Origin: a virus
Reading direction: 5' to 3' (one strand)
Length of the DNA: 64,000 nt
Virus record (IMG/VR): IMGVR_UViG_3300037502_000580
Span: 1-64,000 of that record
In this document: one piece after another, positions 1-64,000 of the stretch
Position numbering within the stretch: the stretch's first letter is position 1
How the letters are laid out: every line of letters begins with the position of its first letter
The notes under the pieces: generated by a model
The model's database searches: none
Seen by the model: the letters and a program-made list of their open reading frames with translations, nothing else
What the model was told of the DNA's origin: nothing
Made by a program: the position numbers and the translations under genes

Positions 1-245
1 CCTCGGATCACTGCCGGGGAATGGCTGCTGACATTGAGATACCGGGGGTGCCAAATGCAGAGCTTGCTGCTTATATTAGAGACAACCTGGCTTACACACA
101 GCTTATTCTGGAATTCTATACTCCTGGCGTACCTGACAGTGGTTGGGTTCATGTTAGTTACGATGACAAAGATCTGAAAAAACAGGTCTTAACAGCGACA
201 AGAAAAGACGGTAAAACCGTATACCTGCCTGGATTGGTTGCCTAA
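1..245 (+). CDS. M15-type peptidoglycan peptidase (endolysin), C-terminal part
   Basis: This is the 3' part of a zinc D-Ala-D-Ala carboxypeptidase-like endolysin; the 5' end lies before the window and the reading frame begins at base 3. The visible part opens with [13 protein letters not shown], the metal-binding SxHxxGxAxD motif, and ends with GWVHVSY, which supplies the last zinc histidine. The full version of the same gene is at 63451-63918, and the shared protein part is identical although many third codon positions differ. The role is cleavage of cell-wall peptides at lysis. It is followed two bases later by a virion gene. Confidence 0.9.
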
Positions 246-247
246 AT

Positions 248-2377
248 ATGCCGTTCATACGCCTTCAGTTTAAGCCGGGAATAAACCGAGACACGACTAA
301 CTACGCTAACGAAGGTGGGTGGTATGAGTGCGACAAAATTCGGTTTTACTCAGGCTACCCACAAAAGTTAGGTGGCTGGGTCAAATACGCCCCTGAGACT
401 TTTATCGGCGTATGTCGGCAATTGTGGAATTGGTTTACGTCTTACACCGACGATTTGATGGCTATCGGTACGGACAAGAAACTCTATATTGAGACAGGTG
501 CCCAGTATTTCGATATCACACCGATCCGTACTACGTTTACATCCCCCACTACCGATAACTGTGTTGAGACAGGGTTTACAGGCACCGGCAGCATCTCTGG
601 TACGACGCTAACAATCTCTAGTGTTACCTCTGGTGCGTTGGCTATAGGTAGTGTGATAACAACGGGCGCTTCTGCTGGTACGACGATTGTCGCTTTTCTC
701 ACCGGCACTGGCGGAATAGGTACATATCAAGTTAATAACACACAGACCGTTGGTTCTACGACAATTGCTGTTGCTGCTTCTACTACGGTCACGTTTGGCA
801 TTACTTCCCATGGTTGCGTAGTTGGTGACTTTGTAACCGTTTCTGGCGTTACAGGTAACGTAGGTGGTGTACCAAACGCAGCATTAAATAAAGAACTTGT
901 TGTCACTCAGGTAGTAGATGCTAACAACTTTACGGTTGTTGTAACTTCAGCCTCAACCTCCGTAGCCACAGGAGGTGGTACCGGTATAACTATTGTCTGC
1001 CAAATTAACGTAGGTTTCTCTACTCAAACGGCTGGTTATGGTTGGGGTACTGGCGGCTGGGGGTCTGATGCGTGGAGTCTTTCTTCCGTGCAGCCGGTTT
1101 ATTTACCACAGCGTGATTGGTTCTTTGATAATTTCGATAACGATCTCGTTGCCAATATCCGTGCTAATACGGTTGGTTCCGGCGCTGCGGTCGGTGGGCC
1201 TATATACTATTGGGAGCGCGGTACATCAGTAAACCCAGCTTCAGCATTAGCAACCCCAGCAGTGCTTCTTTCATCGCTATCTGGTTCTAGCAACGTGCCG
1301 GTGACTGTTGGGCAGATTCTCGTTTCTCAAAACGATAAACACCTTCTGGCTTTTGGATGCCAGCCATTCGGTGGTACTTCCTCCGACTATGATCCCCTAC
1401 TTATCCGTTGGGCCAGCCAAGACGAGCCACAATACTGGAATCCTGGTGGCACAACACCAAATGGTTTGCCAAGTTCGGCTGGTTTTTTACGTGTATCTCG
1501 TGGATCCCGGATTATCCGTGGCATACCTACTCGACAAGAAGTGGTAGTGCTTACTGACACCCACGTCTACTCTTTGCAATTCTTAGGTACTACGGAAGTC
1601 TTTGGCCTGCAGGAGTTGTCTGACAGCATCTCGATTATGTCGCCCCGTGCGCCGACTTCAGTAAACAACGTGGTGTTTTGGATGGGTACAGACAAGTTCT
1701 ACATGTACGACGGTCGGGTACAGGTTCTCCCTTGCACGCTTCGTGAATATGTTTTTAAAGACATCAACCTGGCTCAGTCTGAACAGGTTGTTTCTGGTAC
1801 GAATGAAAGCTATAACGAAGTCTGGTGGTTCTACTGTAGCTCTGGGTCTTCTGTTATAAATCGTTATGTTGTCTTTAATTATTTAGACCAGATTTGGTAC
1901 TACGGCACTCTTGAGCGTACGGCATGGCTGGATAAGGCCTCTGCTGGTAAACCCTTAGCTGCTTCATATAACCCATCAACTGGACTTTCTTATCTTTATG
2001 AACATGAGAATGGGTTAAATGATGATGACTCGCCCATGGTTTCGTACATCCAATCTTCAGACTTTGATTTGAATGACGGTGAGAAGTTTATGCTTACCCG
2101 CCGTATGATTCCTGACATTAACTTTGTATCTTCTACGGCTCAAAACCCTGAGGTTGACTTAACTGTACGCCCAAGAAACTGGCCTGGATCTAACTTCACC
2201 AACGACCCGTCTGATACGCAGCGGGTGATCCAGACTTCTGTCAGCCAATACACAAATCAGATTTTCGTTCGGGCACGTGCTAGACAGATGGCTATAAAAG
2301 TAGCTTCTGATGATCTTGGTGTGTTCTGGCAGTTGGGTGCCTTGCGTCTGGATGCAAGAGAGGATGGTAAGCAGTAA
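248..2377 (+). CDS. Virion protein resembling P22 gp10-like packaged-DNA stabilisation/tail proteins
   Basis: 709 residues. The N-terminus [19 protein letters not shown] followed by a Trp/Gly-rich stretch and [12 protein letters not shown]...YFDITPIR is a pattern I associate with large podovirus tail proteins annotated as DNA stabilisation (P22 gp10-like) proteins. Residues about 100-270 are a Thr/Ser/Gly/Val-rich insert that looks like an added beta domain; the second half (Trp and Tyr rich) looks like a beta-propeller-type body. The start is two bases after the endolysin stop without a clear ribosome site, so translation is probably coupled. A diverged second copy of its 5' end begins at 63920. 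Confidence 0.75.
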
Positions 2378-3067
2378 ATGGGGATGGTCAAGTTCAAGTC
2401 CCCTGCGCTACCGCTCCCCCGTGAGTTGTACGACAGGCAGTACTTTGACCAGTTTATTCGTGTTCTTACGCTGTACTTCAATCAGCTAGACTCTACCACT
2501 CCGATTCAGGCTGACGAGTTTATAGGCGGTGTGTTCTACGGCGAGGGTCGTGGGATAAAGTTTCCTCATATAGCAGCGTCTGATTCCACCGATCAAGTAG
2601 CTACCGGGAATAACATTCCAATGATTGTCAAATGGAATACGTTAGATTCTGGTTACGAGTGGACTCTTAGCGCACCAGGCACTGCCACCGCTGATTTTGC
2701 GGGGGTCTATAAGATTACGTATAGCCTGCAGTTCATTAACACAGACAATTCCGTTCATTACGTTGATGTCTGGATGAAAGTAAACAACGTAGATGTGATT
2801 AATTCTACGACTCGGTTCTTTGTCCCAGCGCGTAAAAGTTCTAGCCCTGGCGAGGAAGGTTTTGTAACTGCTTATTCTGAGATCACTTTTACTGTAGCCG
2901 TCGGTGACGATATAGAGCTGTACTGGGCTACGAACTTGGCTGGCAACCCCACTACACCAACTGCCGGGGTGTATATGTTCCACGACAACGCCCAGACAAC
3001 TCCTTTTGCTAGACCTGCCATACCGTCTGCCATCGGGTCAATTACTTTTGTCTCGGCCCTTTCCTGA
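2378..3067 (+). CDS. Virion protein with C1q/TNF-like jelly-roll domain (putative)
   Basis: 229 residues; the ATG directly follows the previous TAA, so it is probably co-translated. After a helical N-terminus (residues 1-60), the segment FAGVYKITYSLQFINTD...VDVWMKVNNVDV...VAVGDDIELYWATN has the alternating pattern of C1q/TNF-like jelly-roll trimerisation domains found at the ends of phage spikes and fibres. It probably forms a trimeric virion appendage. I cannot name a specific homologue. Confidence 0.7.
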   Translation: MGMVKFKSPALPLPRELYDRQYFDQFIRVLTLYFNQLDSTTPIQADEFIGGVFYGEGRGIKFPHIAASDSTDQVATGNNIPMIVKWNTLDSGYEWTLSAPGTATADFAGVYKITYSLQFINTDNSVHYVDVWMKVNNVDVINSTTRFFVPARKSSSPGEEGFVTAYSEITFTVAVGDDIELYWATNLAGNPTTPTAGVYMFHDNAQTTPFARPAIPSAIGSITFVSALS

Positions 3068-3094
3068 ACCTTGATTAAACCTTAAAATACTGCT

Positions 3095-4450
3095 ATGGCT
3101 AACCAACTTACCCCCTCATACAATCCGGTAGCGCAAGAAGCTCGTGGCTTGGCTGCATTGGGCCGTGGTGGCGACACCATGCTTGTTCACATGTCGCCTG
3201 AAGAAGTTAGTGGCTTGCGTAATTTGGCGCTACAGAACGGTACCGATCTGACCATTAACCCAGATACGGGTTTACCCGAAGCCAAAAGGCTCAAAAAATT
3301 GTTTAGGGCGATAGCCCCTGTGCTTCCTTTCCTTATACCTGGGGTGGGAAGTGCCTTAGGTGCCCTAGGCGCTAAAGCTGGACTTAGTGCCCTCGCTGCT
3401 AAATCTCTTGCAGCCGGTGTTATCGGAGGTTTCGCTGCCCCCGGTAAAGGGTTCAATTTCAAACAGGGCCTAAAAACCGGCCTTATGGCGTATGGTCTGG
3501 GGTCTATACAACAAGGCATGCAGGCTAATCAAGCTGCACAAGCTAATCAGGCTACTCAAGCTGCACAAGCTGGTCAGGCAGGAGCTACTGCAACTGCTGG
3601 ACAAGTAACTCCCGCTGCAACCGCTGGTACGGCGAACATGCCCATAGATATGACTTACAACATAGATGCGGCGGCTTCACCTATAGAAGCGTTGGCACCT
3701 CCCCCCGCCGCTGCGGCTTCTCCGGTTGCTTCTGCAGCCGACATACAAGCAGGGATTGGCGGCACAGGTACAGGCCCAGCTTTCTCCGGCACTCCCTTGA
3801 CTTCTACCCCTGGCCCCGGTGTATTCCCAGAAAGCACTTACGCTGCTAGTGCTGCTCCTGCCGCTGCTACTGGTGCTGCTACTGGTGCCGCTGCCCCTGC
3901 CGCCGTGCCAAGTACATTTGAACAGTACACCGGTATGAAACCCACGACCGCTATTCTGGGCGCTACTCTACTTTCTGGTGCAATGCAGGGCGATGAGGAA
4001 GAGGAAGCTTACAAACGGGAGATGGCTCGGTTAAACGCCGAAGAAGAAAGAAAACGCGCTCTTGGCGAAGCTGCTTTTGCTCGGTCTCTTGGGCGGGTGC
4101 AACAGCCCGTTTTTGCTGCTGGTGGTGGCATCGTTGCTTTGGCTGGTGGCGGTATGCCCACGTTTGAGTACGGTGGTACGACAGCCCCGACCGGTGAACC
4201 CCGTATGGTAAGAGGTGCTGGTGATGGGATGAGTGATAATGTCCCCGCCACTATCGAGGGCGTACAAGAAGCCCGACTTGCTAATGATGAATTCGTAGTT
4301 CCGGCTGACGTTGTAGCGGATATTGGCAATGGTTCAAGCAATGCTGGTGCTGAAAAGTTATACGCTATGATGGATCGTATCCGTAAGGCCAGACACGGAA
4401 CTACTAAACAACCCCCAGAGATTAACGCTGAGCGTTACATGCCAGTTTAA
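3095..4450 (+). CDS. Internal virion / DNA-ejection protein (putative)
   Basis: 451 residues. Residues about 65-130 are a long hydrophobic Gly/Ala-rich helix region (PVLPFLIPGVGSALGALG onward), followed by a Gln/Ala linker and low-complexity Ala/Pro/Gly sequence. Residues about 343-360 contain AAGGGIVALAGGGMP, a glycine motif also found in the gene at 5789. The last third (DGMSDNVPATIEG...ANDEFVVPADVV) looks like a folded end. Membrane-active helices, position between a tail protein and two more such proteins, and composition fit ejection proteins that leave the capsid to form a conduit. Function is inferred. Confidence 0.7.
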   Translation: MANQLTPSYNPVAQEARGLAALGRGGDTMLVHMSPEEVSGLRNLALQNGTDLTINPDTGLPEAKRLKKLFRAIAPVLPFLIPGVGSALGALGAKAGLSALAAKSLAAGVIGGFAAPGKGFNFKQGLKTGLMAYGLGSIQQGMQANQAAQANQATQAAQAGQAGATATAGQVTPAATAGTANMPIDMTYNIDAAASPIEALAPPPAAAASPVASAADIQAGIGGTGTGPAFSGTPLTSTPGPGVFPESTYAASAAPAAATGAATGAAAPAAVPSTFEQYTGMKPTTAILGATLLSGAMQGDEEEEAYKREMARLNAEEERKRALGEAAFARSLGRVQQPVFAAGGGIVALAGGGMPTFEYGGTTAPTGEPRMVRGAGDGMSDNVPATIEGVQEARLANDEFVVPADVVADIGNGSSNAGAEKLYAMMDRIRKARHGTTKQPPEINAERYMPV

Positions 4451-4460
4451 AGGATAGATC

Positions 4461-5777
4461 ATGGCCCAAACGATTACCACAACCGGCGACATCCCAAAGG
4501 TACTAGAACCTTTCTATCTAGGTCAGCCTGGACAGGCTGGTCTTTTAGAGCGCGGAATTGCTGAGATCTTCCCAGCTGGTCGGACTGGTCAAGAAGCATT
4601 TACCAATCGCTACAGCAATCTAATTAATGAAGGATTAGTCGGCAGAGGTGCGATTGCTGGGGAATCTGACTATCAGCAGCAGGTGGGGCGCAGGTTAGCG
4701 GGGCTTGAGGTTCCTGATACTTTTGCTTCCGCACGACAATACGGACAAGACGCAGCCTCAGGGCTTACTAGTCTTCAGGGACTTCGTGCTTCTCAAGTCT
4801 CTGCGCCAGAACTAACTCAGTATCAGATGGGGCCAGCCGATCAAGTTGCGGGTGGAACCTTTACCTCGCCTACCATGCAAGCCGCCCAAGTAGAAGGGCC
4901 GCAGATGTTTGGTATGGATCAGTTGCAGCAGTACATGTCTCCATACATGCAGGGTGTTGTTGATGTTCAACAGCGCAAGGCACTTGACGCGGCTCGTATG
5001 GCTCAACTCGGCGCTAATCTTGGTTCCGCACGGATGGGTACGTATGGCGGTGCTAGACAAGCAGTTATTCAGGGCGCTCGTGAAGCTGGCCTCCGTCAAG
5101 AAATGGGTGACATTCAAGCACGTGGTCTGCAAGATGCTTTCTCACAAGCTCAACAGCAATTTGAGCGTGATCGTTCTTCTACCATGCAGGCCAGACTCGC
5201 TAATCTAAATGCACAGCAACAAGCCAACGTGCAGAATCTAGCGGCTCAGTTACAGACTCAAGGACTAACCGCAGAACAGGCGATGCGTGCTGCACTTGCT
5301 AACCAACAGGCCAATCTAACTGTAGGTCAGCAGAACCTCGCCGCTTCTCTTGGGGTGCAGCAACTCGGTGCTGGTCAGAGTCTTGAGGCACAACGGGCCA
5401 ATCAGGCTGCAGATCTTCAGGCCGCACAACAACGCGCACAGGCCGCACAAGGTTTGGGCACTCTTGCTCAAGGTATGGGTACTCTTGGTACGCAACAACT
5501 TGCTGGTGAGCTTGACATACTGAAAAGTATGGGTGCGTATGGTGACTTCCAGCGTAACCTTGAACAACAGCAGAAAGACGCTCAGCGTCAGTTTCTTACT
5601 CAGCAGGCTGAGTACGGCACTACACAAGTGGGTCAGCTATCTAATTTGTTACGTGGTATTCCGATGACCGATACAACGCAACGCACATTTGAGCCGCCAC
5701 AGTCTAATTTCCAAAGTCTGATGCAGTTGGGTCTGGGCGGTATTGGTCTTTACAACGCAATGAATCCACAGCGTTAA
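4461..5777 (+). CDS. Gln/Ala-rich helical internal virion protein
   Basis: 438 residues. Residues about 150-400 are an almost uninterrupted alpha-helical Gln/Ala/Leu/Arg sequence with no prolines, resembling helical ejection or internal-core proteins of short-tailed phages. The short N-terminal part (ITTTGDIPKVLEPFYLGQPG) and the C-terminal tail differ in composition. The gene lies 10 bases after its upstream neighbour with AAAGGATAGATC before the start, and 11 bases before the next gene with the same spacing. No enzymatic motif is visible. Confidence 0.75.
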   Translation: MAQTITTTGDIPKVLEPFYLGQPGQAGLLERGIAEIFPAGRTGQEAFTNRYSNLINEGLVGRGAIAGESDYQQQVGRRLAGLEVPDTFASARQYGQDAASGLTSLQGLRASQVSAPELTQYQMGPADQVAGGTFTSPTMQAAQVEGPQMFGMDQLQQYMSPYMQGVVDVQQRKALDAARMAQLGANLGSARMGTYGGARQAVIQGAREAGLRQEMGDIQARGLQDAFSQAQQQFERDRSSTMQARLANLNAQQQANVQNLAAQLQTQGLTAEQAMRAALANQQANLTVGQQNLAASLGVQQLGAGQSLEAQRANQAADLQAAQQRAQAAQGLGTLAQGMGTLGTQQLAGELDILKSMGAYGDFQRNLEQQQKDAQRQFLTQQAEYGTTQVGQLSNLLRGIPMTDTTQRTFEPPQSNFQSLMQLGLGGIGLYNAMNPQR

Positions 5778-5788
5778 AGGGATAGACG

Positions 5789-7117
5789 ATGATGCAACAA
5801 GCTCCCATGGCCCCTAAGGCCGTTCAGTCTCCACCCCCCGGTGCAGAAAAGGGTGGTAACGACGAGTACTTCAAGATGGTCGCCCGTATACCGGACATGA
5901 CCGATGAAGAACTGAACACATACATTGGCACCGGCTACGGTGGTCTAGCACTTGCTGAAGTCTCAAGGCGTAATCGCTCCCGTATGGTGGAGCAGGCCAA
6001 AGAAGCTGGGGCAGCGGGGGGTCAGGGGACTATTGCAGAAGGTCAGGTGGCCCAGTTAATGCAGAACCGCATGCGTGAGAAGTTAGCCGCAGATGATCGG
6101 TTTGGCCTTAACAACATCGTCGCCCAGGCAGAACAAGGTAGTCTTGCGTTCGGTCAACCCACAACCTTAGCAGGTGGTGGCATGGTTGCGTTTCAAGAAG
6201 GCGGCAGAAGTTGGTTAGATGAGTTGTTTATGATGGCGGCTCCGACCCCTTCGGCTATGGTTACTCGTCCACCCCTGCAGTCTCAAGCCACAGAAGGCCC
6301 GATTGTCGGAAGGCAAACACCGAAAGCTACCCAAGCAGATGTGCGTAAGGTAGATAACGCAATCGATAAAAAAGCCGCTGAAGCCAAGCCCACCAAAGAA
6401 GAGAAGAAGGAAGCCAAGGACATGGTGGCGGGGCTTAAGAGCCTCACTGCTGAAGACATCCTAAAAGGTGAAGACGCTCTTCTGGCCTCTCGGGGCCTTG
6501 GGTCTTTTGGCGCTGGCGTTAAGGGCAATATCGAGAAGCGTGCCAAGCGTGGTGAAGAGACCTATGGTCGTGCTATGGCTTCTGAGCCTTTCCTTGCTGC
6601 GGCGCAAGCCGTGGGTGGCGGTGGAGCCAAACCTCGTCGCATGGGTAAATTAGAAACTCTCGCCGCTGCTGTAAGTGCTGGTGCTACGTCTGCTGCTGGC
6701 ATCAACCGTGAACGCGCTAAGTATCAAGATAGCCTTGATGACCTGAGAGACAAGGTTGCTCTACAGCAAGAACTTTATGACCGTGGTCGTGTGTCTGATG
6801 CCATGAAGCTTGAGCGTTCGATTAAGCAAGAACAGGCCAAGCTGGCTCTTGAAAGAGAAAAACTCGCGTCTTTGGCTCAGTATCGTCGTGACATGATTCA
6901 GGCGCAGCGCGGCAAAAATGCTGGCGGGGTTAAGCCGTCGGATGTGGTTAGTGCTATGAAAGAAATTAGAGAACTTGAAGGTGCGCTCTATAGCGGAGCG
7001 AATATACCGCCAGAGCAGAAACAAGCAATGATGCAGCGTATCAGAATGTTACAGGGTATCGCTGGTGCTGGGGTCTCACGCGGTATGGGCATATCAATAG
7101 AAGATGTGGCTGACTAA
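5789..7117 (+). CDS. Virion protein, ejection-module member (unknown fold)
   Basis: 442 residues. The N-terminus is proline rich, residues about 125-150 carry LAGGGMVAFQEGGRSW (a glycine motif shared with the gene at 3095), residues about 185-215 are Lys/Ala/Glu rich, and residues 300-370 form a charged coiled coil. Its stop overlaps the next start as TAATG, so the two products are probably made in fixed ratio. It is grouped by position with internal virion proteins; no domain is recognised. Confidence 0.7.
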   Translation: MMQQAPMAPKAVQSPPPGAEKGGNDEYFKMVARIPDMTDEELNTYIGTGYGGLALAEVSRRNRSRMVEQAKEAGAAGGQGTIAEGQVAQLMQNRMREKLAADDRFGLNNIVAQAEQGSLAFGQPTTLAGGGMVAFQEGGRSWLDELFMMAAPTPSAMVTRPPLQSQATEGPIVGRQTPKATQADVRKVDNAIDKKAAEAKPTKEEKKEAKDMVAGLKSLTAEDILKGEDALLASRGLGSFGAGVKGNIEKRAKRGEETYGRAMASEPFLAAAQAVGGGGAKPRRMGKLETLAAAVSAGATSAAGINRERAKYQDSLDDLRDKVALQQELYDRGRVSDAMKLERSIKQEQAKLALEREKLASLAQYRRDMIQAQRGKNAGGVKPSDVVSAMKEIRELEGALYSGANIPPEQKQAMMQRIRMLQGIAGAGVSRGMGISIEDVAD

Positions 7118-10100
7118 TGCCGCGTATTGTTCGTGTCCCTGGACTGAAGGAGCCGTTGACGTTCCCTACCGGGACGCCAGACTATGAGATTTACGCTGCT
7201 GTAACCGATGCTCTTTTCCCTGTAGAAGAACTGCCCCCGGCACCAAAACCCGAGGCTGGTTTTTTAGGTGCATTTGGTGAGGGCATAACTTCTCTTTTCA
7301 AAGCTCCTGAGGCAGTTTCTTACCTGGCATCCCCCACCGGCGAGGCTCGTGGTGAGTTAGCGAAAGAGGCTGAAAGTCCGTACCGATATCAAAGATTTGA
7401 TGAGGTCGAGTCTCTTGGTCAGGCCGCACAGCTTGGTAAAGAGGTAGTCGGTCAGTCTCTAGGTTTCATGGCGGTACCCACCGCTGCCGCTGCTACAGCC
7501 ACTGCTGTTTCTGGGCCGTTCGCTCCGATTGCGGCTCCTGCCGCATTTTTAGGCGCTGCTGGCCTTCAGTACTTAACAGAAACCACGGCACGTCAGGCAC
7601 AAGAACAAGAAGTTAAGGCGGCAAAGGGTGAGGCTACCGAAGCCCCCGATGTAACAAAAGTCGTCGCCTCTTCTGCTGCACAAGCAGGTGTTGACCTCAT
7701 ACCGTTTGTTACCATCTTCAAACCTGTTGGTCGGCTATTCGGTCTTGCCGGTCGTGAGTCTGCAGAGAAGGTAGCCAAGGAAACAGTAGAGACGTTTGAG
7801 AAAGAAGGCTTTGAGGCTGCTGCCAAGAAGTTATCAGGCCTTAATCCCAAACAATCTTTGGCTCTTGGCTTTGGTGCCGGTGCTGCGGTTGAAGGTGTGC
7901 AAGAGCCACTACAGACTTTGCTTGAGCGTTGGGGCGCTGGTCTTGACTTATCAAGCGATGATGCGCTGAAAGAATACATGGAGGCCGCGATTCTTGGGCC
8001 TATCCTTGGTGGGCCGTTCGGTGCAATCTCTACGGGTATCGGCAATGTCCAGCGGGGCATGTCAAATAAAGAGTTCTTGGATCGTCTGCAGGCAGAATCG
8101 CAGGGCAAACCCATTTCCCAAGAACAATTATCCAAAGATTGGGATCGCCAGAAGGCTGAGATTCTTAAGTCTGTAGAGCCGGTATCTCTTGTTAATGAAG
8201 AAGGCAAGCCGCAAAAAATAACGCCAGAACTTCTCACCTCTATCGGTATTAGCCCAAGCGCCAAGGCCTTGAGTGTCGGCAACACGACCGTGCCGATGGA
8301 GACGCTGCTACAAAAAGATACGTCAGACAAGACAGTTCAGGCTTTGTTCGCTGGTCTATTTCAGCGGCGTATGGGTCAGCTTAGCCAAGAATTTAAGCAA
8401 CGCGGCAACCTGATGAGTCAGGAAGAGCGTGAGTCTAAGTTGGCTGAGTACACGCAAGCCGCCCAGTCTTTTAAGAGCGTTCTCACCGTAGCCAGCCCCC
8501 AGAGTGCTATTAACTCTCCTACTAATCTTATTGTTCAGCCATCTCCTGCTGATCCTACTAAGTTCGTGCTGTTCAACCCAATTACCAATCAGCTTGCCAA
8601 AGGTAAAGATGGGAAAGAGCGGCAGTACTCCACGCTACAGACAGCGGAGCGTGCGTTAAACAAGTTAATTGGTGTAGAAGTATCAGCCATAAACAAAACA
8701 GTAAAGGCAGGGGCTGAGCCTGAAAAGGTTGAGGCAGAGAAGAAGGCCGAGGCAAAAGCCCAGCGTGCGAAAGAGATCGCTGCTGCCCCAGACCCATTTG
8801 CTGGAAGAACGGCTACAGTCACAGCGGTTCCGACCCCAACCCCGGCGGCTACACCCGAAACTGCTGCAGCCACTCCACCTAAACCAAGAGATGTCTCTAC
8901 CATGGAAGGGCCTGAGGGAGTAATACCAGACGACCCGTTCCCCCCTGCAGATCTGGAAGATATCTCTTTTAGGCCTACGGCTGAAGCTACACCTACGCCC
9001 ACGACTACGGCTGCGCCTGTAATCGACGCAACACAGAGGTTAGAAGCAAAAGAAGATGCTGAGTTAGAAGCCGGGATACTTGAAGATGAGCAGATTGCCG
9101 CTCAAGCAGCGATTACGCCTGAAGTAAACCAACAACTGCAGGAAGCTCTTACGCTTGCACGGCAGGCTATTGAGGAAGGTGAAGGCCGCACATTTTTCCC
9201 AGAGGATGTAAAAGAGGCGACTGAGTTTGTAAACGGTATAAATTCCGTTTATGCAGGGCTAGAGAGCGGCACCCTTCCTTACGCACGGCAGAGCGTAGAG
9301 AATCTTGTTAAGAGTGCTAATAATCTAAAGCAGAATTTTCAGCAAAGAATCGCTGACCGCGACAAGTTTGAGGCAGAGCAGAAGGCTAGGGGGCCGGGTG
9401 AAGGCTTTAAGCTGGAAGAGAAACCTGACCTTAAGCTGGTGAAGACTGAAAAGACTGTTGAAACTCCCGGTACCGATCCGATAGGTTTTGCTCGCCATCA
9501 GGCGCTCATGTCATTTGATAATCGTAATTCTTCAGACTACAGCAGCCCGGAAGAGGCTATTGATTTTGGTCTGGATAATCTAAACGACACGCTGACTGAA
9601 TACAACGTCACAGACCGATCCATACGTGAACAGGCGGTCGAGACTTATCGAAACGAAATAGCTCGTCTGAAAAAAGAAGCTGCACCAACAGAAACCAAAA
9701 CGACAGAAAAGAAACCCCGTAAGCCCAGAACCAAAAAGATTCAGACGCCTTCTGAAGTTATCCACACGCCACCACCGGCAAAAGTATCGACGTCACGTGC
9801 TGACATGGTTGCAGATCAGATTGCTGCACTTGATGGTAGCGAAGGAGAGACTGGAGAATTCTCTGATATAGCCGAAGGCGTTAGGATGATGAAAGACGAC
9901 GCCAAGATTGATGCGATGTTTGATCTGGCTACACGCCTTAAGAACGCATACGATACGGCACAAGGTCTAAGACCGGGGGTTAGTGAGGCTGATCGGAACG
10001 CTGCCGTAAATCAGATCAATAAAATCTATGATGAGATTGATGCAGTGCAAAGGGTTGGAGAGATACCAGTGACCTCCGAAGGTGTGAAGGCTGCTATGGA

Positions 10101-10167
10101 AAATAATGGCAACGCCAAGGAAGCCCAGAAAATTGCAAGCGAATCCCGTAAGGACATTTGCGAATGA
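7117..10167 (+). CDS. Large internal virion (polyvalent-type) protein
   Basis: 1016 residues. After a short N-terminal beta segment, residues about 40-300 contain hydrophobic Ala/Gly helices (LGFMAVPTAAAATATAV; GPILGGPFGAISTGIG) that could insert into membranes. Residues about 560-640 are a Pro/Thr/Ala linker (PTPTPAATPETAAATPP), then helical charged sequence, and a Lys/Arg-rich patch (KKPRKPRTKK) near residue 870. It resembles the N-terminal part of very large polyvalent phage proteins. It ends in SESRKDICE and overlaps the next gene by four bases (ATGA). Confidence 0.75.
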   Translation: MPRIVRVPGLKEPLTFPTGTPDYEIYAAVTDALFPVEELPPAPKPEAGFLGAFGEGITSLFKAPEAVSYLASPTGEARGELAKEAESPYRYQRFDEVESLGQAAQLGKEVVGQSLGFMAVPTAAAATATAVSGPFAPIAAPAAFLGAAGLQYLTETTARQAQEQEVKAAKGEATEAPDVTKVVASSAAQAGVDLIPFVTIFKPVGRLFGLAGRESAEKVAKETVETFEKEGFEAAAKKLSGLNPKQSLALGFGAGAAVEGVQEPLQTLLERWGAGLDLSSDDALKEYMEAAILGPILGGPFGAISTGIGNVQRGMSNKEFLDRLQAESQGKPISQEQLSKDWDRQKAEILKSVEPVSLVNEEGKPQKITPELLTSIGISPSAKALSVGNTTVPMETLLQKDTSDKTVQALFAGLFQRRMGQLSQEFKQRGNLMSQEERESKLAEYTQAAQSFKSVLTVASPQSAINSPTNLIVQPSPADPTKFVLFNPITNQLAKGKDGKERQYSTLQTAERALNKLIGVEVSAINKTVKAGAEPEKVEAEKKAEAKAQRAKEIAAAPDPFAGRTATVTAVPTPTPAATPETAAATPPKPRDVSTMEGPEGVIPDDPFPPADLEDISFRPTAEATPTPTTTAAPVIDATQRLEAKEDAELEAGILEDEQIAAQAAITPEVNQQLQEALTLARQAIEEGEGRTFFPEDVKEATEFVNGINSVYAGLESGTLPYARQSVENLVKSANNLKQNFQQRIADRDKFEAEQKARGPGEGFKLEEKPDLKLVKTEKTVETPGTDPIGFARHQALMSFDNRNSSDYSSPEEAIDFGLDNLNDTLTEYNVTDRSIREQAVETYRNEIARLKKEAAPTETKTTEKKPRKPRTKKIQTPSEVIHTPPPAKVSTSRADMVADQIAALDGSEGETGEFSDIAEGVRMMKDDAKIDAMFDLATRLKNAYDTAQGLRPGVSEADRNAAVNQINKIYDEIDAVQRVGEIPVTSEGVKAAMENNGNAKEAQKIASESRKDICE

Positions 10168-13100
10168 GTGCCAAAAATAAGTGGTGTACTTTAGACAACG
10201 GCTCTGTACCAACAGCCTCCCGGCCTAGACAGGCAGTGGGTGAGATTCTTGTCAATACGATCAAGTCTGGTCGTAATATGTCCTCCGACGTACTCGCCAC
10301 ATTAAAGAACCAATTTGCTAACAAGTTAAAGTTCTTGTGGGTCATGGTCGAGCAGATGGACGCCATGGGCTTTAGCCGCGCCAAGGATATTGAAGAGGCC
10401 CTTAAGCGTCAGCGTTCTTATGAAGAAAAGCTGCGTCGGCATGCCGAGAAGAACATTGAGACGTTTACCAATCTTTATAAGCGTAACCGCAAGGCTGCTG
10501 AAGCACTGCAAGATGTGGGCTGGACAGCCAGTGAATCTGGCGTTAACCCCTTTATGCCCCGTAATCGCTATCTTGGTAGGACTGAACTCCTTGACTATGA
10601 AGGCAAGAAAGTTAGCGAAGTTCAACTCTGGGACATCTTAAACGCTGATCTTGCCAAGATCTCCAAGCTGGATGCTGGGGCACCGCTTGCCCTGAAGTCG
10701 ATAATCGACTCGTTTCAGTTCTATAGAAAAGAGTATGCACGGGCCACCATACAGGCAATTAAAGACCGTGCTGGTGAAGGCAACCTCAAAGACGATGAGA
10801 CTTCACCCAATGTTTACGAGCAGATAAAGACTCTGAAGGACGGGTTTGCCCGTGCCGACAATGATGCCTACCTGACGCTGCTACGTACAGGCAAGTACGT
10901 GGTGAATACTTATCGTATGGAAGGTCTGGGAGAAGACGGCGTACCCGCACGAGTGCTGGATGAGTCTCGGTCTTTTGAAGACAGAAGCGAGGCTAGAGAG
11001 TATGCAGATCAAAAGAAACAAGAGTTAAAAGACCCATCGCTGATAGATGAGTTTATCAAGACCGACATCAATGCCATGGTCAATGGCAACGGGCGCTCAG
11101 CCCTAAACTCGTTCTTTGATAAGGTGCGTCCTGCCCTTGATAAGTTAAAGCCGACTGTGGATGTAGGTGATCCTGGCTACGAGACACAGAGCGCAATGAT
11201 CGAGAACTTCAAAGAGCGTATGAAAGATGCCGCGCTCTTGCTGTACCCAGAGACTTCGATTAAGAAGCAACTCATCTCTAAGCGTAAGAACGTGCAGGGT
11301 TACAACCGTGACCTGTTAAAAACCTACGCCATCATGTCTGATAGGTACTCTAATCAGATCGCCAAGATTCGGTACAACGCCTCCATTGATGTGAACCTTG
11401 GTGAACTACAGCAAGAAGTCATCAGCAAGACCCGTGGCAATCGGGACATGAACGAGAAGGCTAACGCCTTACTCAATGAAATTGCCCAACACGTTGTTCG
11501 GTTTGAGGCTCCCCCGTCTGCATTAGATCGATTTGCCGCTGCTACTAATCAGTTAGGCTTTATGTGGTTCTTGGGTCTGAACCCATCATCTGCGCTTATC
11601 AACATGAGTCAGGTGCCTGGGGTGACATTGCCTTGGCTATCAGCACGGTTCCCCGCATCTTCAGTGGGGCAGTTGGGTGTGTCTCGGGAAATGATTAAGG
11701 CGTACCGTGACGTTACGAAGTTCAAGGGGATGCTGGTTGAAGGCACCATCAGTGAGCGCGTCGATGAGTTGATGAAGTTAGATGACGCCACCCTGCGTAA
11801 AGACTACAACCTTACAAAAGATGAAGTAAAGATGTTCGCTGAGCTAGACGAGCTTGGCGCGTTGCGTTCTGGCATGCAGATTTACGACATCAACAGCATT
11901 GCTGATAAAGGCTCTGCTTATCCAGGCTCCATGAGTCATGGGCTTTTTGCCTTCCAAAAATTCGCTGGCTTTGCGTTTCAAAAAGTAGAGCTGATTAACC
12001 GGGAAGTTAGTGCGCTCATGGCCTACCGCCTTGCTAAAAACAAGGCAATGATTGGTAAAGATAAGCCCCTCAATACTGAGGAAGCCGTAAAGTTTGCTGA
12101 ACAGACCATTAACAAAACTCAAGGTCTGTACTCTAATGACCAGGCACCGGCACCGTTCATGAACCCGGCGCTAAAAGTTATCCTAATGTTTAAGAAGTTC
12201 CCCGCACACATGGCAACTCTTTACGTGCTTATGTTCAGGGATATCTTTAAAGGCGCAGACCCCAGCGTTCGTAGAGTGGCACGGCGTCAGTTCACAAGAA
12301 TGATGGGTATGACAGGACTCATGGCTGGCGTTGCTGGTATGCCGTTGTACTACATCATTAGAGACATTATGAACGCCATGCTCGGTGATGAGGATGACCC
12401 GTACAACTTTGATCTTGAGTTACGGCGTGGCTTGATAGAACAGCTTGGGCCTACGGTCGGTAACATGATATTCAGCGGCATCCCCGGTCAGTCTGGTCTT
12501 GGCATCGGGCAACGGCTAGGGTATGAGGCTTCGTTCTTGTTAGGTGGCACGGATGTAGGCATCCCGTTTGTCGGTGGCGTGCTTGGTCTGCAAGATGTTC
12601 GTAGGGCTGAGACACTCAAAGAAGAGGTCGGCAACATAATGTTCAGCCTGCTTGGCCCTGCTGGTGGCATCGTCGATGGTTTGTTCCGTGGGTACGACTA
12701 CATGGAGAAGGGCGATGTGTATCGTGGCATCGAGAGCATGATGCCAGCCTTCTTGCGTAACCCATTAAAAGCCGGTAGGTTTGCAACCGAGGGCGCGTTG
12801 ACTGCACGTGGTGACGCTCTTGTGGAAGATATCTCTACGCTGGAGACGTTAGGACAGTTCTTTGGGTTCAGCCCACAACGGTTGGTAAGTCAGTACTCGA
12901 TCAACCAGGGCATAAAAGATATCGAACAAGACATTATGGATCGGCGTAAAGAACTTCTTGAACAGTATGCCTACGAAGTGCGTACTGGAGATCGTGCTGG
13001 GCAACAAGAAGTGCTGGCTGAGATACGTGAGTTCAGCAAGGTTAACCCATACAAAGGCGTAGCAATAACTCAGGACACGATAAGTCGGTCTTTACGGCGC

Positions 13101-13220
13101 CGGGAAGACATTTCTGACGAAACCCGAAACGGTATTCGTATTGCCAAGGGACTGGAACCCAGGGTGCGTGAACTTCGGGCTATGTCTGATGATCCTCTTG
13201 CAGAAATAGAAGAGACGTAA
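10164..13220 (+). CDS. Large internal virion protein, PLxRFG-like C-terminal region (tentative)
   Basis: 1018 residues from the ATG at 10164, which overlaps the preceding TGA; a TTG two codons earlier is a less likely start. Residues about 1-430 are charged and helical. From about residue 450 the sequence (LGFMWFLGLNPSSALINMSQ; FAFQKFAGFAFQKVELINR) resembles the C-terminal region of giant phage virion proteins often labelled PLxRFG proteins. Residues about 690-800 include several hydrophobic stretches. It is the last gene of the rightward arm and is followed by a hairpin terminator. Confidence 0.75.
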   Translation: MSAKNKWCTLDNGSVPTASRPRQAVGEILVNTIKSGRNMSSDVLATLKNQFANKLKFLWVMVEQMDAMGFSRAKDIEEALKRQRSYEEKLRRHAEKNIETFTNLYKRNRKAAEALQDVGWTASESGVNPFMPRNRYLGRTELLDYEGKKVSEVQLWDILNADLAKISKLDAGAPLALKSIIDSFQFYRKEYARATIQAIKDRAGEGNLKDDETSPNVYEQIKTLKDGFARADNDAYLTLLRTGKYVVNTYRMEGLGEDGVPARVLDESRSFEDRSEAREYADQKKQELKDPSLIDEFIKTDINAMVNGNGRSALNSFFDKVRPALDKLKPTVDVGDPGYETQSAMIENFKERMKDAALLLYPETSIKKQLISKRKNVQGYNRDLLKTYAIMSDRYSNQIAKIRYNASIDVNLGELQQEVISKTRGNRDMNEKANALLNEIAQHVVRFEAPPSALDRFAAATNQLGFMWFLGLNPSSALINMSQVPGVTLPWLSARFPASSVGQLGVSREMIKAYRDVTKFKGMLVEGTISERVDELMKLDDATLRKDYNLTKDEVKMFAELDELGALRSGMQIYDINSIADKGSAYPGSMSHGLFAFQKFAGFAFQKVELINREVSALMAYRLAKNKAMIGKDKPLNTEEAVKFAEQTINKTQGLYSNDQAPAPFMNPALKVILMFKKFPAHMATLYVLMFRDIFKGADPSVRRVARRQFTRMMGMTGLMAGVAGMPLYYIIRDIMNAMLGDEDDPYNFDLELRRGLIEQLGPTVGNMIFSGIPGQSGLGIGQRLGYEASFLLGGTDVGIPFVGGVLGLQDVRRAETLKEEVGNIMFSLLGPAGGIVDGLFRGYDYMEKGDVYRGIESMMPAFLRNPLKAGRFATEGALTARGDALVEDISTLETLGQFFGFSPQRLVSQYSINQGIKDIEQDIMDRRKELLEQYAYEVRTGDRAGQQEVLAEIREFSKVNPYKGVAITQDTISRSLRRREDISDETRNGIRIAKGLEPRVRELRAMSDDPLAEIEET

Positions 13221-13251
13221 AAAGATCCCCAGCGGCGAACTCACACTGGGG
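13219..13251 (-). terminator. Terminator at the convergence of the two arms
   Basis: CCCCAG and CTGGGG (13227-13232 and 13246-13251) form a stem. Read leftward the stem is followed by ATCTTTTT, a normal intrinsic terminator for the early transcript; read rightward there is no T run. Confidence 0.75.
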
Positions 13252-13286
13252 AGAAAGAGAGGAGAGTACAACCTCCTCATTATCTG

Positions 13287-13487
13287 TTAAGTTCTCCATA
13301 CGCGCAATCCCATGATGCCGTTCTCGACCACGACCCGCGTGGTGAATGAGTAGTCTTTAGCGTGTTCCCGTGCTTCTTTTCTGAAGACTTTCAGGGTGTA
13401 AGACGGGTCGAGGGAAGGTATAAAGATCGATGTTCCGACCTTAAACCTATCCCACGGGATTACAAATCTAATCCTGTCCGACCACAT
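13287..13487 (-). CDS. Small conserved-looking protein, unknown function
   Basis: 66 residues, MWSDRIRFVIPWDRFKVG to VVENGIMGLRVWRT. It overlaps the 3' end of the primase-helicase gene by 20 bases and is the last leftward gene before the terminator. The compact alternation of charged and hydrophobic residues and the coupled position support a real gene. I recall similar small proteins (VVENG-GLRVWR ending) next to phage replication genes but cannot name a function. Confidence 0.7.
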   Translation of the reverse strand: MWSDRIRFVIPWDRFKVGTSIFIPSLDPSYTLKVFRKEAREHAKDYSFTTRVVVENGIMGLRVWRT

Positions 13488-16293
13488 CTATTAGGCTTTC
13501 TGGAATCTCGACACCCATCTTCTCTGCATTTAGCATCAATGCTTCGATAGGTGGCGTACCCAGAGGTGTGCCTTTTGACATGCCCTTCTTGGCTACCTTC
13601 AATAAGACACCCTCTGTCTCTAATTCCCGTATGACTTCTCGGTACGGCATCTGAGATTCGGTACATTCGTTACGGAAATGTTTGGCATCGACGTAGATCA
13701 TCTTGGTGTCTGGCTCCATGCGGATAAGTAGTTGCCCTCTCGGGGTCTGCTTACTAGCAAAGGCTGTCCGTCCATCTGCCACACTGTCGATGATCAGCGT
13801 GTTCTGCGCCATGTACTTCAGAATGTACCGACCAACAAAGGTCTTGGCATCACTGCCGTTATCGGTATTGGTCTCTTTGATCTGGCTTATCGTGTCCAGA
13901 TAGAAGTCAAACAGGTGCTTGAGGTTGTAATCGTGCAGGCCTATGTCTCTAGCAACCTGCCCACCCACTAGGTTGATTGCACCCAGTGCCGCATAGAAAC
14001 GGAAAGAGGGCTTGAGGTTTAGTTTGTCATTGATCTTGTTTACGGTGAGTTTGACCCGGTTGGTTATCTCATCCAGATTGTTACTCACGGCTGTGATGTA
14101 GGGCACCCAAGCATGACCGTAGTTTTCCATTAACAACTCATCAAAGAGCCTCACTCCTTCGTTGACACTGATGTTGGGACTGGGGTGGATGTGATATTCC
14201 ACACACCTAAAAACTTCTCCCTGTGGGAGATCCTTAATCAGATATAGCTTGTCGTAGAAAGAAGCGTTACTTGTTGCCACCCCCACCGTTCGCCATGTCG
14301 TATTGTTTGCCCTCAGAGTATTGGAGTTAGAGTTCATCCGGTCACGGCCCCGGCCTTGGGTGATGCCATACAGAAAGTTCGATACCTCTTCTGGCTTAGA
14401 GTTGGTCATCTCATCAACCGTCAGCGGGATGTTATTCAGCACCCCCATGCGTAGCACGAGAGAGGCTTTTGTATCATCTGCTGAACGCAACGGGTCTTCT
14501 GGGTGGCCCCAGATAGAGTTGATCATTCGTAAGATTGTGGTCTTACCCGTGCCAGAACCCCGGTGAATAAGATTAAGAAGCACGCCTTTGTGGTTTGTTG
14601 ATACTTTCAACAATGGTGCGCCAAATCCAGTCAGGGCGGCGAAGGCCTGGGGTTCAGACCCGGCAACGTTATAGCCGTTAAATGCCTCTTTCCATTTGTC
14701 TAGCGTACCGGCTGGTTTGTACCAGTCCACCATGTCGGATGTTGTCGTAGTTGGTGGCACATAGCGCAGCATACCCTTCTCCAATTCCACGTCTCCTACT
14801 ACGAAGTTACCGGTAGATGTCCATCCGAATTGGTGATGCGCTGTGTCTGCTCGTTTGCTCATCTGTAGTTCCTGCGCCGCTCGTATGACATATGCCTGAA
14901 TCTCTTGCCATTGCTTACCAAAGGTCAGTACTCCACGTTTGGATAACTCACTCTTTAGGGTATCGATGGAAGTCAGCCCGTTCATAGATACGGTGAAATT
15001 CTTGACCCCATCTTTTGGCAGATGCAACCGTATCCAGGCACTCTCACCTTCTGCTGGGTCATAAATCCGCTGAACTACAAACAAGTCATGCGGGTAAACA
15101 ACCTTTTGGTCTTCATTGTTGGTGATGTAGATGCCACCCTTTGCGCCACGGAAGTACGGATCTGGCAATTTAGGGATCTCGTAGGTGATTTCTGCATCAG
15201 AACCCTCTTGTTTTACGACTATCTCGGTCTCTTTCGATGCCGGTACTTCAACACCTAGCGTGATGGGGGACTTGATTTTGCCTTGGTTGACGCATCCTTC
15301 GCATCCTCCAGGGTTTAGTTTTTCAAATGTCTCGCAGTAGTACGGCCCCCGGTTCTCGCCTTTGGTGCGTGCTGCCTCCCGCTCTGTCTCCTCGTATGTG
15401 TAGTTAGGGTGCTTCTCTGAAATCTTATGGATAGCTTTAGCGGCATCTTCACAATGCTCGGCAATCGACAGGCCTGCACGCCATAGGCTCTGATCTATGA
15501 TTTCTTGGTCTTCGTAGATGTGCAGTAGCTGTGGACAACCGGTGCCTTTGACTGACTTGACCAGTATGTTCTTAAAGTACGTTACCTTGTTGCCCATCAG
15601 TGCCTTGGTCAGAGCGCTTGGCTCTTTGCGTGGCATGCCAAGATCCACCTTCGGAGGTGGTGGCGGGGGCATCAGTTTGGCTAACTCGTCTTTATCAAAG
15701 AACGTCTCTGGCGGGATAAGTAGTTTTACCTGACGTGGTTCCTCTTGCTTGAGGTTGTAGGTATCAGGTACACGCAGTATCCGTGCGGCATCAATCGTGC
15801 AACCAGCATCGATAAGAAGTTTCTTCTCTTTGCAAAGAAGCCGCAGGCTCTCTGCTAGTGGTTGCCACTCTTCCCGTGTGAGTTCTTGAGTCAGAGGCCA
15901 GTATGCGTGGAACCCGCCGCCTGAATCTACCAAGGCAGGCCATGGGAACCCGGTCTCCTCTAAGAACTTCTCAAGCGCTTCGATAGCCGCATCTTTATCG
16001 GCATAGCCTTCCCCGGCTTCTGCCTTCTCTGGGCTACAGTCTAGGTCTAACCATATAGCCTTGATAGCCTTGACGTTGGTTTGGGCGCGTGGCTTGGGTA
16101 CATTACGTTCTTTAAATGTGGCAAGTGCAAAGTAGACATCCCTGTGTTGTGACAGGAACGTGTAAATCTCGTTTTCTGTTTCCTCGATACTGCTGAAAAA
16201 GGACTGGACTACAGGGCGATCTGCCTTCTTGTTTATCCCCGTGATGCAATAAAGACCTTCCCCAGCAAGAATGGCTCTCAAAAATTCTTGCAT
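13468..16293 (-). CDS. Primase-helicase (AEP-like primase plus DUF927/SF3-like ATPase)
   Basis: 941 residues. The N-terminal third has archaeo-eukaryotic primase-like signatures: IWLDLDCS (acidic metal ligands, about residue 75) and VDSGGGFHAYWPL (about residue 125). A Cys cluster (YCETF...GGCEGC) near residue 330 could bind zinc. The C-terminal half carries a Walker A GSGTGKTT near residue 576, a VDEM Walker B-like motif near residue 625 and Asn/Arg-rich TGATNAS-like sequence, as in DUF927/D5-type helicases. It would prime and unwind DNA for the phage polymerase. It starts three bases after the HTH gene. Confidence 0.88.
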   Translation of the reverse strand: MQEFLRAILAGEGLYCITGINKKADRPVVQSFFSSIEETENEIYTFLSQHRDVYFALATFKERNVPKPRAQTNVKAIKAIWLDLDCSPEKAEAGEGYADKDAAIEALEKFLEETGFPWPALVDSGGGFHAYWPLTQELTREEWQPLAESLRLLCKEKKLLIDAGCTIDAARILRVPDTYNLKQEEPRQVKLLIPPETFFDKDELAKLMPPPPPPKVDLGMPRKEPSALTKALMGNKVTYFKNILVKSVKGTGCPQLLHIYEDQEIIDQSLWRAGLSIAEHCEDAAKAIHKISEKHPNYTYEETEREAARTKGENRGPYYCETFEKLNPGGCEGCVNQGKIKSPITLGVEVPASKETEIVVKQEGSDAEITYEIPKLPDPYFRGAKGGIYITNNEDQKVVYPHDLFVVQRIYDPAEGESAWIRLHLPKDGVKNFTVSMNGLTSIDTLKSELSKRGVLTFGKQWQEIQAYVIRAAQELQMSKRADTAHHQFGWTSTGNFVVGDVELEKGMLRYVPPTTTTSDMVDWYKPAGTLDKWKEAFNGYNVAGSEPQAFAALTGFGAPLLKVSTNHKGVLLNLIHRGSGTGKTTILRMINSIWGHPEDPLRSADDTKASLVLRMGVLNNIPLTVDEMTNSKPEEVSNFLYGITQGRGRDRMNSNSNTLRANNTTWRTVGVATSNASFYDKLYLIKDLPQGEVFRCVEYHIHPSPNISVNEGVRLFDELLMENYGHAWVPYITAVSNNLDEITNRVKLTVNKINDKLNLKPSFRFYAALGAINLVGGQVARDIGLHDYNLKHLFDFYLDTISQIKETNTDNGSDAKTFVGRYILKYMAQNTLIIDSVADGRTAFASKQTPRGQLLIRMEPDTKMIYVDAKHFRNECTESQMPYREVIRELETEGVLLKVAKKGMSKGTPLGTPPIEALMLNAEKMGVEIPESLIDVVGQD

Positions 16294-16295
16294 GG

Positions 16296-16568
16296 CTAAC
16301 CCTTGAGCTTGTCTATGAACTCCCGTATCTCAGGAATACGATCCTCTTTTGGGCTTTTGTCTCCACAGAACCACGCGTAAACGGTGGGACGAGACACACC
16401 GAACAGATTGGCGACGACACTAATGGGCACACTCTTCTCAATGCAGATGCGACCCAACATGACACCCCATCCGTCATCCACAGCCCCTTTATTTTTAGCA
16501 ACGACTTCTTGTGAATAACCGATCAACTTGACCTCCCTCAAAAAAGAAAAGAAGTCGGGTTCTATCAA
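16296..16568 (-). CDS. Cro/CI-type helix-turn-helix DNA-binding protein
   Basis: 90 residues. Residues about 43-66, EKSVPISVVANLFGVSRPTVYAWFCG, form a typical helix-turn-helix with the recognition helix SRPTVYAWF. It sits between the SSB-like gene and the primase-helicase and may be a transcription regulator or a replication-origin binder. It is a candidate reader of the dispersed palindromes, although nothing in the sequence links it to them directly. Confidence 0.8.
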   Translation of the reverse strand: MIEPDFFSFLREVKLIGYSQEVVAKNKGAVDDGWGVMLGRICIEKSVPISVVANLFGVSRPTVYAWFCGDKSPKEDRIPEIREFIDKLKG

Positions 16569-16635
16569 CCTAGCCCGACGCTAGTTTGAGCCGCGCCTGA
16601 TAGATGGCGCTCCTGGGGGGACAGGAATCTAAAGG

Positions 16636-17535
16636 TTAGTTGTCGTCATCCCACTCGTTGAGAAGGTCAGCGGTGCTTTTCGTAGGCTTAACTTCTTCCT
16701 GCTTCTTAGCTGCCTTCTTGGTGGGGGGTGCCTCTTCCTCTTCAGCCTCTTCCTTGGGTTCGGCTTTGGGGGCAGGCTTGGGGGTGGGTTTGGGCAATGC
16801 TACCTTGCTTTTGCCTTGCACGCCGTCTGTCTGAGCGACAGTCATGGTGATAGCGGCTTTGGCTTCTGGAGTCTGCGCCTTCAGTGAGCAGATATTATGC
16901 TCATGCTCTTCCAACGGACGCACCGGCGAGAAGAAAAGTTTGGGCGTAGCAGAGTCAATATCGAACCGCATCTCTGTAACAACATCTTCCACGTTAACGC
17001 CGTGAGCCGCCAGGTACTTGACGTAGGACTGTAGCGGCATCTTGTTGTTCTCGGGCTTGCCAAAGATCGACGTAGCCGGAAGGGTAAGTTGGAATACCTC
17101 ACCGTTCATATCAGAAGCCAGCACTACAGCCAGACGCTGTTGGAAACGGCAAGCGCGGGATTCACCCTGACCAGACCCAGCGATATTCTTGGGGCAGTCA
17201 GCACAGGTGGCGTGTTGGGGGGTCTTAACATCTGAGTTCGGACGGATGCCGTCATTAGACCAGCACTCGGGTGCGGCCTGATTGCCTTCTTCATAGGTGC
17301 CAGCGTAGTACTGACGACTGACGTGTTCTGCGGCAGAAACAATAACCACAGGCATAGAACGATCTTCAGACTTTGCAGTCTCCTGACCACCGACCATCAT
17401 ACGAAAGACACCGCCACGGATGGAGATTCTTTTGTTCTGGCTATTGCCCATGAGCGCACGAGTTGTCGCACTCAGGCTACGGTTCTTCAGATAATCGGGC
17501 AAGTTGCCCTTAAACAACGACAGTTCTCCGCTCAT
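16636..17535 (-). CDS. Single-stranded DNA-binding-like protein
   Basis: 299 residues. A central region with four to five cysteines (PECWSNDGIRPN...HATCADCPKN...RACRFQQR) looks zinc binding and is followed by beta-rich sequence. Residues about 240-285 are a Pro/Lys/Ala/Glu linker, and the protein ends in the acidic tail LLNEWDDDN, the hallmark of SSB proteins that recruit partners through the C-terminus. It lies beside helicase and primase genes. It overlaps the upstream gene by four bases (ATGA). Confidence 0.75.
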   Translation of the reverse strand: MSGELSLFKGNLPDYLKNRSLSATTRALMGNSQNKRISIRGGVFRMMVGGQETAKSEDRSMPVVIVSAAEHVSRQYYAGTYEEGNQAAPECWSNDGIRPNSDVKTPQHATCADCPKNIAGSGQGESRACRFQQRLAVVLASDMNGEVFQLTLPATSIFGKPENNKMPLQSYVKYLAAHGVNVEDVVTEMRFDIDSATPKLFFSPVRPLEEHEHNICSLKAQTPEAKAAITMTVAQTDGVQGKSKVALPKPTPKPAPKAEPKEEAEEEEAPPTKKAAKKQEEVKPTKSTADLLNEWDDDN

Positions 17536-17927
17536 TTAGATCTCCTTACGGTTACGGAATAACGGCTCTCGGAATTGAGGCCTTGTGGTAAAAAACTAGG
17601 GTTCTCCTCCAGCCATGACTTCATGTTCGTCTGGTGAATACGACGCTCAAGAAGGTCAAAAGCCTTATGGTCTCGTATGAAGTTGTGCATGGACTCCCAA
17701 TCTGCTGTCCAGTACCGGGTCTTTACAGAACGGATTACGGTACCGTGGGGGGTCTTGATGCTGTCAGCACCCGTGGCTTTGCAGATCTCCATCAGTTCGT
17801 TCTCAACCATTTCCATCTGCGACTTCAGGTTAGCCACCCGCTCTTCATGCTCACGCTCCATTTGCTGTAGCGTGTCTCTCATCTTAATGTAAATTTTTGC
17901 CAGTTTGTCGGCGCTGATTTCACTCAT
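17532..17927 (-). CDS. Coiled-coil replication-module protein, unknown
   Basis: 131 residues. Residues about 8-55 form a charged coiled coil (KMRDTLQQMEREHEERVANL); the second half (TVIRSVKTRYWTADWESM...DLLERRIHQTNMKSWLEE) ends with SVTVRRSK. The layout, a coiled coil followed by a DLLERR...VRR end, reminds me of phage proteins found beside recombination genes and sometimes compared with Gam-type nuclease inhibitors, but the assignment is weak. It overlaps both neighbours (8 and 4 bases). Confidence 0.65.
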   Translation of the reverse strand: MSEISADKLAKIYIKMRDTLQQMEREHEERVANLKSQMEMVENELMEICKATGADSIKTPHGTVIRSVKTRYWTADWESMHNFIRDHKAFDLLERRIHQTNMKSWLEENPSFLPQGLNSESRYSVTVRRSK

Positions 17928-19509
17928 TGTTAACTCCAGTTTGGTTGCTCATGTTTACTTTGTCAACCTCTTGATAAAAAAGTTCCACAACTTTTGAGTG
18001 GATGTTCTCTTTTTTTCTCAGGGAGGCGTAAACCTTGGCTTCTACCGTACTGCCCTGTAGGTGGACGACTGTCACATTGTGACGCTGCCCCTTGCGGTGC
18101 GCCCTGGCGTTGGCCTGTAAGTAGGACTCCAGACTGGTGGTGGGGCCGAACCAAATGATCGTGTCGGCGGCTGTAAGCGTTACCCCGTGGGCCGCAGCCT
18201 GGGGCTGAATGACCAGCACCCGTGGGTCTTTTTCCTGCTGAAATGTCCTGAAGATCTCGCTTCGTTTGGTCGCCGTAACCTCACCAGATATGATCTCGTT
18301 GGTTATGCCGTTCTCAGTCAGGAAGTCTGAGACAGAGCCTATCGCATGCTTAAATGGCACGAAGACCAGAATCTTATTAGAGGTTTCCCTAATAACCTCC
18401 AGCAACACATCCAGCCGGTTCTTGCCATCAAACGATATCGCATCGCCGTTGTCGGAATAGACAACACCCACGGACAACTGCAGTAACTTGTTCATTAAGG
18501 TCGCGGCGTTGACTGCTGTAATTGTCTCGTCTGCCGCGTGGATCATCATTTGCCGACTGATCTTGTCGTAGTAGGCCTCTTGCTGTCTTGATAGCGGCAC
18601 CATGCGGGTCACATAGGTTATGTCCGGTAGGTCTAGGCACTGCTCTTTGGTGAACCTGATTGCTGGTTGCAGTGCAGCATGGACTCTTTCCACGGCATCT
18701 ACTCTGGGTAACCAGACGAATCGGGACACTTGCGCCATCACATGATCTTTCCAGGCGGTTTTGAACTTCGGCACGCGATGTGGAGAGACAAGTTTTGCCA
18801 TGCCAAAGGCATCTTCTGGTGACTGTGCCGCAGGTGTGCCGGTCAGCATCCACAACCAGACGTTATCGAACATCAGATTGTTTAGGCACTTCCATCTGCG
18901 GGTAGAGGTGTTCTTGTAGGCATTGGCCTCATCGACAATGATCAGATCAAAGCCAGCCCCCTGCAGATCTTTCAGTATGACTTCCACACCGTCGTAGTTG
19001 ATGATTACGAACTCGGCGTCGCTCTCTATGATCTCTTTGCGCTTCTCTGCCCTACCATGGGCTATGGCTACCCTGCGGTGCATGGCGAACCCAAAAAGGT
19101 CTTGTTGCCAAGCAGATTGCATGATTGACAGAGGGCAGATGATCAGAACCCGATTGATGACACCCTTCTTCATCAGATAATCTGCAGCCCAGATGCAAGA
19201 TGCCGTCTTGCCTGTACCTTGCTCATTGAAACAGAAGGCACGCTTGTGCAGGGTGAGGAAGGATGCCGTCTCTATCTGGTGGCTCATGGGCTTATTGAAC
19301 CCAGGCCAGTTGTAGTCCTTCTTTATAGTGGACGGTACGTTTTTGATGTTGAGTCTGGCTAGAGTCTGTGCTTCGTCAAGTCCCCACTTAACTAGCACCT
19401 CAGATGAACCATCCAGACTATTAACGAGTTTACTGTTGGGAATCGTATCCAGAACGGGTCTGGGATTCTTTAGCCTCAACAGCAAGGCTTTGTTGTCGAT
19501 TATTTGCAT
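17920..19509 (-). CDS. SNF2-family DEAD-like helicase
   Basis: 529 residues. Q-motif-like MSHQIETASFL near residue 78, Walker A EQGTGKT at 96-102, Walker B DEAN at 193-196, a SGTP-like LTGTPAA, and a C-terminal helicase domain with motif VI QANARAHRKGQ near residue 490. This is the short SNF2-type helicase found in many phages, probably acting in replication or recombination fork processing. One dispersed palindrome (18071-18083) lies inside motif VI sequence, reading RHNVT. Confidence 0.9.
   Translation of the reverse strand: MQIIDNKALLLRLKNPRPVLDTIPNSKLVNSLDGSSEVLVKWGLDEAQTLARLNIKNVPSTIKKDYNWPGFNKPMSHQIETASFLTLHKRAFCFNEQGTGKTASCIWAADYLMKKGVINRVLIICPLSIMQSAWQQDLFGFAMHRRVAIAHGRAEKRKEIIESDAEFVIINYDGVEVILKDLQGAGFDLIIVDEANAYKNTSTRRWKCLNNLMFDNVWLWMLTGTPAAQSPEDAFGMAKLVSPHRVPKFKTAWKDHVMAQVSRFVWLPRVDAVERVHAALQPAIRFTKEQCLDLPDITYVTRMVPLSRQQEAYYDKISRQMMIHAADETITAVNAATLMNKLLQLSVGVVYSDNGDAISFDGKNRLDVLLEVIRETSNKILVFVPFKHAIGSVSDFLTENGITNEIISGEVTATKRSEIFRTFQQEKDPRVLVIQPQAAAHGVTLTAADTIIWFGPTTSLESYLQANARAHRKGQRHNVTVVHLQGSTVEAKVYASLRKKENIHSKVVELFYQEVDKVNMSNQTGVNNE
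18071..18083. promoter_or_regulatory. Palindrome 1, GTCAC-ATT-GTGAC
   Basis: The copy furthest from the early promoter region; lies inside the SNF2 helicase gene. Confidence 0.7.
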
Positions 19510-19550
19510 TGGCTCTCAGCACGGGCTACCGGCCCGAGACGGTTTAGGGT

Positions 19551-19859
19551 TTACTTCTTTTCGCGTTTACTAACTTCTGACACGAGTTTGCTCTGCGAGT
19601 TCCGCTTGAAAGACCTATTCTTGCTAGGTGATTCGATACGCACGCCGTGACCGTTACTGCCCCCCTTACTTAGCGCACGCTTGTGGGCTACATCTTTACC
19701 TTCACGAGCATCAGCCTTGCCATTCCCGTTAGCATCTTTACCGTTGCTATCAATCTTGCGTCTGGCTCGCTGCCGCTCCATGCGGAACTCATGTTCCCCA
19801 CGTTCTTTCTGTTGCTCGTATTCTTTCTTGTACGGCCTGGGTTTGTTGACGTAAGGCAT
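19551..19859 (-). CDS. HNH-like basic protein (tentative)
   Basis: 102 residues, strongly basic. The segment DVAHKRALSKGGSNGHGVRI followed by SPSKNRSFKRN matches the spacing of HNH nucleases (a His near the first strand, then GG-N and NR), but the usual C-x-x-C pairs are absent. It may be a small nuclease or a DNA-binding protein. Its start shares bases with the stop of the Cas4-like gene. Confidence 0.6.
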   Translation of the reverse strand: MPYVNKPRPYKKEYEQQKERGEHEFRMERQRARRKIDSNGKDANGNGKADAREGKDVAHKRALSKGGSNGHGVRIESPSKNRSFKRNSQSKLVSEVSKREKK

Positions 19860-20524
19860 TATTCATGTCTCCCATTGTGAACACAGCTTACAACTGGGCA
19901 GTATTGGCGGCATGTGAAGTTTGGTTTGGCGTTCCAGACATCTTCTTTAAACGTCTGGGCCAGCCATTGATACCGGCCTGTCCATTCCTGCATGATGCCA
20001 ACTACGTCTGCCCGAGTGTATTTCCGTGTGATCATGTCCTCACAGACCAGAAACAGCAACGCCGCCTTTATGGTCTGCACTTGCGGGAAGTGGGCAAAGG
20101 TGCATAGCGCCATGAGATCTAACTGCTTGGTGTCTGCATACTTGCTTGACTTACCCGTCTTGTAGTCTACGATTCGGGCCTTCTCGCCGTCAATGACGAT
20201 CAAGTCAGCGATACCTCGTAGCCACACATTGCTGTCAAAGAACCCACATGCCTCACCATCGCTGGTCAGCCCCATCCTGTATTCGCAGTGCTTCTCCCCT
20301 GGTAGTTCCTTTAGTAACCGAAACGGTTCCTCAAACTGCGAGAACTGTGGGGGTACGGGTGCGTCCTCTTTGATGTAGTTCTCTGCCGCCGTGTGGACTG
20401 CCTCGCCATACATGATGGCCTCTGACTTTGGCTCAGTAACATCTTTTACTACCTTGAGGTGGTAGTATTTTTTGGGACACTGCTCAAACAGACCGATAGC
20501 GCTATAAGACCAAGCTGGAGTCAT
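19859..20524 (-). CDS. PD-(D/E)XK exonuclease of the Cas4/RecB type
   Basis: 221 residues. N-terminal YSAIGLFEQCPKKYYHLKV with the first iron-sulfur-type cysteine, then ADLIVID...ARIVDYKTGKSSKYADTKQLDLMA, which holds the catalytic D-x-K and the downstream QLxxY-like motif, and a C-terminal CRQYCPVVSC cluster. This matches Cas4/AddB-like nucleases with a 4Fe-4S cluster. It probably trims ends for recombination or processes host DNA. It overlaps the small upstream gene by four bases. Confidence 0.85.
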   Translation of the reverse strand: MTPAWSYSAIGLFEQCPKKYYHLKVVKDVTEPKSEAIMYGEAVHTAAENYIKEDAPVPPQFSQFEEPFRLLKELPGEKHCEYRMGLTSDGEACGFFDSNVWLRGIADLIVIDGEKARIVDYKTGKSSKYADTKQLDLMALCTFAHFPQVQTIKAALLFLVCEDMITRKYTRADVVGIMQEWTGRYQWLAQTFKEDVWNAKPNFTCRQYCPVVSCVHNGRHE

Positions 20525-20679
20525 TCAAGGTGGCTCTTTGTAACGTTTAGTAGAAGTTTGTTGTTTGCCATCATCTCTTCAATTTTTTCTTTAGCTTCCG
20601 CGTACTGACGCTCGTTCATGAGTTCATGTACTTCACGCAGAAGGCGCTTTATCTCAAGGTAATAAATGGCGTAATCCAT
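20521..20679 (-). CDS. Small helical protein, unknown
   Basis: 52 residues starting MDYAIYYLEIKRLL at 20679, behind a good GGAGA site that overlaps the polymerase stop. It is wholly helical and charged (VHELMNERQYAEAKEKIEEM). A longer frame upstream lacks a ribosome site. It may be a small partner of the polymerase or of the nuclease that follows; no family recognised. Confidence 0.65.
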   Translation of the reverse strand: MDYAIYYLEIKRLLREVHELMNERQYAEAKEKIEEMMANNKLLLNVTKSHLE

Positions 20680-20680
20680 T

Positions 20681-22510
20681 TTAACATTCTCCGTAATTTT
20701 TGCCAATGCCAGACTCACAATCTACCGGTAGTCCTTCAGCCCAATCGGGCACCCACCGCATGCACTCCTCAACATACTTCCTCGCTTCCGCGACCTCATA
20801 GTCTCGCACAAGAGTCATCACGGCGTCATGTACCGTCAGCACAACCCGGTACTTCTTAGAGATTCTAAGCATCTGTTCCCCAACCACGCATCGGGCCAAA
20901 CCCTGCACCACGTTCTCCACGACCTTGCCACCGTAGATGTAGATGTTCTTCTCCCGACGAGAATCGTAGGAATAGACAAGGCGACTGCCACCACCCACTA
21001 GCCCTTCGGTTCTGCTGGTTAGGTTGTTATAGATGAGCTTCAACTTACTTGGCAGCTCAAACCCGTTCTTAATGATCTTGATCACACCTTCTCTGCCAAA
21101 TCGTGTGTACTCGTCACTGATCATGGAATTGAGTGCGTTGTTGCCTTGCTCCCATAGATCGCGGATATGCGGATAGGAAGCACGATAGATTTTTATGATC
21201 CGCTCTGCCTCGCTCTCGCTGATGTCGATGCCCTGCAACTTGAGCATGAGGTGAAACTTCTTGTGACCCATGCCGTAGCCAGCACCCAGAATCACGGTCT
21301 TACCAAAGAACCGCTCCTCTTTGGTGATCTCTGATACATCTTTACCGTAGATCTTTGCCGCCATGATCTTGTAGACATCCTCACTGTTGGCAAAGGCGGT
21401 GACTAAATCCTTCTCCTCTGCCAGCCACGCTAGAGTACGCGCTTCGATCTGTGAAGAGTCGCAGTCGATGAAGGTGTAGCCCTCAGGTGCTATCAGTGAT
21501 GTCTTTATTGCCGTGTTGCCACGAGACGGCAGATTCTGCAGATTAACTTTATCCGAGCCACCCCAACGCCCAGTATGCGCCGCGTAATACTTCAGGGGTA
21601 CAGGCAACGCCCCACGCTTACCAATATTGATAAACCGCTGTGTCCTGGTCTCTTCAATCGTGGTCTTCACACCAAGCCTAGCGGCAACTAGGTTCTGTAC
21701 CGCAGGGTTCTCATGCTCTAAGAGTGCCTTGAAATCCCCATCTGTCTTGGCAAATGCCCAAGTCTGCTTGCCCGTACGTGCCGAGATCTTGGTGGGCGGC
21801 CTTACACCCAACGCAAGCAACGCCTCTGCAAACTTGTCATTGGACATGATGATGTCTTTGTGAGCTGCAGCGGCTTCAAGAAGGTCTGCCTTTTTGTCCT
21901 TCAACTCCTCCAGATACTTCTCAAGCATGGGCACATCGATCTGGATTACCGGCTCAGTGAACATCTTCACGGTCAAATCGATCAGCTTCAACTCTTTAAC
22001 CGGGAAGCCTTCGTTGAGGATATGGAAGAGTTTGTAGGTTAGGTCAACGTCGTTCTTGCAATACTCCCCATACTGAGCAAGGTCAGCGGCAGAAAACATG
22101 AACCGCTTCTTGCCCATGGCGTTCACAACTTCCGTACCCTTCACACCAATCTCATACCGTTCAGCCAAGGCTTTCAAGCTACCACCCGCATCGACCCCGT
22201 GTATCGGGCGTGCCATGGATAACGTGTCAAGCCATGCCTTGGGTCTGAGGTTGAAGTGCCAGTTAAGAATAGCCCCATCAAAGATGGCATTGTGGGCAAG
22301 AGCAAAAGAATTGGCCCAGTCGTATTGCATGAGGAACTCTTTTATCTCAGCATGCGAACCACTGAACCACACTGCCTCTCCATCATCTTCCTGCACTGCT
22401 ACGCCTATGACTTCAAATCTTGGGTCGCGTACGTATTCTTCTGTGGTCTGGGTACGAAACCCGATGTCTCGGTCGTAGTAAGTCTCAAAGTCAATCGTTA
22501 GAATTTTCAT
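20681..22510 (-). CDS. Family A DNA polymerase with 3'-5' exonuclease domain
   Basis: 609 residues. The exonuclease motif I is LTIDFET (D7, E9), with NAIFDGAI as motif II. Polymerase motif A is FIDCDSSQIEAR near residue 348, motif B lies around KTVILGAGYGMGHKKF, and motif C is VLTVHDAVM near residue 558. It is the replicative enzyme of the phage, slightly shorter than T7 gp5. It is followed immediately by the small helical gene and preceded by a nine-base gap. Confidence 0.95.
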   Translation of the reverse strand: MKILTIDFETYYDRDIGFRTQTTEEYVRDPRFEVIGVAVQEDDGEAVWFSGSHAEIKEFLMQYDWANSFALAHNAIFDGAILNWHFNLRPKAWLDTLSMARPIHGVDAGGSLKALAERYEIGVKGTEVVNAMGKKRFMFSAADLAQYGEYCKNDVDLTYKLFHILNEGFPVKELKLIDLTVKMFTEPVIQIDVPMLEKYLEELKDKKADLLEAAAAHKDIIMSNDKFAEALLALGVRPPTKISARTGKQTWAFAKTDGDFKALLEHENPAVQNLVAARLGVKTTIEETRTQRFINIGKRGALPVPLKYYAAHTGRWGGSDKVNLQNLPSRGNTAIKTSLIAPEGYTFIDCDSSQIEARTLAWLAEEKDLVTAFANSEDVYKIMAAKIYGKDVSEITKEERFFGKTVILGAGYGMGHKKFHLMLKLQGIDISESEAERIIKIYRASYPHIRDLWEQGNNALNSMISDEYTRFGREGVIKIIKNGFELPSKLKLIYNNLTSRTEGLVGGGSRLVYSYDSRREKNIYIYGGKVVENVVQGLARCVVGEQMLRISKKYRVVLTVHDAVMTLVRDYEVAEARKYVEECMRWVPDWAEGLPVDCESGIGKNYGEC

Positions 22511-22519
22511 CTGCTCTCT

Positions 22520-22888
22520 TTAGGATAGTTCCCACTCAACGAAAGTCTCACCCTTGTGCTGATATATGCAGAGGTCGCCTACGGTTGATGGGGTGTTGTC
22601 AGCTTCCTCGTCTGTCTTGCCGCCTTGGCAGTTCTCGCACCAGAAAGATATACGTAGCCCGTGCCGCCTGTAACTAGGGTTTAGAGTCAGGTCATTGCTA
22701 ATAGTTTCATCCTGGGTGTACTCAAAATTACTGACCGTGACCTTTGTCTGGTCTTCATCCTCGCCTCTAAAGAAGGTCTGGACTTCGCCTTGGTGTAGGT
22801 ATGTACCCGAGCATACTGGGCAGATCAGACGTTCTTCACTGTCACTGTCGCCATACCCAAGCGTTGCCGGTAGTCTAGTTCTGCCCAT
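22520..22888 (-). CDS. Zinc-ribbon-like protein, unknown
   Basis: 122 residues from the ATG at 22888, chosen because GAGGAG lies seven bases upstream. It has two Cys pairs, CPVCSGTYLHQG near residue 23 and CENCQGG near residue 90, suggesting a split zinc ribbon. It overlaps the upstream DUF3310-like gene by 14 bases. No function can be named. Confidence 0.7.
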   Translation of the reverse strand: MGRTRLPATLGYGDSDSEERLICPVCSGTYLHQGEVQTFFRGEDEDQTKVTVSNFEYTQDETISNDLTLNPSYRRHGLRISFWCENCQGGKTDEEADNTPSTVGDLCIYQHKGETFVEWELS

Positions 22889-23126
22889 TTTCACACTCCT
22901 CTATAAGTTTGTTTAGATACCACTGAGCCTTTTTGAGATCTTGCAGTGCATCATCTTTGTAACCCGTGCGGGACAGGTATTTTATTGCAGTCAACCTCAG
23001 GTGCCCCTTGAATTCTTCTGGTGTTGACTTGGCCTTCATGTAGTCAATCGTCTCAATGCCACCAACCTTGTAGTGTGGTGGGTGGTTGACTGCATCTACT
23101 TCGTACGGCACACCACTCACTTTCAT
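22875..23126 (-). CDS. DUF3310-like protein
   Basis: 83 residues from MKVSGVPYEV at 23126 (GGAG five bases before). VNHPPHYKVGGIETIDYM ... LRLTAIKYLSRTGYKD ... DLKKAQWYLNKLIEE is the DUF3310 pattern seen in many phages near nucleotide-metabolism and polymerase genes. Its biochemical function is not established. The stop of the previous gene lies inside its ribosome site. Confidence 0.85.
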   Translation of the reverse strand: MKVSGVPYEVDAVNHPPHYKVGGIETIDYMKAKSTPEEFKGHLRLTAIKYLSRTGYKDDALQDLKKAQWYLNKLIEECENGQN

Positions 23127-23128
23127 GC

Positions 23129-23392
23129 TTACTCCTTCACTGGTTGACGTTCGGCCCACATGTTCATGCAGGTCTGCTCTAACTCTAGGCTGGGCGGGTT
23201 TGTCTTGAGTGAATCCTTCAACCCCATGCGATATGCCTCTACTACATCTTTGGGCATACGCACCGCGCTAGGATCTGGGGACGCTGTTAGCCGATCAAAC
23301 ACAAGCACCACTAACACCGTAACCATTGCGCCAAAGATAGCGCCACTCCAGTACGTACCGTTTTGTATTTTGTAGTCAAGCCTTGTCTGCAT
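23129..23392 (-). CDS. Single-pass membrane protein, unknown
   Basis: 87 residues. Residues about 14-36 (GAIFGAMVTVLVVLVFDRL) form one transmembrane helix, followed by a hydrophilic tail with one Cys. It shares a base with the upstream gene end at 23392. Function unknown. Confidence 0.7.
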   Translation of the reverse strand: MQTRLDYKIQNGTYWSGAIFGAMVTVLVVLVFDRLTASPDPSAVRMPKDVVEAYRMGLKDSLKTNPPSLELEQTCMNMWAERQPVKE

Positions 23393-23730
23393 TATTCTTC
23401 CCCCTTAAATTTCATTAACACTTTTTCAAGCCCCTCTCTTTCTGTGACTTCTATCAATTTCAGGCTAGAAGAGGAAAGGCATTTTTTAGTTTCTATGTCA
23501 TAAAGGGAGCCGGTGATGGCATCCATAAGGAAAGTCTTTTTGCTGGGGTCTGTGCCAATGTATACCGGCGTCATTATTCTTTCCCCCATGGTAGTTGTCC
23601 CAATCAAAAGTTGATGATCGCGTATCCACTCTTTTTTCTTGGACGTAATTCCGTTGGGTGCAAAATAATCGAGACTGTAAAGATTGTGGGAATCAGCGAT
23701 TCTTATGGGCACATCACTTGTGATCTTCAT
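23392..23730 (-). CDS. Hypothetical protein
   Basis: 112 residues, mixed alpha/beta, with no recognised motif (MKITSDVPIRIADSHNLY ... LIEVTEREGLEKVLMKF). It overlaps the upstream gene by four bases, which supports a real coupled gene. Confidence 0.65.
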   Translation of the reverse strand: MKITSDVPIRIADSHNLYSLDYFAPNGITSKKKEWIRDHQLLIGTTTMGERIMTPVYIGTDPSKKTFLMDAITGSLYDIETKKCLSSSSLKLIEVTEREGLEKVLMKFKGEE

Positions 23731-23939
23731 GTGTTCTTCCCCTTTGAAAAAACTTCTTTGCGTAACTTGTCGTACTCATCTTGTAAATCTGCTATCCAAT
23801 CCTGAAGAATATCTAACCCGACCACATCTTTTGGCAAGTTTGGCAATAACCTAACCTGACCTTCTTCTTTATTCATGTCGTAAAACAAACTCCCATGTAT
23901 TAAGTATTTCTCTGGGTAGCTAAAGCTATGCCTTTTCAT
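23727..23939 (-). CDS. Hypothetical protein
   Basis: 70 residues from MKRHSFSYPEKY at 23939, chosen for the GGAGGAG site upstream. The C-terminal half is helical and charged (ILQDWIADLQDEYDKLRKEV). No family recognised. Confidence 0.65.
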   Translation of the reverse strand: MKRHSFSYPEKYLIHGSLFYDMNKEEGQVRLLPNLPKDVVGLDILQDWIADLQDEYDKLRKEVFSKGKNT

Positions 23940-24165
23940 TGTTCTTCTCCTCCTTATCTCTACCATCCCACCCTGACTGAAACCCCGCATCCCACGCCTT
24001 GGCCCAGGCTATGCACCACAGTTCGTATGAACCATCCAGCGGGAACTTAAAGTCCTCCTTACCTTTCATCATCGCCTTAACATCTTTGCGTCTGATGAAC
24101 TTATCCCACGCTTGGTCGCGCTCTTTGTTCAGCATGGGTACATCATCAAATAGTCCTTTGCTCAT
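23926..24165 (-). CDS. Hypothetical protein
   Basis: 79 residues, rich in Trp (ELWCIAWAKAWDAGFQSGW) with charged ends. It overlaps both neighbours and belongs to a run of coupled small genes. Function unknown. Confidence 0.65.
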   Translation of the reverse strand: MSKGLFDDVPMLNKERDQAWDKFIRRKDVKAMMKGKEDFKFPLDGSYELWCIAWAKAWDAGFQSGWDGRDKEEKNNEKA

Positions 24166-24494
24166 TTCTCACCCCTTGCTCGGATTGCTTTGGCGCACTC
24201 GTCAGAAGCGTCACCTTTCCAAAGAGCTTCATCACTACGACCGGGCCATGACATTTGTTCACACACCTTCGCACACGCCTCACGCTCATCAGCAACGGCT
24301 TTTAACAATACTTTGCCAAAGTTATTTCTCTGACGTACTATTCGCCGCTCAAACTCTTCATTTACTTTCTCTCGCTCATTTTCTGCTATTAGTCTGGCGA
24401 ACTTCTGTAGGTCAAAATTTGACGCTCCATATGTAGATTTTTTTCTACCAATGCCAGCCTTCTCTGCCATCTCAAGGACTTCTTCTCTGTTCAC
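24162..24494 (-). CDS. Hypothetical phage protein with helical core
   Basis: 110 residues. The pattern LQKFARLIAENEREKVNEE ... DEREACAKVCEQM ... DECAKAIRARGEK is common in small phage proteins of unknown role. It overlaps neighbours by four bases on both sides. Confidence 0.7.
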   Translation of the reverse strand: MNREEVLEMAEKAGIGRKKSTYGASNFDLQKFARLIAENEREKVNEEFERRIVRQRNNFGKVLLKAVADEREACAKVCEQMSWPGRSDEALWKGDASDECAKAIRARGEK

Positions 24495-24688
24495 GTCGTT
24501 CTCCTCTCAATCAGGTTGAACGGGTCATGCCATTTATAAGTCACGGGTACAACTTCGTAATACAAAAACATATTGGATGGCCCACGTTTTTTTGCCATCA
24601 GTCCTGCCTCGACCTGTCTATCTAAGCGGCTACGGGCGGCTTTGAGCGAGATCTTTTTCTTCTTGGCGAAGTCTTTGATGGTCATCAT
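24491..24688 (-). CDS. Winged-helix protein, small
   Basis: 65 residues. MTIKDFAKKKKISLKAARSRLDRQVEAGLM looks like a winged-helix DNA-binding core followed by a wing (KKRGPSNMFLYYEV). Probably a regulator; one of three such genes within 1 kb. Overlaps neighbours by four bases. Confidence 0.65.
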   Translation of the reverse strand: MMTIKDFAKKKKISLKAARSRLDRQVEAGLMAKKRGPSNMFLYYEVVPVTYKWHDPFNLIERRTT

Positions 24689-25008
24689 GTGCCGCGCCCC
24701 CTACTGCAAGGCCAGATAGCCTCCAACTTGTTACGAATAAGACTGTCTGCGGTGTAGTGCCGAGACGCAGGGTTATCTTCTAAATGCTTCTTGATGATGT
24801 CCTGCACCTGACCAGAAGTGATGCCGCTAGGTGGGCAGACTGTCACAGTCGTAAATGTATCGGTCACTCCCATGACGTAACCCAAAGCCAACATCTGACG
24901 CATGTTGCTCCCGTTCATATCGGACAAAAGGTTGTTACCAGACATGAACTCAGCCTGCGCCATTGCTGGCACGAACATCAGACTCAGAAGTAACTTTTTC
25001 ATTTCCAT
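24685..25008 (-). CDS. Secreted Rap1a/Tai-like protein
   Basis: 107 residues. A signal peptide (MKKLLLSLMFVPAMAQA) precedes a domain with LALGYVMGVTDTF, a Cys near the middle (TVTVCPPSGITSGQVQDI), HLEDNPASRHYTADSL and a C-terminal EAIWPC. This is the arrangement of the Rap1a/Tai family, periplasmic immunity proteins that neutralise peptidoglycan amidase effectors of type VI secretion; the two cysteines may pair. The role in a phage is unknown: possibly modulation of lysis or protection of the infected cell. It is embedded in a chain of cytoplasmic regulator genes. Confidence 0.7.
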   Translation of the reverse strand: MEMKKLLLSLMFVPAMAQAEFMSGNNLLSDMNGSNMRQMLALGYVMGVTDTFTTVTVCPPSGITSGQVQDIIKKHLEDNPASRHYTADSLIRNKLEAIWPCSRGRGT

Positions 25009-25286
25009 TCCCCTATGAGATCCCTACCCTCATCGGTAACTGCAATGTAGTGACAACGCTCGTCCTGGCCTCTAACCCGAACATCCTTCACGTACTTGCG
25101 CCGCTTCAGCCTAGCCACGTACTTATGTGTAGTAGCCTGACTGGAGATCTTTTCCCGCAAGGCATCGTTGACTAACGTTTGAGTCAGCACCTCTTTGGGG
25201 TATGTGGTCATCTGCTCCAAGAGCATCAACTCTTTAAAATCTAACTTCTTTTCCTTAATGAATTTGAACGCTTGCATCGGTGTCAT
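24999..25286 (-). CDS. Winged-helix (MarR-like) DNA-binding protein
   Basis: 95 residues. LVNDALREKISSQATTHKYVARLKRRKYVKDVRVRGQDERCHYIAVTDEGRDLI has the recognition helix plus wing and the VTDEGR end typical of MarR-like proteins. It overlaps the flanking genes and probably regulates phage or host genes. Confidence 0.75.
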   Translation of the reverse strand: MTPMQAFKFIKEKKLDFKELMLLEQMTTYPKEVLTQTLVNDALREKISSQATTHKYVARLKRRKYVKDVRVRGQDERCHYIAVTDEGRDLIGEWK

Positions 25287-25480
25287 TTCAGTAAAACTCC
25301 TCTAACGTATCGTTTATTACGGGATACCAGCACATCTTTAACTAACCCGGCTTTGATTAAGGCCACCATAGCTGCTCGTGCCGTATCGGTAGTGCAATCC
25401 ATACGCTCTGCAATGTCCCATGCAGTGACCGGGGTCTTGCGGGTACGTAGATACGGTAGAAGTTTGTCTGCCACACTCAT
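25283..25480 (-). CDS. Winged-helix DNA-binding protein
   Basis: 65 residues. TAWDIAERMDCTTDTARAAM followed by LVKDVLVSRNKRYVRG is a winged helix-turn-helix. The ATG overlaps an upstream TGA (TGATG) that belongs to the second frame of the 25.5 kb locus. Confidence 0.7.
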   Translation of the reverse strand: MSVADKLLPYLRTRKTPVTAWDIAERMDCTTDTARAAMVALIKAGLVKDVLVSRNKRYVRGVLLK

Positions 25481-25674
25481 CAGAACGGTGCCTCTTCACA
25501 AGTAACCTTTGTCAGTTTTTGCTTTTCCTGGCTTGCAAAGTACTTCTGGACTAGCTTTCTTTCTTCCGGCGTCTTGAAGGGCCAATCCCATCTGTCCATC
25601 GTAAGGCCCGAGGGGTGCATATGTTGTGGGAAATTTTTCAAGTGGTGGGGCTTCGCTGTTTCCTGTGATTGCAT
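25480..25674 (-). CDS. Overlapping or frameshifted C-terminal reading frame, unknown
   Basis: 64 codons beginning MQSQETAKPHHLKNFPQ in the frame +1 to the gene at 25496-25930. Its second half (MDRWDWPFKTPEERKLVQKY) is much more protein-like than the tail of the other frame, and its stop overlaps the next start. It could be a separate overlapping gene or the true 3' part of the 25496 gene reached by a frameshift. Confidence 0.45.
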   Translation of the reverse strand: MQSQETAKPHHLKNFPQHMHPSGLTMDRWDWPFKTPEERKLVQKYFASQEKQKLTKVTCEEAPF

Positions 25675-25930
25675 GTTTAAGCATCGCTTCCTTGAGTCGT
25701 GTCCGTTCAACATCTTGGTAGTACTCTCGTATCGCCCAAGACACAAATTTAGATTCCAATTTCGTAAGTGCCATTTTTGATATGTCTGATCCGTTAGTGG
25801 ATAACACTCTCCTGCGTATAAAGAACTCAGGCAGGCGACCACTCTCATACAACACCCGTAGCTCACCACAAAACAGACTATCTGGCAAGTAGCTAAAGGC
25901 TTTTAGTAAAAATTTGACCGGCATTATCAA
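25496..25930 (-). CDS. Hypothetical protein, possible frameshifted 3' end
   Basis: 144 codons from a TTG behind GGAGG; ATG starts exist at 25924 and 25774. The part MALTKLESKFVSWAIREYYQDVERTR (split here for length: residues about 53-80) looks like a real helical protein. After about SEAPPLEKFPTT the frame becomes poor (GRKKASPEVLCKPGKAK) while the +1 frame becomes good. No family recognised. Confidence 0.55.
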   Translation of the reverse strand: MIMPVKFLLKAFSYLPDSLFCGELRVLYESGRLPEFFIRRRVLSTNGSDISKMALTKLESKFVSWAIREYYQDVERTRLKEAMLKHAITGNSEAPPLEKFPTTYAPLGPYDGQMGLALQDAGRKKASPEVLCKPGKAKTDKGYL

Positions 25931-25960
25931 GTGATCGCCTCCATACTGTTAGGTTGAGGT

Positions 25961-26170
25961 TTACGCCAGCTTGCGGGGCCGCCCCGGCTTGCGCTTAGCG
26001 GGTTTGGCTGGACTTGTCACGTTGTGACGGGCTAATACGTGGGCGAACTCGTCTTTAGTTACAGGTTGCCATGCTGTTGCCTTGTTAGCTGTACGCACCT
26101 GGGTCTCAAGCCCATCGGCGTAGCGGCATAGCGCCTCAATAATGATCTCGTATCGCGTCTTTTCATTCAT
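25961..26170 (-). CDS. Small protein ending in an AT-hook
   Basis: 69 residues. A helical N-terminus (MNEKTRYEIIIEALCRYADG) is followed by a C-terminal KRKPGRPRKLA, a classic AT-hook that inserts GRP into the minor groove of AT-rich DNA. It may organise or silence DNA. A dispersed palindrome (26016-26028) is in its coding sequence, reading RHNVT. It lies downstream of a terminator and a weak promoter-like element. Confidence 0.7.
   Translation of the reverse strand: MNEKTRYEIIIEALCRYADGLETQVRTANKATAWQPVTKDEFAHVLARHNVTSPAKPAKRKPGRPRKLA
26016..26028. promoter_or_regulatory. Palindrome 2, GTCAC-GTT-GTGAC
   Basis: Inside the AT-hook gene. Confidence 0.7.
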
Positions 26171-26225
26171 CTTTTTATCCTCTCAGGGAACTGGTTTCAG
26201 GTGTTCATCGCAAAATTTACGCACG

Positions 26226-26251
26226 AAAAAAATCCCAGCGTATAGCTGGGA
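26226..26251 (-). terminator. Leftward intrinsic terminator
   Basis: CCCAGC (26234-26239) pairs with GCTGGG (26245-26250); read leftward a run of seven T follows. It closes the transcript carrying the VRR-NUC gene. A weak promoter-like element overlaps it. Confidence 0.8.
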
Positions 26252-26274
26252 CTGGGCAGTTTCTGAAAAGTTCC
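26247..26274 (-). promoter_or_regulatory. Promoter-like element E (weak)
   Basis: Leftward GGAACTT (26268-26274), 15-base spacer, GTCCCA (26247-26252). It abuts palindrome 3 exactly as element C abuts palindrome 17. The -10-like part overlaps the terminator stem, so transcripts from here would begin inside the hairpin and escape it. It would serve the AT-hook gene. Confidence 0.4.
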
Positions 26275-26287
26275 GTCACATTGTGAC
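26275..26287. promoter_or_regulatory. Palindrome 3, GTCAC-ATT-GTGAC
   Basis: Intergenic, touching the -35-like box of element E. Confidence 0.75.
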
Positions 26288-26388
26288 GATTAGGCGAATA
26301 AAAATAGGTGTGGGGTCAACTCTCTGGAGACACGGAAAATGATCTAACCGTAAAAGGAAAGCCCCCCACTGCGGGTGTTGTTCGCATG

Positions 26389-26703
26389 TCAACACGTCAC
26401 CTCCCGCTGGACGCCACCGCTATCAATTCTGTCCAACAACTCAATAAGGTTTGTTATGTCCTCCCGCACGACGAGAGCCTCGCCCCCGGCATTACGAATA
26501 TCCTGTAAATGTTTATCCTGCAGGGCTGTAGTTTGCCCCTTACCTGCTTTGCACTCAATACCTACAAACCTACCCTTGTAGCAAACCAAGATGTCGGGGA
26601 CGCCTGCATTGCCAAACCCACCAGCAACCGGCATGGCATAGTAAGCGCCCCGCTCCTTGAGAAGTTTAGTTACTCGGGCTTTGACTTTCGCTTCTGGGGT
26701 CAA
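26389..26703 (-). CDS. VRR-NUC nuclease
   Basis: 104 residues from a TTG at 26703 (MTPEAKVKARV), chosen because GGAG lies nine bases upstream and homologues begin there; another TTG at 26718 is possible. MPVAGGFGNAGVPDILVCYKG ... FVGIECKAGKGQTTALQ carries the G-(V)-PD-x(n)-E-x-K active site of VRR-NUC, a PD-(D/E)XK family that includes small phage Holliday-junction or flap nucleases. It overlaps the end of the upstream 319-residue gene. Confidence 0.85.
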   Translation of the reverse strand: MTPEAKVKARVTKLLKERGAYYAMPVAGGFGNAGVPDILVCYKGRFVGIECKAGKGQTTALQDKHLQDIRNAGGEALVVREDITNLIELLDRIDSGGVQREVTC

Positions 26704-27625
26704 CGAAGTTATCTCCAATCAGCACATACGCATTACACATAGTGCCTTGAATCATACCGACACCCGGAACGCTCATGTCTCTGCTTGTCGTGGGTACTAT
26801 ATCTAAGACAGCCATGGAGCCAAGAATATCCGCAGGGAGATTACTTTTCCCGATAACCTTGTCGAACAAATAGTCTTTGCTACCGTTTGTCACAATGTGA
26901 CGAACAACTGTGAACTTCTCACCAGGAGACTCGACAACGAGAACGCTGTGCTTCATAAGTTCTGCACGCGCAGCCTTGGCTTCGTCTATCTTGGCAAAGG
27001 CTTCTTCAAAGCAACGCTTGATAGACTTACCCTCAACCGTCTCGATGCCATCACCCCCACACAAAAGGCTACGCATGACCCGAGTCTGCGTCTCAGCGTT
27101 CATGTAATACAACTTACGCACGAGATTGTCTATCTCACTCTCGCTCTTAGTGAACTCCGAACTCTTGTCGATGAATGTACTCGCATTACTCTTTAAGTAC
27201 TCAGCCAGTGAGGACTGTGCTGTCGGTCGAAGCGCGTGAACATACTTATGTATAGCGTTCCGATCCAGCGTACGCCTGACATTGAACGGACGACGGGTCT
27301 GCACATCGTAGTCAAACCGAATCTGCAACTGTGGTTTTTTCCTCTCGCTACCATCGGGCCTGTGAATACAGAAGCCACCAACATCTTTGTACTCACTGAA
27401 GATAACGACATCGCTGATGCGTCGCCGGTCTGAATCAAAATTAACACGATCAAAACTGACACGCACAAAGAACTCATCATTCTTGGGGTGGGTAAGCAAT
27501 GCCTCCATACCCGTACGCATCAACATGTTCTCCTCTGACACATCAAGGTCTGGACGCCCAAAGATAGCCCTCACGGTCTGGATAGTAATGGGGCAAATCA
27601 TTTCCTGCTCGGCTGCTTGTCGCAT
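26666..27625 (-). CDS. Hypothetical protein of the MoxR/VWA module
   Basis: 319 residues, mixed alpha/beta, no recognised enzymatic motif (DVVIFSEYKDVGGFCIHR; VRKLYYMNAETQTRVMRS). The ATG lies inside a one-mismatch copy of the dispersed palindrome (27619-27631) just after GGAG. A perfect copy (26889-26901) lies in its coding part as RHIVT. Position after three genes of the ATPase/VWA module suggests a shared role; unknown. Confidence 0.7.
   Translation of the reverse strand: MRQAAEQEMICPITIQTVRAIFGRPDLDVSEENMLMRTGMEALLTHPKNDEFFVRVSFDRVNFDSDRRRISDVVIFSEYKDVGGFCIHRPDGSERKKPQLQIRFDYDVQTRRPFNVRRTLDRNAIHKYVHALRPTAQSSLAEYLKSNASTFIDKSSEFTKSESEIDNLVRKLYYMNAETQTRVMRSLLCGGDGIETVEGKSIKRCFEEAFAKIDEAKAARAELMKHSVLVVESPGEKFTVVRHIVTNGSKDYLFDKVIGKSNLPADILGSMAVLDIVPTTSRDMSVPGVGMIQGTMCNAYVLIGDNFVDPRSESQSPSN
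26889..26901. promoter_or_regulatory. Palindrome 4, GTCAC-AAT-GTGAC
   Basis: Inside the 319-residue gene. Confidence 0.7.
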
Positions 27626-27636
27626 TGTGACACTCC

Positions 27637-28533
27637 TTAGAATGAAAACTTGTTGATGATGTCGTTGACACGGGCATGCACATCAGTGCGAACCAGCACA
27701 GACTCACGAAGATCTTTAGCCGTGATGCCTAGCATGGCCTGCTCCAACTCTCGGCGTGCCTCCTCCAGTCGTGGGTCGTTCGCAATGTTTAGCGAAGACA
27801 GGAGCGCACACATCTCCTGCGTGTTGGTAACGAGCGAGTCACGGAATACTTTCTTCTCCCCACCATCATCAACAGCCAAACGCTCAGAAAGATGTTTAAG
27901 GGTGGTGTGCAGTCTGTCCCACACATCCTGCATCGCCTCCTGCATCTTGGCCTGGAAGTGCGTCTCGTACTGCGCGGTCAACTCTGCCTGCATCTCGTTG
28001 CTCACATCAACACGGAAGTCACCGGACGACGGCAGTGGGTAGTAGTTCACATTGAAGTAGAACTTGCGATCCACCTCGGACTGCGTTGGGTACTCGTCTG
28101 CGTTAAACATGTCACCGAGTTCAAAGGCAACCGCAGACTTTAGCGTCGGGTAGACTGTCACAAAGTGACGCTTCAAGTCGTGCAGTTCGGTTAACTTCTC
28201 ATTGGCTATCGTCACATAGTTCAGATAGTTCTTCATTGGCAGAAGACGGATGCCGCTATCCAGCCAGGGTATAGTCTGCGTGTAGTGCCAATTACGAAAC
28301 GCGCCGACTGCCTTCTTCAGGTCGTCATGCTCTTTGACCCCAGGCAATAAGTTCTTACTGTAATTACCAGCACGGCTCTTGGCGTTCTTGTTCTGCGCCA
28401 CCTCCTCAGACACAGCGCGGTCAGTCTTACGGGCCTGCCAGAACCCGATGTTGAGTTCGACAAGCATTGATTGGTTAATCATTGCGGTTACGTTGCTTGG
28501 GTTCAAGCTCATGTTTGTTTGCGTGGTTTGCAT
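27637..28533 (-). CDS. DUF3150-like protein of the MoxR/VWA module (tentative)
   Basis: 298 residues, predominantly helical. Features: VELNIGFWQARKTDRAVSEE near the N-terminus, YFNVNYYPLPSSGDFRVDV in the middle, and a helical C-terminal half. Similar proteins accompany phage CobS/MoxR-like ATPases and I recall them as DUF3150; this is from memory. It may be a substrate or adaptor of the ATPase. Confidence 0.65.
   Translation of the reverse strand: MQTTQTNMSLNPSNVTAMINQSMLVELNIGFWQARKTDRAVSEEVAQNKNAKSRAGNYSKNLLPGVKEHDDLKKAVGAFRNWHYTQTIPWLDSGIRLLPMKNYLNYVTIANEKLTELHDLKRHFVTVYPTLKSAVAFELGDMFNADEYPTQSEVDRKFYFNVNYYPLPSSGDFRVDVSNEMQAELTAQYETHFQAKMQEAMQDVWDRLHTTLKHLSERLAVDDGGEKKVFRDSLVTNTQEMCALLSSLNIANDPRLEEARRELEQAMLGITAKDLRESVLVRTDVHARVNDIINKFSF
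28157..28169. promoter_or_regulatory. Palindrome 5, GTCAC-AAA-GTGAC
   Basis: Inside the 298-residue gene; reads RHFVT. Confidence 0.7.
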
Positions 28534-28547
28534 GGTTCTCTCCAGAG

Positions 28548-29768
28548 TTAAAGTTTGATTACCTTGCCGGGGAAGTTCCCGACCCTACCTTTACTGCTAA
28601 TCACCCAGACCGTAGGCGGCATGCCGCTCCAGTCACCTACATCACCAACCTCTCCATCAGTAAAGATGACCAAAGCCTGACTTGTCACTTTGTGACAGAG
28701 CATGTACTCCCTAACGCAACCAACTGTCGTGCCTCCACCTCCTTCCGGTTTAGTAGACTGCGGGATGCTGTCTATCTGATCTTGCGTATAGATCTCGTGC
28801 TTGCACACTGTCGTGTCCCAATACAGCAGATGAATCTTCTCGGGCTGCACTATCTTGCAGATGCCCACCAACTCAGAGAGGAACTCGATAAGTTCAGACT
28901 GCCCGATAGATCCTGACATGTCAGTGGCAATCGTTATCGACTCCATCGACTCCGAGATCGATGTTGGCATGTACATGTCCTGAGACACGAACCTTCTGTT
29001 AGGACGCCGCCATGACGAGTCACTGCGTGCGGCACATGTTGAGATCATGAATTCCCTAAGAAGTTCATACGGGTTAAGTTTAGGTTCCAACAAGTCAGCG
29101 AAGTCTCGTTGTCCACCCGAGCCAGCCTCTCCCTTCTTCTTAAGTAAGATCTCGCCTTGCCGGAGCGCCTGATCAATCTTGCGCTCAACTTCCTTGCGCT
29201 CCTCTTCATTCCAAGACTCTGCACTTTGCCAATCGTGTTCATCAAACCCTCCGCTGTTATCGCCATCACCGTCGTCACCATCATCGCCGTCGTCGCCGTC
29301 GTCGTCGCCGTCATCTTCATCTTGTTCCTGCATTAAGATGTCAAAGACTTGTCGGGCATCCATACCCTCAAACCGCTTGTCCATGCACCCATTCGCAGGC
29401 ATCTGGGCAACTTCTCCATACGGGTCGTACTTAGTGATCTGCAGGTTGATGACATGATCGCAGGCGGCATTGGCGATCTTGGGGTTCTGCTCGTAGAGGT
29501 TGCGCCACACCAGCATATGTTTGTAGGCCTTGTGCCAATTCTCATGCAGCACCAGGAAGTTCAACTCTTTGTCGGTCAGACTTGTCACAAAGTGACGCCC
29601 GTACTGAGTGTTCAGCCCGTCAGTCCGTGCTGTCATCTTGGGGTTGTCCACGACCTCGGTCTTGCCAGAGACAAGAATCCCCGACATAAGAATAAACTTC
29701 TTATGCGCCATGAGCGTCACATGCGCTCTGTGCAGGCGTTGTTCAGCCGTTAGTTTTGAAAGATCCAT
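28548..29768 (-). CDS. VWA-like protein with zinc-metallopeptidase-like N-terminus
   Basis: 406 residues. The N-terminal domain has HENWH (residues 75-79), an HExxH zinc motif, in LVLHENWHKAYKHM, as in DUF2201-type putative metallopeptidases. Residues about 150-175 are an acidic Asp/Gly linker. The C-terminal VWA-like domain has the metal-adhesion motif DMSGS at 283-287. Such proteins pair with MoxR-type AAA+ ATPases, here encoded two genes upstream, in the manner of CobT with CobS. Whether the zinc site is catalytic is unknown. Two palindromes lie inside the gene. Confidence 0.85.
   Translation of the reverse strand: MDLSKLTAEQRLHRAHVTLMAHKKFILMSGILVSGKTEVVDNPKMTARTDGLNTQYGRHFVTSLTDKELNFLVLHENWHKAYKHMLVWRNLYEQNPKIANAACDHVINLQITKYDPYGEVAQMPANGCMDKRFEGMDARQVFDILMQEQDEDDGDDDGDDGDDGDDGDGDNSGGFDEHDWQSAESWNEEERKEVERKIDQALRQGEILLKKKGEAGSGGQRDFADLLEPKLNPYELLREFMISTCAARSDSSWRRPNRRFVSQDMYMPTSISESMESITIATDMSGSIGQSELIEFLSELVGICKIVQPEKIHLLYWDTTVCKHEIYTQDQIDSIPQSTKPEGGGGTTVGCVREYMLCHKVTSQALVIFTDGEVGDVGDWSGMPPTVWVISSKGRVGNFPGKVIKL
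28684..28696. promoter_or_regulatory. Palindrome 6, GTCAC-TTT-GTGAC
   Basis: Inside the VWA gene; reads CHKVT. Confidence 0.7.
29584..29596. promoter_or_regulatory. Palindrome 7, GTCAC-AAA-GTGAC
   Basis: Inside the VWA gene, 12 residues before the HExxH motif; reads RHFVT. Confidence 0.7.
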
Positions 29769-29782
29769 CTGTATCTCCTCAA

Positions 29783-30175
29783 TTAATTAACACGAAGTAT
29801 CGTGATCTCAGTTCTGTCTGCATTGAATTCAGTCAGGTAGTTCTTAGACCCAAACAATCTACGACCCGAATTGCACACGACCGAACGCATAGTGTCTGGG
29901 TGGTACTTGCATGGGATAGTCGCTGTCTGCCCAGGCTCAAGCGGGGCGATGTACTCATTAACATACTCAGACGGCTCACCCCTCTTTGCTTCAGGGTTGC
30001 GGGTTGCGACACGCGCAGGCTTCTCCTTCTTTTTCTTCTGCGGTTCGATGACCCCATCGGGGTCATGCACGATAACTTCTCCGTCAGCCAGCACGACTTT
30101 GAACGAGGCTCCGCTGTTGCGTAGGAAGGCGAGTTGCGTCTCGGTTGCTTTACGAACGATGCTTGTGATTGCCAT
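29783..30175 (-). CDS. Hypothetical protein between the MoxR and VWA genes
   Basis: 130 residues. A beta-rich N-terminus (FKVVLADGEVIVHDPDG), a basic linker (QKKKKEKPARVATRN) and a C-terminal part with two Cys (ATIPCKYH...SVVCNSGRRLFG). It ends in EITILRVN. The position suggests a module accessory protein; no family recognised. Confidence 0.65.
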   Translation of the reverse strand: MAITSIVRKATETQLAFLRNSGASFKVVLADGEVIVHDPDGVIEPQKKKKEKPARVATRNPEAKRGEPSEYVNEYIAPLEPGQTATIPCKYHPDTMRSVVCNSGRRLFGSKNYLTEFNADRTEITILRVN

Positions 30176-30195
30176 GACTGTATCTCCTCAATTAG

Positions 30196-31266
30196 TTAGC
30201 GTGCTTTGGCAAAGATGTAGTTATTGCGTGTGGCCCAGTCAATGAATGACGCATGGCCTGCCGCCTTGGCGTTGTCAGACTCAAGTAGTGAACGCGCAAA
30301 TACGCCTTGGTTCTCTTTGGGTAGACGCTCAAGGTAGATCATCCAGCGTTCGATGTTCTCGCGCTTAACATGTAAGACAGCCTTGTAGGTCATGATGCAG
30401 TTCGCCACGGGGTCACTCGGTATGCTTATGCCATGCGGGTCAGCGAGAATAGAATCGAAGGTCGGCATCTTGTCATCCAGGTTGATGAACGCATGCAGAG
30501 ACCGCGCACCAGACTCGCCAATCGAACCGATCAAGGCTGCAAGCATTGGCTCATCACCGATTAACTTGCGCTTCTTCACGATGTTGGATGCCTTCTCAAA
30601 CGAACGCGGAGAACAGAAGGCTGTCTGGACTTCTTTAGGGTTGAAGATGTACTGGTTCTTGGCCTGGCTGGGGTCAAGATAGGAAGCCATGGTCTCGGGG
30701 TACTGATCAACGAACGCGATAACTTGTTCTGTCACGTTGTGACGGATCGCCCACTTGATCCACTCTTCAGCCGTGGGCTTACGGAAATTGACCACAGCCA
30801 TACGGTTCTGGGCGTGCGCTTTGAGATGATCGCCTACGCCATCCTGCGACAGATTGCCCGTGGCAAAACGCAAAGACCCCTCGGGTAAGTAAGTGTCACC
30901 GATGCGCCCCTCAAGTAAGAGAGGCAATAACATGTTCTGCACAGACTGCGATGCTTTGGTCAGCTCGTCCAGCATAAGAATGACGGGCCTGCCCGTGTGC
31001 AGTTTGAAGTGTGCGTTTGGATAATATCGCGTGCAGTTCAACTCTCTGTCGATGAACGGCATTGCAATGTCGCCCAGGTCAAGGTTCGCGCAGTCGATGT
31101 ACGCTACCTCGTGATCGGGGAATAACTTAGCAAGATCTTTGAGCATGGATGACTTGCCAACACCAGGCTCGCCACGGAAAAGAATCGTGTCGGTCTGGCC
31201 CAGGTTTGCCACCATGGCAACGGCTTGCTCGTGATTTACGGAAGTTCCAAATGTGATAGTACCCAT
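30196..31266 (-). CDS. MoxR/CobS-like AAA+ ATPase
   Basis: 356 residues. Walker A GEPGVGKS at 32-39, Walker B VILMLDEL with D100/E101, and sensor-1 FATGNLSQDG near residue 137 define a MoxR-type AAA+ ATPase. It probably remodels a target recruited by the VWA protein encoded downstream. In phages these pairs are often called cobaltochelatase subunits, but nothing here indicates cobalamin metabolism. The leader is about 170 bases and contains palindrome 9 and an AAAAC repeat tract; promoter A lies upstream. Confidence 0.9.
   Translation of the reverse strand: MGTITFGTSVNHEQAVAMVANLGQTDTILFRGEPGVGKSSMLKDLAKLFPDHEVAYIDCANLDLGDIAMPFIDRELNCTRYYPNAHFKLHTGRPVILMLDELTKASQSVQNMLLPLLLEGRIGDTYLPEGSLRFATGNLSQDGVGDHLKAHAQNRMAVVNFRKPTAEEWIKWAIRHNVTEQVIAFVDQYPETMASYLDPSQAKNQYIFNPKEVQTAFCSPRSFEKASNIVKKRKLIGDEPMLAALIGSIGESGARSLHAFINLDDKMPTFDSILADPHGISIPSDPVANCIMTYKAVLHVKRENIERWMIYLERLPKENQGVFARSLLESDNAKAAGHASFIDWATRNNYIFAKAR
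30731..30743. promoter_or_regulatory. Palindrome 8, GTCAC-GTT-GTGAC
   Basis: Inside the MoxR gene; reads RHNVT. Confidence 0.7.
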
Positions 31267-31310
31267 GATGCGTAATGCTCCTTAAGATGTTAGAAAGATA
31301 AAACACAGGA

Positions 31311-31347
31311 ATAAAAAATAAAAACAAAAACAAAACAAAACAAAACA
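31311..31347. repeat. AAAAC short tandem repeat in the MoxR leader
   Basis: A/C tract with four to five near-perfect AAAAC units, i.e. TTTTG units in the leftward transcript. It could vary in length by slippage. No coding role. Confidence 0.6.
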
Positions 31348-31372
31348 ACTACATCTACCGCCTACATCTGCC

Positions 31373-31385
31373 GTCACAATGTGAC
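31373..31385. promoter_or_regulatory. Palindrome 9, GTCAC-AAT-GTGAC
   Basis: In the MoxR leader, 52 bases downstream of the -10-like box of promoter A. Confidence 0.8.
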
Positions 31386-31437
31386 AGCCCCAGCCATACA
31401 TCAACAACTTAATAGACAAATCTATAACCTACCCTTA

Positions 31438-31466
31438 TTGGACAAGAAAAGCCGAACAAAAGTTCC
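31438..31466 (-). promoter_or_regulatory. Promoter A, ECF/sigma-E-like
   Basis: Leftward GGAACTT (31460-31466), 16-base spacer, GTCCAA (31438-31443), then TAAGGGTAGG, shared with promoters B and C. It would drive the MoxR/VWA operon. A 16-bp palindrome (31472-31487) lies just upstream. Confidence 0.65.
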
Positions 31467-31471
31467 CTACC

Positions 31472-31487
31472 CCTGAAATGTTTCAGG
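31472..31487. repeat. Perfect 16-bp palindrome CCTGAAATGTTTCAGG
   Basis: Seven-base arms around TG, overlapping the stop codon of the small gene at 31483 and five bases upstream of the promoter A -35-like box. It could be a local operator or a weak hairpin. Confidence 0.5.
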
Positions 31488-31662
31488 TTACATTCAGGAA
31501 GTCTTGACCGAACCATCCACTGCTCCCATCGGCAAAGGCGATCTTGTAGTAGATGTTGTTGCCGAACCATTCCCACTCGACTACTAGTCCGGCATCATCA
31601 ATGCCACGCACATCTACGACCTCGCCCACATTAAACATCTGCCCGATGTCACTTTGTGACAC
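31483..31662 (-). CDS. Small beta-rich protein, unknown
   Basis: 59 residues from a GTG at 31662, five bases after AGGAGG; the GTG at 31668 overlaps the ribosome site and is unlikely. The sequence (VGEVVDVRGIDDAGLVVEW; YYKIAFADGSSGWFGQDF) looks like an SH3-type barrel. Palindrome 10 covers codons 2-6. Confidence 0.65.
   Translation of the reverse strand: MSQSDIGQMFNVGEVVDVRGIDDAGLVVEWEWFGNNIYYKIAFADGSSGWFGQDFLNVT
31648..31660. promoter_or_regulatory. Palindrome 10, GTCAC-TTT-GTGAC
   Basis: Lies immediately after the GTG start of the 31483 gene; reads SQSD. A bound protein or an RNA hairpin here would block initiation. Confidence 0.75.
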
Positions 31663-31671
31663 GCTCACCTC

Positions 31672-31818
31672 CTAATAAGAAAGCATCATCAGAATCATGT
31701 AGGCCAGGAACGCAGCAAAGGCAAGACCAAGAACGCCTAAGAAGTCAAGGAACACTGCCCTAAATTCCTTTGCCCGACGAATACGCCTACGCCTTTCGAT
31801 TGAGTTGATTGAAGTCAT
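31672..31818 (-). CDS. Small single-pass membrane protein
   Basis: 48 residues, MTSINSIERRRRIRRAKEF then a transmembrane helix (FLDFLGVLGLAFAAFLAYM). GGGGAG precedes the start. The stop lies inside the ribosome site of the next gene, a coupled arrangement. The basic N-terminus predicts an inside orientation. Confidence 0.65.
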   Translation of the reverse strand: MTSINSIERRRRIRRAKEFRAVFLDFLGVLGLAFAAFLAYMILMMLSY

Positions 31819-32027
31819 ACATCTCCCCCTTTTTCTCCGCGTGAATAGATCGTGTCCATCGTCTCTGCTACGAACGACAGGGCAATGCGCTTCTCAGTGC
31901 CACTACGAAACGCCGCCACAGCCAGCACGAACGCTAGTGCTGGTATCACTTGATCGATATGGTGACCATTGAGCGCCTCATCTATCTGCATGAGTAGGCG
32001 CTTGTACTTCTTATCGTCTATTTCCAT
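31815..32027 (-). CDS. Hypothetical protein
   Basis: 70 residues from MEIDDKKYKRLLMQIDEAL at 32027, seven bases after GGAGG. Residues about 27-45 are hydrophobic (VIPALAFVLAVAAF) but the profile is that of a helical soluble protein. Overlaps the next start by four bases. Confidence 0.65.
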   Translation of the reverse strand: MEIDDKKYKRLLMQIDEALNGHHIDQVIPALAFVLAVAAFRSGTEKRIALSFVAETMDTIYSRGEKGGDV

Positions 32028-32031
32028 TTCC

Positions 32032-32334
32032 CTACCTCCATGTCCTATGCGTCTCCGCAACATGCTCCATCCCGTCGTACTCCTCGACGAACCACTCCAC
32101 GCCATCCGGCACAGAGAGAACCTTCAACTCGGCGTAGTTACCATTGGCCCTATCGCCTAACTCCTCAACGACTGCCACCAGATCGGCATCGTCGCGGGGC
32201 AGGAAATACTCCAGGGTCGCCTTGGCCTCATCGTTGTCCTCGTAGTTCTCACCCTTGCGAATCGCTAACATCTTTATGGCAAGGTCAGACAGTCCGAACC
32301 CGCCATAGCATCTATTAACCACGACTTTCTGCAT
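32032..32334 (-). CDS. Conserved-looking phage protein, unknown
   Basis: 100 residues from MQKVVVNRCYGGFGLSDLA at 32334. The features NRCYGGFGLSD, RDDADLVAVVEELG, LKVLSVPDGVEWFVEEYDG and HVAETHRTW are a pattern I have seen in small proteins of many phages. It is likely a single-domain alpha/beta protein with no known role. Confidence 0.75.
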   Translation of the reverse strand: MQKVVVNRCYGGFGLSDLAIKMLAIRKGENYEDNDEAKATLEYFLPRDDADLVAVVEELGDRANGNYAELKVLSVPDGVEWFVEEYDGMEHVAETHRTWR

Positions 32335-32335
32335 C

Positions 32336-32419
32336 TCAAATCCCCCACACATTTAAAAGAATCAGCCCACCGCACACGGTCAGCACTAGGAAATAAAAAA
32401 TAAAGATCATCTGTCCCAT
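32336..32419 (-). CDS. 27-residue membrane peptide
   Basis: MGQMIFIFYFLVLTVCGGLI...: almost entirely one transmembrane helix, starting six bases after AGGAG. The stop overlaps the ribosome site of the next gene. It is short, so confidence rests on the ribosome site and composition. Confidence 0.5.
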   Translation of the reverse strand: MGQMIFIFYFLVLTVCGGLILLNVWGI

Positions 32420-32429
32420 CTCGTTCTCC

Positions 32430-32741
32430 TTATGGTCTACCATCAGCGCCAACCCAACCCATGCCGACATAGTCGCTAGGGTCTTCGTAGTTCTCAACCA
32501 TGTCCATGTGGTCAGCGATTGTCCACACGGGCTTCTGCTTGCCGTCGAACCCGAACGCTCTCCACTTGTACAACGCGAACGGCACACATGACTTATGCTC
32601 TCCTCCTTTCATGGCATTAATCAATCGCCAATTCCAATGATCTGTTACTCGGTTGGAATGGTTGTATGCCCATGTCCATGGTTGTGGTCGTTTGCATGTC
32701 CACGGCTGTGGGCGCTTGCTGTATCTTTCCGCTCTGTTCAT
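32430..32741 (-). CDS. Hypothetical protein with internal duplication
   Basis: 103 residues from MNRAERYSKRPQPWTCKRPQ; the unit KRPQPWT occurs twice in a row. The C-terminus (DHMDMVENYEDPSDYVGMGWV) is acidic and aromatic. Its start overlaps the upstream TGA. Function unknown. Confidence 0.6.
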   Translation of the reverse strand: MNRAERYSKRPQPWTCKRPQPWTWAYNHSNRVTDHWNWRLINAMKGGEHKSCVPFALYKWRAFGFDGKQKPVWTIADHMDMVENYEDPSDYVGMGWVGADGRP

Positions 32742-32742
32742 C

Positions 32743-33000
32743 TCACACCGCCTTTCCGTCACTTTGTGACACCTCACGAAGCCTCTGAACCAAGGCCACC
32801 AAACTCTCATCTATGCAGTCGTCATCACCGAACGCGCCCATGTCACCGTCGAACAAGGCAAGGAACTCGGCACACTCACCGCTAACTTCTTCAGCCGTGG
32901 CCTGCAGTATCTGCTCATCGCGGTTGTCGTCCTGAACCAGCAACGCAAGGGCATACGCCCGCTCTAACATCTCAATCAATCTATCCATACTCTCGTCCAT
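32743..33000 (-). CDS. Acidic helical protein, unknown
   Basis: 85 residues, strongly acidic (LALFDGDMGAFGDDDCIDES). Palindrome 11 is near its 3' end, reading SQSD. It starts two bases after the previous stop. Confidence 0.65.
   Translation of the reverse strand: MDESMDRLIEMLERAYALALLVQDDNRDEQILQATAEEVSGECAEFLALFDGDMGAFGDDDCIDESLVALVQRLREVSQSDGKAV
32758..32770. promoter_or_regulatory. Palindrome 11, GTCAC-TTT-GTGAC
   Basis: At the 3' end of the acidic protein gene, just upstream of the 32430-32741 start. Confidence 0.7.
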
Positions 33001-33001
33001 C

Positions 33002-33292
33002 TCACACCCCCTCGTTGACTAAACCGCCTTTGTTGTTGATGCCCACTGCCGCCTCGCGTGCGAAGGCAGAAGTGAAGTACATCGCCCCTTGTTTGTGTGG
33101 TGTTAAAACACACCATAACTTCCTATCCTGTCTTGCCTGCTCCTCGCCACACTCAAGGCACACGCGCTTGCCAATCTGCCACCGGGCGAACTCAATGTAG
33201 TCACCGCACATGCGGCACTGCGGATCATTGAAGTCGCGGGTTTCTGGTTGCTGATGTGTGTGGTGTTGTTGGTACTGCGTTTTGGTTTGCAT
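33002..33292 (-). CDS. Zinc-ribbon protein
   Basis: 96 residues from the ATG at 33292 (GGAG six bases upstream; the ATG at 33298 abuts the GGAG). CRMCGDYIEFARWQIGKRVCLECG gives two CxxC pairs 17 residues apart, a zinc ribbon, followed by YFTSAFAREAAVGIN. First gene after promoter B; possibly a small transcription or host-takeover factor. Confidence 0.7.
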   Translation of the reverse strand: MQTKTQYQQHHTHQQPETRDFNDPQCRMCGDYIEFARWQIGKRVCLECGEEQARQDRKLWCVLTPHKQGAMYFTSAFAREAAVGINNKGGLVNEGV

Positions 33293-33315
33293 GCTCATCT
33301 CCAGGTTTGCGGGGT

Positions 33316-33328
33316 GTCACATTGTGAC
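33316..33328. promoter_or_regulatory. Palindrome 12, GTCAC-ATT-GTGAC
   Basis: Between promoter B and the zinc-ribbon gene, 51 bases downstream of the -10-like box. Confidence 0.8.
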
Positions 33329-33379
33329 GACCCCAGGGGTTAAAGAAAAATCAAACACAAAAACTTATCCCTACCCTTA

Positions 33380-33408
33380 TTGGACAACGAAACCTGATGA
33401 TAAGTTCC
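33380..33408 (-). promoter_or_regulatory. Promoter B, ECF/sigma-E-like
   Basis: Leftward GGAACTT (33402-33408), 16-base spacer, GTCCAA (33380-33385), then TAAGGGTAGG. The spacer is nearly identical to that of promoter C. It drives the zinc-ribbon gene and those downstream. Confidence 0.7.
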
Positions 33409-33424
33409 CTAAAGCTGAATTAAA

Positions 33425-33808
33425 TCAAGGACTTACACGACTACCCACCCTCCTCTTTTTCTCCTCATCAAACAACACCCCGCTGAGCGCCTCGACCACC
33501 AGCATCCCCGTGGCTATGCCCATCGAATACCTACCATGCCCACGCCCTGCGGCATGCAGTCCTCGGTTGATAACTTCTCCTAAATTAAACTGCCGTACCA
33601 TCTGCCCTACCGACTCCCCCTGCTCATCGAACTCCAGCCGTGCTATCTGTAAGTTGGGGTTGCACAGCCCGTACTCTTTGACCACACCCGCCAGCACATA
33701 GAACGCCTGCGCTTCGTACTCATAGGTGTCAAGTTGTTGTCGTAGCAGGGTTATTTGTTGTTGCAGTTGGTTTATTTGGTTTATCAGGTCTGCTCGTTCG
33801 TCTTTCAT
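33425..33808 (-). CDS. Coiled-coil protein, unknown
   Basis: 127 residues. Residues 1-35 form a Gln/Leu coiled coil (LINQINQLQQQITLLRQQL); the rest (YVLAGVVKEYGLCNPNLQI; HAAGRGHGRYSMGIATGM) is compact. It overlaps the HNH-like gene by four bases. Confidence 0.7.
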   Translation of the reverse strand: MKDERADLINQINQLQQQITLLRQQLDTYEYEAQAFYVLAGVVKEYGLCNPNLQIARLEFDEQGESVGQMVRQFNLGEVINRGLHAAGRGHGRYSMGIATGMLVVEALSGVLFDEEKKRRVGSRVSP

Positions 33809-34548
33809 TTTCTCCCCCGTATCGCACTGGCGATTAACTCGTCTAGTTTTACCCTCAATAACTCAGCCACCACGGCATCGGCTAACTCATCTTCCTTGAC
33901 CTCCACGGTTCGCAGTGTCTTCATCTCGTCTTTGACTGTCTTCACCTCATCCTTTAGTGCCCTGAGTTCCAGCTTTAGTTCCTTGATGTTGTCGAGAATC
34001 TGCTGACCCAGGCTGATCTTGGGGGCTATGTTGTTTGGGTTAGTTGCGTGGGTTGCGCCAGGGGTTGCGTTGCCCGTTGCGCCGGGGGTTGCGTGTTCTT
34101 GATTCAGTGGATCCTGCTCTAACTTCTCATTGACTCGCCTGTTGTGCTTGGTGCGCGGCCCCTCGGATAGTTGGCAGTGGGCGGGGTTCACACACAAGGG
34201 GTTGCGGCATACCCGTGTGATGCGCCCAAGGGTTGCGGGGTCTTGGTGCAGGAGGGTGTTCAGGCGTTTGAAGATGTAAGAGTGCGCGGGGTAATTCATG
34301 TACCGGGCGGAGCCTTGGTTCTTGTCGGTTGCGCCTTGCCATTCCCAGCAGGGGAGGCCTTTGGTTTGGGGGGTGAGTTTGGCGGCAAGGGCCAGCTTCA
34401 CGGGGTCTGTCACGATGTGACAGTTCTGCCGAACCCAGGCGAGGAACTCGCTCTTTTGGGGGTCTGATAATGGTTGATCATCGCGTAGGGGAATTCCGGC
34501 ACGGTCGATGAATTTGGGGTGTGGGGTGGTTTGGGGGACGAAACGCAT
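33805..34548 (-). CDS. HNH-like endonuclease with C-terminal coiled coil
   Basis: 247 residues. GLPCWEWQGATDKNQGSARY ... AHSYIFKRL ... RVCRNPLCVNPAHC is the pattern of HNH_3-type homing endonucleases (C-x4-CVNPxH). A low-complexity Ala/Thr/Pro/Gly/Asn stretch (residues about 150-170) precedes a long charged coiled coil (ELKLELRALKDEVKTVKDEM), unusual for free-standing HNH enzymes. It may be a mobile nuclease or a derived DNA-binding protein. Element F lies just upstream; palindrome 13 is in the N-terminal codons. Confidence 0.75.
   Translation of the reverse strand: MRFVPQTTPHPKFIDRAGIPLRDDQPLSDPQKSEFLAWVRQNCHIVTDPVKLALAAKLTPQTKGLPCWEWQGATDKNQGSARYMNYPAHSYIFKRLNTLLHQDPATLGRITRVCRNPLCVNPAHCQLSEGPRTKHNRRVNEKLEQDPLNQEHATPGATGNATPGATHATNPNNIAPKISLGQQILDNIKELKLELRALKDEVKTVKDEMKTLRTVEVKEDELADAVVAELLRVKLDELIASAIRGRK
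34409..34421. promoter_or_regulatory. Palindrome 13, GTCAC-GAT-GTGAC
   Basis: Inside the HNH-like gene; reads CHIVT. Confidence 0.7.
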
Positions 34549-34581
34549 GGGGTGGACTCCGTGAGTGTGGGGGGAAAAGGG

Positions 34582-34609
34582 TTCGACAGGGGAGGCGTGG
34601 GGAAGTTCC
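34582..34609 (-). promoter_or_regulatory. Promoter-like element F
   Basis: Leftward GGAACTT (34603-34609), 15-base spacer, GTCGAA (34582-34587), 34 bases upstream of the HNH-like start. A GTTTACA palindrome ends seven bases upstream of the -35-like box. Spacing differs by one from promoters A-D, so it is less certain. Confidence 0.5.
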
Positions 34610-34615
34610 AGCGTG

Positions 34616-34632
34616 GTTTACAGATTGTAAAC
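34616..34632. promoter_or_regulatory. Second-type palindrome, GTTTACA-GAT-TGTAAAC
   Basis: Seven-base arms with three central bases. The only other copy is at 34791-34807. It sits just upstream of element F, a normal operator position. Confidence 0.7.
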
Positions 34633-34671
34633 GATAGGGTAAATGGGGTGGGTGTTGTAATTTTGCGTCAT

Positions 34672-34921
34672 AAATTTCTTTAATTTACTTATATATTACT
34701 AATTTGTTTGAGCTGAACATTATTATATTACCTTTTTTCTAAATTTCCGAGGAAAATCATGCGCGGAGCAAAAAATACCCCTTTTTTACGGTTTACAATC
34801 TGTAAACCAACGAAACGACATTTTTGGGAACGCCAAAACTGCCGGAAAAAAAGAAAAAAGGTAATATAATAGTAGTGTAGTAGTAGTAGTATAGTAATAT
34901 ATAAGTAAATTAATGAAATTT
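34672..34921. repeat. Concentric nested inverted repeat, AT rich
   Basis: Outer arms 34672-34700 and 34893-34921 match in 28 of 29 positions as inverted copies; inner arms 34721-34749 and 34843-34871 match in 26 of 29. Both pairs and the palindrome at 34791-34807 share a centre within three bases (about 34796-34799). A TAG trinucleotide run lies between the right arms. Possible uses: replication origin, cruciform, or a decayed MITE-like insertion. Confidence 0.85.
34791..34807. promoter_or_regulatory. Second-type palindrome, GTTTACA-ATC-TGTAAAC
   Basis: At the centre of the nested inverted repeat; inverted copy of the site at 34616. Confidence 0.7.
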
Positions 34922-34962
34922 AATATCTCCTAAGCAATGCTTGTGCCAACTTTCGGGGGAGT

Positions 34963-34975
34963 GTCACAAAGTGAC
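34963..34975. promoter_or_regulatory. Palindrome 14, GTCAC-AAA-GTGAC
   Basis: Intergenic, 23 bases before the first 44-bp block. Confidence 0.75.
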
Positions 34976-34998
34976 AAAAAAACTGCTTTTTTGCGGTT

Positions 34999-35042
34999 GA
35001 TGGCGAGAATTCGTGCGATACCAGTTCCCCCTGCAAAGGGCC
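34999..35042. repeat. 44-bp block, copy 1
   Basis: Matches 35866-35909 at 40 of 44 positions. It contains GAATTC and, leftward, GGGGAACTGGTATCG, which resembles the -35 part of the promoters but lacks a convincing -10 partner. Flanked by palindromes 14 and 15. Confidence 0.75.
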
Positions 35043-35075
35043 ATGGATCCCTGCGGGTAAGATGTTCATGGGTGT

Positions 35076-35088
35076 GTCACATTGTGAC
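35076..35088. promoter_or_regulatory. Palindrome 15, GTCAC-ATT-GTGAC
   Basis: Just beyond the T run of the leftward terminator at 35095. Confidence 0.75.
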
Positions 35089-35094
35089 AGGCGC

Positions 35095-35120
35095 AAAAAA
35101 ACCCCAGGTGTTGCCTGGGG
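35095..35120 (-). terminator. Leftward intrinsic terminator
   Basis: CCCCAGG (35102-35108) pairs with CCTGGGG (35114-35120); leftward a seven-T run follows. It ends the transcript of the 192-residue gene. Confidence 0.85.
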
Positions 35121-35139
35121 TGTTAAGGGTTGGGGTTGC

Positions 35140-35718
35140 TTAGACTGCTTCTTTGAGGAGTCCGTCTTCGATTGCCGCTTCTTCGATATCGGGCCACATG
35201 GTCAACAGGTTCTCGACCGCCTGGGGTTCGCACTGCGACAGGTGATTGCGGAGAACACGCAACGCTTCCGCTACTTTGTCATAGGATGTTGTACCCGAAC
35301 CCGTCCCTGGCGCCGCTTCCCTAGGCGTGTACCGATCTAGCCCTAAGATCTCAACGCAGTAGGTCAAGAATCGGCTGTACTGCTCACGCGGATTACCGCC
35401 TGATTCCGAACGCGCCTTGACACGCTCGACGATTGCCGTCTTGATACCCTGGGCGTATTCCTTGTGGGTCTTCGCCTGTTCAGAGTTCTCCGATTTCAGG
35501 AAATCGACCGCACGCTTCGCTTCCTTGACGATTGCCGGATCACGCTTGCTCAGCATCGCGTAGTGGATCCACTCAGACCCGAACAGGTTGATTGCCTCGT
35601 GGGCGGAAGCACGCCACTGCGCCTTGATTGATTCTCTTGCCTGGGACTCGATATCGAGAGCCTGGTCAACGATAGCGGCGAACACTGCGAACTTCTCAAC
35701 GGTTGTTTGAACTTGCAT
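35140..35718 (-). CDS. Early protein, paralogue 1
   Basis: 192 residues from MQVQTTVEKFAVFAAIVDQA at 35718, behind AGGAGATTC. Mostly helical. It is clearly homologous along its whole length to the 36470-37054 gene (shared ARSE-GGNPREQ-SRFL, GTGSGTTSYDKVAEALRVLR, CEPQAVEN, DIEEAA-DGLLKE). It has its own promoter (C), operator pair and terminator, the arrangement of a strongly expressed early gene. No family recognised; a single-stranded DNA-binding or host-shutoff role would only be a guess. Confidence 0.85.
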   Translation of the reverse strand: MQVQTTVEKFAVFAAIVDQALDIESQARESIKAQWRASAHEAINLFGSEWIHYAMLSKRDPAIVKEAKRAVDFLKSENSEQAKTHKEYAQGIKTAIVERVKARSESGGNPREQYSRFLTYCVEILGLDRYTPREAAPGTGSGTTSYDKVAEALRVLRNHLSQCEPQAVENLLTMWPDIEEAAIEDGLLKEAV

Positions 35719-35739
35719 TTTTGAATCTCCTGGTAAGAT

Positions 35740-35752
35740 GTCACAATGTGAC
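35740..35752. promoter_or_regulatory. Palindrome 16, GTCAC-AAT-GTGAC
   Basis: In the leader of paralogue 1, 37 bases downstream of the -10-like box of promoter C. Confidence 0.8.
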
Positions 35753-35789
35753 AGGGTTGGTTTAACATCATTACTGCGTCCTACCCTTA

Positions 35790-35818
35790 TAAGACAATGA
35801 AACCTGGTGATAAGTTCC
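35790..35818 (-). promoter_or_regulatory. Promoter C, ECF/sigma-E-like
   Basis: Leftward GGAACTT (35812-35818), 16-base spacer, GTCTTA (35790-35795), then TAAGGGTAGG. Bracketed by palindromes 16 and 17; the latter touches the -35-like box. Confidence 0.7.
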
Positions 35819-35831
35819 GTCACAGTGTGAC
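35819..35831. promoter_or_regulatory. Palindrome 17, GTCAC-AGT-GTGAC
   Basis: Directly adjacent to the -35-like box of promoter C. Confidence 0.8.
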
Positions 35832-35865
35832 AAGTCCAGGCGCAACTGGCGAGGCATTGCTGGGT

Positions 35866-35909
35866 GATGGCGAGAATTCGTACGATACCAGTTCCCCCCG
35901 CGCAGGGCC
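35866..35909. repeat. 44-bp block, copy 2
   Basis: Second copy of 34999-35042, between palindromes 17 and 18; four substitutions. Confidence 0.75.
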
Positions 35910-35925
35910 GGTGCATGCAGGCAGT

Positions 35926-35938
35926 GTCACATTGTGAC
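35926..35938. promoter_or_regulatory. Palindrome 18, GTCAC-ATT-GTGAC
   Basis: Between the 44-bp block and the terminator at 35963. Confidence 0.75.
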
Positions 35939-35962
35939 GGGTCAGTGCAAGAATTTCGGGCG

Positions 35963-35989
35963 AAAAAAAAACCCGCCGATTGGCGGGTT
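35963..35989 (-). terminator. Leftward intrinsic terminator
   Basis: CCCGCC (35972-35977) pairs with GGCGGG (35982-35987), followed leftward by nine T. It ends the transcript of the 73-residue gene. Confidence 0.85.
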
Positions 35990-36007
35990 ATGTGGAGGGG
36001 GGCGGAC

Positions 36008-36229
36008 CTAGATTTTAAAGAGGGTTCCCCGTCTGAGGTTCCCGTATCTGATCATGATATCGGTAAACCCATCTGCCTTCAGTGCCTCAGTATCGCGGGA
36101 GCTGAGGTATCCGTGAACCTTCATACTCTCGGCCTTGAAATCTTTCCCGGCCTGCCAATCTGCCATGGCTTCCTTCGCGTTTTTGTAGTCACGGCCATAT
36201 GCGGGGGATACAGTTAAAAGGTTAATCAT
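36008..36229 (-). CDS. Hypothetical early protein
   Basis: 73 residues from MINLLTVSPAYGRDYKNAKE at 36229, behind CAGGAGAAAACA. ADWQAGKDFKAESMKVHGYLSS ... ITIR-type ending (DIMIRYGNLRRGTLFKI) suggests a compact alpha/beta protein; no family recognised. It stands before a strong terminator. Confidence 0.75.
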   Translation of the reverse strand: MINLLTVSPAYGRDYKNAKEAMADWQAGKDFKAESMKVHGYLSSRDTEALKADGFTDIMIRYGNLRRGTLFKI

Positions 36230-36254
36230 TGTTTTCTCCTGAGATGTTAAAGGG

Positions 36255-36410
36255 TTAAAACCAAACTTCATCTTGCACACCATCACGGAGGCAGAAGGTC
36301 TCGCATGCGTCTGCAATGACCCCGAGGTTCCCGATGATGGGCAGATGGGCGATGAAATTAAAAAGATATCCGATGGGTGATTTCAGAAATGAAACGATAT
36401 GTTTTTTCAT
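36255..36410 (-). CDS. Small hydrophobic early protein
   Basis: 51 residues, MKKHIVSFLKSPIGYLFNFI then AHLPIIGNLGVIADACETFC. GGAG lies ten bases upstream. The hydrophobic first half could associate with the membrane; two Cys are near the end. Too short for routine calling but well placed between two early genes. Confidence 0.6.
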   Translation of the reverse strand: MKKHIVSFLKSPIGYLFNFIAHLPIIGNLGVIADACETFCLRDGVQDEVWF

Positions 36411-36442
36411 GGCTAAATTCTCCGATTAGGGTTAAGACCCCC

Positions 36443-36455
36443 GTCACGATGTGAC
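36443..36455. promoter_or_regulatory. Palindrome 19, GTCAC-GAT-GTGAC
   Basis: Embedded in a longer perfect dyad, CCCCC-GTCAC-N3-GTGAC-GGGGG (36438-36460), followed leftward by TCTTAA; it may double as a weak terminator after paralogue 2. Confidence 0.75.
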
Positions 36456-36469
36456 GGGGGGAAGGGTTA

Positions 36470-37054
36470 CTACACCGACTCTTTCAGAAGGCCATCAGTC
36501 ACTGCGGCTTCTTCAATGTCTGCCCACATCTCTAGGACATTCTCCACGGCCTGAGGTTCACATTGGGGCAGGTGGTTTCTCAGGACACGCAAGGCCTCTG
36601 CGACTTTATCGTATGAGGTGGTGCCTGAACCTGTGCCGGGGGCTTTGGCCTCTTTCGGCACATAGACATCAGTCAGGCCTGCGGCCTCCACCGCATAGGC
36701 CAGAAACCGACTCCATTGTTCGCGGGGATTTCCGCCATCCTCTGAACGGGCCTTCACGCGATCAGTCACTGCGGCCTTGATGCCTGAGGCATACTCTTTA
36801 ATCGTTTTATAGGTCTCAGAGTTTACGGCCTTTAACTCTGCCACCTTGCGTTTGGCAGTCGCGGCAATGGCCTCATCGCGTTTGGAAAGCATGGCGATGT
36901 GAATCCATTCATTACCGAATAGATCGATGGCCTTGTGTGACATGTCACGCCATGCGGCCTTAATCGCGGCAGAGGCCTCAGACTGAAGGTCAAGGGTAGC
37001 GTCAACAATGGCGCCGAAGGATACTAGCTTTTCGTTTGTCGTTTGTACTTGCAT
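36470..37054 (-). CDS. Early protein, paralogue 2
   Basis: 194 residues from MQVQTTNEKLVSFGAIVDAT at 37054, behind CTGGAGATTT. First gene of the leftward arm. Homologous to the gene at 35140-35718 throughout, with the C-terminal 60 residues nearly identical, including APGTGSGTTSYDKVAEALRV. Its codon use is visibly more GGC/GCC rich than paralogue 1. Function unknown. Confidence 0.85.
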   Translation of the reverse strand: MQVQTTNEKLVSFGAIVDATLDLQSEASAAIKAAWRDMSHKAIDLFGNEWIHIAMLSKRDEAIAATAKRKVAELKAVNSETYKTIKEYASGIKAAVTDRVKARSEDGGNPREQWSRFLAYAVEAAGLTDVYVPKEAKAPGTGSGTTSYDKVAEALRVLRNHLPQCEPQAVENVLEMWADIEEAAVTDGLLKESV

Positions 37055-37073
37055 TTTTAAATCTCCAGAAGGT

Positions 37074-37086
37074 GTCACATCGTGAC
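37074..37086. promoter_or_regulatory. Palindrome 20, GTCAC-ATC-GTGAC
   Basis: In the leader of paralogue 2, 38 bases downstream of the -10-like box of promoter D. Confidence 0.8.
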
Positions 37087-37124
37087 GGGTTAAGGGTTAC
37101 TAAGGTTTTCTGCCCTAGTGACGG

Positions 37125-37153
37125 TTGGACAATGAAAGCCGGGGATTAGTTCC
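37125..37153 (-). promoter_or_regulatory. Promoter D, ECF/sigma-E-like
   Basis: Leftward GGAACTA (37147-37153), 16-base spacer, GTCCAA (37125-37130). The spacer end GGCTTTCATT is shared with promoters A and C in part; the downstream AAGGGTAGG is not conserved here. It would start the whole early arm. Confidence 0.65.
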
Positions 37154-37160
37154 CTGACAT

Positions 37161-37173
37161 GTCACGATGTGAC
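37161..37173. promoter_or_regulatory. Palindrome 21, GTCAC-GAT-GTGAC
   Basis: Seven bases upstream of the promoter D -35-like box; the last copy toward the late arm. Confidence 0.8.
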
Positions 37174-37472
37174 GGGGTACCGGACGGGGGCACCCCCCGC
37201 CAGCGAGGGGGGGATGGAGCCTCATGACATATTAAACCGCACGACCAATCTCAACTTTTTCAAACTCCCCCCTCCCCTATGTTAGTCTTCGCTAACTTAC
37301 CCGTACCCCCCATTTCCCCTAATACCACCCCCTTGTTTTCTGCTGGAGTCCCGGCTCCTTCGGTGCTATATTTTTCTGGGGTAGGTAGTCGGCGCGGCGA
37401 CTCTAAACAGCCCGTAGCTCCTTTGGCTGGGTGCAAATGTAAAAATCCTACCCCCCTACTATTTTTTGTGTT

Positions 37473-37478
37473 TATAAT
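37473..37478 (+). promoter_or_regulatory. -10-like TATAAT before the late arm
   Basis: A perfect TATAAT ends seven bases before the ATG at 37485. No TTGACA-like box is found at the usual distance, and there is no ribosome site before the ATG, so a leaderless transcript is possible. Confidence 0.4.
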
Positions 37479-37484
37479 CCGCGC

Positions 37485-38108
37485 ATGCAACTACTTGAAC
37501 CGGAAGTAGGCGTGGACGTTCCAGAGTCCAACTTTAATTTTCAAGACGTATACGAGAAAGCTCGTATCGCGTGCAATACTGCTTTGGAATTAAACCAACG
37601 TGGTATGCCTATCGAGATCGATAAAGAAGATGAACTCTTTGCTGAGAGGATCATCAAGGAAGAGATCTCAATCCCCACCAACTACAATTTCTCTGCTGGT
37701 ACCGCAGTAAAACTCGGCGCACTGCTGCAAGAGTACGACGTGCAGGTTGCCAAAAGTGCTGCCCAGTTACGTACCGTCTCCACTAACAAACTCATAGAAA
37801 TGCTAGACGACCCAGACCCCAAGGTCAGGCTTAAGGCTATTGAGTTAATCGGCAAGATTGCTGACGTGGGTCTCTTTGCTGAGAGAACCGAGATAACCAT
37901 AAATCACAAGTCAACTATCGAGTTGCAGCAGGAGTTGGCTAAGTTAGTAAGTGACTATGTGGATGTGGAAACCAAGTTAGTAACAAGTGACACGGAGGAA
38001 GAAGAGGAAGAAGATGGGGCACCACGAGAAGAGGAAGAAAGAGAGAGCGCTGGCACGCAAGAAGGAGATGCAGAAGCTGCTAGAGACGAAACTGAGGAAG
38101 ACAAGTGA
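37485..38108 (+). CDS. Putative terminase small subunit
   Basis: 207 residues. Residues about 20-150 are helical (YEKARIACNTALELNQRGM; LRTVSTNKLIEMLDDPDPKVRLKAIELIG split across this region) and the last 45 residues are a Glu/Asp-rich tail. It is first in the late arm and overlaps the large subunit by four bases, the normal position of the DNA-recognition subunit. The name rests on position and shape. Confidence 0.7.
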   Translation: MQLLEPEVGVDVPESNFNFQDVYEKARIACNTALELNQRGMPIEIDKEDELFAERIIKEEISIPTNYNFSAGTAVKLGALLQEYDVQVAKSAAQLRTVSTNKLIEMLDDPDPKVRLKAIELIGKIADVGLFAERTEITINHKSTIELQQELAKLVSDYVDVETKLVTSDTEEEEEEDGAPREEEERESAGTQEGDAEAARDETEEDK

Positions 38109-39628
38109 TGGGGGCCAACGAGACCCAGAACCTCCTCGACCCGGAGATTCTCAAAAAGATCATCCCAAAGCTGCCGCCTGAGAAGCAGATCGCTGCCAAA
38201 GTTCTCATAGAGGAACTCAAAAACCGCAAGTACAAACAACTTGCACAGAGTAACTTTCTCACCTTTGTAAAACATGTTTGGCCTGAGTTCATACATGGCA
38301 AGCACCATGAGATCATGGCTGATGCGTTTGAGAGAGTTGCCAGGGGTGAGTTAAAGAGGCTCATCATCAACATGCCACCACGGCATACAAAATCTGAGTT
38401 TGCCTCTTACCTGCTTCCATCTTGGTTCCTGGGTAAGTTCCCACAGAAGAAGGTCATACAGACCTCGCACACGGCTGAGCTTGCTACAGACTTCGGTCGT
38501 AAGGTGAGAAACCTTGTGGACAATCCGATGTACAAAGAAGTGTTTACGAGTGTTGCACTGCAATCAGACTCAAAGGCCGCTGGGCGATGGAACACAAACC
38601 ACGGCGGTACGTACTTCGCTATTGGTGTGGGAGGCGCGGTAACAGGTAAAGGTGCTGACCTGCTGATTATTGACGACCCGCACTCAGAACAAGAAGCCAT
38701 ACTGGCGGAAGTTAACCCAGACATATACGATAAGGTCTACGAGTGGTACTCCTCAGGGCCACGGCAGCGTCTGCAGCCAGGGGGAGCTATTGTCATCGTT
38801 ATGACCAGATGGTCAAAGAGAGACCTGACGGCACAGGTAGTTAAGGCCTCTGTGCAGCGTGGGGGAGATGAGTGGGAGGTCATTGAGCTTCCCGCGATAC
38901 TGCCAAGTGGCAAGTCTTTGTGGCCCGAGTTCTGGAGTCTGGATGAGTTAAGCGCTCTGAAAGAAGAACTTCCGGTGCATAAATGGATGGCGCAGTACAT
39001 GCAAGCGCCTACCGGAGCAGAAGGTGCGCTGATAAAGAAGGAGTGGTGGCAGACCTGGGAGCATGAAGACCCCCCATCTTGTGAATACATAATCCAGTCT
39101 TGGGATACGGCGCATACAAAAAGTACGCGGTCAGACTATTCTGCCTGTATAACGCTGGGCATATTCACAACCGAGGATGCAGGGCCACAAATTATTCTGA
39201 TTGATGCTTTTAAAGACCGGCTGGAGTTTCCAGAGTTAAAAGCCAAGGCGCTTGAGAAATACAAAGAGTTCCAGCCAGACTGCTGCATTATTGAGGCCAA
39301 GGCGGCAGGGGCACCCCTTCTACAAGAGTTAAGGCGCATGGGCATACCGATTCAGGACTATACGCCGGTGCGTGGGAACGATAAGATTACTAGGGTCAAT
39401 GCGGTAGCGGATCTATTTGCCTCAAAAATGATCTGGGCACCGAAGATGCGTTGGGCTGAAGAAGTTATAGAGGAGTTTGCATCTTTCCCCGCTGGGGAGC
39501 ATGATGACTTGGTTGACGCTATGACACAGGCGTTACTTAGATTTAGGCAGGGCGGTCTAGTTCGCCTACACAGTGACGAGCCTGATGAGCCACGGGAGTT
39601 CAGGCGTCGGGGCAAAGCATATTACTAG
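38105..39628 (+). CDS. terL: Terminase large subunit
   Basis: 507 residues (GTG at 38105 or ATG at 38108). Walker A-like PPRHTKS at 91-97, Walker B LLIIDD at 187-192, and a C-terminal RNase H-like nuclease domain beginning SWDTAHTKSTRSDYSACI with the first acidic ligand, and a late acidic pair in EHDDLVDAMTQAL. It pumps DNA into the prohead and cuts the concatemer. The gene is followed 16 bases later by the portal. Confidence 0.95.
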   Translation: MMGANETQNLLDPEILKKIIPKLPPEKQIAAKVLIEELKNRKYKQLAQSNFLTFVKHVWPEFIHGKHHEIMADAFERVARGELKRLIINMPPRHTKSEFASYLLPSWFLGKFPQKKVIQTSHTAELATDFGRKVRNLVDNPMYKEVFTSVALQSDSKAAGRWNTNHGGTYFAIGVGGAVTGKGADLLIIDDPHSEQEAILAEVNPDIYDKVYEWYSSGPRQRLQPGGAIVIVMTRWSKRDLTAQVVKASVQRGGDEWEVIELPAILPSGKSLWPEFWSLDELSALKEELPVHKWMAQYMQAPTGAEGALIKKEWWQTWEHEDPPSCEYIIQSWDTAHTKSTRSDYSACITLGIFTTEDAGPQIILIDAFKDRLEFPELKAKALEKYKEFQPDCCIIEAKAAGAPLLQELRRMGIPIQDYTPVRGNDKITRVNAVADLFASKMIWAPKMRWAEEVIEEFASFPAGEHDDLVDAMTQALLRFRQGGLVRLHSDEPDEPREFRRRGKAYY

Positions 39629-39644
39629 GGGTTAAGGACAGATT

Positions 39645-42116
39645 ATGGCTATTGAAAAATCGGTTTATTCAGCACCAATGGGACTCGCTGATTTAGCACA
39701 AGAACCGGATATCGAGATTGAGATCGAAGACCCCGAGAGTGTTGAGATCCGCGCCGGTGGGCTTGAGATAGAAATTGGCAAAGGTGGTGGAGAGGGGCTT
39801 GATGACTTCACTGCAAACCTGGCTGAGCATTTAGATGACAGCGCATTAGGTGTTCTAGCCGATGAATTAGTTGGCAACTTCACACAAGATAAAGACTCCC
39901 GCAAAGACTGGGAGAAAACATACAAAGATGGACTGAAGTTACTGGGCCTAAAGATTGAAGATAGAACAGAACCTTGGCCCGGAGCCTGCGGTGTATTTCA
40001 CCCGCTACTCACAGAGGCGGTGGTTAGATTCCAAGCCGATGCGATTATGGAGACTTTCCCCGCGTCAGGCCCGGTTAAGACGCAGATTATTGGAAAACTT
40101 ACCCGACAGAAGGAACAAGCAGCGATTCGTGTCAAAGATGACATGAACTACAAGCTCACGGTAGGCATGTCTGAGTACCGTGCAGAGCATGAAAGGATGC
40201 TGTGGAGCCTTGCGTTGGCGGGTTCCGCGTTCAAAAAGGTCTATTTCGACCCCAATTTAGACCGGCAAGTGTCACTTTTTGTCCCGGCAGAAGACTTTAT
40301 TATCAGTTACGGGGCCTCAGACCTAAGAACGTGCGGCAGATACACGCACGTCATGCGTAAAACGGTCAACGATGTTAAGAAGTTACAGGTTGCGAGGTTC
40401 TACAGAGACGTAGAACTGCCTGATCCTGACCAGATGCCCACTGATTTTAGTGAGGTTGACCCCGAGGACGATGCCTCGACCATCATTCAGGACGACAGAT
40501 ATCTCATTTTAGAGATGCACGTTGACCTTGATATCGAGGAAGACCCCTTTAGAGACGAAGATGGCATTGCACTTCCATATGTAGTCACGATTGAGAGGTC
40601 ATCGAACACGATTCTGTCCATACGTCGTAACTGGAACCCCGATGACAAGCTGCGTTTAAAGCGCATGCACTTCGTTCATTACATCTACATCCCCGGTTTT
40701 GGCTTCTACGGCTACGGTCTCATACATCTTATCGGTGGACACTCTAAATCCAGCACCTCTTTGCTGCGTCAACTGGTCGATGCGGGTACGTTGGCGAACC
40801 TTCCTGGCGGTCTTAAGACCCGTGGGTTGCGGATTAAGGGTGATGACACCCCGATTGCGCCTGGAGAGTTCCGAGATGTGGACGTGGCGAGTGGAAGTAT
40901 CACTGAAAACATCACTTTCCTGCCCTACAAAGAGCCGAGTCAGACCCTATTGGCACTTATGGACAACATTGTTGCCCAGGGGCGGTCACTTGCGGCTGTT
41001 GCAGAGCTGAAAATACAAGATGTCAACAAAGAAACGCCTGTTGGCACTACGTTAGCCCTCTTAGAGCGGTCTCTGAAGGTCATGTCAGCGGTACAAGCGC
41101 GGATACATGCCGCGATGAAGATCGAGTTTGGTCTTCTGAAGGAGATCATCGCTGAATTTGCCCCTGATGAGTACGAGTACGAGCCAGATGGTGCGTTTGA
41201 TGGGCTGGTTGAGGCCAGCCGTGACGACTACGAGCTTGTTGAGGTGGTGCCGGTCTCTGATCCCAACGCATCGACGTTCAGCCAGCGGGTTATTCAGTAC
41301 CAAGCAGCACTTCAGTTAGCCAATACAGCGCCACAACTGTATGACATGGCTCAGTTGCACAGGCAGATGCTTGAAACGCTGGGCATGAGGAACGTGCAGA
41401 AGATTCTGCCGCTGGATGAGGACAAGAAACCGGTAGATCCGATCTCTGAGAACATGAACATCATGAATATGAAGCCTGTGAAGGCCTTCTTGTATCAAGA
41501 TCATGATGCTCACCTCAAGGTTCACACGGCGATGGCACAAGATCCGGTACTTGCACAGGCGCTAGGACAGAACCCGCAGGCTCAGACCATGGCGGCGGCT
41601 CTTCAGGCTCACATTGCTGAGCATTTGGCCTTCCAATACCGTCAGAAGATTGAGACTGTCATGGGTGCGCCTCTGCCCCCGCCTGATGCTCCGTTGCCTG
41701 AGGCCATGGAGATTGAGATGTCTCGTGTTGCTGCACAGGCAGCACAGATGGTTACGGGCATGAGTCGTCAAGAGATGGCGGCGATGCAGGCCCAGCAAGC
41801 CCAGCAGGATCCGGTTGTGCAGATGCAGCAGCAAGAACTGCAGCTTAAGACCGCAGAACTACAGCGCAAGGCACAGAAAGATCAGATGGACTCGCAGCTT
41901 AGAGCAGCACAGATTGAGACCGAAAGGTTGCGGATTGAACAACAGGCCGAGATTGATGGTGCCCGGCTTGGCGCACAGATAGCCAAAGATCAGACTCAAC
42001 AGCAGTTCCAAGAGAGTGTTGAGGCGGTGAAGCAGGAAATAGAGGGTACACGGATGGGGATGGACATGGCTAGATCCCTAGAACAGGCGCAAGCCAAACA
42101 ACCACAAGGTGAATAA
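39645..42116 (+). CDS. Portal protein, short-tailed phage type
   Basis: 823 residues. GAGCGVFHPLLTEAVVRFQA-like sequence near residue 110 (WPGACGVFHPLLTEAV), VPAEDFIISYGASDLRTC near residue 220 and GGHSKSSTSLLRQLVDAGTL near residue 365 match large podovirus portals. Residues about 680-820 are a long Gln/Ala/Met helical barrel-like tail. It forms the dodecameric entry ring for DNA and the tail attachment site. Confidence 0.88.
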   Translation: MAIEKSVYSAPMGLADLAQEPDIEIEIEDPESVEIRAGGLEIEIGKGGGEGLDDFTANLAEHLDDSALGVLADELVGNFTQDKDSRKDWEKTYKDGLKLLGLKIEDRTEPWPGACGVFHPLLTEAVVRFQADAIMETFPASGPVKTQIIGKLTRQKEQAAIRVKDDMNYKLTVGMSEYRAEHERMLWSLALAGSAFKKVYFDPNLDRQVSLFVPAEDFIISYGASDLRTCGRYTHVMRKTVNDVKKLQVARFYRDVELPDPDQMPTDFSEVDPEDDASTIIQDDRYLILEMHVDLDIEEDPFRDEDGIALPYVVTIERSSNTILSIRRNWNPDDKLRLKRMHFVHYIYIPGFGFYGYGLIHLIGGHSKSSTSLLRQLVDAGTLANLPGGLKTRGLRIKGDDTPIAPGEFRDVDVASGSITENITFLPYKEPSQTLLALMDNIVAQGRSLAAVAELKIQDVNKETPVGTTLALLERSLKVMSAVQARIHAAMKIEFGLLKEIIAEFAPDEYEYEPDGAFDGLVEASRDDYELVEVVPVSDPNASTFSQRVIQYQAALQLANTAPQLYDMAQLHRQMLETLGMRNVQKILPLDEDKKPVDPISENMNIMNMKPVKAFLYQDHDAHLKVHTAMAQDPVLAQALGQNPQAQTMAAALQAHIAEHLAFQYRQKIETVMGAPLPPPDAPLPEAMEIEMSRVAAQAAQMVTGMSRQEMAAMQAQQAQQDPVVQMQQQELQLKTAELQRKAQKDQMDSQLRAAQIETERLRIEQQAEIDGARLGAQIAKDQTQQQFQESVEAVKQEIEGTRMGMDMARSLEQAQAKQPQGE

Positions 42117-42319
42117 TGGAAGCACCACGATCCTTTGAGGAGCTTATTCGGAAGAAAATCCGAGATCACATGAACAACTACGCCGATGATTTAGCGACCG
42201 GCGGCGCAAAAGATTACCCCGACTATAGGTTTCAGGTCGGAGTTATTCAAGGATTAGCCATGGCAGAACGGGAAATCCTTGACCTTGTTGAAACCGCGAG
42301 AAAGGCAGAAGGACTATGA
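42116..42319 (+). CDS. Hypothetical protein
   Basis: 67 residues; helical (FEELIRKKIRDHMNNYADDL), with GVIQGLAMAEREILDLVE at the end. Shares a base with the portal stop and overlaps the next gene by four bases, so it is co-translated. Common small partner of portal genes, role unknown. Confidence 0.7.
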   Translation: MEAPRSFEELIRKKIRDHMNNYADDLATGGAKDYPDYRFQVGVIQGLAMAEREILDLVETARKAEGL

Positions 42320-42714
42320 CATCACGCATAGGTGCAGTGGATAAAGAAGCGACCGTTAGAAAGGCGCAAGAGATTGGGGAAATAAAGATGCCCAATCCGG
42401 TGGGGTACAAGATATTAATTACCCTGCCGAGAATAGAGGACAAGATTGGTGATTCAGGAATCATTCTGGCTGACTCTACAAAGAAAGCCGAAGAAGTAGC
42501 ATCTTGTTTGGGTTTTGTTCTTAAGCTGGGCGAACTCGCATACCGAGATCAGGATAAGTTTCCTAATGGCCCATGGTGCAAAGAAGGTGATTTTGTCATC
42601 ATGCGTAATTATTCTGGAACCCGCTTCTTGGTTGATGGACAAGAGTTTCGGTTGATTAATGACGACCAAGTTGAGGCGGTCGTTGACGATCCTCGTGGTT
42701 ACACACGTGCGTAA
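42316..42714 (+). CDS. GroES (Cpn10)-like co-chaperonin
   Basis: 132 residues. NPVGYKILITLPRIEDKIGD ... SGIILADSTKKAEEVA ... GFVLKLGELAYRD ... CKEGDFVIMRNYSGTRFLVDG ... INDDQVEAVV follows the Cpn10 layout: beta-barrel with a mobile loop region around residues 45-60. It probably works with host GroEL to fold the major capsid protein, encoded 2 kb downstream. Confidence 0.75.
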   Translation: MTSRIGAVDKEATVRKAQEIGEIKMPNPVGYKILITLPRIEDKIGDSGIILADSTKKAEEVASCLGFVLKLGELAYRDQDKFPNGPWCKEGDFVIMRNYSGTRFLVDGQEFRLINDDQVEAVVDDPRGYTRA

Positions 42715-42724
42715 GGAGTAGGAA

Positions 42725-43777
42725 ATGCCAAAAGAAGAAATCGTTACCACCCTAGAAGAAATCAATAGTCAGCTCGCTAATAAGGGCGATCTGCCCGAAG
42801 TAGAACCTGAAGGCACAGAAATTGGTTTCCCACCGGAACCAAAAGACCCGCCTAAGAAGCAGGCCAAAGAGAAGATTGATATAGAAATTGTTGATGACAC
42901 GCCCCCGGAAGATCGTGGGCGTAAGCCCATGAAGACTCCCCCTAAGGACGGGGATGAGATCGACGAGGTTAATGAGAAAGTCCAGAAGCGCATGGACGAA
43001 CTCAAACGCGCTTGGCATGAAGAGCGCAGGGCTAAAGAACAGGCAGCTAGGGAGCAGTCAGAGGCTCTAGCATATGCAAAAGCCCTGGTGGAAGAGAATA
43101 AACGGCTACAGAAGAAACTCAGTGCCGGTGAGCAGATTATGGTTAAGGAAGCTCAGACTAAAGCTGAGTTGGCCCTTAAGTCTGCCAAACGTTCTCTACA
43201 AGAAGCACAGGAAAGTGGGGACTCAGAAAAGGCCGCAGATGCCATGTCTGAGATTACTAGGGTGACTATGGAGCAGGAGAATTGGAAGAGATTCCAACCT
43301 ACTCAAGTACCTGACGATCCTGAACCCACTTTACAACCGCAAAATAATAATGTAGCTTACTCACAAACTGTTCAGCAGCAGACAGCCGCTCCTGACGAAA
43401 AGGCCGTGTCTTGGTATAACAAAAATACCTGGTTCGGCGTTGACGAAGAGAGAACTGCATTTGCTTATGGACTGCATCAGAAATTAGTCAATGAAGGGAT
43501 TGATCCCCGAAGTGACAGTTACTACGAGCGCATTGACGCTCGGCTGCGGCAAGTTTTTCCCGAGAAGTTTACCTCTGAGACTCCAGAAGATCATGAGGAA
43601 GACGTTCAGCAAAAACGGGTAGAAAAACGCCAACAAACAACGGTGGTAGCACCGGCGACACGGACGACCTCAAGTAAGAAAATTGTCCTGACTAAATCTC
43701 AGGTAGCAATAGCTCGGCGCTTGGGTGTTCCTTTAGAAGTTTATGCGAAACATGTTGCTCTGCAGGAGAATAGATAA
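42725..43777 (+). CDS. Scaffold protein (putative)
   Basis: 350 residues, acidic and helical. Residues about 80-190 form a charged coiled coil (KRMDELKRAWHEERRAKEQA; ALVEENKRLQKKLSAGEQI), flanked by flexible Pro-rich ends. It lies before the capsid gene, as scaffolds do, and has no enzymatic motif. The stop and the next start overlap (TAATG). Confidence 0.75.
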   Translation: MPKEEIVTTLEEINSQLANKGDLPEVEPEGTEIGFPPEPKDPPKKQAKEKIDIEIVDDTPPEDRGRKPMKTPPKDGDEIDEVNEKVQKRMDELKRAWHEERRAKEQAAREQSEALAYAKALVEENKRLQKKLSAGEQIMVKEAQTKAELALKSAKRSLQEAQESGDSEKAADAMSEITRVTMEQENWKRFQPTQVPDDPEPTLQPQNNNVAYSQTVQQQTAAPDEKAVSWYNKNTWFGVDEERTAFAYGLHQKLVNEGIDPRSDSYYERIDARLRQVFPEKFTSETPEDHEEDVQQKRVEKRQQTTVVAPATRTTSSKKIVLTKSQVAIARRLGVPLEVYAKHVALQENR

Positions 43778-44214
43778 TGGGAAATCGTACTGATCGTGAA
43801 CTTGAGTCTCGGGAGAAGACTTCCCGTTCTGTTGTCTATCGTCCAGCTAACCAGCTTCCTGATCCCAATCCACAAGATGGGTATACGTTCCGCTGGATTC
43901 GCACAGCAATCATGGGGCAGTCCGATGCTCGGAATGTCTCCACGCAGCTTCGTGATGGTTACTCACCTGTTAAATTGCAAGACCATCCTGAGTTGATGAT
44001 TCCGTCAGACCCTAAAGGTGGTGAAAATGTCGAGATTGGCGGCTTGATGCTCTGCAAAGCTCCTATCGAGCAAGTAGACGCAAGAAAAGCCTATTATGAG
44101 CGTGTTAATCAGCAGCAGATTCAATCTGTTGATAACAGCTTTATGCGAGAAAATGATCCGAGGATGCCTCTCTTTTCTGAGAAGCGGTCTGAGGTGAGTT
44201 TTGTTAAACGTTAA
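43777..44214 (+). CDS. Small virion-assembly protein, unknown
   Basis: 145 residues. RPANQLPDPNPQDGYTFRWI near residue 23 and a helical end with NSFMRENDPRMPLFSEKRS. I recall such proteins (NPQ-GY-FRWIR) between scaffold and capsid genes in related phages. Function unknown. Confidence 0.7.
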   Translation: MGNRTDRELESREKTSRSVVYRPANQLPDPNPQDGYTFRWIRTAIMGQSDARNVSTQLRDGYSPVKLQDHPELMIPSDPKGGENVEIGGLMLCKAPIEQVDARKAYYERVNQQQIQSVDNSFMRENDPRMPLFSEKRSEVSFVKR

Positions 44215-44231
44215 CCTCATAGGAGTTGAAT

Positions 44232-44852
44232 ATGGCTTACCCTACTGTTAGTAAACCGTACGGTTTTAAGCCTGTTAACCGGATTGATGGTCTACCGTAT
44301 GCTGGTGCTGTTCAGCAAATTCGTATTGCCAGCACCTACAACACGGCTATCTATTTCGGTGACACGGTTAAAATCGTTGCCGGTGGTTCTATTGAACTGT
44401 CTGGCGCAACCACGAGCGGCACCATTGTTGGCGTGTTCATGGGATGTCAGTATGTAAATTCCCAAGGACAAACCATTCAGGCTCAGTACTACCCCGGCAC
44501 CAGCGCAACCAGCGCGATTGCTTACGTAGTTGTTGACCCGTATGCTGCATTTAAAGTGGCTATCACTACCTCTGGCGATGCCGGTGTGGTTACTGGTGCA
44601 AACCAGACCATTGTTGGCGCTAACGTAGCTACTGTTTATGGCACCGGATCTACCATTACTGGTGATTCTGGATCTTCTGTTGTTCTTCCGGCAAACGGTG
44701 CTGGTGCTGCTACCACGCTTCCGTTCCGTGTCATTGCTGTTGTTCCTGACACTGCTTATGATTCCAGCGGTACGATTATTTACCCTGAAGTCATTGTGAA
44801 GATTAACGACCCGCAATACTCGGCTCTGACCGGTACTGCGTACACGGCTTAA
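44232..44852 (+). CDS. Virion protein, probable capsid decoration/vertex
   Basis: 206 residues from the ATG at 44232, six bases after AGGAG; an upstream TTG is less likely. MAYPTVSKPYGFKPVNRID then beta-rich Gly/Ala/Thr sequence without charged helices. Directly before the major capsid gene and with a strong ribosome site, so likely abundant in the head. Confidence 0.7.
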   Translation: MAYPTVSKPYGFKPVNRIDGLPYAGAVQQIRIASTYNTAIYFGDTVKIVAGGSIELSGATTSGTIVGVFMGCQYVNSQGQTIQAQYYPGTSATSAIAYVVVDPYAAFKVAITTSGDAGVVTGANQTIVGANVATVYGTGSTITGDSGSSVVLPANGAGAATTLPFRVIAVVPDTAYDSSGTIIYPEVIVKINDPQYSALTGTAYTA

Positions 44853-44863
44853 GGAGAATTTAA

Positions 44864-45775
44864 ATGGCTATTTCACGCGCCCAACTACTGAAAGAGCTGC
44901 TCCCAGGCCTTAATGCGTTGTTTGGTCTGGAGTATGCGAAGTATGGTGAAGAGCATAAAGAGGTCTATGAAACTGAGACTTCTGAGCGTTCTTTTGAAGA
45001 AGAAACCAAACTGTCCGGCTTCTCTGCCGCCCCGGTTAAACCCGAAGGTCAGGCAATTGCGTATGACAACGCACAAGAAGCATGGACGGCTCGTTATACG
45101 CACGAAACCATTGCTCTTGGTTTCTCGATCACTGAAGAGGCGATTGAGGACAACCTGTACGACAGCCTGTCGTCCCGGTATACCAAGGCCCTGGCCCGTG
45201 CTATGGCGTACACCAAGCAGGTTAAGGCTGCTGCGGTTCTGAATAATGGCTTCGCTGCCGGTGTTACATACGGTGACGGTCAGCCCCTGTTCTCCACCGT
45301 GCATCCCCTCGTGTCTGGTGGCGTCAACTCCAACCGTCCCGCTACTAACGCTGACCTGAATGAGACTTCTCTTGAGAACGCTACCATTCAGATCGCTGCG
45401 TGGACAGACGAGCGTGGTCTTCTGATCGCTGCTAAACCCCGTAAGCTGGTTATTCCTCCTGCGCTTATGTTCGTTGCTAAGCGCCTGTTGGATACGGAGC
45501 TTCGTGTTGCTACCGCTGATAATGACCTTAACGCCTTGCGCGCCATGGGTACGATCAGTGAGGGCTACACCGTTAACCACTTCCTGACGGATACCAATGC
45601 ATGGTTCCTGACGACGGATGTGCCCAACGGTCTGAAGCATTTTGTTCGTACCCCGATGCAGACCTCCATGGACGGAGACTTTGACACCGGTAACGTACGT
45701 TACAAAGCCCGTGAGCGTTATAGCTTTGGCGTCTCGGATCCTCTCGGTATTTTCGGATCTCCTGGCTCCAACTAA
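44864..45775 (+). CDS. Major capsid protein, Mu gpT-like
   Basis: 303 residues. The N-terminal ERSFEEETKLSGFSAAPVK, EAWTARYTHETIALGFSITEEAIEDN (in two parts), TYGDGQPLFSTVHPLV and KPRKLVIPPALMFVAKRLL patterns match Mu-type (gpT-like) HK97-fold capsid proteins. GGAG lies upstream and a strong terminator downstream, consistent with high expression. Confidence 0.88.
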   Translation: MAISRAQLLKELLPGLNALFGLEYAKYGEEHKEVYETETSERSFEEETKLSGFSAAPVKPEGQAIAYDNAQEAWTARYTHETIALGFSITEEAIEDNLYDSLSSRYTKALARAMAYTKQVKAAAVLNNGFAAGVTYGDGQPLFSTVHPLVSGGVNSNRPATNADLNETSLENATIQIAAWTDERGLLIAAKPRKLVIPPALMFVAKRLLDTELRVATADNDLNALRAMGTISEGYTVNHFLTDTNAWFLTTDVPNGLKHFVRTPMQTSMDGDFDTGNVRYKARERYSFGVSDPLGIFGSPGSN

Positions 45776-45785
45776 GCAGGGTGAA

Positions 45786-45814
45786 GAAAAGGGGCTTGCG
45801 CCCCTTTTCTTTTT
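45786..45814 (+). terminator. Rightward intrinsic terminator after the capsid gene
   Basis: GAAAAGGGGC pairs with GCCCCTTTTC around TTGC, followed by T(5). It separates the head operon from the fibre/basic protein genes. Confidence 0.9.
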
Positions 45815-45861
45815 GCGGTACTGTTGTTTTAAGTCCAAGATTTTTACCTATATCGACAGGC

Positions 45862-45889
45862 TTGGCTGACTTAGTAGAGACGATATAGG
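45862..45889 (+). promoter_or_regulatory. Weak sigma70-like promoter
   Basis: TTGGCT, 16-base spacer, TATAGG, located after the terminator and 27 bases before the next gene. Match to consensus is only moderate. Confidence 0.3.
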
Positions 45890-45916
45890 AATGTGCTACT
45901 ACACAAGGAGTTAGAA

Positions 45917-46405
45917 ATGGCACGCACTACTTTTTCGGGGCCAGTAGCGTCCCAAAATGGATTTATCAGCGTAGCTTCTACGTCTGGCAAATTACTCGCT
46001 ATTACCGCGCCTGCAGCGCTCTCTGCAGATACCACGCTTGTTTTCCCTAACGGTGCTGGTACAAACGGTCAAGTTCTTACTACTAATGGCACCGGTACGC
46101 TTAGCTGGACTACTAATGGCGCAGGTACCGTAACTTCTGTTGGTGGTACTGGTACGGTAAACGGTCTTACTCTGACCGGTACGGTTACTTCTTCTGGCTC
46201 ACTGACCCTCGGTGGATCTTTTGCTCTGCCGACAAGCACTGCCGCTGCTGTTGCTGATATTGCCAATGCGATTAATACCACTGGTAAATACACCGGCAAG
46301 ATGGTTGTTGATTACGCTACCGGAATTATCTATACGGCGGTCGGCGCAACGGCTGGATCAGACTGGGCACCCTCTGACGCTAGTGGTCTCGTAACCCCGG
46401 CCTAA
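45917..46405 (+). CDS. Short fibre-like virion protein
   Basis: 162 residues from the ATG at 45917, six bases after GGAG. Residues 50-110 are Thr/Gly/Ser/Val repeats (GTVTSVGGTGTVNGLTLTGT) typical of phage fibre shafts. Placed right after the capsid gene, it may be a head fibre rather than a tail fibre. Confidence 0.7.
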   Translation: MARTTFSGPVASQNGFISVASTSGKLLAITAPAALSADTTLVFPNGAGTNGQVLTTNGTGTLSWTTNGAGTVTSVGGTGTVNGLTLTGTVTSSGSLTLGGSFALPTSTAAAVADIANAINTTGKYTGKMVVDYATGIIYTAVGATAGSDWAPSDASGLVTPA

Positions 46406-46418
46406 TAAGGAGGCTTGC

Positions 46419-46730
46419 ATGGGTATGCAAACCGATGTCCTAGCGACAAAGCCGTTAACGGCAACGGGTAACTTTAAAGACCAGGGTGATCAAAATATCC
46501 CTCGTTCCCGCATTAAGACGATCTATGCAGTTAACGGTACAAGTGCCGGTTCTGTTGTGATTCGCCAAGGTGGGGCTTCGGGGGACGTGATTATCACGGT
46601 CAATACCGCTGCTAATACGACGGCTGGCTACACCATTATCCCGGTGCCGGGTGAAGGCGTTCTCTGTAAAGAGGGCGACCTGCATGGCACCATTACCAAC
46701 ACCACATCCATTACTCTTTTCTACGGGTAA
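46419..46730 (+). CDS. Small beta-rich virion protein
   Basis: 103 residues; IPRSRIKTIYAVNGTSAGSV and IIPVPGEGVLCKEGDLHGTI suggest a compact beta-sandwich. AAGGAGG lies upstream. Possibly a capsid decoration protein; not identified. Confidence 0.7.
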   Translation: MGMQTDVLATKPLTATGNFKDQGDQNIPRSRIKTIYAVNGTSAGSVVIRQGGASGDVIITVNTAANTTAGYTIIPVPGEGVLCKEGDLHGTITNTTSITLFYG

Positions 46731-46734
46731 TCCC

Positions 46735-46989
46735 ATGGCTAAGACCCCGGCTTGGCAGCGTAAAGAAGGCAAGAACCCTAAGGGTGGTTTAAATGCCAAA
46801 GGACGTGCCTCTTATAATGCTGCTAATCCGGGTAAGCCTGGGCTAAAGGCTCCGCAACCTGAGGGTGGCGCTCGTAAGAAGTCATTCTGTGCCCGTATGA
46901 CCGGCATGAAGAAGAAACTTACTTCTGCAAAGACCGCGAATGACCCGAACAGCCGGATCAATAAATCTTTACGTGCATGGAAATGTTAA
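46735..46989 (+). CDS. DUF6321-like basic protein
   Basis: 84 residues from MAKTPAWQRKEGKNPKGGLN. AKGRASYNAANPGKPGLKAP, SFCARMTGMKKKLTSAKTA and NDPNSRINKSLRAWKC form a strongly conserved phage pattern I recall as DUF6321. Highly basic; a DNA-condensing or virion-associated role is plausible but not shown. Confidence 0.8.
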   Translation: MAKTPAWQRKEGKNPKGGLNAKGRASYNAANPGKPGLKAPQPEGGARKKSFCARMTGMKKKLTSAKTANDPNSRINKSLRAWKC

Positions 46990-47235
46990 ATGGAGATGAT
47001 GCTTTGGAATATCGCGTTGAGCGCGATAGTGGCGGTGATGGGCATGTTGCTTAAGGGCAAGTTTGATGAGTTGCAGCGCATCAGTATCCTGCTTAATAGA
47101 ACGCGGGAAGAAGTAGCGCGAGACCACATCACACGTGCAGAAGTTAGAGCGGATCTGGAAAAGATTCGTGAACATTTTGACAATGGCTTTAAGCGTCTTG
47201 AGGACAAGATAGACGCTCTAGCGCAAAGGAATTGA
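46990..47235 (+). CDS. Membrane-anchored coiled-coil protein
   Basis: 81 residues. One N-terminal transmembrane helix (MLWNIALSAIVAVMGMLLK) then a charged coiled coil to the end. It starts immediately after the previous stop. Spanin-like shape, but in the structural region; function unknown. Confidence 0.7.
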   Translation: MEMMLWNIALSAIVAVMGMLLKGKFDELQRISILLNRTREEVARDHITRAEVRADLEKIREHFDNGFKRLEDKIDALAQRN

Positions 47236-47236
47236 C

Positions 47237-47872
47237 ATGGCTAAGAGACTTCGTAACGTAGCACTTCTTGGTGGAGCAGCACTTCTTGCCTCAAAGATGT
47301 TAGGTGGTAAGAAAGAAGCCGAGACCCCCCGTGCGGAATCGAAGGAAGATCAAGAACGTGACCGTAGGGAATCAGCAATTGCTGGCCCTCTGCGTGCCTT
47401 GGCTTCTACCACCCCCGCTACCGAACCCAAGTCTGAGGCACGTAAACCCACTGCCCGTAAGGCTGCACCGGCAGAAGCACCTGGCATTTCTGTAGAAGAA
47501 GGTCGGGCGGCTATGGGCCTCCCCCGCGAAGCTCGTGGAAGAAGCTCTGGGGTTATGGAAGGGGCGTCGGCCTCTGGACTACCCCGTGAAGCTCGTGGTC
47601 GTGGTATGGATGAAGGAATAACTACCTCTGGGTTGCCACGCGAAGCTCGTGGCGTTCCTCGTGGAGATGTTCCTGGTTCTCAGGTCTATGCTCAGATTAA
47701 TGCAGACCGCATTGCCCGTCAGCGCCGTGCCGCAGAAGAAGATCGGTTTATGTCTGGTGGCATGAAAGAAGGCGGTAAGGTAAAGATGCAGTCTGGTGGC
47801 ATGGTTGGTAAGGCTTCTAAACGTGCTGATGGTATCGCTACCAAAGGCAAAACCCGCTGCAGGATCATCTAA
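47237..47872 (+). CDS. Basic low-complexity protein with C-terminal ADGIA-GKT motif
   Basis: 211 residues. A hydrophobic start (LRNVALLGGAALLASKMLGG) is followed by charged sequence with three repeats of GLPREARGR-type units (residues about 92-145) and a glycine/lysine tail KRADGIATKGKTRCRII. The tail motif recurs in the next gene. Confidence 0.7.
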   Translation: MAKRLRNVALLGGAALLASKMLGGKKEAETPRAESKEDQERDRRESAIAGPLRALASTTPATEPKSEARKPTARKAAPAEAPGISVEEGRAAMGLPREARGRSSGVMEGASASGLPREARGRGMDEGITTSGLPREARGVPRGDVPGSQVYAQINADRIARQRRAAEEDRFMSGGMKEGGKVKMQSGGMVGKASKRADGIATKGKTRCRII

Positions 47873-47874
47873 TC

Positions 47875-48189
47875 ATGGCAAATTATCCGATGAAGACTCG
47901 TAAGTCCTCTAAGTTCCGTGAGCGAGAGGATGAGAAAAAAGAACTTCAAGACCTAGCAGACACACCTCCTAGCATGTTGAGTGAAGGTGAGCGGTTTAGG
48001 CTTTTTGGTAAGACAACGAAGCCGCTAGATCCTACACAGAGGGCTGAGCCGAAGAAAGAGGAGTCGTTTGAAGAGCGTATGCGTAAGGCTGATCCCGCAC
48101 AACGCAAATATATGTTGGCTAAAGGTGGCTTTGTTCGTGCCGCTGATGGTATTGCTAAACGTGGTAAAACGAAAGGAAAGATGCTATGA
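47875..48189 (+). CDS. Basic protein with C-terminal ADGIA-GKT motif
   Basis: 104 residues, charged and probably flexible, ending GGFVRAADGIAKRGKTKGKM. It overlaps the next small gene by four bases. Confidence 0.7.
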   Translation: MANYPMKTRKSSKFREREDEKKELQDLADTPPSMLSEGERFRLFGKTTKPLDPTQRAEPKKEESFEERMRKADPAQRKYMLAKGGFVRAADGIAKRGKTKGKML

Positions 48190-48341
48190 AGAAGGCAATG
48201 GGTGTGGCTCCCACCAAAATGGGCAAAGTTAAGACCGCTACTAAACCTGATGGCGTTATTAAAAAAGGCGCTACCAAGGGTAAGCAAATTAAGATGGCCT
48301 ACGGCGGCAAAGTGAAGATGCGTGGCGGCGGGAAGTGCTAA
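48186..48341 (+). CDS. 51-residue basic protein
   Basis: MKKAMGVAPTKMGKVKTATK onward, with DGVIKKGATKGK and a tail GGKVKMRGGGKC. It shares the DG-(I/V)-x-K-G-x-TKGK core with its upstream neighbour. ATGA overlap before it and TAAATG after it support a real gene. Confidence 0.7.
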   Translation: MKKAMGVAPTKMGKVKTATKPDGVIKKGATKGKQIKMAYGGKVKMRGGGKC

Positions 48342-48626
48342 ATGAGACCCTCGCGCGGGATGGGGGCTATCAGCCCCTCTAAGATGCCCAGGGCCAAGAC
48401 AGGACGCCGCAAAGATGGTGACTCGTTTCAGACGTTCAAAGATGGCGGGAAGGTCAAGTCTCGCGTCAATGAGGCAGGTGTTTACACAAAGCCTGGGATG
48501 CGTAAGAGCCTTTTTGAAAAGATTAAAGGTTCTGCGACTCAAGGGACTGCTGCGGGTCAATGGTCAGCAAGAAAAGCACAACTCTTGGCAAAGAAGTACA
48601 AAGCCGCAGGTGGTGGATATAAGTGA
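48342..48626 (+). CDS. Basic phage protein, conserved-looking
   Basis: 94 residues. VNEAGVYTKPGMRKSLFEKI then KGSATQGTAAGQWSARKAQL and LAKKYKAAGGGYK are familiar from small basic proteins of aquatic phages. Function unknown. Confidence 0.75.
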   Translation: MRPSRGMGAISPSKMPRAKTGRRKDGDSFQTFKDGGKVKSRVNEAGVYTKPGMRKSLFEKIKGSATQGTAAGQWSARKAQLLAKKYKAAGGGYK

Positions 48627-48787
48627 TTCGGGCACCGGTGTACGACCCGAGGAGAGACGGAAATGTCTTTTCGTGGGTTTTAAAAGCTGCGGAAGTATAC
48701 CGGGAACGAAAAAGGACTGAGCGAAATGCCGCTAAAGAAGCCGCAGCAGAGCTTGAAAGACTGGACAGCACAAAAGTGGAGAACTAA
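48623..48787 (+). CDS. 54-residue protein with GTG start
   Basis: GTG overlapping the previous TGA; MIRAPVYDPRRDGNVFSWVL then a charged helix (RERKRTERNAAKEAAAELER). It overlaps the next gene by 62 bases in another frame, so one of the two starts may be wrong. Confidence 0.5.
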   Translation: MIRAPVYDPRRDGNVFSWVLKAAEVYRERKRTERNAAKEAAAELERLDSTKVEN

Positions 48788-48965
48788 AAGTGGGAAACCG
48801 TCTTCCGTTACTGGCGAGCGTTACCTCCCAACGTCAGCGATCAACGCATTATCTCCATCTGAGTATGCAGCGACGACAAGAGCGAAAAGAGCTGGCAAAG
48901 CTTCTGGAAAGCAGTTCGTTAAACAACCAGCAGGAATTGCAAAGAAAACAGCGAGGTATCGATAA
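48726..48965 (+). CDS. DUF5872-like basic protein
   Basis: 79 residues. SLKDWTAQKWRTKSGKPSSV ... RYLPTSAINALSPSEYAATT ... GKQFVKQPAGIAKKTARYR matches a pattern I recall as DUF5872, present in many phages and some giant viruses. Basic and possibly DNA binding. Shares a base with the next start. Confidence 0.8.
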   Translation: MPLKKPQQSLKDWTAQKWRTKSGKPSSVTGERYLPTSAINALSPSEYAATTRAKRAGKASGKQFVKQPAGIAKKTARYR

Positions 48966-49324
48966 TGAAATCTGAGAACGAGAAGAAAACAGAAGACAAG
49001 CGCTCTAGCCGTACTAAGTGGTTAGATTCGCTACCAGATAACGCCATGACGAAAGCTTCCCGTGCAATAAGTCGGGCTGGAGACGCTGTTGGTTTTACTC
49101 AGGAAGAGCAATACAAGGACAAGAAGTACCAAGTGCCTGAGAAGAAAGCCAAGGGTGGGTGGATCCAGAAGGCTATTAAGAAGCCCGGTGCGCTACGGTC
49201 TTCCCTTGGTGTTAAGAAGGGTGAGAAGATCCCTGCCGGTAAACTCGCCGCCGCTGCTAAGAAACCTGGCAAGATGGGGCAACGTGCCCGTCTGGCACAG
49301 ACCCTAAAGAAGTTAGGAAAGTAA
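48965..49324 (+). CDS. Basic protein, unknown
   Basis: 119 residues; the second half, GGWIQKAIKKPGALRSSLGV then KKGEKIPAGKLAAAAKKPGK, is a familiar phage pattern (a RSSLGVKKGEKIP-type core). It is the last of the small basic gene cluster. Confidence 0.75.
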   Translation: MKSENEKKTEDKRSSRTKWLDSLPDNAMTKASRAISRAGDAVGFTQEEQYKDKKYQVPEKKAKGGWIQKAIKKPGALRSSLGVKKGEKIPAGKLAAAAKKPGKMGQRARLAQTLKKLGK

Positions 49325-49325
49325 G

Positions 49326-50039
49326 ATGACCACTTCTGGCACCGCAACATTTAACCTAGATCTCAATGACCTCATAGAAGAGGCATTTGAGCGTTGCGGC
49401 CTTGAAGTTCGTACAGGCTATGAGCATCGTACGGCTAGGCGGTCTTTGAACCTTCTGACTGTAGAGTGGGCTAACCGGGGCATCAACCTCTGGACGATTG
49501 AAGAGGGGTCGATAACTCTTAGTCAGAACGTAGCTACCTACCCACTGCCCGTAGATACGATTGACCTTCTGGAGCATGTGATCCGTACAGACCCGGCAAC
49601 ATCGAATCAGACCGATATCAACATCAGTCGTATTAGTGTTTCTACCTACTCAACCATTCCAAATAAGACCGCGACGGGGCGTCCGATCCAGGTTTACGTG
49701 GATAGGAAGAGCGGAGCTACTACCCCTACTGGCGTGCAGAACCCAACGATAACGGTTTGGCCTGTTCCAGAACCCGGTTCTGCCTATACGTTCGTCTATT
49801 GGCGTATGCGTAGGATTCAGGACTCTGGGGGCGGTACAAACACCCAAGATATACCGTTCCGTCTTCTACCCTGTTTGGTTGCTGGGTTGGCTTATTACCT
49901 ATCGCTAAAGATCCCCGACGCGGTTAGTCGCATTGATATGTTAAAAGCAGCGTACGAAGAGCAATGGCTCTTTGCGTCTGGCGAAGACCGTGAGAAGGCT
50001 TCTGTGAGATTCGTGCCACGGGACATCTTCTATGCCTAA
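49326..50039 (+). CDS. Head-tail adaptor, P22 gp4-like
   Basis: 237 residues. DLNDLIEEAFERCGLEVRTG then AYEHRTARRSLNLLTVEWAN-like sequence, a beta segment with TVWPVPEPGSAYTFVYW and a helical end (LPCLVAGLAYYLSLKIPDA). This is the podovirus tail accessory or adaptor layout that docks beneath the portal. Confidence 0.8.
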   Translation: MTTSGTATFNLDLNDLIEEAFERCGLEVRTGYEHRTARRSLNLLTVEWANRGINLWTIEEGSITLSQNVATYPLPVDTIDLLEHVIRTDPATSNQTDINISRISVSTYSTIPNKTATGRPIQVYVDRKSGATTPTGVQNPTITVWPVPEPGSAYTFVYWRMRRIQDSGGGTNTQDIPFRLLPCLVAGLAYYLSLKIPDAVSRIDMLKAAYEEQWLFASGEDREKASVRFVPRDIFYA

Positions 50040-50463
50040 CAAGTTTGCCTCAGGCAAGTATGCGATCTCGCAGTGCGACAGGTGCAACTTCAGGTACCCC
50101 CTGAAGGCGCTGAAAAAGCTCGTCATTAAGACGAAAAACGTCAACCTGCTTGTTTGCCCTGAGTGCTGGGAACCTGATCAGCCGCAGTTACAGCTTGGTC
50201 TTTATCCCGTAAATGACCCACAGGCTATTAGAAACCCCCGCCCAGATAGCCCAAGTTACTTGGTTTCTGGCGTAAATGGTCTTCAGACCAACCCTGCTGG
50301 CGGCACTGGGCAGGATGGGTTTGGTTTACCCGAAGGCGGTAGTAGAATTATTCAATGGGGGTGGGCACCCGTTGGCGGCGGTAGGTTGAATGACATTGGT
50401 TTGACGCCCAATAATCTAGCGCTGGGTATAGCGCTCGGTTCAGTTACTGTAACTACTACATAG
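50032..50463 (+). CDS. Zinc-ribbon virion-module protein
   Basis: 143 residues. SQCDRCNFRYPLKALKK and LLVCPECWEPDQPQL make two CxxC pairs; the rest is Pro/Gly rich. It overlaps the adaptor by eight bases. Familiar position in phage genomes (between two adaptors) but role unknown. Confidence 0.75.
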   Translation: MPNKFASGKYAISQCDRCNFRYPLKALKKLVIKTKNVNLLVCPECWEPDQPQLQLGLYPVNDPQAIRNPRPDSPSYLVSGVNGLQTNPAGGTGQDGFGLPEGGSRIIQWGWAPVGGGRLNDIGLTPNNLALGIALGSVTVTTT

Positions 50464-50472
50464 GAGTTCAAA

Positions 50473-50673
50473 ATGGCGCACCCAGATGTAGCAAAAGACA
50501 AGAGCGTGGTTAAAAAAGCCGTGCATAAGCACGAAAAAACTATGCACCCCGGAAAACCGTTAACCAAGTTGAAAAAAGGCGGCGTGCCTATGATGGAGTC
50601 CAAGCTAGAGGGTCGCATGGGCAAAGGCATGGCTAAAGTAATGATGCAAAAGAAAGCCGGAAGGGGCCGATAA
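50473..50673 (+). CDS. Small basic protein
   Basis: 66 residues, His/Lys/Met rich (HPDVAKDKSVVKKAVHKHEK; GRMGKGMAKVMMQKKAGRGR). Likely nucleic-acid or virion associated. Overlaps the next gene as TAATG. Confidence 0.7.
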   Translation: MAHPDVAKDKSVVKKAVHKHEKTMHPGKPLTKLKKGGVPMMESKLEGRMGKGMAKVMMQKKAGRGR

Positions 50674-50816
50674 TGCAATACAATCAACCAAAACCTTGCC
50701 CGATCCCGCCCAATAATATGGGCTACCCAAATAACGTGCCGAACACTCAGACCATGAAAACTCGTGGTACGGGCGCGGCTACTAAAGGTACTAACTCGTC
50801 TAAGAAGATGGGCTAA
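50673..50816 (+). CDS. 47-residue Pro/Asn-rich protein
   Basis: MQYNQPKPCPIPPNNMGYPN then TQTMKTRGTGAATKGTNSS. No predicted fold. TAATG overlap at the start and the adjoining ATG at the end argue that it is translated. Confidence 0.6.
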   Translation: MQYNQPKPCPIPPNNMGYPNNVPNTQTMKTRGTGAATKGTNSSKKMG

Positions 50817-51533
50817 ATGAACTACGCTGCTCTGTTTGAGACGATCAAGGGGTATGTCGAGAATGACTTCCCCAGCACTCAGTACTCGGATTCGTCTGGG
50901 AACTTAGTTAACTATACGTCTAAAGAACAGATTGATACGTTCATTCAGCAAGCTGAGCAGCGGATCTATAACAGCGTTCAGTTCCCGTCGATACGTAAAA
51001 ATGTGACGGGGGTTACTTACGCTACAAATCCGTATCTCTCATCGCCCATAGACTTCTTAGCGGTTTATTCTCTTGCTGTCATTGATGGTAACGGCAACTA
51101 CGAGTACCTGCTTAACAAAGACGTTAACTATTTACGGGCTGCGTATCCAAATCCAAACAGCACGGGCATACCTAAGTACTACGCTTTGTTTGGGCCTACG
51201 ACGACTAATGGCAACCCGCCAGCTATTACCAATGAGTTGAGCTTCATGTTGGCTCCCACACCGAACGCTGTTTATAACGTAGAACTTCATTATTACTACT
51301 ACCCCGAGTCAATTGTTACGGCAGGCACGACATGGCTTGGTGATAACTTTGACTCTGCGCTTCTTTACGGCGCACTGATTGAGGCGTACACCTTTATGAA
51401 GGGTGAGGCTGACGTTATTGCTGGATACAACAAGCGCTATGAAGAGGCCATGATTTTGGCTAAACGTCTTGGTGATGGTATGGAACGTAGAGACGCATAC
51501 CGATCTGGTCAGATCAGATTGTCGGTGAACTAA
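50817..51533 (+). CDS. Head-tail adaptor protein 2
   Basis: 238 residues. FIQQAEQRIYNSVQFPSIRK, PIDFLAVYSLAVIDGNGNYE and a helical end ALIEAYTFMKGEADVIAGYN are typical of podovirus connector-type proteins (gp6/tail-tube A-like). Starts immediately after the previous stop. Confidence 0.8.
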   Translation: MNYAALFETIKGYVENDFPSTQYSDSSGNLVNYTSKEQIDTFIQQAEQRIYNSVQFPSIRKNVTGVTYATNPYLSSPIDFLAVYSLAVIDGNGNYEYLLNKDVNYLRAAYPNPNSTGIPKYYALFGPTTTNGNPPAITNELSFMLAPTPNAVYNVELHYYYYPESIVTAGTTWLGDNFDSALLYGALIEAYTFMKGEADVIAGYNKRYEEAMILAKRLGDGMERRDAYRSGQIRLSVN

Positions 51534-51944
51534 ATGGCCTTCACGGGGAACTTTACTTGCAACTCTTTTAAAAACGGTCTGTTAGAAGGTGCGTTTAACT
51601 TTGACTCAGGCACGTTCAGAATTGCGCTGTACACCAACAATGCAACGTTAAACGAGGACACTACCGAGTACACAACAACCGGTGAGGTTGTTGCCGCAGG
51701 ATATACAGCAGGTGGGATAGTATTGACGCCCACACAAGGAATTACAGGCGGGACGTCGTTTGTTTCGTTTGCAACAGTGTCGTGGTCTGGGGCTTTTACT
51801 GCACGGGGTGCCTTGATCTATAAGGCGGGTAGCAATGGGGCGGTTTGTGTTTTAGACTTTGGGGCAAATAAGACGTCTACCACGACATTCACGGTGACAT
51901 TCCCATCAGCATCCAGCACGGATGCTTTAATTCGACTTTCGTAA
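51534..51944 (+). CDS. Beta-rich virion protein
   Basis: 136 residues. FNFDSGTFRIALYTNNATLN and TTTGEVVAAGYTAGGIVL are familiar from small phage structural proteins near fibres. ATG directly follows the previous TAA. Confidence 0.75.
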   Translation: MAFTGNFTCNSFKNGLLEGAFNFDSGTFRIALYTNNATLNEDTTEYTTTGEVVAAGYTAGGIVLTPTQGITGGTSFVSFATVSWSGAFTARGALIYKAGSNGAVCVLDFGANKTSTTTFTVTFPSASSTDALIRLS

Positions 51945-51952
51945 AGGAGTTT

Positions 51953-52531
51953 ATGATGCAAGTTAAGGCCAAAAGCACCGATCTGGTAAACGGAACGGTC
52001 ACGACAAATCAAGGTTTTGGTGAAGGCGCTGCTGGTGGTGGCGTGTTTCATTTCAAGTGCTATGACAAAGATGGCAACCTGAAATGGGAAGATTCTGCTA
52101 AGAACCTAGTGGTAAACGCTGGTTTGCAGGATATGAACACCAAGTACTTTACAGGCTCTAGCTACACTGCCGCTTGGTATATCGGTCTTGTCAATGATGC
52201 TGGTTTTACGGCTTATGCGGCTGGAGATACTCTGTCTTCGCACACTGGCTGGGTTGAAACCACATCGTATTCTGGTGGCAATCGAGCCACAGCCACTTTC
52301 GGCACGGCTACTACTGCCGATCCTTCGGTAATTAGCAATTCCGCTTCTCCTGGTGCGTTCAGCATTACTGGTACGGTAACGGTTCGTGGCGCATTTTTGT
52401 GTAACGTTCAGAGCAATACTAACAATACCGGACTTCTTTTTTCTGTGTCTGATTTCACTGGCGGCAATCGATCTGTTGTTAACGGCGACACGTTGAATGT
52501 GACTTACACATTTAACCTTGATGCAGCTTAA
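51953..52531 (+). CDS. Beta-rich virion protein 2
   Basis: 192 residues. GGGVFHFKCYDKDGNLKWED and GLQDMNTKYFTGSSYTAAWY, then Thr/Ala/Ser-rich beta sequence. The NLV-NAGLQ and WYIGLV pattern is common in virion proteins. AAAGGAG precedes it. Confidence 0.75.
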   Translation: MMQVKAKSTDLVNGTVTTNQGFGEGAAGGGVFHFKCYDKDGNLKWEDSAKNLVVNAGLQDMNTKYFTGSSYTAAWYIGLVNDAGFTAYAAGDTLSSHTGWVETTSYSGGNRATATFGTATTADPSVISNSASPGAFSITGTVTVRGAFLCNVQSNTNNTGLLFSVSDFTGGNRSVVNGDTLNVTYTFNLDAA

Positions 52532-52541
52532 GGAGTAAAAC

Positions 52542-52721
52542 ATGGCAACAATGTTTACTAAAAATCAAACTGTACGTCTTAAGTCTGTAACCCCAGAAGG
52601 TGCAGTAGAAGCCTTACGTATGGATGAAGATGGTACGGTTTTTTATCGTATCTCTTGGACTGATGCTACAGGCGCTACGCATACACGGTGGTTTGCTGAG
52701 TCCGAGTTAGAAGCTGCTTAG
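52542..52721 (+). CDS. Small YodC/DUF2158-like protein
   Basis: 59 residues, MATMFTKNQTVRLKSVTPEG ... RISWTDATGATHTRWFAESE. It looks like the small SH3-type YodC (DUF2158) fold. AAGGAG lies six bases before the start; the following gene's ribosome site overlaps its stop. Confidence 0.7.
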   Translation: MATMFTKNQTVRLKSVTPEGAVEALRMDEDGTVFYRISWTDATGATHTRWFAESELEAA

Positions 52722-52730
52722 AGGTAATGC

Positions 52731-54113
52731 TTGTTTGGCTACGCTACCTTTGCTGAGACTCCATTTGCATCCGCAGCAGGCAGTGCTTATGGAGTTTTCA
52801 TTTCTGAGTCTGTTACTGGCACAGACACAGTAGCGGCTGTACTTAGCCGTGTAGGGCTTATAAGCGAAACAACAACGGCTTCTGTTTCTGATAGCGCTGT
52901 TTTATCTGCTGTCGCTTTTGTACTAGAAACAGCGGTTTCATCTGACTCAATTGCAAGTCTTCTTACTATTCCCGTGGATGTGGCTGAAACCACGGTCGCA
53001 CTTGATGCATTTGATGGTTTTGTAACATTTCAAGTTTCGTTATCGGAAACTATTTCAATAGCTGATACTACAGATGCAACACCAGCATTTTTAGATTTTA
53101 TTGTTGAGAATGTTACAGGGGCAGAAACAACGACTGTCTCGTTGGTTCGTGTAGGTGATGTCTCTGAGACGGTAACTGCTACTGATACATTTGTTTCTAT
53201 TGCTGTAGTCAACTCTGCAGTAGCGGAGACCGTTGTTGGGTCTGATGCTGTTAATTCGTTAGTTGTATTTAATTCGTCTTTTGCCGACACAGTTACTGCC
53301 GCAGAACAAACTAACGCTATCCTCATAGCAGCGGCAGACATTTCAGAAACCAGCACCGGGGCAGATAGCGTTACTGTTGTTGCTACACGGATTGGCAACA
53401 TTGCAGAAACAACTGTAGCTTCTGATTCTGTTGCATCGGTTTTAACTGCCGTAGTATCGGTGGCGGAAACTGTTACTGGTGCTGATACAACAGACTCTTT
53501 AATCGTTATTACTTCGGCGGTCACTGAATCTGCAACCATCACAGAGCAAAATACGTCGGTTCTTGTCACTGTTGTAGAAGTTCAAGAAAGCATGGCGGTT
53601 GATGACACGGTTTCTGTAACGGCTACTCGTTTAGGTGTAATAAATGAAAGCGCTTTAGGTACTGCAACTTTTGCATCCAGACTAACTACTTCTGGTGCTA
53701 TATCAGAAACTGTAACGGGAACAGACACCTTTGCCGGTGTACGGGTGCGTGTTGGCAGTGTCTTAGAGACGGGTACGGTTTCAGAAACAATGGCGGCAAA
53801 AATAACGCTTGTTCTAAGCATCTCAGAAACAACGACCGCTACGACATCGATTACATCTGTGTTGAACGCTGTTGCTACAGTTTCAGAAACTGTAGATGTT
53901 AGTGCTGCACCTAACGCTGCCGGAATCTTTACTTCTCAAATTACTGAGCTTGTGCAGATCAGTGACTCAATTAATAGACGTCTATTATGGGAGATCATTG
54001 ACACTTACGAAGTCTCCAACTGGGCAAACATCAATACGTATACGGCGTCTCCATGGGTAAATATAAATACCAACACGCCAAATACGTGGCAAAACATCAA
54101 GACCGTAAATTAA
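52731..54113 (+). CDS. Fibre protein built of 20 exact 20-residue repeats
   Basis: 460 residues from a TTG five bases after GAGGT. Residues 1-25 (FGYATFAETPFASAAGSAYG) form an adaptor-like head. Residues 26-425 are twenty units of exactly 20 residues, each beginning E-T/S (one D-T) with Asp/Glu usually at position 7 and a hydrophobic second half, e.g. ETVTGTDTFAGVRVRVGSVL. Residues 426-460 hold three Trp-x-Asn-Ile units (SNWANINTY, SPWVNINTN, NTWQNIKTV). It is probably a long beta fibre; metal binding by the acidic ladder is possible. Confidence 0.85.
   Translation: MFGYATFAETPFASAAGSAYGVFISESVTGTDTVAAVLSRVGLISETTTASVSDSAVLSAVAFVLETAVSSDSIASLLTIPVDVAETTVALDAFDGFVTFQVSLSETISIADTTDATPAFLDFIVENVTGAETTTVSLVRVGDVSETVTATDTFVSIAVVNSAVAETVVGSDAVNSLVVFNSSFADTVTAAEQTNAILIAAADISETSTGADSVTVVATRIGNIAETTVASDSVASVLTAVVSVAETVTGADTTDSLIVITSAVTESATITEQNTSVLVTVVEVQESMAVDDTVSVTATRLGVINESALGTATFASRLTTSGAISETVTGTDTFAGVRVRVGSVLETGTVSETMAAKITLVLSISETTTATTSITSVLNAVATVSETVDVSAAPNAAGIFTSQITELVQISDSINRRLLWEIIDTYEVSNWANINTYTASPWVNINTNTPNTWQNIKTVN
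52806..54005 (+). repeat. 60-bp coding periodicity, 20 units without indels
   Basis: DNA encoding the twenty 20-residue units of the fibre. Units are diverged at DNA level but keep register perfectly. Confidence 0.85.
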
Positions 54114-54123
54114 GGGGTACCGT

Positions 54124-55671
54124 ATGGCACTTGTAGTCAAAGACAGAGTTAAAGAAACTACGACCACGACTGGTACCGGCACATACACGCTTGCAGGTGC
54201 GGTGACAGGTTTCCAGTCTTTTGGTGTTATTGGTGACGGCAACACAACGTACTATGCAGCTACGAACGGTGTTGACTGGGAAGTTGGCGTAGGTACCTAT
54301 ACTTCTTCTGGTACTACGTTAGCCAGAACCACAATTCTTGAGTCTTCAAACGCTGGTAGTGCGGTTAACTGGGGTGCTGGTACTAAAGACATTTTCGTAA
54401 CCTACCCCGCTGAACGAGCTGTCTATTTAAACGCAGCAGGATTGTCTGTTGATGTTCTTGATATTGGTACCCTTGGTGCTGGCACGATAAATGTCACTAC
54501 AGCAAATATTACGGCTGGTACGGTTAGCACGACTCCAACCAGCAATACAGACCTAGTTAATAAACAGTATGTCGATGCGCTGATTGCTTCTGGTATTCAC
54601 TATCACCAGCCTGTACGGGTAGAGTCCCCAATTAACCTCAATGCCACATACAATAATGGCACATCTGGTGTAGGTGCTACGCTTACCAATGCGGGTACTC
54701 AAGCGGCTCTGGTTATTGATGGTGTGACGGTCAGTGTAAACGACCGGGTTCTGGTATATCAGCAGACAACACAGACACAGAACGGCATTTACACGGTCAC
54801 TAACGTAGGTTCTGGCTCAACAAACTGGGTATTAACCCGTGCTACAGACGCAGATACATACGTCTTTGACAGTCCAAATGGACTAAGCGAAGGCTCTACG
54901 GTCTTTGTTCAAGAAGGTGCTACGGGGGCTGGTGAGACCTATACGTGTAATACGGTAGGCACGATCACGTTTGGTACGACCAACATCACGTTTACACAGA
55001 TCAGCAGCGCTCAGATCTATAGTGCTGGTACAGGGTTAACCCTAACAGGTACGCAGTTCAGTCTTTCTAATGTTGGTACGGCGGGTACGTATGGTTCTGC
55101 CTCGCAAGTTCCGGTCTTTGTTACAAACGCTCAAGGCCAGGTTACCAGCGTCACAGACACTAGCATTGCCATCAGCACCACTCAGATTACGTCTGGCATT
55201 TTGCCAAGTGCCAACGGCGGTACTAACAATGCTTTTTTCCAAGTCAGTGGCCCGACAACATCCGTAAAAACATACACATTTGCCGATGCGAATATGACGA
55301 TTGTCGGCACGACCGACACCCAGACGCTCACAAACAAGCGTGTCACCCCTCGTATCGGTACGGTAGCCAGCAGCGCCACAATCACGCCTACAGGCGATGA
55401 CAGCGATCAGTACAACGTCACGGCTTTGGCGACACCGGCAACGATTGCTGCGCCCTCTGGCACCCCTACCAACGGACAAAAATTGATCTTACGCATCAAG
55501 GATGACGGTACGGCTCGGGCGCTTACCTGGACAACAACGTCTGGGGCATATAGGGCAGTCAGTGTGTCGCTACCGACCACAACTGTAATTTCTAAAGTAC
55601 TCTACGTAGGTTGCGTGTATAACGCTCAAGACACGTTCTGGGATGTAGTTGCAGTTGCACAACAAGCATAA
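54124..55671 (+). CDS. Tail fibre protein
   Basis: 515 residues. N-terminus MALVVKDRVKETTTTTGTGT ... LAGAVTGFQSFGVIGDGNTT is a common fibre anchor. The middle has NKQYVDALIASGIHYHQPVR and repeats of Thr/Gly/Ser; the C-terminal part (RVTPRIGTVASSATITPTGD ... LILRIKDDGTARALTW) is a typical knob-like domain. Host receptor contact is the likely role. Confidence 0.85.
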   Translation: MALVVKDRVKETTTTTGTGTYTLAGAVTGFQSFGVIGDGNTTYYAATNGVDWEVGVGTYTSSGTTLARTTILESSNAGSAVNWGAGTKDIFVTYPAERAVYLNAAGLSVDVLDIGTLGAGTINVTTANITAGTVSTTPTSNTDLVNKQYVDALIASGIHYHQPVRVESPINLNATYNNGTSGVGATLTNAGTQAALVIDGVTVSVNDRVLVYQQTTQTQNGIYTVTNVGSGSTNWVLTRATDADTYVFDSPNGLSEGSTVFVQEGATGAGETYTCNTVGTITFGTTNITFTQISSAQIYSAGTGLTLTGTQFSLSNVGTAGTYGSASQVPVFVTNAQGQVTSVTDTSIAISTTQITSGILPSANGGTNNAFFQVSGPTTSVKTYTFADANMTIVGTTDTQTLTNKRVTPRIGTVASSATITPTGDDSDQYNVTALATPATIAAPSGTPTNGQKLILRIKDDGTARALTWTTTSGAYRAVSVSLPTTTVISKVLYVGCVYNAQDTFWDVVAVAQQA

Positions 55672-55680
55672 GGAGAAAGT

Positions 55681-55911
55681 ATGGCTCAGGAAATGATTAA
55701 GATAGATTTCGTTATGGATAACGGCGTCCACAGTTTTTCTGATGCGTTGCATCTACCCGCCAATCACACATATACAGAAGAAGAAATTCAAGCTATGAAG
55801 CAAGCTAGGTTTGACAACTGGTTAAAGGTTATTATGTCCCCACCGGTTGAAGTTTTTGAAACTATTAGCACACCTGAAGTAATTGACGTTGTTGACACCT
55901 CTGGTCAGTAA
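55681..55911 (+). CDS. Small protein between fibres
   Basis: 76 residues. IKIDFVMDNGVHSFSDALHL then YTEEEIQAMKQARFDNWLKV; acidic C-terminus. Possibly a fibre chaperone; unknown. Confidence 0.7.
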   Translation: MAQEMIKIDFVMDNGVHSFSDALHLPANHTYTEEEIQAMKQARFDNWLKVIMSPPVEVFETISTPEVIDVVDTSGQ

Positions 55912-55921
55912 GGAGCCTTAA

Positions 55922-58900
55922 ATGGCAGATAGGTATTGGGTAGGCGGTACAGGTACATGGGATGCCACTGTTGGCACTAAATGGGCCGCTACATCCGGCG
56001 GTGCAGGTGGTCAAACCGTTCCCACTTCTGCTGACAACGTTTTCTTTGATGCAAATTCAGGTGCAGTAACAGTTACTGTGTCTGGAAATCGTGTGTGTTT
56101 AACTCTTAATGCAACTGCATTTACAGGAACGATTACTGGTACGTCTACTCCAAGTCTAACTATCTATGGTAGTTTGCTTCTTGGTAGTGGTATGACATTT
56201 GATAGTACTTCCGGGCCAGATATTACATTTTTTGGAAGTGCTGGTGCCGCTATTAATACAGGAGGTAAGGTACTTCGAGGAATCACTATACAAAAAACTT
56301 TTTATCTCCAACTTCAATCAGCGGTTACTTGTAATAGCAGTACTTTTTTAGTACAAGGTACTTTACAGTTACTTAATTACACATTTACCACGCCTGCTCT
56401 TTTTTCTAATTATACTAACACAAGAGGCATTGATTTTGGTTCCGGATCAAATAGTAAGATTGTTTTTACTGGTAGCGGTGCTGTTTTTGGTCTGACTACA
56501 ACAACTGGTTTTACACTTTCTGGAACGAGTAGTAGAACACTTGAATTTGCTTTACAAGCAAATCAAAGCTTAAATGCGGTGAGCAACACAACCCTATATC
56601 AATATGATATAGTAGTGCCATCAACAGCGGGTAATTTCACCTTTAGTTTAAACATCAGCTCTCAGCTGACATATTATAGAAGTTTACGCTTTGAGAATGC
56701 CACATACACCGTAGCTTGGGCACCTAGTAATAATATTGTACAACTTTCTGGTAATTTATTTATTGGTGGCCCTAATGTTAGTTTTACAGGTCTAGGTACT
56801 GGGGGTTTACGTTTTGGTACAAATATTAGCGCAAGCATAACAACAAACGGCAATATAACTCCTTTTATATTGAGTATAGGCATTTCCGGGAATGCTAGTT
56901 CAGGAACTATAACCCTTGCAGATAGTTTAACAAATACTGCAACTGTTACATTAAATGCTGGAACTTTAGCATTAAGCTCGTATACGCTAACAATGAGTAA
57001 CTTTAGTTCTAGTAACACTACCACTAGATCCATATCTTTTGGTACTGGTAAGATTGTGATGTCTCAGGCACCCAGTACTGGGACTTATTGGAATACCACT
57101 ACAGCTACTAACCTTACTCTAACTGGTAGCAAAGCAATAGAGTTTGTTCCCCCTAATTCTGGTATTACTGCAACTTATTCGGTTGGTACCGGTTTTAATG
57201 ATACTAATGCACCAAACGGAACTATTGTTTCTGGTGGTACTGGAACTATAAGCCCTTTTGGTTCTTATGTAAATTTTACGGCAAAAGATTTTGGCTACAC
57301 GGTTGCTGCTACTACTATTGGTGTTGCTGGAAATCTTTTAATTGAGGGTACTAATCCAATTTTTAACAGTGGAGGTACCTTTTCTTTCTTTGGTACCGGT
57401 TCTGGTACGAACACTATAAACACAGGTGGAGAAACTACCACCTGGAACCTAAACTTTGTTCAGGCTATTACTAAAACCTATCGGTTTGACAGTGACTATA
57501 TTTCAGCAGCGGGGAATACGACCACACTAACACTTACCACTGGTATTGTTTCTTTACAAAGTTACACTGTAAATATAAATAATTTTTCCTCTAATAACAC
57601 TAATACACGGTCTATAAACTTTGGCACCGGTAAAATTGTTATAAATAACAACAACATCGCCAGCAACACGATATGGAATATGACCAGCTCTTCCCTGTTT
57701 ACAAGCAGTGGTAGTAGACTTGTGGAAGTGTTTGCCCCCACAGTTCCTGCTACTAAAGATATGGTAATGGGAACAAACGTAGCTGAAGCTAATACTTTAA
57801 ACGTATCAGTTGTTGCGAGTGGTACTGGGGGTCAGTTACGCATCCAGGGTCGAGTTAACAACCTTTCTTTTATAAACACCGCATACACCCTGGGTTTTGG
57901 CCCATCTGTTTACGGAAATATATTTTTCTCTGGTACCGGCCCTAGTGTTACTGGTTTTTCTTTACAAACTATTGCAAGTTCAGGAACTAAGACAATCACA
58001 ACAAACGGAGTTACTTTAGGCATTTTAACCATAAGTAATTCGATATCTGCGTCAACTCAGCTAATAGATGCTCTTACTACTGTTAGTAACCTTTCTCTTG
58101 ACCAAGGCATATTGGATCTTCAATCCTATACTTTAACCGCCGCCACTTTTCAATCTAGTAATAGTAATGTTCGATCTGTAAATTTTGGAACCGGGAAAAT
58201 TGTATTAACTAGCACGTTAACTGCGGGCGTTGTAGGTATGTATACCTCAACCAATTTTACGTCCTCTGGCACACGTTTAATTGAGGCACTTACTGGTGGG
58301 TCAGGTGGCAGAACGTTAGCTTTTGGTACAGGCGTAACAGAAGCTAATACGCTAAATCTAAGTATTGTTCTAGGTGCAAGTCCAGGCGGTGGATCATTTC
58401 TTGTTACAGGGCGTATAAACAATTTCAACGCATCTGCTTCCGCTGTTATGGCGGTTAATTTTGATCCAGTAGTTTACGGAGATTTTTTCTTTGATTCTTC
58501 AGTGTTATTTAACGCTGGAGGTACATCAACCACTACGTTCGCAGCCACATCAGGTACTAAGAGCATCACCACTAGCGGCGTAACGATGCAGTGCGGCGTA
58601 GATTTTAACGGCGTTGGCGGAACCTGGCAGTTACAAAGTGCATTGACCGTCGGCACCGCCCATAGAATGACGTTGACTGCCGGTGCTGTAGACCTTAACG
58701 ACTATTCCTGTTCGGTAGGTAGCTACACCCTAGCCTCAAACTCCAATGTCAAGAGCATCGACTTTGGTACAAGTGAGATCTTCATTACCGACAGCCTTGG
58801 GTATTCAATAAACGCTAATACAGCACTTAATATACCTTCTGCCGGATATACAAATTACTCAGTTGCCGGGTTGAACAGATTTGCGCTCAGTCCAGGCGCT

Positions 58901-59989
58901 TCTGACATACTTATTTTTAGTGCCGGTAATTTTGAAAATTTAGTTCCAAGTTTACGTGTAGTGTCTGCAACTACAATTCTTGTTAGTAGTTTAACGATTA
59001 AAGACCTAATTCTTTCTGGTAGCGGTGATATACGCCCATCAACTCAAAGCTCTAACGTTATTGAAGTCTATGGAAACTTGTTGGCTGAAGCAACGTGGAC
59101 TGGGCAGTTTGGTGCTACAGGCGATCCGTCGTTTAACCCACCGTTCTACTATAACAAGCTAACTTTTGTATCCACGACAGGCGTCAAGACAATTACGTCA
59201 AATGGCAAAACGATTAACGCCATCATACAGTTTAGTAGCGCCACAGGTTCATGGCGGTTTGAAGATGCGTATACTCAATCTGTACAAAGCGACCCCAGTA
59301 GTTTTGTGCGCTATATGTATCTGGATACTGGCACTATTGACTTAAATGGGTACACAGTAGCGGTTAATTCGTTTAGAAAATTAACAGGCACTGCCACTCT
59401 CACCTTCAACGGTGGGCGACTTTCTATCCTTGCTGATGATGTCGCTTACCCGAGTCCAGGCGCTGACTATGGGCCATGCTACATAGACTTTAATAACCTC
59501 ACTCTCAACCGTGATACCGGCATTATTTCTTTTGATACTACCGGCGCTACGACGTTCTGGGGTGGTGGGGCTGGCGCGTATCTTAACGTAGTAGCACCAA
59601 AAATCAGGGCAAACTTAAGTAGTAATGGTTTACGTATCCGAGTTTTAAGCACACGCTTAACTATTGAAGATCTATTGCCAATTGCATCTGGAAATTCGTA
59701 CTTCTTCTTTGACAATGGCTCTACTTACTACTTTGAAAATTTTACCCTGACGCCTAGTGGCAGTAATCGAGCATTCCTCCAGTCAACCTCGCCCAGTAGT
59801 CCTTACTATTTTGTTTTAAACATCGGCGTTGCATCTGGAGATAATCTTAACATCCAAGATTCAAACGCAACCCCGGCTACAGCTACCTGGTTTGCAGGGG
59901 CAAATTCTGTCGATGCTGGCGGTAACACCGGCTGGATCTTTGGTACACCAGGTGTGGTAAGTAGCAACATGTTCTTGCTGCTTATGTAG
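55922..59989 (+). CDS. Giant beta-helix-like fibre/spike protein
   Basis: 1355 residues. N-terminus MADRYWVGGTGTWDATVGTK, followed by a Ser/Thr/Asn-rich body with recurring units ending in (T/V)-R-S-(I/V)-(S/N)-FGTGKIV, seen at about residues 363, 558 and 752 with weaker copies near 170 and 940. These mark long coils of a beta-solenoid. No catalytic motif recognised. The gene is more AT rich than its neighbours. Confidence 0.85.
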   Translation: MADRYWVGGTGTWDATVGTKWAATSGGAGGQTVPTSADNVFFDANSGAVTVTVSGNRVCLTLNATAFTGTITGTSTPSLTIYGSLLLGSGMTFDSTSGPDITFFGSAGAAINTGGKVLRGITIQKTFYLQLQSAVTCNSSTFLVQGTLQLLNYTFTTPALFSNYTNTRGIDFGSGSNSKIVFTGSGAVFGLTTTTGFTLSGTSSRTLEFALQANQSLNAVSNTTLYQYDIVVPSTAGNFTFSLNISSQLTYYRSLRFENATYTVAWAPSNNIVQLSGNLFIGGPNVSFTGLGTGGLRFGTNISASITTNGNITPFILSIGISGNASSGTITLADSLTNTATVTLNAGTLALSSYTLTMSNFSSSNTTTRSISFGTGKIVMSQAPSTGTYWNTTTATNLTLTGSKAIEFVPPNSGITATYSVGTGFNDTNAPNGTIVSGGTGTISPFGSYVNFTAKDFGYTVAATTIGVAGNLLIEGTNPIFNSGGTFSFFGTGSGTNTINTGGETTTWNLNFVQAITKTYRFDSDYISAAGNTTTLTLTTGIVSLQSYTVNINNFSSNNTNTRSINFGTGKIVINNNNIASNTIWNMTSSSLFTSSGSRLVEVFAPTVPATKDMVMGTNVAEANTLNVSVVASGTGGQLRIQGRVNNLSFINTAYTLGFGPSVYGNIFFSGTGPSVTGFSLQTIASSGTKTITTNGVTLGILTISNSISASTQLIDALTTVSNLSLDQGILDLQSYTLTAATFQSSNSNVRSVNFGTGKIVLTSTLTAGVVGMYTSTNFTSSGTRLIEALTGGSGGRTLAFGTGVTEANTLNLSIVLGASPGGGSFLVTGRINNFNASASAVMAVNFDPVVYGDFFFDSSVLFNAGGTSTTTFAATSGTKSITTSGVTMQCGVDFNGVGGTWQLQSALTVGTAHRMTLTAGAVDLNDYSCSVGSYTLASNSNVKSIDFGTSEIFITDSLGYSINANTALNIPSAGYTNYSVAGLNRFALSPGASDILIFSAGNFENLVPSLRVVSATTILVSSLTIKDLILSGSGDIRPSTQSSNVIEVYGNLLAEATWTGQFGATGDPSFNPPFYYNKLTFVSTTGVKTITSNGKTINAIIQFSSATGSWRFEDAYTQSVQSDPSSFVRYMYLDTGTIDLNGYTVAVNSFRKLTGTATLTFNGGRLSILADDVAYPSPGADYGPCYIDFNNLTLNRDTGIISFDTTGATTFWGGGAGAYLNVVAPKIRANLSSNGLRIRVLSTRLTIEDLLPIASGNSYFFFDNGSTYYFENFTLTPSGSNRAFLQSTSPSSPYYFVLNIGVASGDNLNIQDSNATPATATWFAGANSVDAGGNTGWIFGTPGVVSSNMFLLLM

Positions 59990-60034
59990 CCTTCGGGTAT
60001 ATTGACACAACTTCTTCTTGTTCTGGAGTAACTT

Positions 60035-61972
60035 ATGGCAAGTTCATACAGCCCACTAAAAGTCGAACTTATCGGTACCGGCGAGCAAGCTGGTACCTGG
60101 GGTACGACAACCAACACGAACTTAGGCACAGCGTTAGAAGAAGCGATCACAGGCCGTGCTACGGCTACGTTTCCCACAGATGCTAACTATACGCTGCCCT
60201 ATACCGATAGTAATAGTTCGCAGGTCTTTCGTAATCTCGTCCTGAATGTAACCTCTTCAGCTAATCTGGGGGCTACAAGAGACTTAATAATTCCCGCTAT
60301 TGAAAAGCAATATATCGTTGAGAATAATACTTCCGGTAGCCAAAGCATTCGCATTAAAACTTCTGCTGGTACAGGTGTAACTATCTCAAATGGTAGAACC
60401 GCACACGTCTACTGTGATGGCACCAATACACGGTTTGCTGATGATCTTGTAGATATTAATGGTGGATCTATTGACGGCACGCCTATCGGTGCTTCTGCTA
60501 CTTCAACCGGTGCCTTTACTACTGTAAACGCAACATCTGTAACAGCAACCACTGTTAACACAACCAACCTTAACTTAACCTCTCCTTTGGGGGTCACATC
60601 TGGTGGTACGGGACTGGCAACTGCGACACAGGGCGATATTCTTTATTCTTCTGCTAGTAATACCTATGTTGCCTTACCCAAAAATACAACTGCTACCCGG
60701 TATCTTGCTAATACTGGCACGAGTAATAATCCGGCATGGTCACAGGTTGATTTAACAAACGGCGTAACTGGAAACCTGCCTGTTACAAATGGTGGTACAA
60801 ATTTAAACACCGTAGCACAGGGCGACATCCTCTACGCCTCGGCAACTAATACTTTTCTTGCGCTGCCTAAGAACACTACTGCAACACGCTATCTCTCCAA
60901 TACCGGCACTAGCAACAACCCTGCTTGGTCGCAGATCGATCTCACAAATGGTGTGACAGGAACCCTACCCGTTAATCGTGGGGGTACTGGCGTAGCTTCT
61001 GTAACGGCTGGTGCGTTATTACTCGGTGCTGGTACAAGTGCTTTTACTACCCTTACTGGTACGGTGACGGGTCAAGTTGTTTCTTGGAATAACACTTCTG
61101 CTACCTGGGAAGTTGGCACGGTAGCTTCTTCGGGAGTTACATCATTTAGCGCTGGCACGACAGGCTTTACACCCAGTACAGGCACGACAGGTGCAGTAAC
61201 TCTTGCTGGCACATTAAATGTGGCAAACGGTGGTACCGGTCAGACTTCCTATACCAACGGACAACTTCTTATTGGCAACACTACTGGTAATACACTTACT
61301 AAATCTACGTTAACTGCTGGTACGGGAATTAGCATTACGAACGGTGCTGGGTCAATAACAATTGCGTCTACTGTAACTTCCGGTGGTGTTAACGGACAAG
61401 TTTTTACTGGAAACGGTACTTTTACTATTCCAGCAAATGTTACTAGGCTTAAAGTCACGGTAGTCGGTGGAGGTGGAGGTGGTGGTGCGTTTTATAACTC
61501 AGGATGCAGTACGTCTATGGGTGGTGGTGGAGGCGGTGGGGGTGCCGCAATTAAATGGCTATCTGGGTTAACTCCTGGTAGTACACTTTCTGTAACGGTA
61601 GGTGCTGGAGGCTCTGGCGGTAGCTCTGGAAACACATCATCTGTTGCGTCTGGAACACAAACTATAACCACTGTTTCTGCAACTGGAGGTGCCGCAGGGG
61701 GTGCTGGATTTTTTGGAAGCGGTTTTGGTGGTGCTGGCGGTTTAGGGTCAAATGGAGATTTGAATATTGGTGGGTCTGCTGGAAGTCCAGGTATGAATGT
61801 AGCCCCACAAACTAATGGTACAGGGGGTTCTTCTATACTTGGGGGTGGTGGTGTTGCAACTCAAGGCTCAGGATCTACTGGACGACCGTATGGTGGTGGT
61901 GCGTCAGGTGGTGGAAGTTTTCCCTCCCCTGATGGGGTCGGGGCAGCTGGTGTAGTAATTTTTGAATGGTGA
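60035..61972 (+). CDS. Tail fibre with glycine-rich tip
   Basis: 645 residues. The N-terminus SPLKVELIGTGEQAGTWGTT is a familiar anchor. Two tandem copies (about 63 residues each) of GGT-x-L-x-TxxQGDILYxSAxNT...NNPAWSQ lie at about residues 188-310. Residues about 480-645 contain runs of glycine (GGGGGGGAFYNSG and SMGGGGGGGGAAI), as in receptor-binding tips with polyglycine sandwich folds. It is the best candidate for the receptor-binding protein. Confidence 0.85.
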   Translation: MASSYSPLKVELIGTGEQAGTWGTTTNTNLGTALEEAITGRATATFPTDANYTLPYTDSNSSQVFRNLVLNVTSSANLGATRDLIIPAIEKQYIVENNTSGSQSIRIKTSAGTGVTISNGRTAHVYCDGTNTRFADDLVDINGGSIDGTPIGASATSTGAFTTVNATSVTATTVNTTNLNLTSPLGVTSGGTGLATATQGDILYSSASNTYVALPKNTTATRYLANTGTSNNPAWSQVDLTNGVTGNLPVTNGGTNLNTVAQGDILYASATNTFLALPKNTTATRYLSNTGTSNNPAWSQIDLTNGVTGTLPVNRGGTGVASVTAGALLLGAGTSAFTTLTGTVTGQVVSWNNTSATWEVGTVASSGVTSFSAGTTGFTPSTGTTGAVTLAGTLNVANGGTGQTSYTNGQLLIGNTTGNTLTKSTLTAGTGISITNGAGSITIASTVTSGGVNGQVFTGNGTFTIPANVTRLKVTVVGGGGGGGAFYNSGCSTSMGGGGGGGGAAIKWLSGLTPGSTLSVTVGAGGSGGSSGNTSSVASGTQTITTVSATGGAAGGAGFFGSGFGGAGGLGSNGDLNIGGSAGSPGMNVAPQTNGTGGSSILGGGGVATQGSGSTGRPYGGGASGGGSFPSPDGVGAAGVVIFEW

Positions 61973-61976
61973 CAAT

Positions 61977-62207
61977 ATGAAAGCACTTATAGCGACAAAT
62001 GAACCTAGAGAGACTGGCTATCGTGTAGCTGAAGTTGACCCTCAAGAGACTTTCCATGCGGATATGCCGCTCTTCTGGACTGACTGCCCAGACTATGTAG
62101 TGGCGGATCGTTACTGGTATAACCCAGTAGACCAACAGTTTGTTAAGTTCCCAGAGCCAGAACCCCCTGTAACACAACCACAGACCACTGGTACTCAAGA
62201 TCTATGA
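61977..62207 (+). CDS. Small fibre-associated protein (assembly-type)
   Basis: 76 residues from the ATG at 61977. ADMPLFWTDCPDYVVADRYW then a Pro-rich end (EPEPPVTQPQTT). The FW-x-DC-x-D...YDP layout is common in small phage proteins downstream of fibres and suggests a chaperone. Overlaps the next gene by four bases. Confidence 0.7.
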   Translation: MKALIATNEPRETGYRVAEVDPQETFHADMPLFWTDCPDYVVADRYWYNPVDQQFVKFPEPEPPVTQPQTTGTQDL

Positions 62208-62482
62208 ACGCTGTAAACCCCACCCATTCGTTTTCATACGCAGGCGCTATGGTAAATGTATATCACGCTAACAAGGGTCAGGGTTTACCAAAGCACGAAC
62301 ATCTGTACGCTCACGCCACACTATGCACATCAGGCTCCTGCATCATCAGAAAAGAGACTGTAGAGAAGGTCATCACTAAAGATGATGGTGCGTTTAACCT
62401 CCTAGCAAAGCAATGGCATGAGATAGAAGCACTGGAAGATGGAACTGTTTTTATCAATATCTTTGATGCAAAGTATCAATAG
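62204..62482 (+). CDS. Cupin-like small protein
   Basis: 92 residues. VYHANKGQGLPKHEHLYAHA and LLAKQWHEIEALEDGTVFIN give the H-x-H ... E/H spacing of a single cupin barrel. It sits between fibre and lysis genes; role unknown. Confidence 0.7.
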   Translation: MNAVNPTHSFSYAGAMVNVYHANKGQGLPKHEHLYAHATLCTSGSCIIRKETVEKVITKDDGAFNLLAKQWHEIEALEDGTVFINIFDAKYQ

Positions 62483-62489
62483 GTGACCT

Positions 62490-62903
62490 ATGAATACCGA
62501 CATCGAACTGTTAAAGATTCAGGCTCAGATCGAGCTTGACAAGTTAGAGGCCCAAGCCGCTGCCAAGGATGTTGCGGGTAAAGCGATTGGTAAGCACGGG
62601 CTACCCTACATCACTGCCATAGTAGTCATCGGTGTTGTTGCCAGCATCTTCTTGGATGAAAGCAAGATGGCTGCGGTCATGGGCCTACTCGGTGCTTCAC
62701 TCACCGCCTTGATCTCTATGCTTAACGGCATTGCTGGCACGGCACCGAAACAAGAGCGCCCAGAGTTTGAAGTCATCAAGACCCTTATCGACAGGTTAGA
62801 CAAGCTGGCAGACAAAGCCGAGCCTATGGCAGTTACGGTAGATGGCGAGCGGGTAATAGTACGGAAAGGTGACGATGTAGTTACGACCGGAAAGGGAAAG
62901 TGA
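62490..62903 (+). CDS. Membrane protein, holin-like
   Basis: 137 residues. A charged N-terminal helix, then two hydrophobic helices (LPYITAIVVIGVVASIFL and VMGLLGASLTALISMLNG), then a charged C-terminus. Placement directly before another membrane protein and the endolysin suggests a holin or its partner. Overlaps the next gene by four bases. Confidence 0.7.
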   Translation: MNTDIELLKIQAQIELDKLEAQAAAKDVAGKAIGKHGLPYITAIVVIGVVASIFLDESKMAAVMGLLGASLTALISMLNGIAGTAPKQERPEFEVIKTLIDRLDKLADKAEPMAVTVDGERVIVRKGDDVVTTGKGK

Positions 62904-63340
62904 TGCTACCCATTGCCGCACTGCTGTCTATCGGAGAAAAGGTACTCGATAAGGTACTTCCCGATCCCCAGGCCAAAGCCGAAGCCCAGGCCAAACTCAT
63001 GGAGATGGCACAGAAGGGGCAGCTGGCTGAACTGGAGTTCATGGCTAAAGAGATGGACTCAGCCAGACGGCGGGAGATTGAGATTGCGGTATCGGCTAAT
63101 GCGCCCTTCATCAGCAAGGTAGTGACGCCTATCCTGGCGCTAGGCACGGTTGGCCTGACCTTTATCCTCTTTACCGTCATCATTTTTGTAGATGTCAACG
63201 CCCAATCTAAAGACATTCTGGTCTACGTGCTGGGCGGTCTTACCTCTGCCATGACTATGGTGCTTGGGTACTACTTCGGTAGTTCTGCTGGTAGTAAAGA
63301 GAAAACTAAACAGATTGACGATCTGCTTGAGAAGAAATGA
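62900..63340 (+). CDS. Membrane protein, holin-like
   Basis: 146 residues. An amphipathic region (LPDPQAKAEAQAKLMEMAQK; EMDSARRREIEIAVSANAPF) precedes two transmembrane helices (LALGTVGLTFILFTVIIFV and VLGGLTSAMTMVLGYYFG) and a short Lys-rich tail. This matches a common phage holin-type family (3TM holin in databases, from memory). Confidence 0.75.
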   Translation: MMLPIAALLSIGEKVLDKVLPDPQAKAEAQAKLMEMAQKGQLAELEFMAKEMDSARRREIEIAVSANAPFISKVVTPILALGTVGLTFILFTVIIFVDVNAQSKDILVYVLGGLTSAMTMVLGYYFGSSAGSKEKTKQIDDLLEKK

Positions 63341-63347
63341 CTTGGTT

Positions 63348-63450
63348 TGACAAGATTCTGTACATGACGGATAAGGAATGACAAGATTCTGTACATGACG
63401 GATAAGGAATGACAAGATTCTGGCTATAACAGATAAGGAATGACAAGATA
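63348..63450 (+). repeat. Three 31-bp tandem repeats plus a partial in the endolysin leader
   Basis: Units at 63348, 63379 and 63410, then a 10-base partial running into the start at 63451. Units 1 and 2 are identical, unit 3 diverges in its middle. Each contains ATAAGGAA, the ribosome site used by the endolysin. Confidence 0.85.
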
Positions 63451-63918
63451 ATGACCCAACTGACCAAGAACTTCAGCCTAGCCGAGATGGCCAAAAGTGA
63501 GACGGCGTTGCGTCATGGTCTTGAGAACAACCCTGGCCCAGATGAACTAAACAACTTGCTGAACCTCTGCGCCAACGTATTGCAGCCTATCCGTGACCAC
63601 TATCAGAAGGGTGTCAAGGTCAACTCGGGCTATCGCTCGCCAGACGTAAATGCTAAAGTGGGCGGGTCGAGAACCTCGGATCACTGCCGGGGAATGGCTG
63701 CTGACATTGAGATACCGGGGGTGCCAAATGCAGAGCTTGCTGCTTATATTAGAGACAACCTGGCTTACACACAGCTTATTCTGGAATTCTATACTCCTGG
63801 TGTACCTGACAGTGGTTGGGTTCATGTTAGTTACGATGACAAAGATCTGAAGAAACAGGTCTTGACCGCAACCCGTAAAGACGGCAAAACCGTATATCTG
63901 CCTGGACTGGTAGCCTAA
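63451..63918 (+). CDS. Endolysin, M15 D-Ala-D-Ala carboxypeptidase-like
   Basis: 155 residues. FSLAEMAKSETALRHGL is the usual N-terminal signature; VNSGYRSPDVNAKVGG leads to [13 protein letters not shown] (H78, D85) and GWVHVSY gives the third ligand. No signal peptide, so it depends on a holin. The 3' half is repeated at the window start. Confidence 0.92.
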   Translation: MTQLTKNFSLAEMAKSETALRHGLENNPGPDELNNLLNLCANVLQPIRDHYQKGVKVNSGYRSPDVNAKVGGSRTSDHCRGMAADIEIPGVPNAELAAYIRDNLAYTQLILEFYTPGVPDSGWVHVSYDDKDLKKQVLTATRKDGKTVYLPGLVA

Positions 63919-64000
63919 TATGGCGTTTATAAAGCTAATATTTAAGCCGGGGGTAAACCGAGACACTACCAACTACGCTAACGAAGGCGGGTGGTATGAG
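63674..64000 (+). repeat. Second, diverged copy of bases 1-327
   Basis: The first 127 bases are identical to 1-127; after that substitutions are frequent and one base is missing between the stop and next start. Marks the genome unit length (about 63,673 bases). Confidence 0.95.
63920..64000 (+). CDS. Stabilisation-protein homologue, 5' end only
   Basis: 27 codons, [20 protein letters not shown] and onward, homologous to the gene at 248-2377 with four or five substitutions. Cut by the window end. Confidence 0.85.
   Translation, partial: MAFIKLIFKPGVNRDTTNYANEGGWYE

Follow-up and report, generated by a model that had tools for sequence, protein, structure and literature searches.

The minus strand of a 64,000-nucleotide stretch of viral DNA (the window, G000, part of a virus record of 87,451 bases) carries four repeated elements, A to D, whose likeness to ECF/sigma-E-type promoters is well supported by their sequence. 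Judging from the letters, it is quite probable that these elements and two further sites would be read by a host RpoE/sigma-E-type ECF sigma factor, that the six would serve separate leftward units, and that neighbouring palindromes would act as their shut-off.

Results

The original prediction described four leftward elements with a common two-part core, and GGAACT-N17-GTC is indeed present on the minus strand at 31441-31466, 33383-33408, 35793-35818 and 37128-37153. As it also held, the spacer following the seven-base GGAACT(T/A) is exactly 16 in all of A-D, and TAAGGGTAGG is found downstream in three of the four. The exact pattern GGAACT[AT]-N16-GTC[CT][AT]A occurs four times on the minus strand of the window and never on the plus strand, against a chance mean of 0.025 (maximum 1) in 200 first-order Markov sequences. 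Two candidates absent from that prediction, at 26247-26274 and 34582-34609, likewise lie before leftward genes. All six sites have the -35 element GGAACT(T/A) and, after a spacer of 15 or 16, the -10 element GTC(C/T/G)(A/T/C)A:

37125-37153, minus strand: candidate sigma-E-type promoter D, GGAACTA-N16-GTCCAA, upstream of gene 36470-37078; same element in the relative G001 at 183-211
35790-35818, minus strand: candidate sigma-E-type promoter C, GGAACTT-N16-GTCTTA, upstream of the gene starting at 35718; also in G001, at 1313-1341
34582-34609, minus strand: additional candidate sigma-E-type promoter, GGAACTT-N15-GTCGAA, 34 bases upstream of the HNH-type endonuclease gene 33805-34548
33380-33408, minus strand: candidate sigma-E-type promoter B, GGAACTT-N16-GTCCAA, upstream of gene 33002-33298; counterparts in G001, G002 and G003
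31438-31466, minus strand: candidate sigma-E-type promoter A, GGAACTT-N16-GTCCAA, upstream of the AAA ATPase gene; sigma-E-like element before the orthologue in L009, L011, L013 and L014
30196-31266, minus strand: AAA ATPase (PHROG 1297), the anchor gene for finding relatives
26247-26274, minus strand: additional candidate sigma-E-type promoter, GGAACTT-N15-GTCCCA, adjoining a palindrome; kept in G001, G002 and G003

The start of the gene behind promoter C is placed at 35718, but longest-ORF calling gives 35140-35916. At the position equivalent to 34582-34609, G002 has GGAACTT-N15-CTCTAA (13824). A pattern match at 19576-19603, together with its orthologues, lies inside a conserved coding stretch (RNS...LVSEVSK) and was not counted as a promoter. 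The AT-rich gap at 34614-34922 contains nested inverted repeats whose arms measure 31, 29 and 19 bases (the 19-base arm is TGGTTTACAGATTGTAAAC); this may be an origin or a regulatory region.

The leftward arm holds replication genes (a DUF927 protein, an SNF2-type helicase and a family A DNA polymerase), and terminase and portal stand at the start of the rightward arm. Intrinsic terminators were located at the following positions:

35970-35989, minus strand: intrinsic terminator separating the promoter D unit from promoter C
35101-35121, minus strand: intrinsic terminator after the gene behind promoter C
26231-26253, minus strand: intrinsic terminator, TCCCAGC-TATAC-GCTGGGA-TTTTTTT

All three terminators are strong, and their positions mean that promoters D and C each precede a terminator-ended unit. 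At the 26247 candidate the -10 overlaps the terminator stem at 26231-26253; both arms of this stem vary between lineages, and GGAACTT is kept. The end of the virus record (63674-87451) is a diverged second version of 1-24000: in the first 3.1 kb the two are 80% identical in DNA, and identity is lower or absent thereafter. Because its last 24 kb duplicates the first in diverged form, the 87-kb record probably combines a single genome of ~63.7 kb with part of a related strain.

The letters and spacing of the elements match those of sigma-E promoters in E. coli MG1655, where the same count gives a spacer of 15 (rpoE GGAACTT-N15-CTCTAA, degP GGAACTT-N15-ATCTGA and rpoH GAACTT-N15-GTCTGA). The alignment of 29 candidate sites from the sigma-E-like lineage has the consensus GGAAC(T/A)(T/A), a spacer of 15 (18 sites) or 16 (11 sites), and (G/C)TC(T/C)(A/T)A; that GGAAC, TC and the final A do not vary is partly due to the search pattern by which the sites were collected, and the preferences at other positions are mostly independent of that pattern. 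The RpoE elements are quoted as GGAACTT and TCAAA (PMC2893595, PMC12153292), and ECF factors require near-consensus promoters (PMC12153292), a demand with which the strict conservation of the phage elements fits. At the level of sequence, the predicted sigma-E-like reading is supported by the E. coli-like letters and spacing, by the location of the elements on one strand and upstream of genes, and by the retention of the core in diverged relatives.

A scan with the AAA ATPase recovered three relatives, 86, 71 and 71% identical, and an alignment scan gave 80 loci, including L013 (70%) and L014 (51%). The relatives at 86, 71, 70 and 51% carry GGAACT(T/A)-N15/16-(G/C)TCNNA before the same gene with a different spacer; the sequence before the AAA gene is GGAACTT-N15-CTCTAA in G002 and GGAACTT-N15-GTCTAA in G004. 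Upstream of this gene the core is kept while the spacer drifts in five lineages. The original prediction had proposed looking for the same 40-bp element in related phages: its two-part core recurs upstream of the same gene, but its spacer differs. In the sigma-E-like lineage, counted as G000, G001, G002, the pieces of G003, and G004, the relaxed pattern matches 28 times, always on the gene strand and never on the opposite one, with ~0.4 expected; about 7 of the 28 are coding or overlapping, which leaves ~21.

No Sigma70_r2 domain (PF04542) was detected with Pfam in G000-G004 even at E 1, and G001 has the sole Sigma70_r4_2 match (PF08281), weak and below cutoff; as G001, G002 and G004 are fragments, the absence of a sigma gene from them is no proof. 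With no sigma factor found by Pfam in these records, some of them fragments, the elements are likely to be read by an ECF sigma factor of the host. It is improbable that the elements are instead read by a phage-encoded factor, whether a diverged sigma or an RNA polymerase of the phage that is brought in with the virion or synthesised early. The spacer and TAAGGGTAGG are kept among copies A-C in both G000 and G001, as in phage polymerase promoters and beyond what a sigma factor needs, and phages phiEco32 and 7-11 encode their own sigma factors (PMC8948821). However, in addition to the missing Sigma70_r2, other lineages keep only the two cores, at a spacing of 15 or 16, and the letters are those of the bacterial sigma-E consensus, from which the promoters of phage 7-11 (GTAAtg-16-aCTA) differ (PMC8948821). 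The search for RNA_pol (PF00940) also returned no phage match, but the control genomes were equally silent.

No relative of the AAA ATPase was found as a prophage in 84,980 genomes. The only terminase relatives among genomes were on six MAG contigs of unrelated taxa, which are most likely mis-binned phage, so no host is assigned from them. In three MAGs tested, the motif was not above its reversed control.

More distant relatives have a near-consensus TTGAC(A)-TATAAT-type promoter at the homologous place before the AAA gene. The 74 sister loci together with six named phages cover 1.3 Mb; in them strict sigma-70 matches number 124 on the gene strand versus 8 on the other, and there is no excess of sigma-E-like sites (3 found, 2 expected); in the sigma-E-like lineage, strict sigma-70 matches are at chance level. 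The occupation of the same place by sigma-70 promoters in distant relatives indicates that the promoter class switched between lineages. The sigma-E-like rows form one clade in the first AAA tree (support 99/99); with more distant sigma-E-like loci added they form two groups, so that multiple origins, or losses, are possible. The match before the AAA gene of L077, a single one in the sigma-70 group, was taken as chance.

It is very unlikely that the elements of the window are themselves ordinary sigma-70 promoters, or overlap them, with the GGAACT likeness being secondary. Copies B and C do contain TTATCA...(T/A)ATAAG, which can be read as a weak sigma-70 site (TTATCA-N16-TATAAG in C), but copy D lacks this arrangement. 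Sigma-70-like sites in 18500-38000 are at chance (17 found vs 18.5 in shuffles), which bears out the earlier description of the elements as unlike sigma-70. The sisters that use sigma-70 show near-consensus TTGACA/TATAAT at this place, and the sigma-E-like clade has no excess of them.

The strict sigma-E pattern matched at least 120 viral-contig stretches, and several of the listed stretches have three to six matches on one strand. The backbones with multiple matches include some with an AAA at ~35% (L179, L188, L135 and L241), some with a portal at ~25% (L192 and L231) and one without detectable relation (L166). Outside the main clade several viral-contig matches fall in coding sequence, and those in L179, L188 and L243 were not counted as promoters; others stand just before genes, for example in L192. 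In MW202796, a named record related to L192, sigma-70 sites occur and the sigma-E-like element is absent. Use of sigma-E-like promoters in the same manner seems to extend to several other uncultivated phages, both closer and less close relatives. In the Alcaligenes phage vB_Af_QDWS535, an isolated phage with a named host, GGAACTT-N15-GTCTAA (L101:48814) is located shortly before gene 48895-49515; the leftward arm of this phage has sigma-70 sites.

The palindrome GTCACNNNGTGAC is present in 21 copies in the window, where 0.08 are expected, and all copies lie within 18071-37173, in the leftward arm. With offsets counted from a start taken to lie 6 bases beyond the -10, the palindrome predicted downstream of each element is centred at about +38/+39 for C and D and +52/+53 for B and A, and the upstream palindromes ascribed to C and D are present as well, centred at -41/-48. 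The copies next to the promoters and a candidate binding protein are:

37161-37173: operator-like palindrome upstream of promoter D, centre about -48
37074-37086: operator-like palindrome downstream of promoter D, about +39
35819-35831: operator-like palindrome adjoining the -35 of promoter C, about -41; equal offset in G001
35740-35752: operator-like palindrome downstream of promoter C, about +38; equal offset in G001
33316-33328: operator-like palindrome downstream of promoter B, about +52; equal offset in G001
31373-31385: operator-like palindrome downstream of promoter A, about +53; equal offset in G001
26275-26287: operator-like palindrome adjoining the -35 of the 26247 promoter, about -40; equal offset in G001
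16296-16568, minus strand: small helix-turn-helix protein, suggested as a candidate palindrome binder

At A, B, C and the 26247 site, the offsets in G000 and G001 agree within one base. Relatives carry palindromes of the same layout in other letters: GTAACA-N-TGTTAC in G004, CTAACA-N-TGTTAG in the sigma-70 sisters and GTTCAG-N-CTGAAC in the Planktothrix phage Pag-Yong1. Positions 1-50000 of Pag-Yong1 (L105) contain 18 dispersed copies of GGTTCAG-N-CTGAACC. Since relatives driven by sigma-70 have the same kind of palindrome, the palindromes are separate from the sigma-E element, and their common layout in both promoter classes suggests that they probably belong to a shared regulator. From their sequence, they are very likely binding sites. 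The lineage conserves the helix-turn-helix protein, and members with a different palindrome also show a different recognition region in this protein; we offer it as a suggestion for the protein that might bind them. Its orthologue was not found in the examined stretches of the sigma-70 sister loci. The adjacent repeated palindromes could also be taken to mean that the conserved block is itself a protein-binding or decoy site devoid of promoter activity, but this is the least probable alternative of all, given that the block lies in a single orientation before gene starts, conserves a two-part form around a variable spacer, and gives way to sigma-70 promoters at the corresponding position of sister phages.

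Discussion

In the explanation we favour, the host RNA polymerase with an RpoE/sigma-E-type ECF sigma factor would read the four elements and the two additional sites. Each promoter would start a separate leftward unit of the replication arm, and some of these units would be bounded by terminators. A phage DNA-binding protein, possibly the helix-turn-helix protein at 16296-16568, would bind the palindromes and shut the units down or block elongation; the palindromes just before the -35 or 38-53 bases past the start would be the operators. The motif, its position and strand bias, the terminators, the conservation in diverged relatives and the sigma-70 equivalent elsewhere can be read directly from the DNA; reading by a host ECF factor, early action and the operator role of the palindromes are what we infer.

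The main sigma factor of the host usually reads phage early genes. We tentatively raise the possibility that several backbones moved early transcription from sigma-70 to a host envelope-stress ECF factor, in which case the replication genes would depend on, or be tuned by, envelope stress, possibly triggered by infection. Published evidence on infection triggering a stress response is mixed: in Pseudomonas aeruginosa, AlgU and SigX were activated by a Pf4 variant, and the lytic phage LUZ19 gave no AlgU/SigX activation within 20 minutes (PMC7693463). No paper on such phage promoters was found in the openly accessible literature searched, which is partial. If true, a lineage (probably several) with an envelope-stress promoter would link the onset of infection to the condition of the host surface, and would present a testable case of promoter-class switching between relatives. 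The repeated, one-strand GGAACTT-N15/16-GTCTAA provides a sequence mark for finding such phages.

The closest named relatives are HTVC023P-type podoviruses and their kin (the Pelagibacter phages HTVC023P and HTVC027P, DSL-LC04 and Pag-Yong1), with terminase at 47-59% and portal at 42-45%. The leftward arm of Pag-Yong1 also has an ATPase and a VWA-like gene, and none of the named kin records scanned (up to 50 kb each) has a repeated sigma-E-like set. A stoperator is an asymmetric site bound by the lysogeny repressor of a temperate phage. The palindromes resemble the stoperators of mycobacteriophage cluster A, described as many dispersed short binding-site copies in transcribed regions (PMC9283540), in that dispersed sites across transcribed regions are found here too. 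In contrast to stoperators, they are palindromic and confined to one arm; the asymmetric site of a temperate phage is not found, nor is an integrase (PF00589) in a Pfam search of records that include fragments. Phages phiEco32 (gp36) and 7-11 (gp47) are similar in having genes under promoters not read by sigma-70, but there a phage-encoded sigma serves later genes and early promoters use host sigma-70 (PMC8948821), whereas no such gene was found in the present phage and its elements have sigma-E-like letters. A close likeness in letters is to the RpoE promoters of E. coli, which share GGAACTT, the 15-16 spacer and (G/C)TCTAA or TCNNA with the phage elements. Compared with the RpoE promoters of Pseudomonadota, the elements described here, whose activity is predicted, are distinguished by their location in a phage, where they apparently drive the replication arm.

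Follow-up and report, generated by a model that had tools for sequence, protein, structure and literature searches.

A candidate replication origin with mirrored iterons in an uncultured aquatic phage encoding a distant primase-helicase related to pathogenicity island initiators

Results

The dyad and its neighbourhood

An ORF-free gap of 591 bp (34549-35139) was found between two leftward genes of the window, which is the whole stretch of 64,000 nucleotides analysed here (positions 1 to 64,000 of the 87,451-bp viral record IMGVR_UViG_3300037502_000580). The gap holds an imperfect dyad with 27% GC, against 49% in the window. The features of this locus, preceded by the gene of the proposed initiator, are as follows.

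13468-16293, minus strand: AEP primase, SaPI-Rep/Cch-like helicase and winged-helix protein of 941 aa, proposed initiator
33805-34548, minus strand: HNH-endonuclease-like gene, adjoining the element in all close relatives in which this flank is present
34616-34632, no strand: second copy of the central palindrome, GTTTACAGATTGTAAAC, between the element and the HNH gene; its final 16 bases are kept in L085
34671-34922, no strand: candidate replication origin, 252-bp imperfect dyad, delimited by arms, self-alignment, folding and GC content
34671-34701, plus strand: outer left arm, 31 nt, complementary to 34892-34922 at 30 of 31 positions, with compensatory changes against L102
34671-34678, minus strand: degenerate third iteron GAAATTTA, two mismatches, 21 bp outside 34692
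34692-34699, minus strand: iteron GTAATATA, outer, left half
34721-34749, plus strand: inner left arm, 29 nt, complementary to 34843-34871 at 26 of 29 positions
34724-34731, minus strand: iteron GTAATATA, inner, left half, 32 bp from the outer left iteron
34791-34807, no strand: central palindrome GTTTACAATCTGTAAAC (GTTTACA-N3-TGTAAAC), possible operator; similar in L085, replaced in L102 and L100
34843-34871, plus strand: inner right arm, 29 nt, pairing with 34721-34749
34861-34868, plus strand: iteron GTAATATA, inner, right half
34870-34893, plus strand: TAG/TA repeats of the right half, between the inner and outer iterons, kept in relatives (L007, L010)
34892-34922, plus strand: outer right arm, 31 nt, pairing with 34671-34701
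34894-34901, plus strand: iteron GTAATATA, outer, right half, 33 bp from the inner right iteron
34915-34922, plus strand: degenerate third iteron GAAATTTA, 21 bp outside 34894
35101-35121, minus strand: intrinsic terminator closing the upstream gene, identified by consensus match
35140-35721, minus strand: early neighbour gene of unknown function, from a family with one or two copies per phage

Transcription of the upstream gene probably stops short of the element, because of the terminator at 35101-35121. The initial annotation had described two nested pairs of 29-base arms sharing their centre, to within three bases, with a palindrome in an AT-rich region with TAG repeats. All of this was confirmed, the outer pair now extending over 31 nt, and the centres lie at 34796.5 (outer arms), 34796 (inner arms) and 34799 (GTTTACAATCTGTAAAC). 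The second palindrome copy, a mirrored array of 8-mers in the arms and the exchange of the palindrome between branches described below had been overlooked. All 252 bp matched their own reverse complement at 69% (E 1.9e-21). Folding of the element was strong both as single-stranded DNA (z = -7.2, with none of 100 shuffles folding as well) and as RNA (z -7.65), and an Rfam search of it gave nothing above threshold. The 129 bp between the inner iterons, at the centre of the element, had 37% GC and were less AT-rich than the arms. BLAST detected no further copy of the element in the 87-kb record, and no target-site duplication was found flanking it.

The record itself exceeds one genome: genes of the region 0.2-23 kb recur in divergent form at 64-87 kb, among them a second primase-helicase (79797-82628) that is 37% identical to the first. 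The structural, primase-helicase and helicase genes of window 1-23000 and of G000 64001-87451 (L094, L095) diverge to 26-88% identity, and the record (about 64 kb plus 23 kb) probably combines two related phages in a chimeric assembly. The element sits in the single-copy middle of the record, and its linkage to the first primase-helicase was confirmed in G001 and G009, whose sequences run collinear with that of the window over the whole stretch between the element and the primase-helicase.

Iteron array and its conservation in close relatives

The 8-mer GTAATATA occurred four times in the 87,451-bp record, always inside the element and in mirror order, two copies on the minus strand being followed by two on the plus strand. 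When every 8-mer was counted on both strands, this array was the only cluster of at least four copies in mixed orientation within 350 bp in the record. Any such cluster appeared in one of 60 Markov-simulated 64-kb windows, and a 2+2 mirror cluster in none of the 60. The sites of each half lie at 0, 21 and 54 bp, and their spacings of 21 and 32-33 bp correspond to about two and three helical turns.

Syntenic copies of the element were found upstream of the same HNH-like gene in L085 (73% identity), in L007 and L102, which are nearly identical to each other, and in L100, whereas the copy in L010 was partial, being interrupted by the contig end before the HNH flank. No copy outside the syntenic place was detected in the relatives searched, and a search for the exact arm pattern across viral contigs gave 53 matches, among which the element was shared only by a sister already known. 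The iteron word was GTAATATA in L085 (positions 2207, 2228 and 2260) and ATAAGATA in L102/L007, L100 and L010, at the same kind of spacing (L102, 2655/2676/2709 and 2867/2900/2921; L100, 2637/2658/2691; L010, 110/143/164). In G009 (L102), ATAAGATA had four occurrences in 42.5 kb, all inside the element. Third sites homologous to GAAATTTA fitted the motif better in L085, L102, L100 and L010.

Conservation of the arms with compensatory changes, which the initial annotation had proposed to look for, was observed in the relatives: RNAalifold predicted 60 pairs, 20 of them with at least one compensatory double change. The inner and outer motifs had shifted together to one new word, and we therefore prefer co-evolving protein sites over base pairing as the explanation; it is the iteron motif that the changes follow, so that the arms can be explained without a cruciform. 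Iterons bound by a protein that evolves along with them would change in this concerted way, a role that these sequences suggest for the sites of the element. In L085 and L100 one arm pairs poorly and most iterons are retained. The nesting of the arms around a palindrome was real and yet did not hold as the essential feature; the palindrome is not the conserved core, since it is kept in L085 and another dyad takes its place in the L102/L007/L100 branch.

Candidate initiator protein

DUF927 was detected in the 941-aa protein, and profile searches matched it to Cch (5dgk, 3.5e-14) and to a pathogenicity-island protein (8tch, 1.2e-13). Foldseek also retrieved 8tch, the SaPIbov1 replication initiator (E 1.3e-10), and, for the N-terminal part, returned archaeo-eukaryotic primases (AEP), namely cyanophage S-2L PrimPol and RepB'. 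The full-length model was of low confidence (mean pLDDT 64.8); the C-terminal 152 residues modelled alone had a mean pLDDT of 69.1, with a core of up to 90. In structure this C-terminal domain was closest to SaPIbov1 Rep at its residues 453-561 (Z 10.4, rmsd 2.7 over 97), followed by Cch in the equivalent region (Z 9.2), and it also matched the DNA-bound pCW3 relaxosome protein. The phage thus encodes, in the same replicon as the element, a Rep-type helicase with a C-terminal DNA-binding domain. The distance between the element and the primase-helicase gene was 18.4 kb in the window and 18-19 kb overall, being similar in G001, G009, G006 and G007. Between the two iteron branches the C-terminal domain was 55% identical and the helicase 72%, which faintly hints at a change of specificity.

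The equivalent locus in the wider family

At least 599 relatives of the large terminase were found among viral contigs, and 80 of them were examined for dyads. In several of these 80, an AT-rich dyad preceded the large terminase gene at a distance of 2-3 kb, and the 8-mers found at the equivalent locus were CAATATTC (four copies in L022), GAACATTA (seven in L026) and TAACATTA (eight in L018). With seven to eight copies, the arrays of L018 (1484-1806) and L026 (6397-6703) are bigger than that of the window.

Nine further long contigs with the same primase-helicase were selected by gene and length only. The sequence read ran, in some of the nine, up to the final few kb. Within it, all mixed-orientation clusters of eight contigs were located some 2-3 kb upstream of the terminase. 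The clusters of seven contigs were 1.9-2.6 kb upstream, that of G023 would, on a circular record, be about 3.2 kb upstream, and G026 had no mixed-orientation cluster in the sequence read. Some of these distant clusters were iteron-like (GAATAATA) and several were palindromic and operator-like (GTACGAAA, GTATGAAA, GTGGGAAA) rather than iteron arrays, so that the equivalent locus carries more than one kind of site. The IHF consensus WATCAANNNNTTR was present in most of the more distant candidates, with one to three sites each against 0.01-0.1 expected, and in the AT-rich gaps of two cultured phages; the element of the window contains none.

Distant homologues of the initiator were found in Pseudomonas phage Rollin, which has palindromic repeats in an AT-rich gap, and in Rhizobium phage RHph_TM27A (L260), whose AT-rich gap of 770 bp (19356-20125), itself a candidate origin, contains the IHF consensus twice, in inverted orientation and with some 320 bp between the sites, and has no 8-mer array. 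As loci comparable to the element, these two gaps are suggestive only. The cultured lake phage DSL-LC04 (L097), with a similar terminase, has at 5478-5697 a dyad whose 45-nt arms match at 84% and which adjoins an HNH gene; it has no iteron cluster and its primase differs from that of the window. No comparable long dyad was detected in the 25 kb read of each of the Pelagibacter phages HTVC027P and HTVC023P.

GC skew

Analysis of GC skew, also proposed in the initial annotation, placed cumulative minima within about 0-2 kb of the element in four records: at 34.0 kb in the record studied here (element 34.7-34.9), in the 13-14 kb bin of G009 (13.5-13.8), at 9-10 kb in G006 (11.4) and at 35-36 kb in G007 (36.7). 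This is consistent with an origin and is not proof of one, because gene direction also changes nearby. The skew of DSL-LC04 was uninformative and gave no support for an origin.

Other repeats and gene pairs

The palindrome GTCACA-N-TGTGAC occurred nine times in the window (18071, 26275, 26889, 31373, 33316, 35076, 35740, 35819 and 35926), mostly between early genes. It was also present in L085, and clade-2 phages had palindromes of the TTTCGTAC/GTACGAAA type instead; these sites look like operators of a phage-wide early regulator. A block, GATGGCGAGAATTCGTRCGATACCAGTTCCCC, lay twice upstream of early genes (35003-35044 and 35870-35909) and had relatives (GGCGAGAGAGCGCACNGATACCNGTTCCC) in L007 and L010, being a possible early promoter element. 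At 28548-31266 an AAA+ (AAA_5, MoxR-like) ATPase adjoins a DUF2201 metallopeptidase/VWA-like protein, a pair also found in RHph_TM27A.

Discussion

The sequence comparisons make it likely that the element is the replication origin of the phage, similar in its working to PICI/SaPI origins and served by the distant primase-helicase. The initial annotation had proposed an origin or a switch, and it is the origin half that gained support, from the mirrored iterons, the compensatory changes of the arms, the synteny, the linked initiator-type protein and the skew minima. A protein related to the initiators of staphylococcal pathogenicity islands would probably open the element, which would act as a theta-type origin. 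The primase-helicase would bind the 8-bp iterons, using its C-terminal winged helix for contact. With the half arrays oriented against each other and the sites of each on one face of the helix, two and three turns apart, one helicase ring could be loaded on each side. The loaded rings would melt the AT-rich arms and the TAG tract, and bidirectional synthesis would start with the primase domain of the initiator itself and the phage DNA polymerase I. We infer binding, ring loading, melting and firing at the element from the array and from the make-up of the protein.

The origins of PICIs have two sets of iterons flanking an AT-rich region (PMC6092414), and the primase and helicase of PICI/SaPI replication proteins are sometimes fused (PMC6092414, PMC7581432). 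The element resembles the origins of SaPIbov1 and the E. coli PICIs in its two sets of short iterons, here mirrored with two or three sites per half, and in that its proposed initiator is a Rep helicase whose C-terminal DNA-binding domain has the same fold. However, the PICI origin lies just 3' of rep and not 18-19 kb from it, and PICIs have an integrase and no full set of virion genes, whereas the record encodes terminase, portal and head proteins. Moreover, the triplets here are strictly mirrored, TAG repeats occur on one side, and AT-richness lies more in the iteron arms than in the centre. The element was not classed with the PICI/SaPI origins, because it is not beside the rep gene and its replicon is a phage. 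The SCCmec Cch/Cch2 proteins are likewise related helicases with a C-terminal DNA-binding domain, and in the putative Cch2 origin direct repeats serve as iterons (PMC7581432). In contrast, SCCmec is an integrated cassette, and that origin consists of three 5-bp iterons just downstream of the gene. Our literature search found no paper describing the origin proposed here.

Oppositely oriented initiator boxes around an AT-rich or palindromic region are also found in herpes simplex oriS and oriL and in the dyad symmetry of EBV oriP, where the spacing is 21 bp as in the element; those viruses and their initiators are unrelated to this phage, and the resemblance is an analogy only. A bacterial oriC or DnaA-trio (BUS) origin was rejected, as the DnaA box TTWTNCACA was absent within 18 kb of the element and TAG repeats alone were present. 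A partition site was also rejected, no ParA-like match being found among the early proteins scanned, and so was a protelomerase-type telomere, for which the loop is far too long.

The element could instead be a transcriptional control region at the early/late border, where an array of activator or repressor sites, with the GTTTACA and GTCACA palindromes serving as operators, would govern the leftward early genes, the HNH gene among them. It lies 123 bp upstream of that gene with palindromes on both sides, and palindromic operator-like clusters (TTTCGTAC-GTACGAAA) occupy the same locus in clade-2 phages. However, the clusters persist in the clade-2 phages inspected, in which no HNH-like gene was seen beside the element, σ70 promoters are not in excess, and helically phased mirror arrays spanning 250-300 bp would be unusual for a promoter. 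We regard this as unlikely; regulation may also coexist with an origin. Alternatively, the small terminase might bind the element as a pac-like site of packaging or termination, as the constant distance of 2-3 kb to the large terminase gene downstream would suggest. This appears quite improbable, since the element lies outside the putative small terminase gene (37485-38108), record ends are not gathered at it, and the IHF sites and the linked origin-type initiator would be left unexplained.

The arms might also act as a hairpin or cruciform, or as an RNA hairpin in the HNH leader, like a stem-loop origin of the pRN1 type. In pRN1 and some phages a long stem-loop origin goes together with an AEP-helicase-winged-helix protein (PMC4234260), the domain order is the same in the phage protein, the element does have a long conserved stem-loop, and its strong folding and compensatory changes point the same way. 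Yet pRN1 has no iterons and its stem-loop is directly downstream of the replication gene (PMC4234260), whereas here iterons are plainly present and 18.4 kb separate the element from the gene. A joint change of inner and outer motifs to the same new 8-mer would not be expected from pairing alone, the poorly pairing arms of L085 and L100 kept most iterons, no Rfam family was matched and the inner loop would span about 90 nt, all of which makes this reading very improbable. A decayed mobile element such as a MITE, which the initial annotation had offered for the long imperfect AT-rich inverted repeat, is barely credible for a single-copy, always syntenic element that lacks flanking duplications.

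The reading as an origin opened by the primase-helicase may reach beyond this phage. It is possible, if on balance doubtful, that widespread aquatic phages, the terminase relatives of HTVC027P, share a mirror-symmetric iteron origin loading two rings and a distant primase-helicase-winged-helix initiator. To our knowledge, the origins of most uncultured phages are not known; here one locus, one class of motif per lineage and one candidate initiator can be named across many phages. Recognition of the origin and its change of specificity would thereby become directly testable, and a replication module of pathogenicity islands would be linked to phages that have virion genes of their own.
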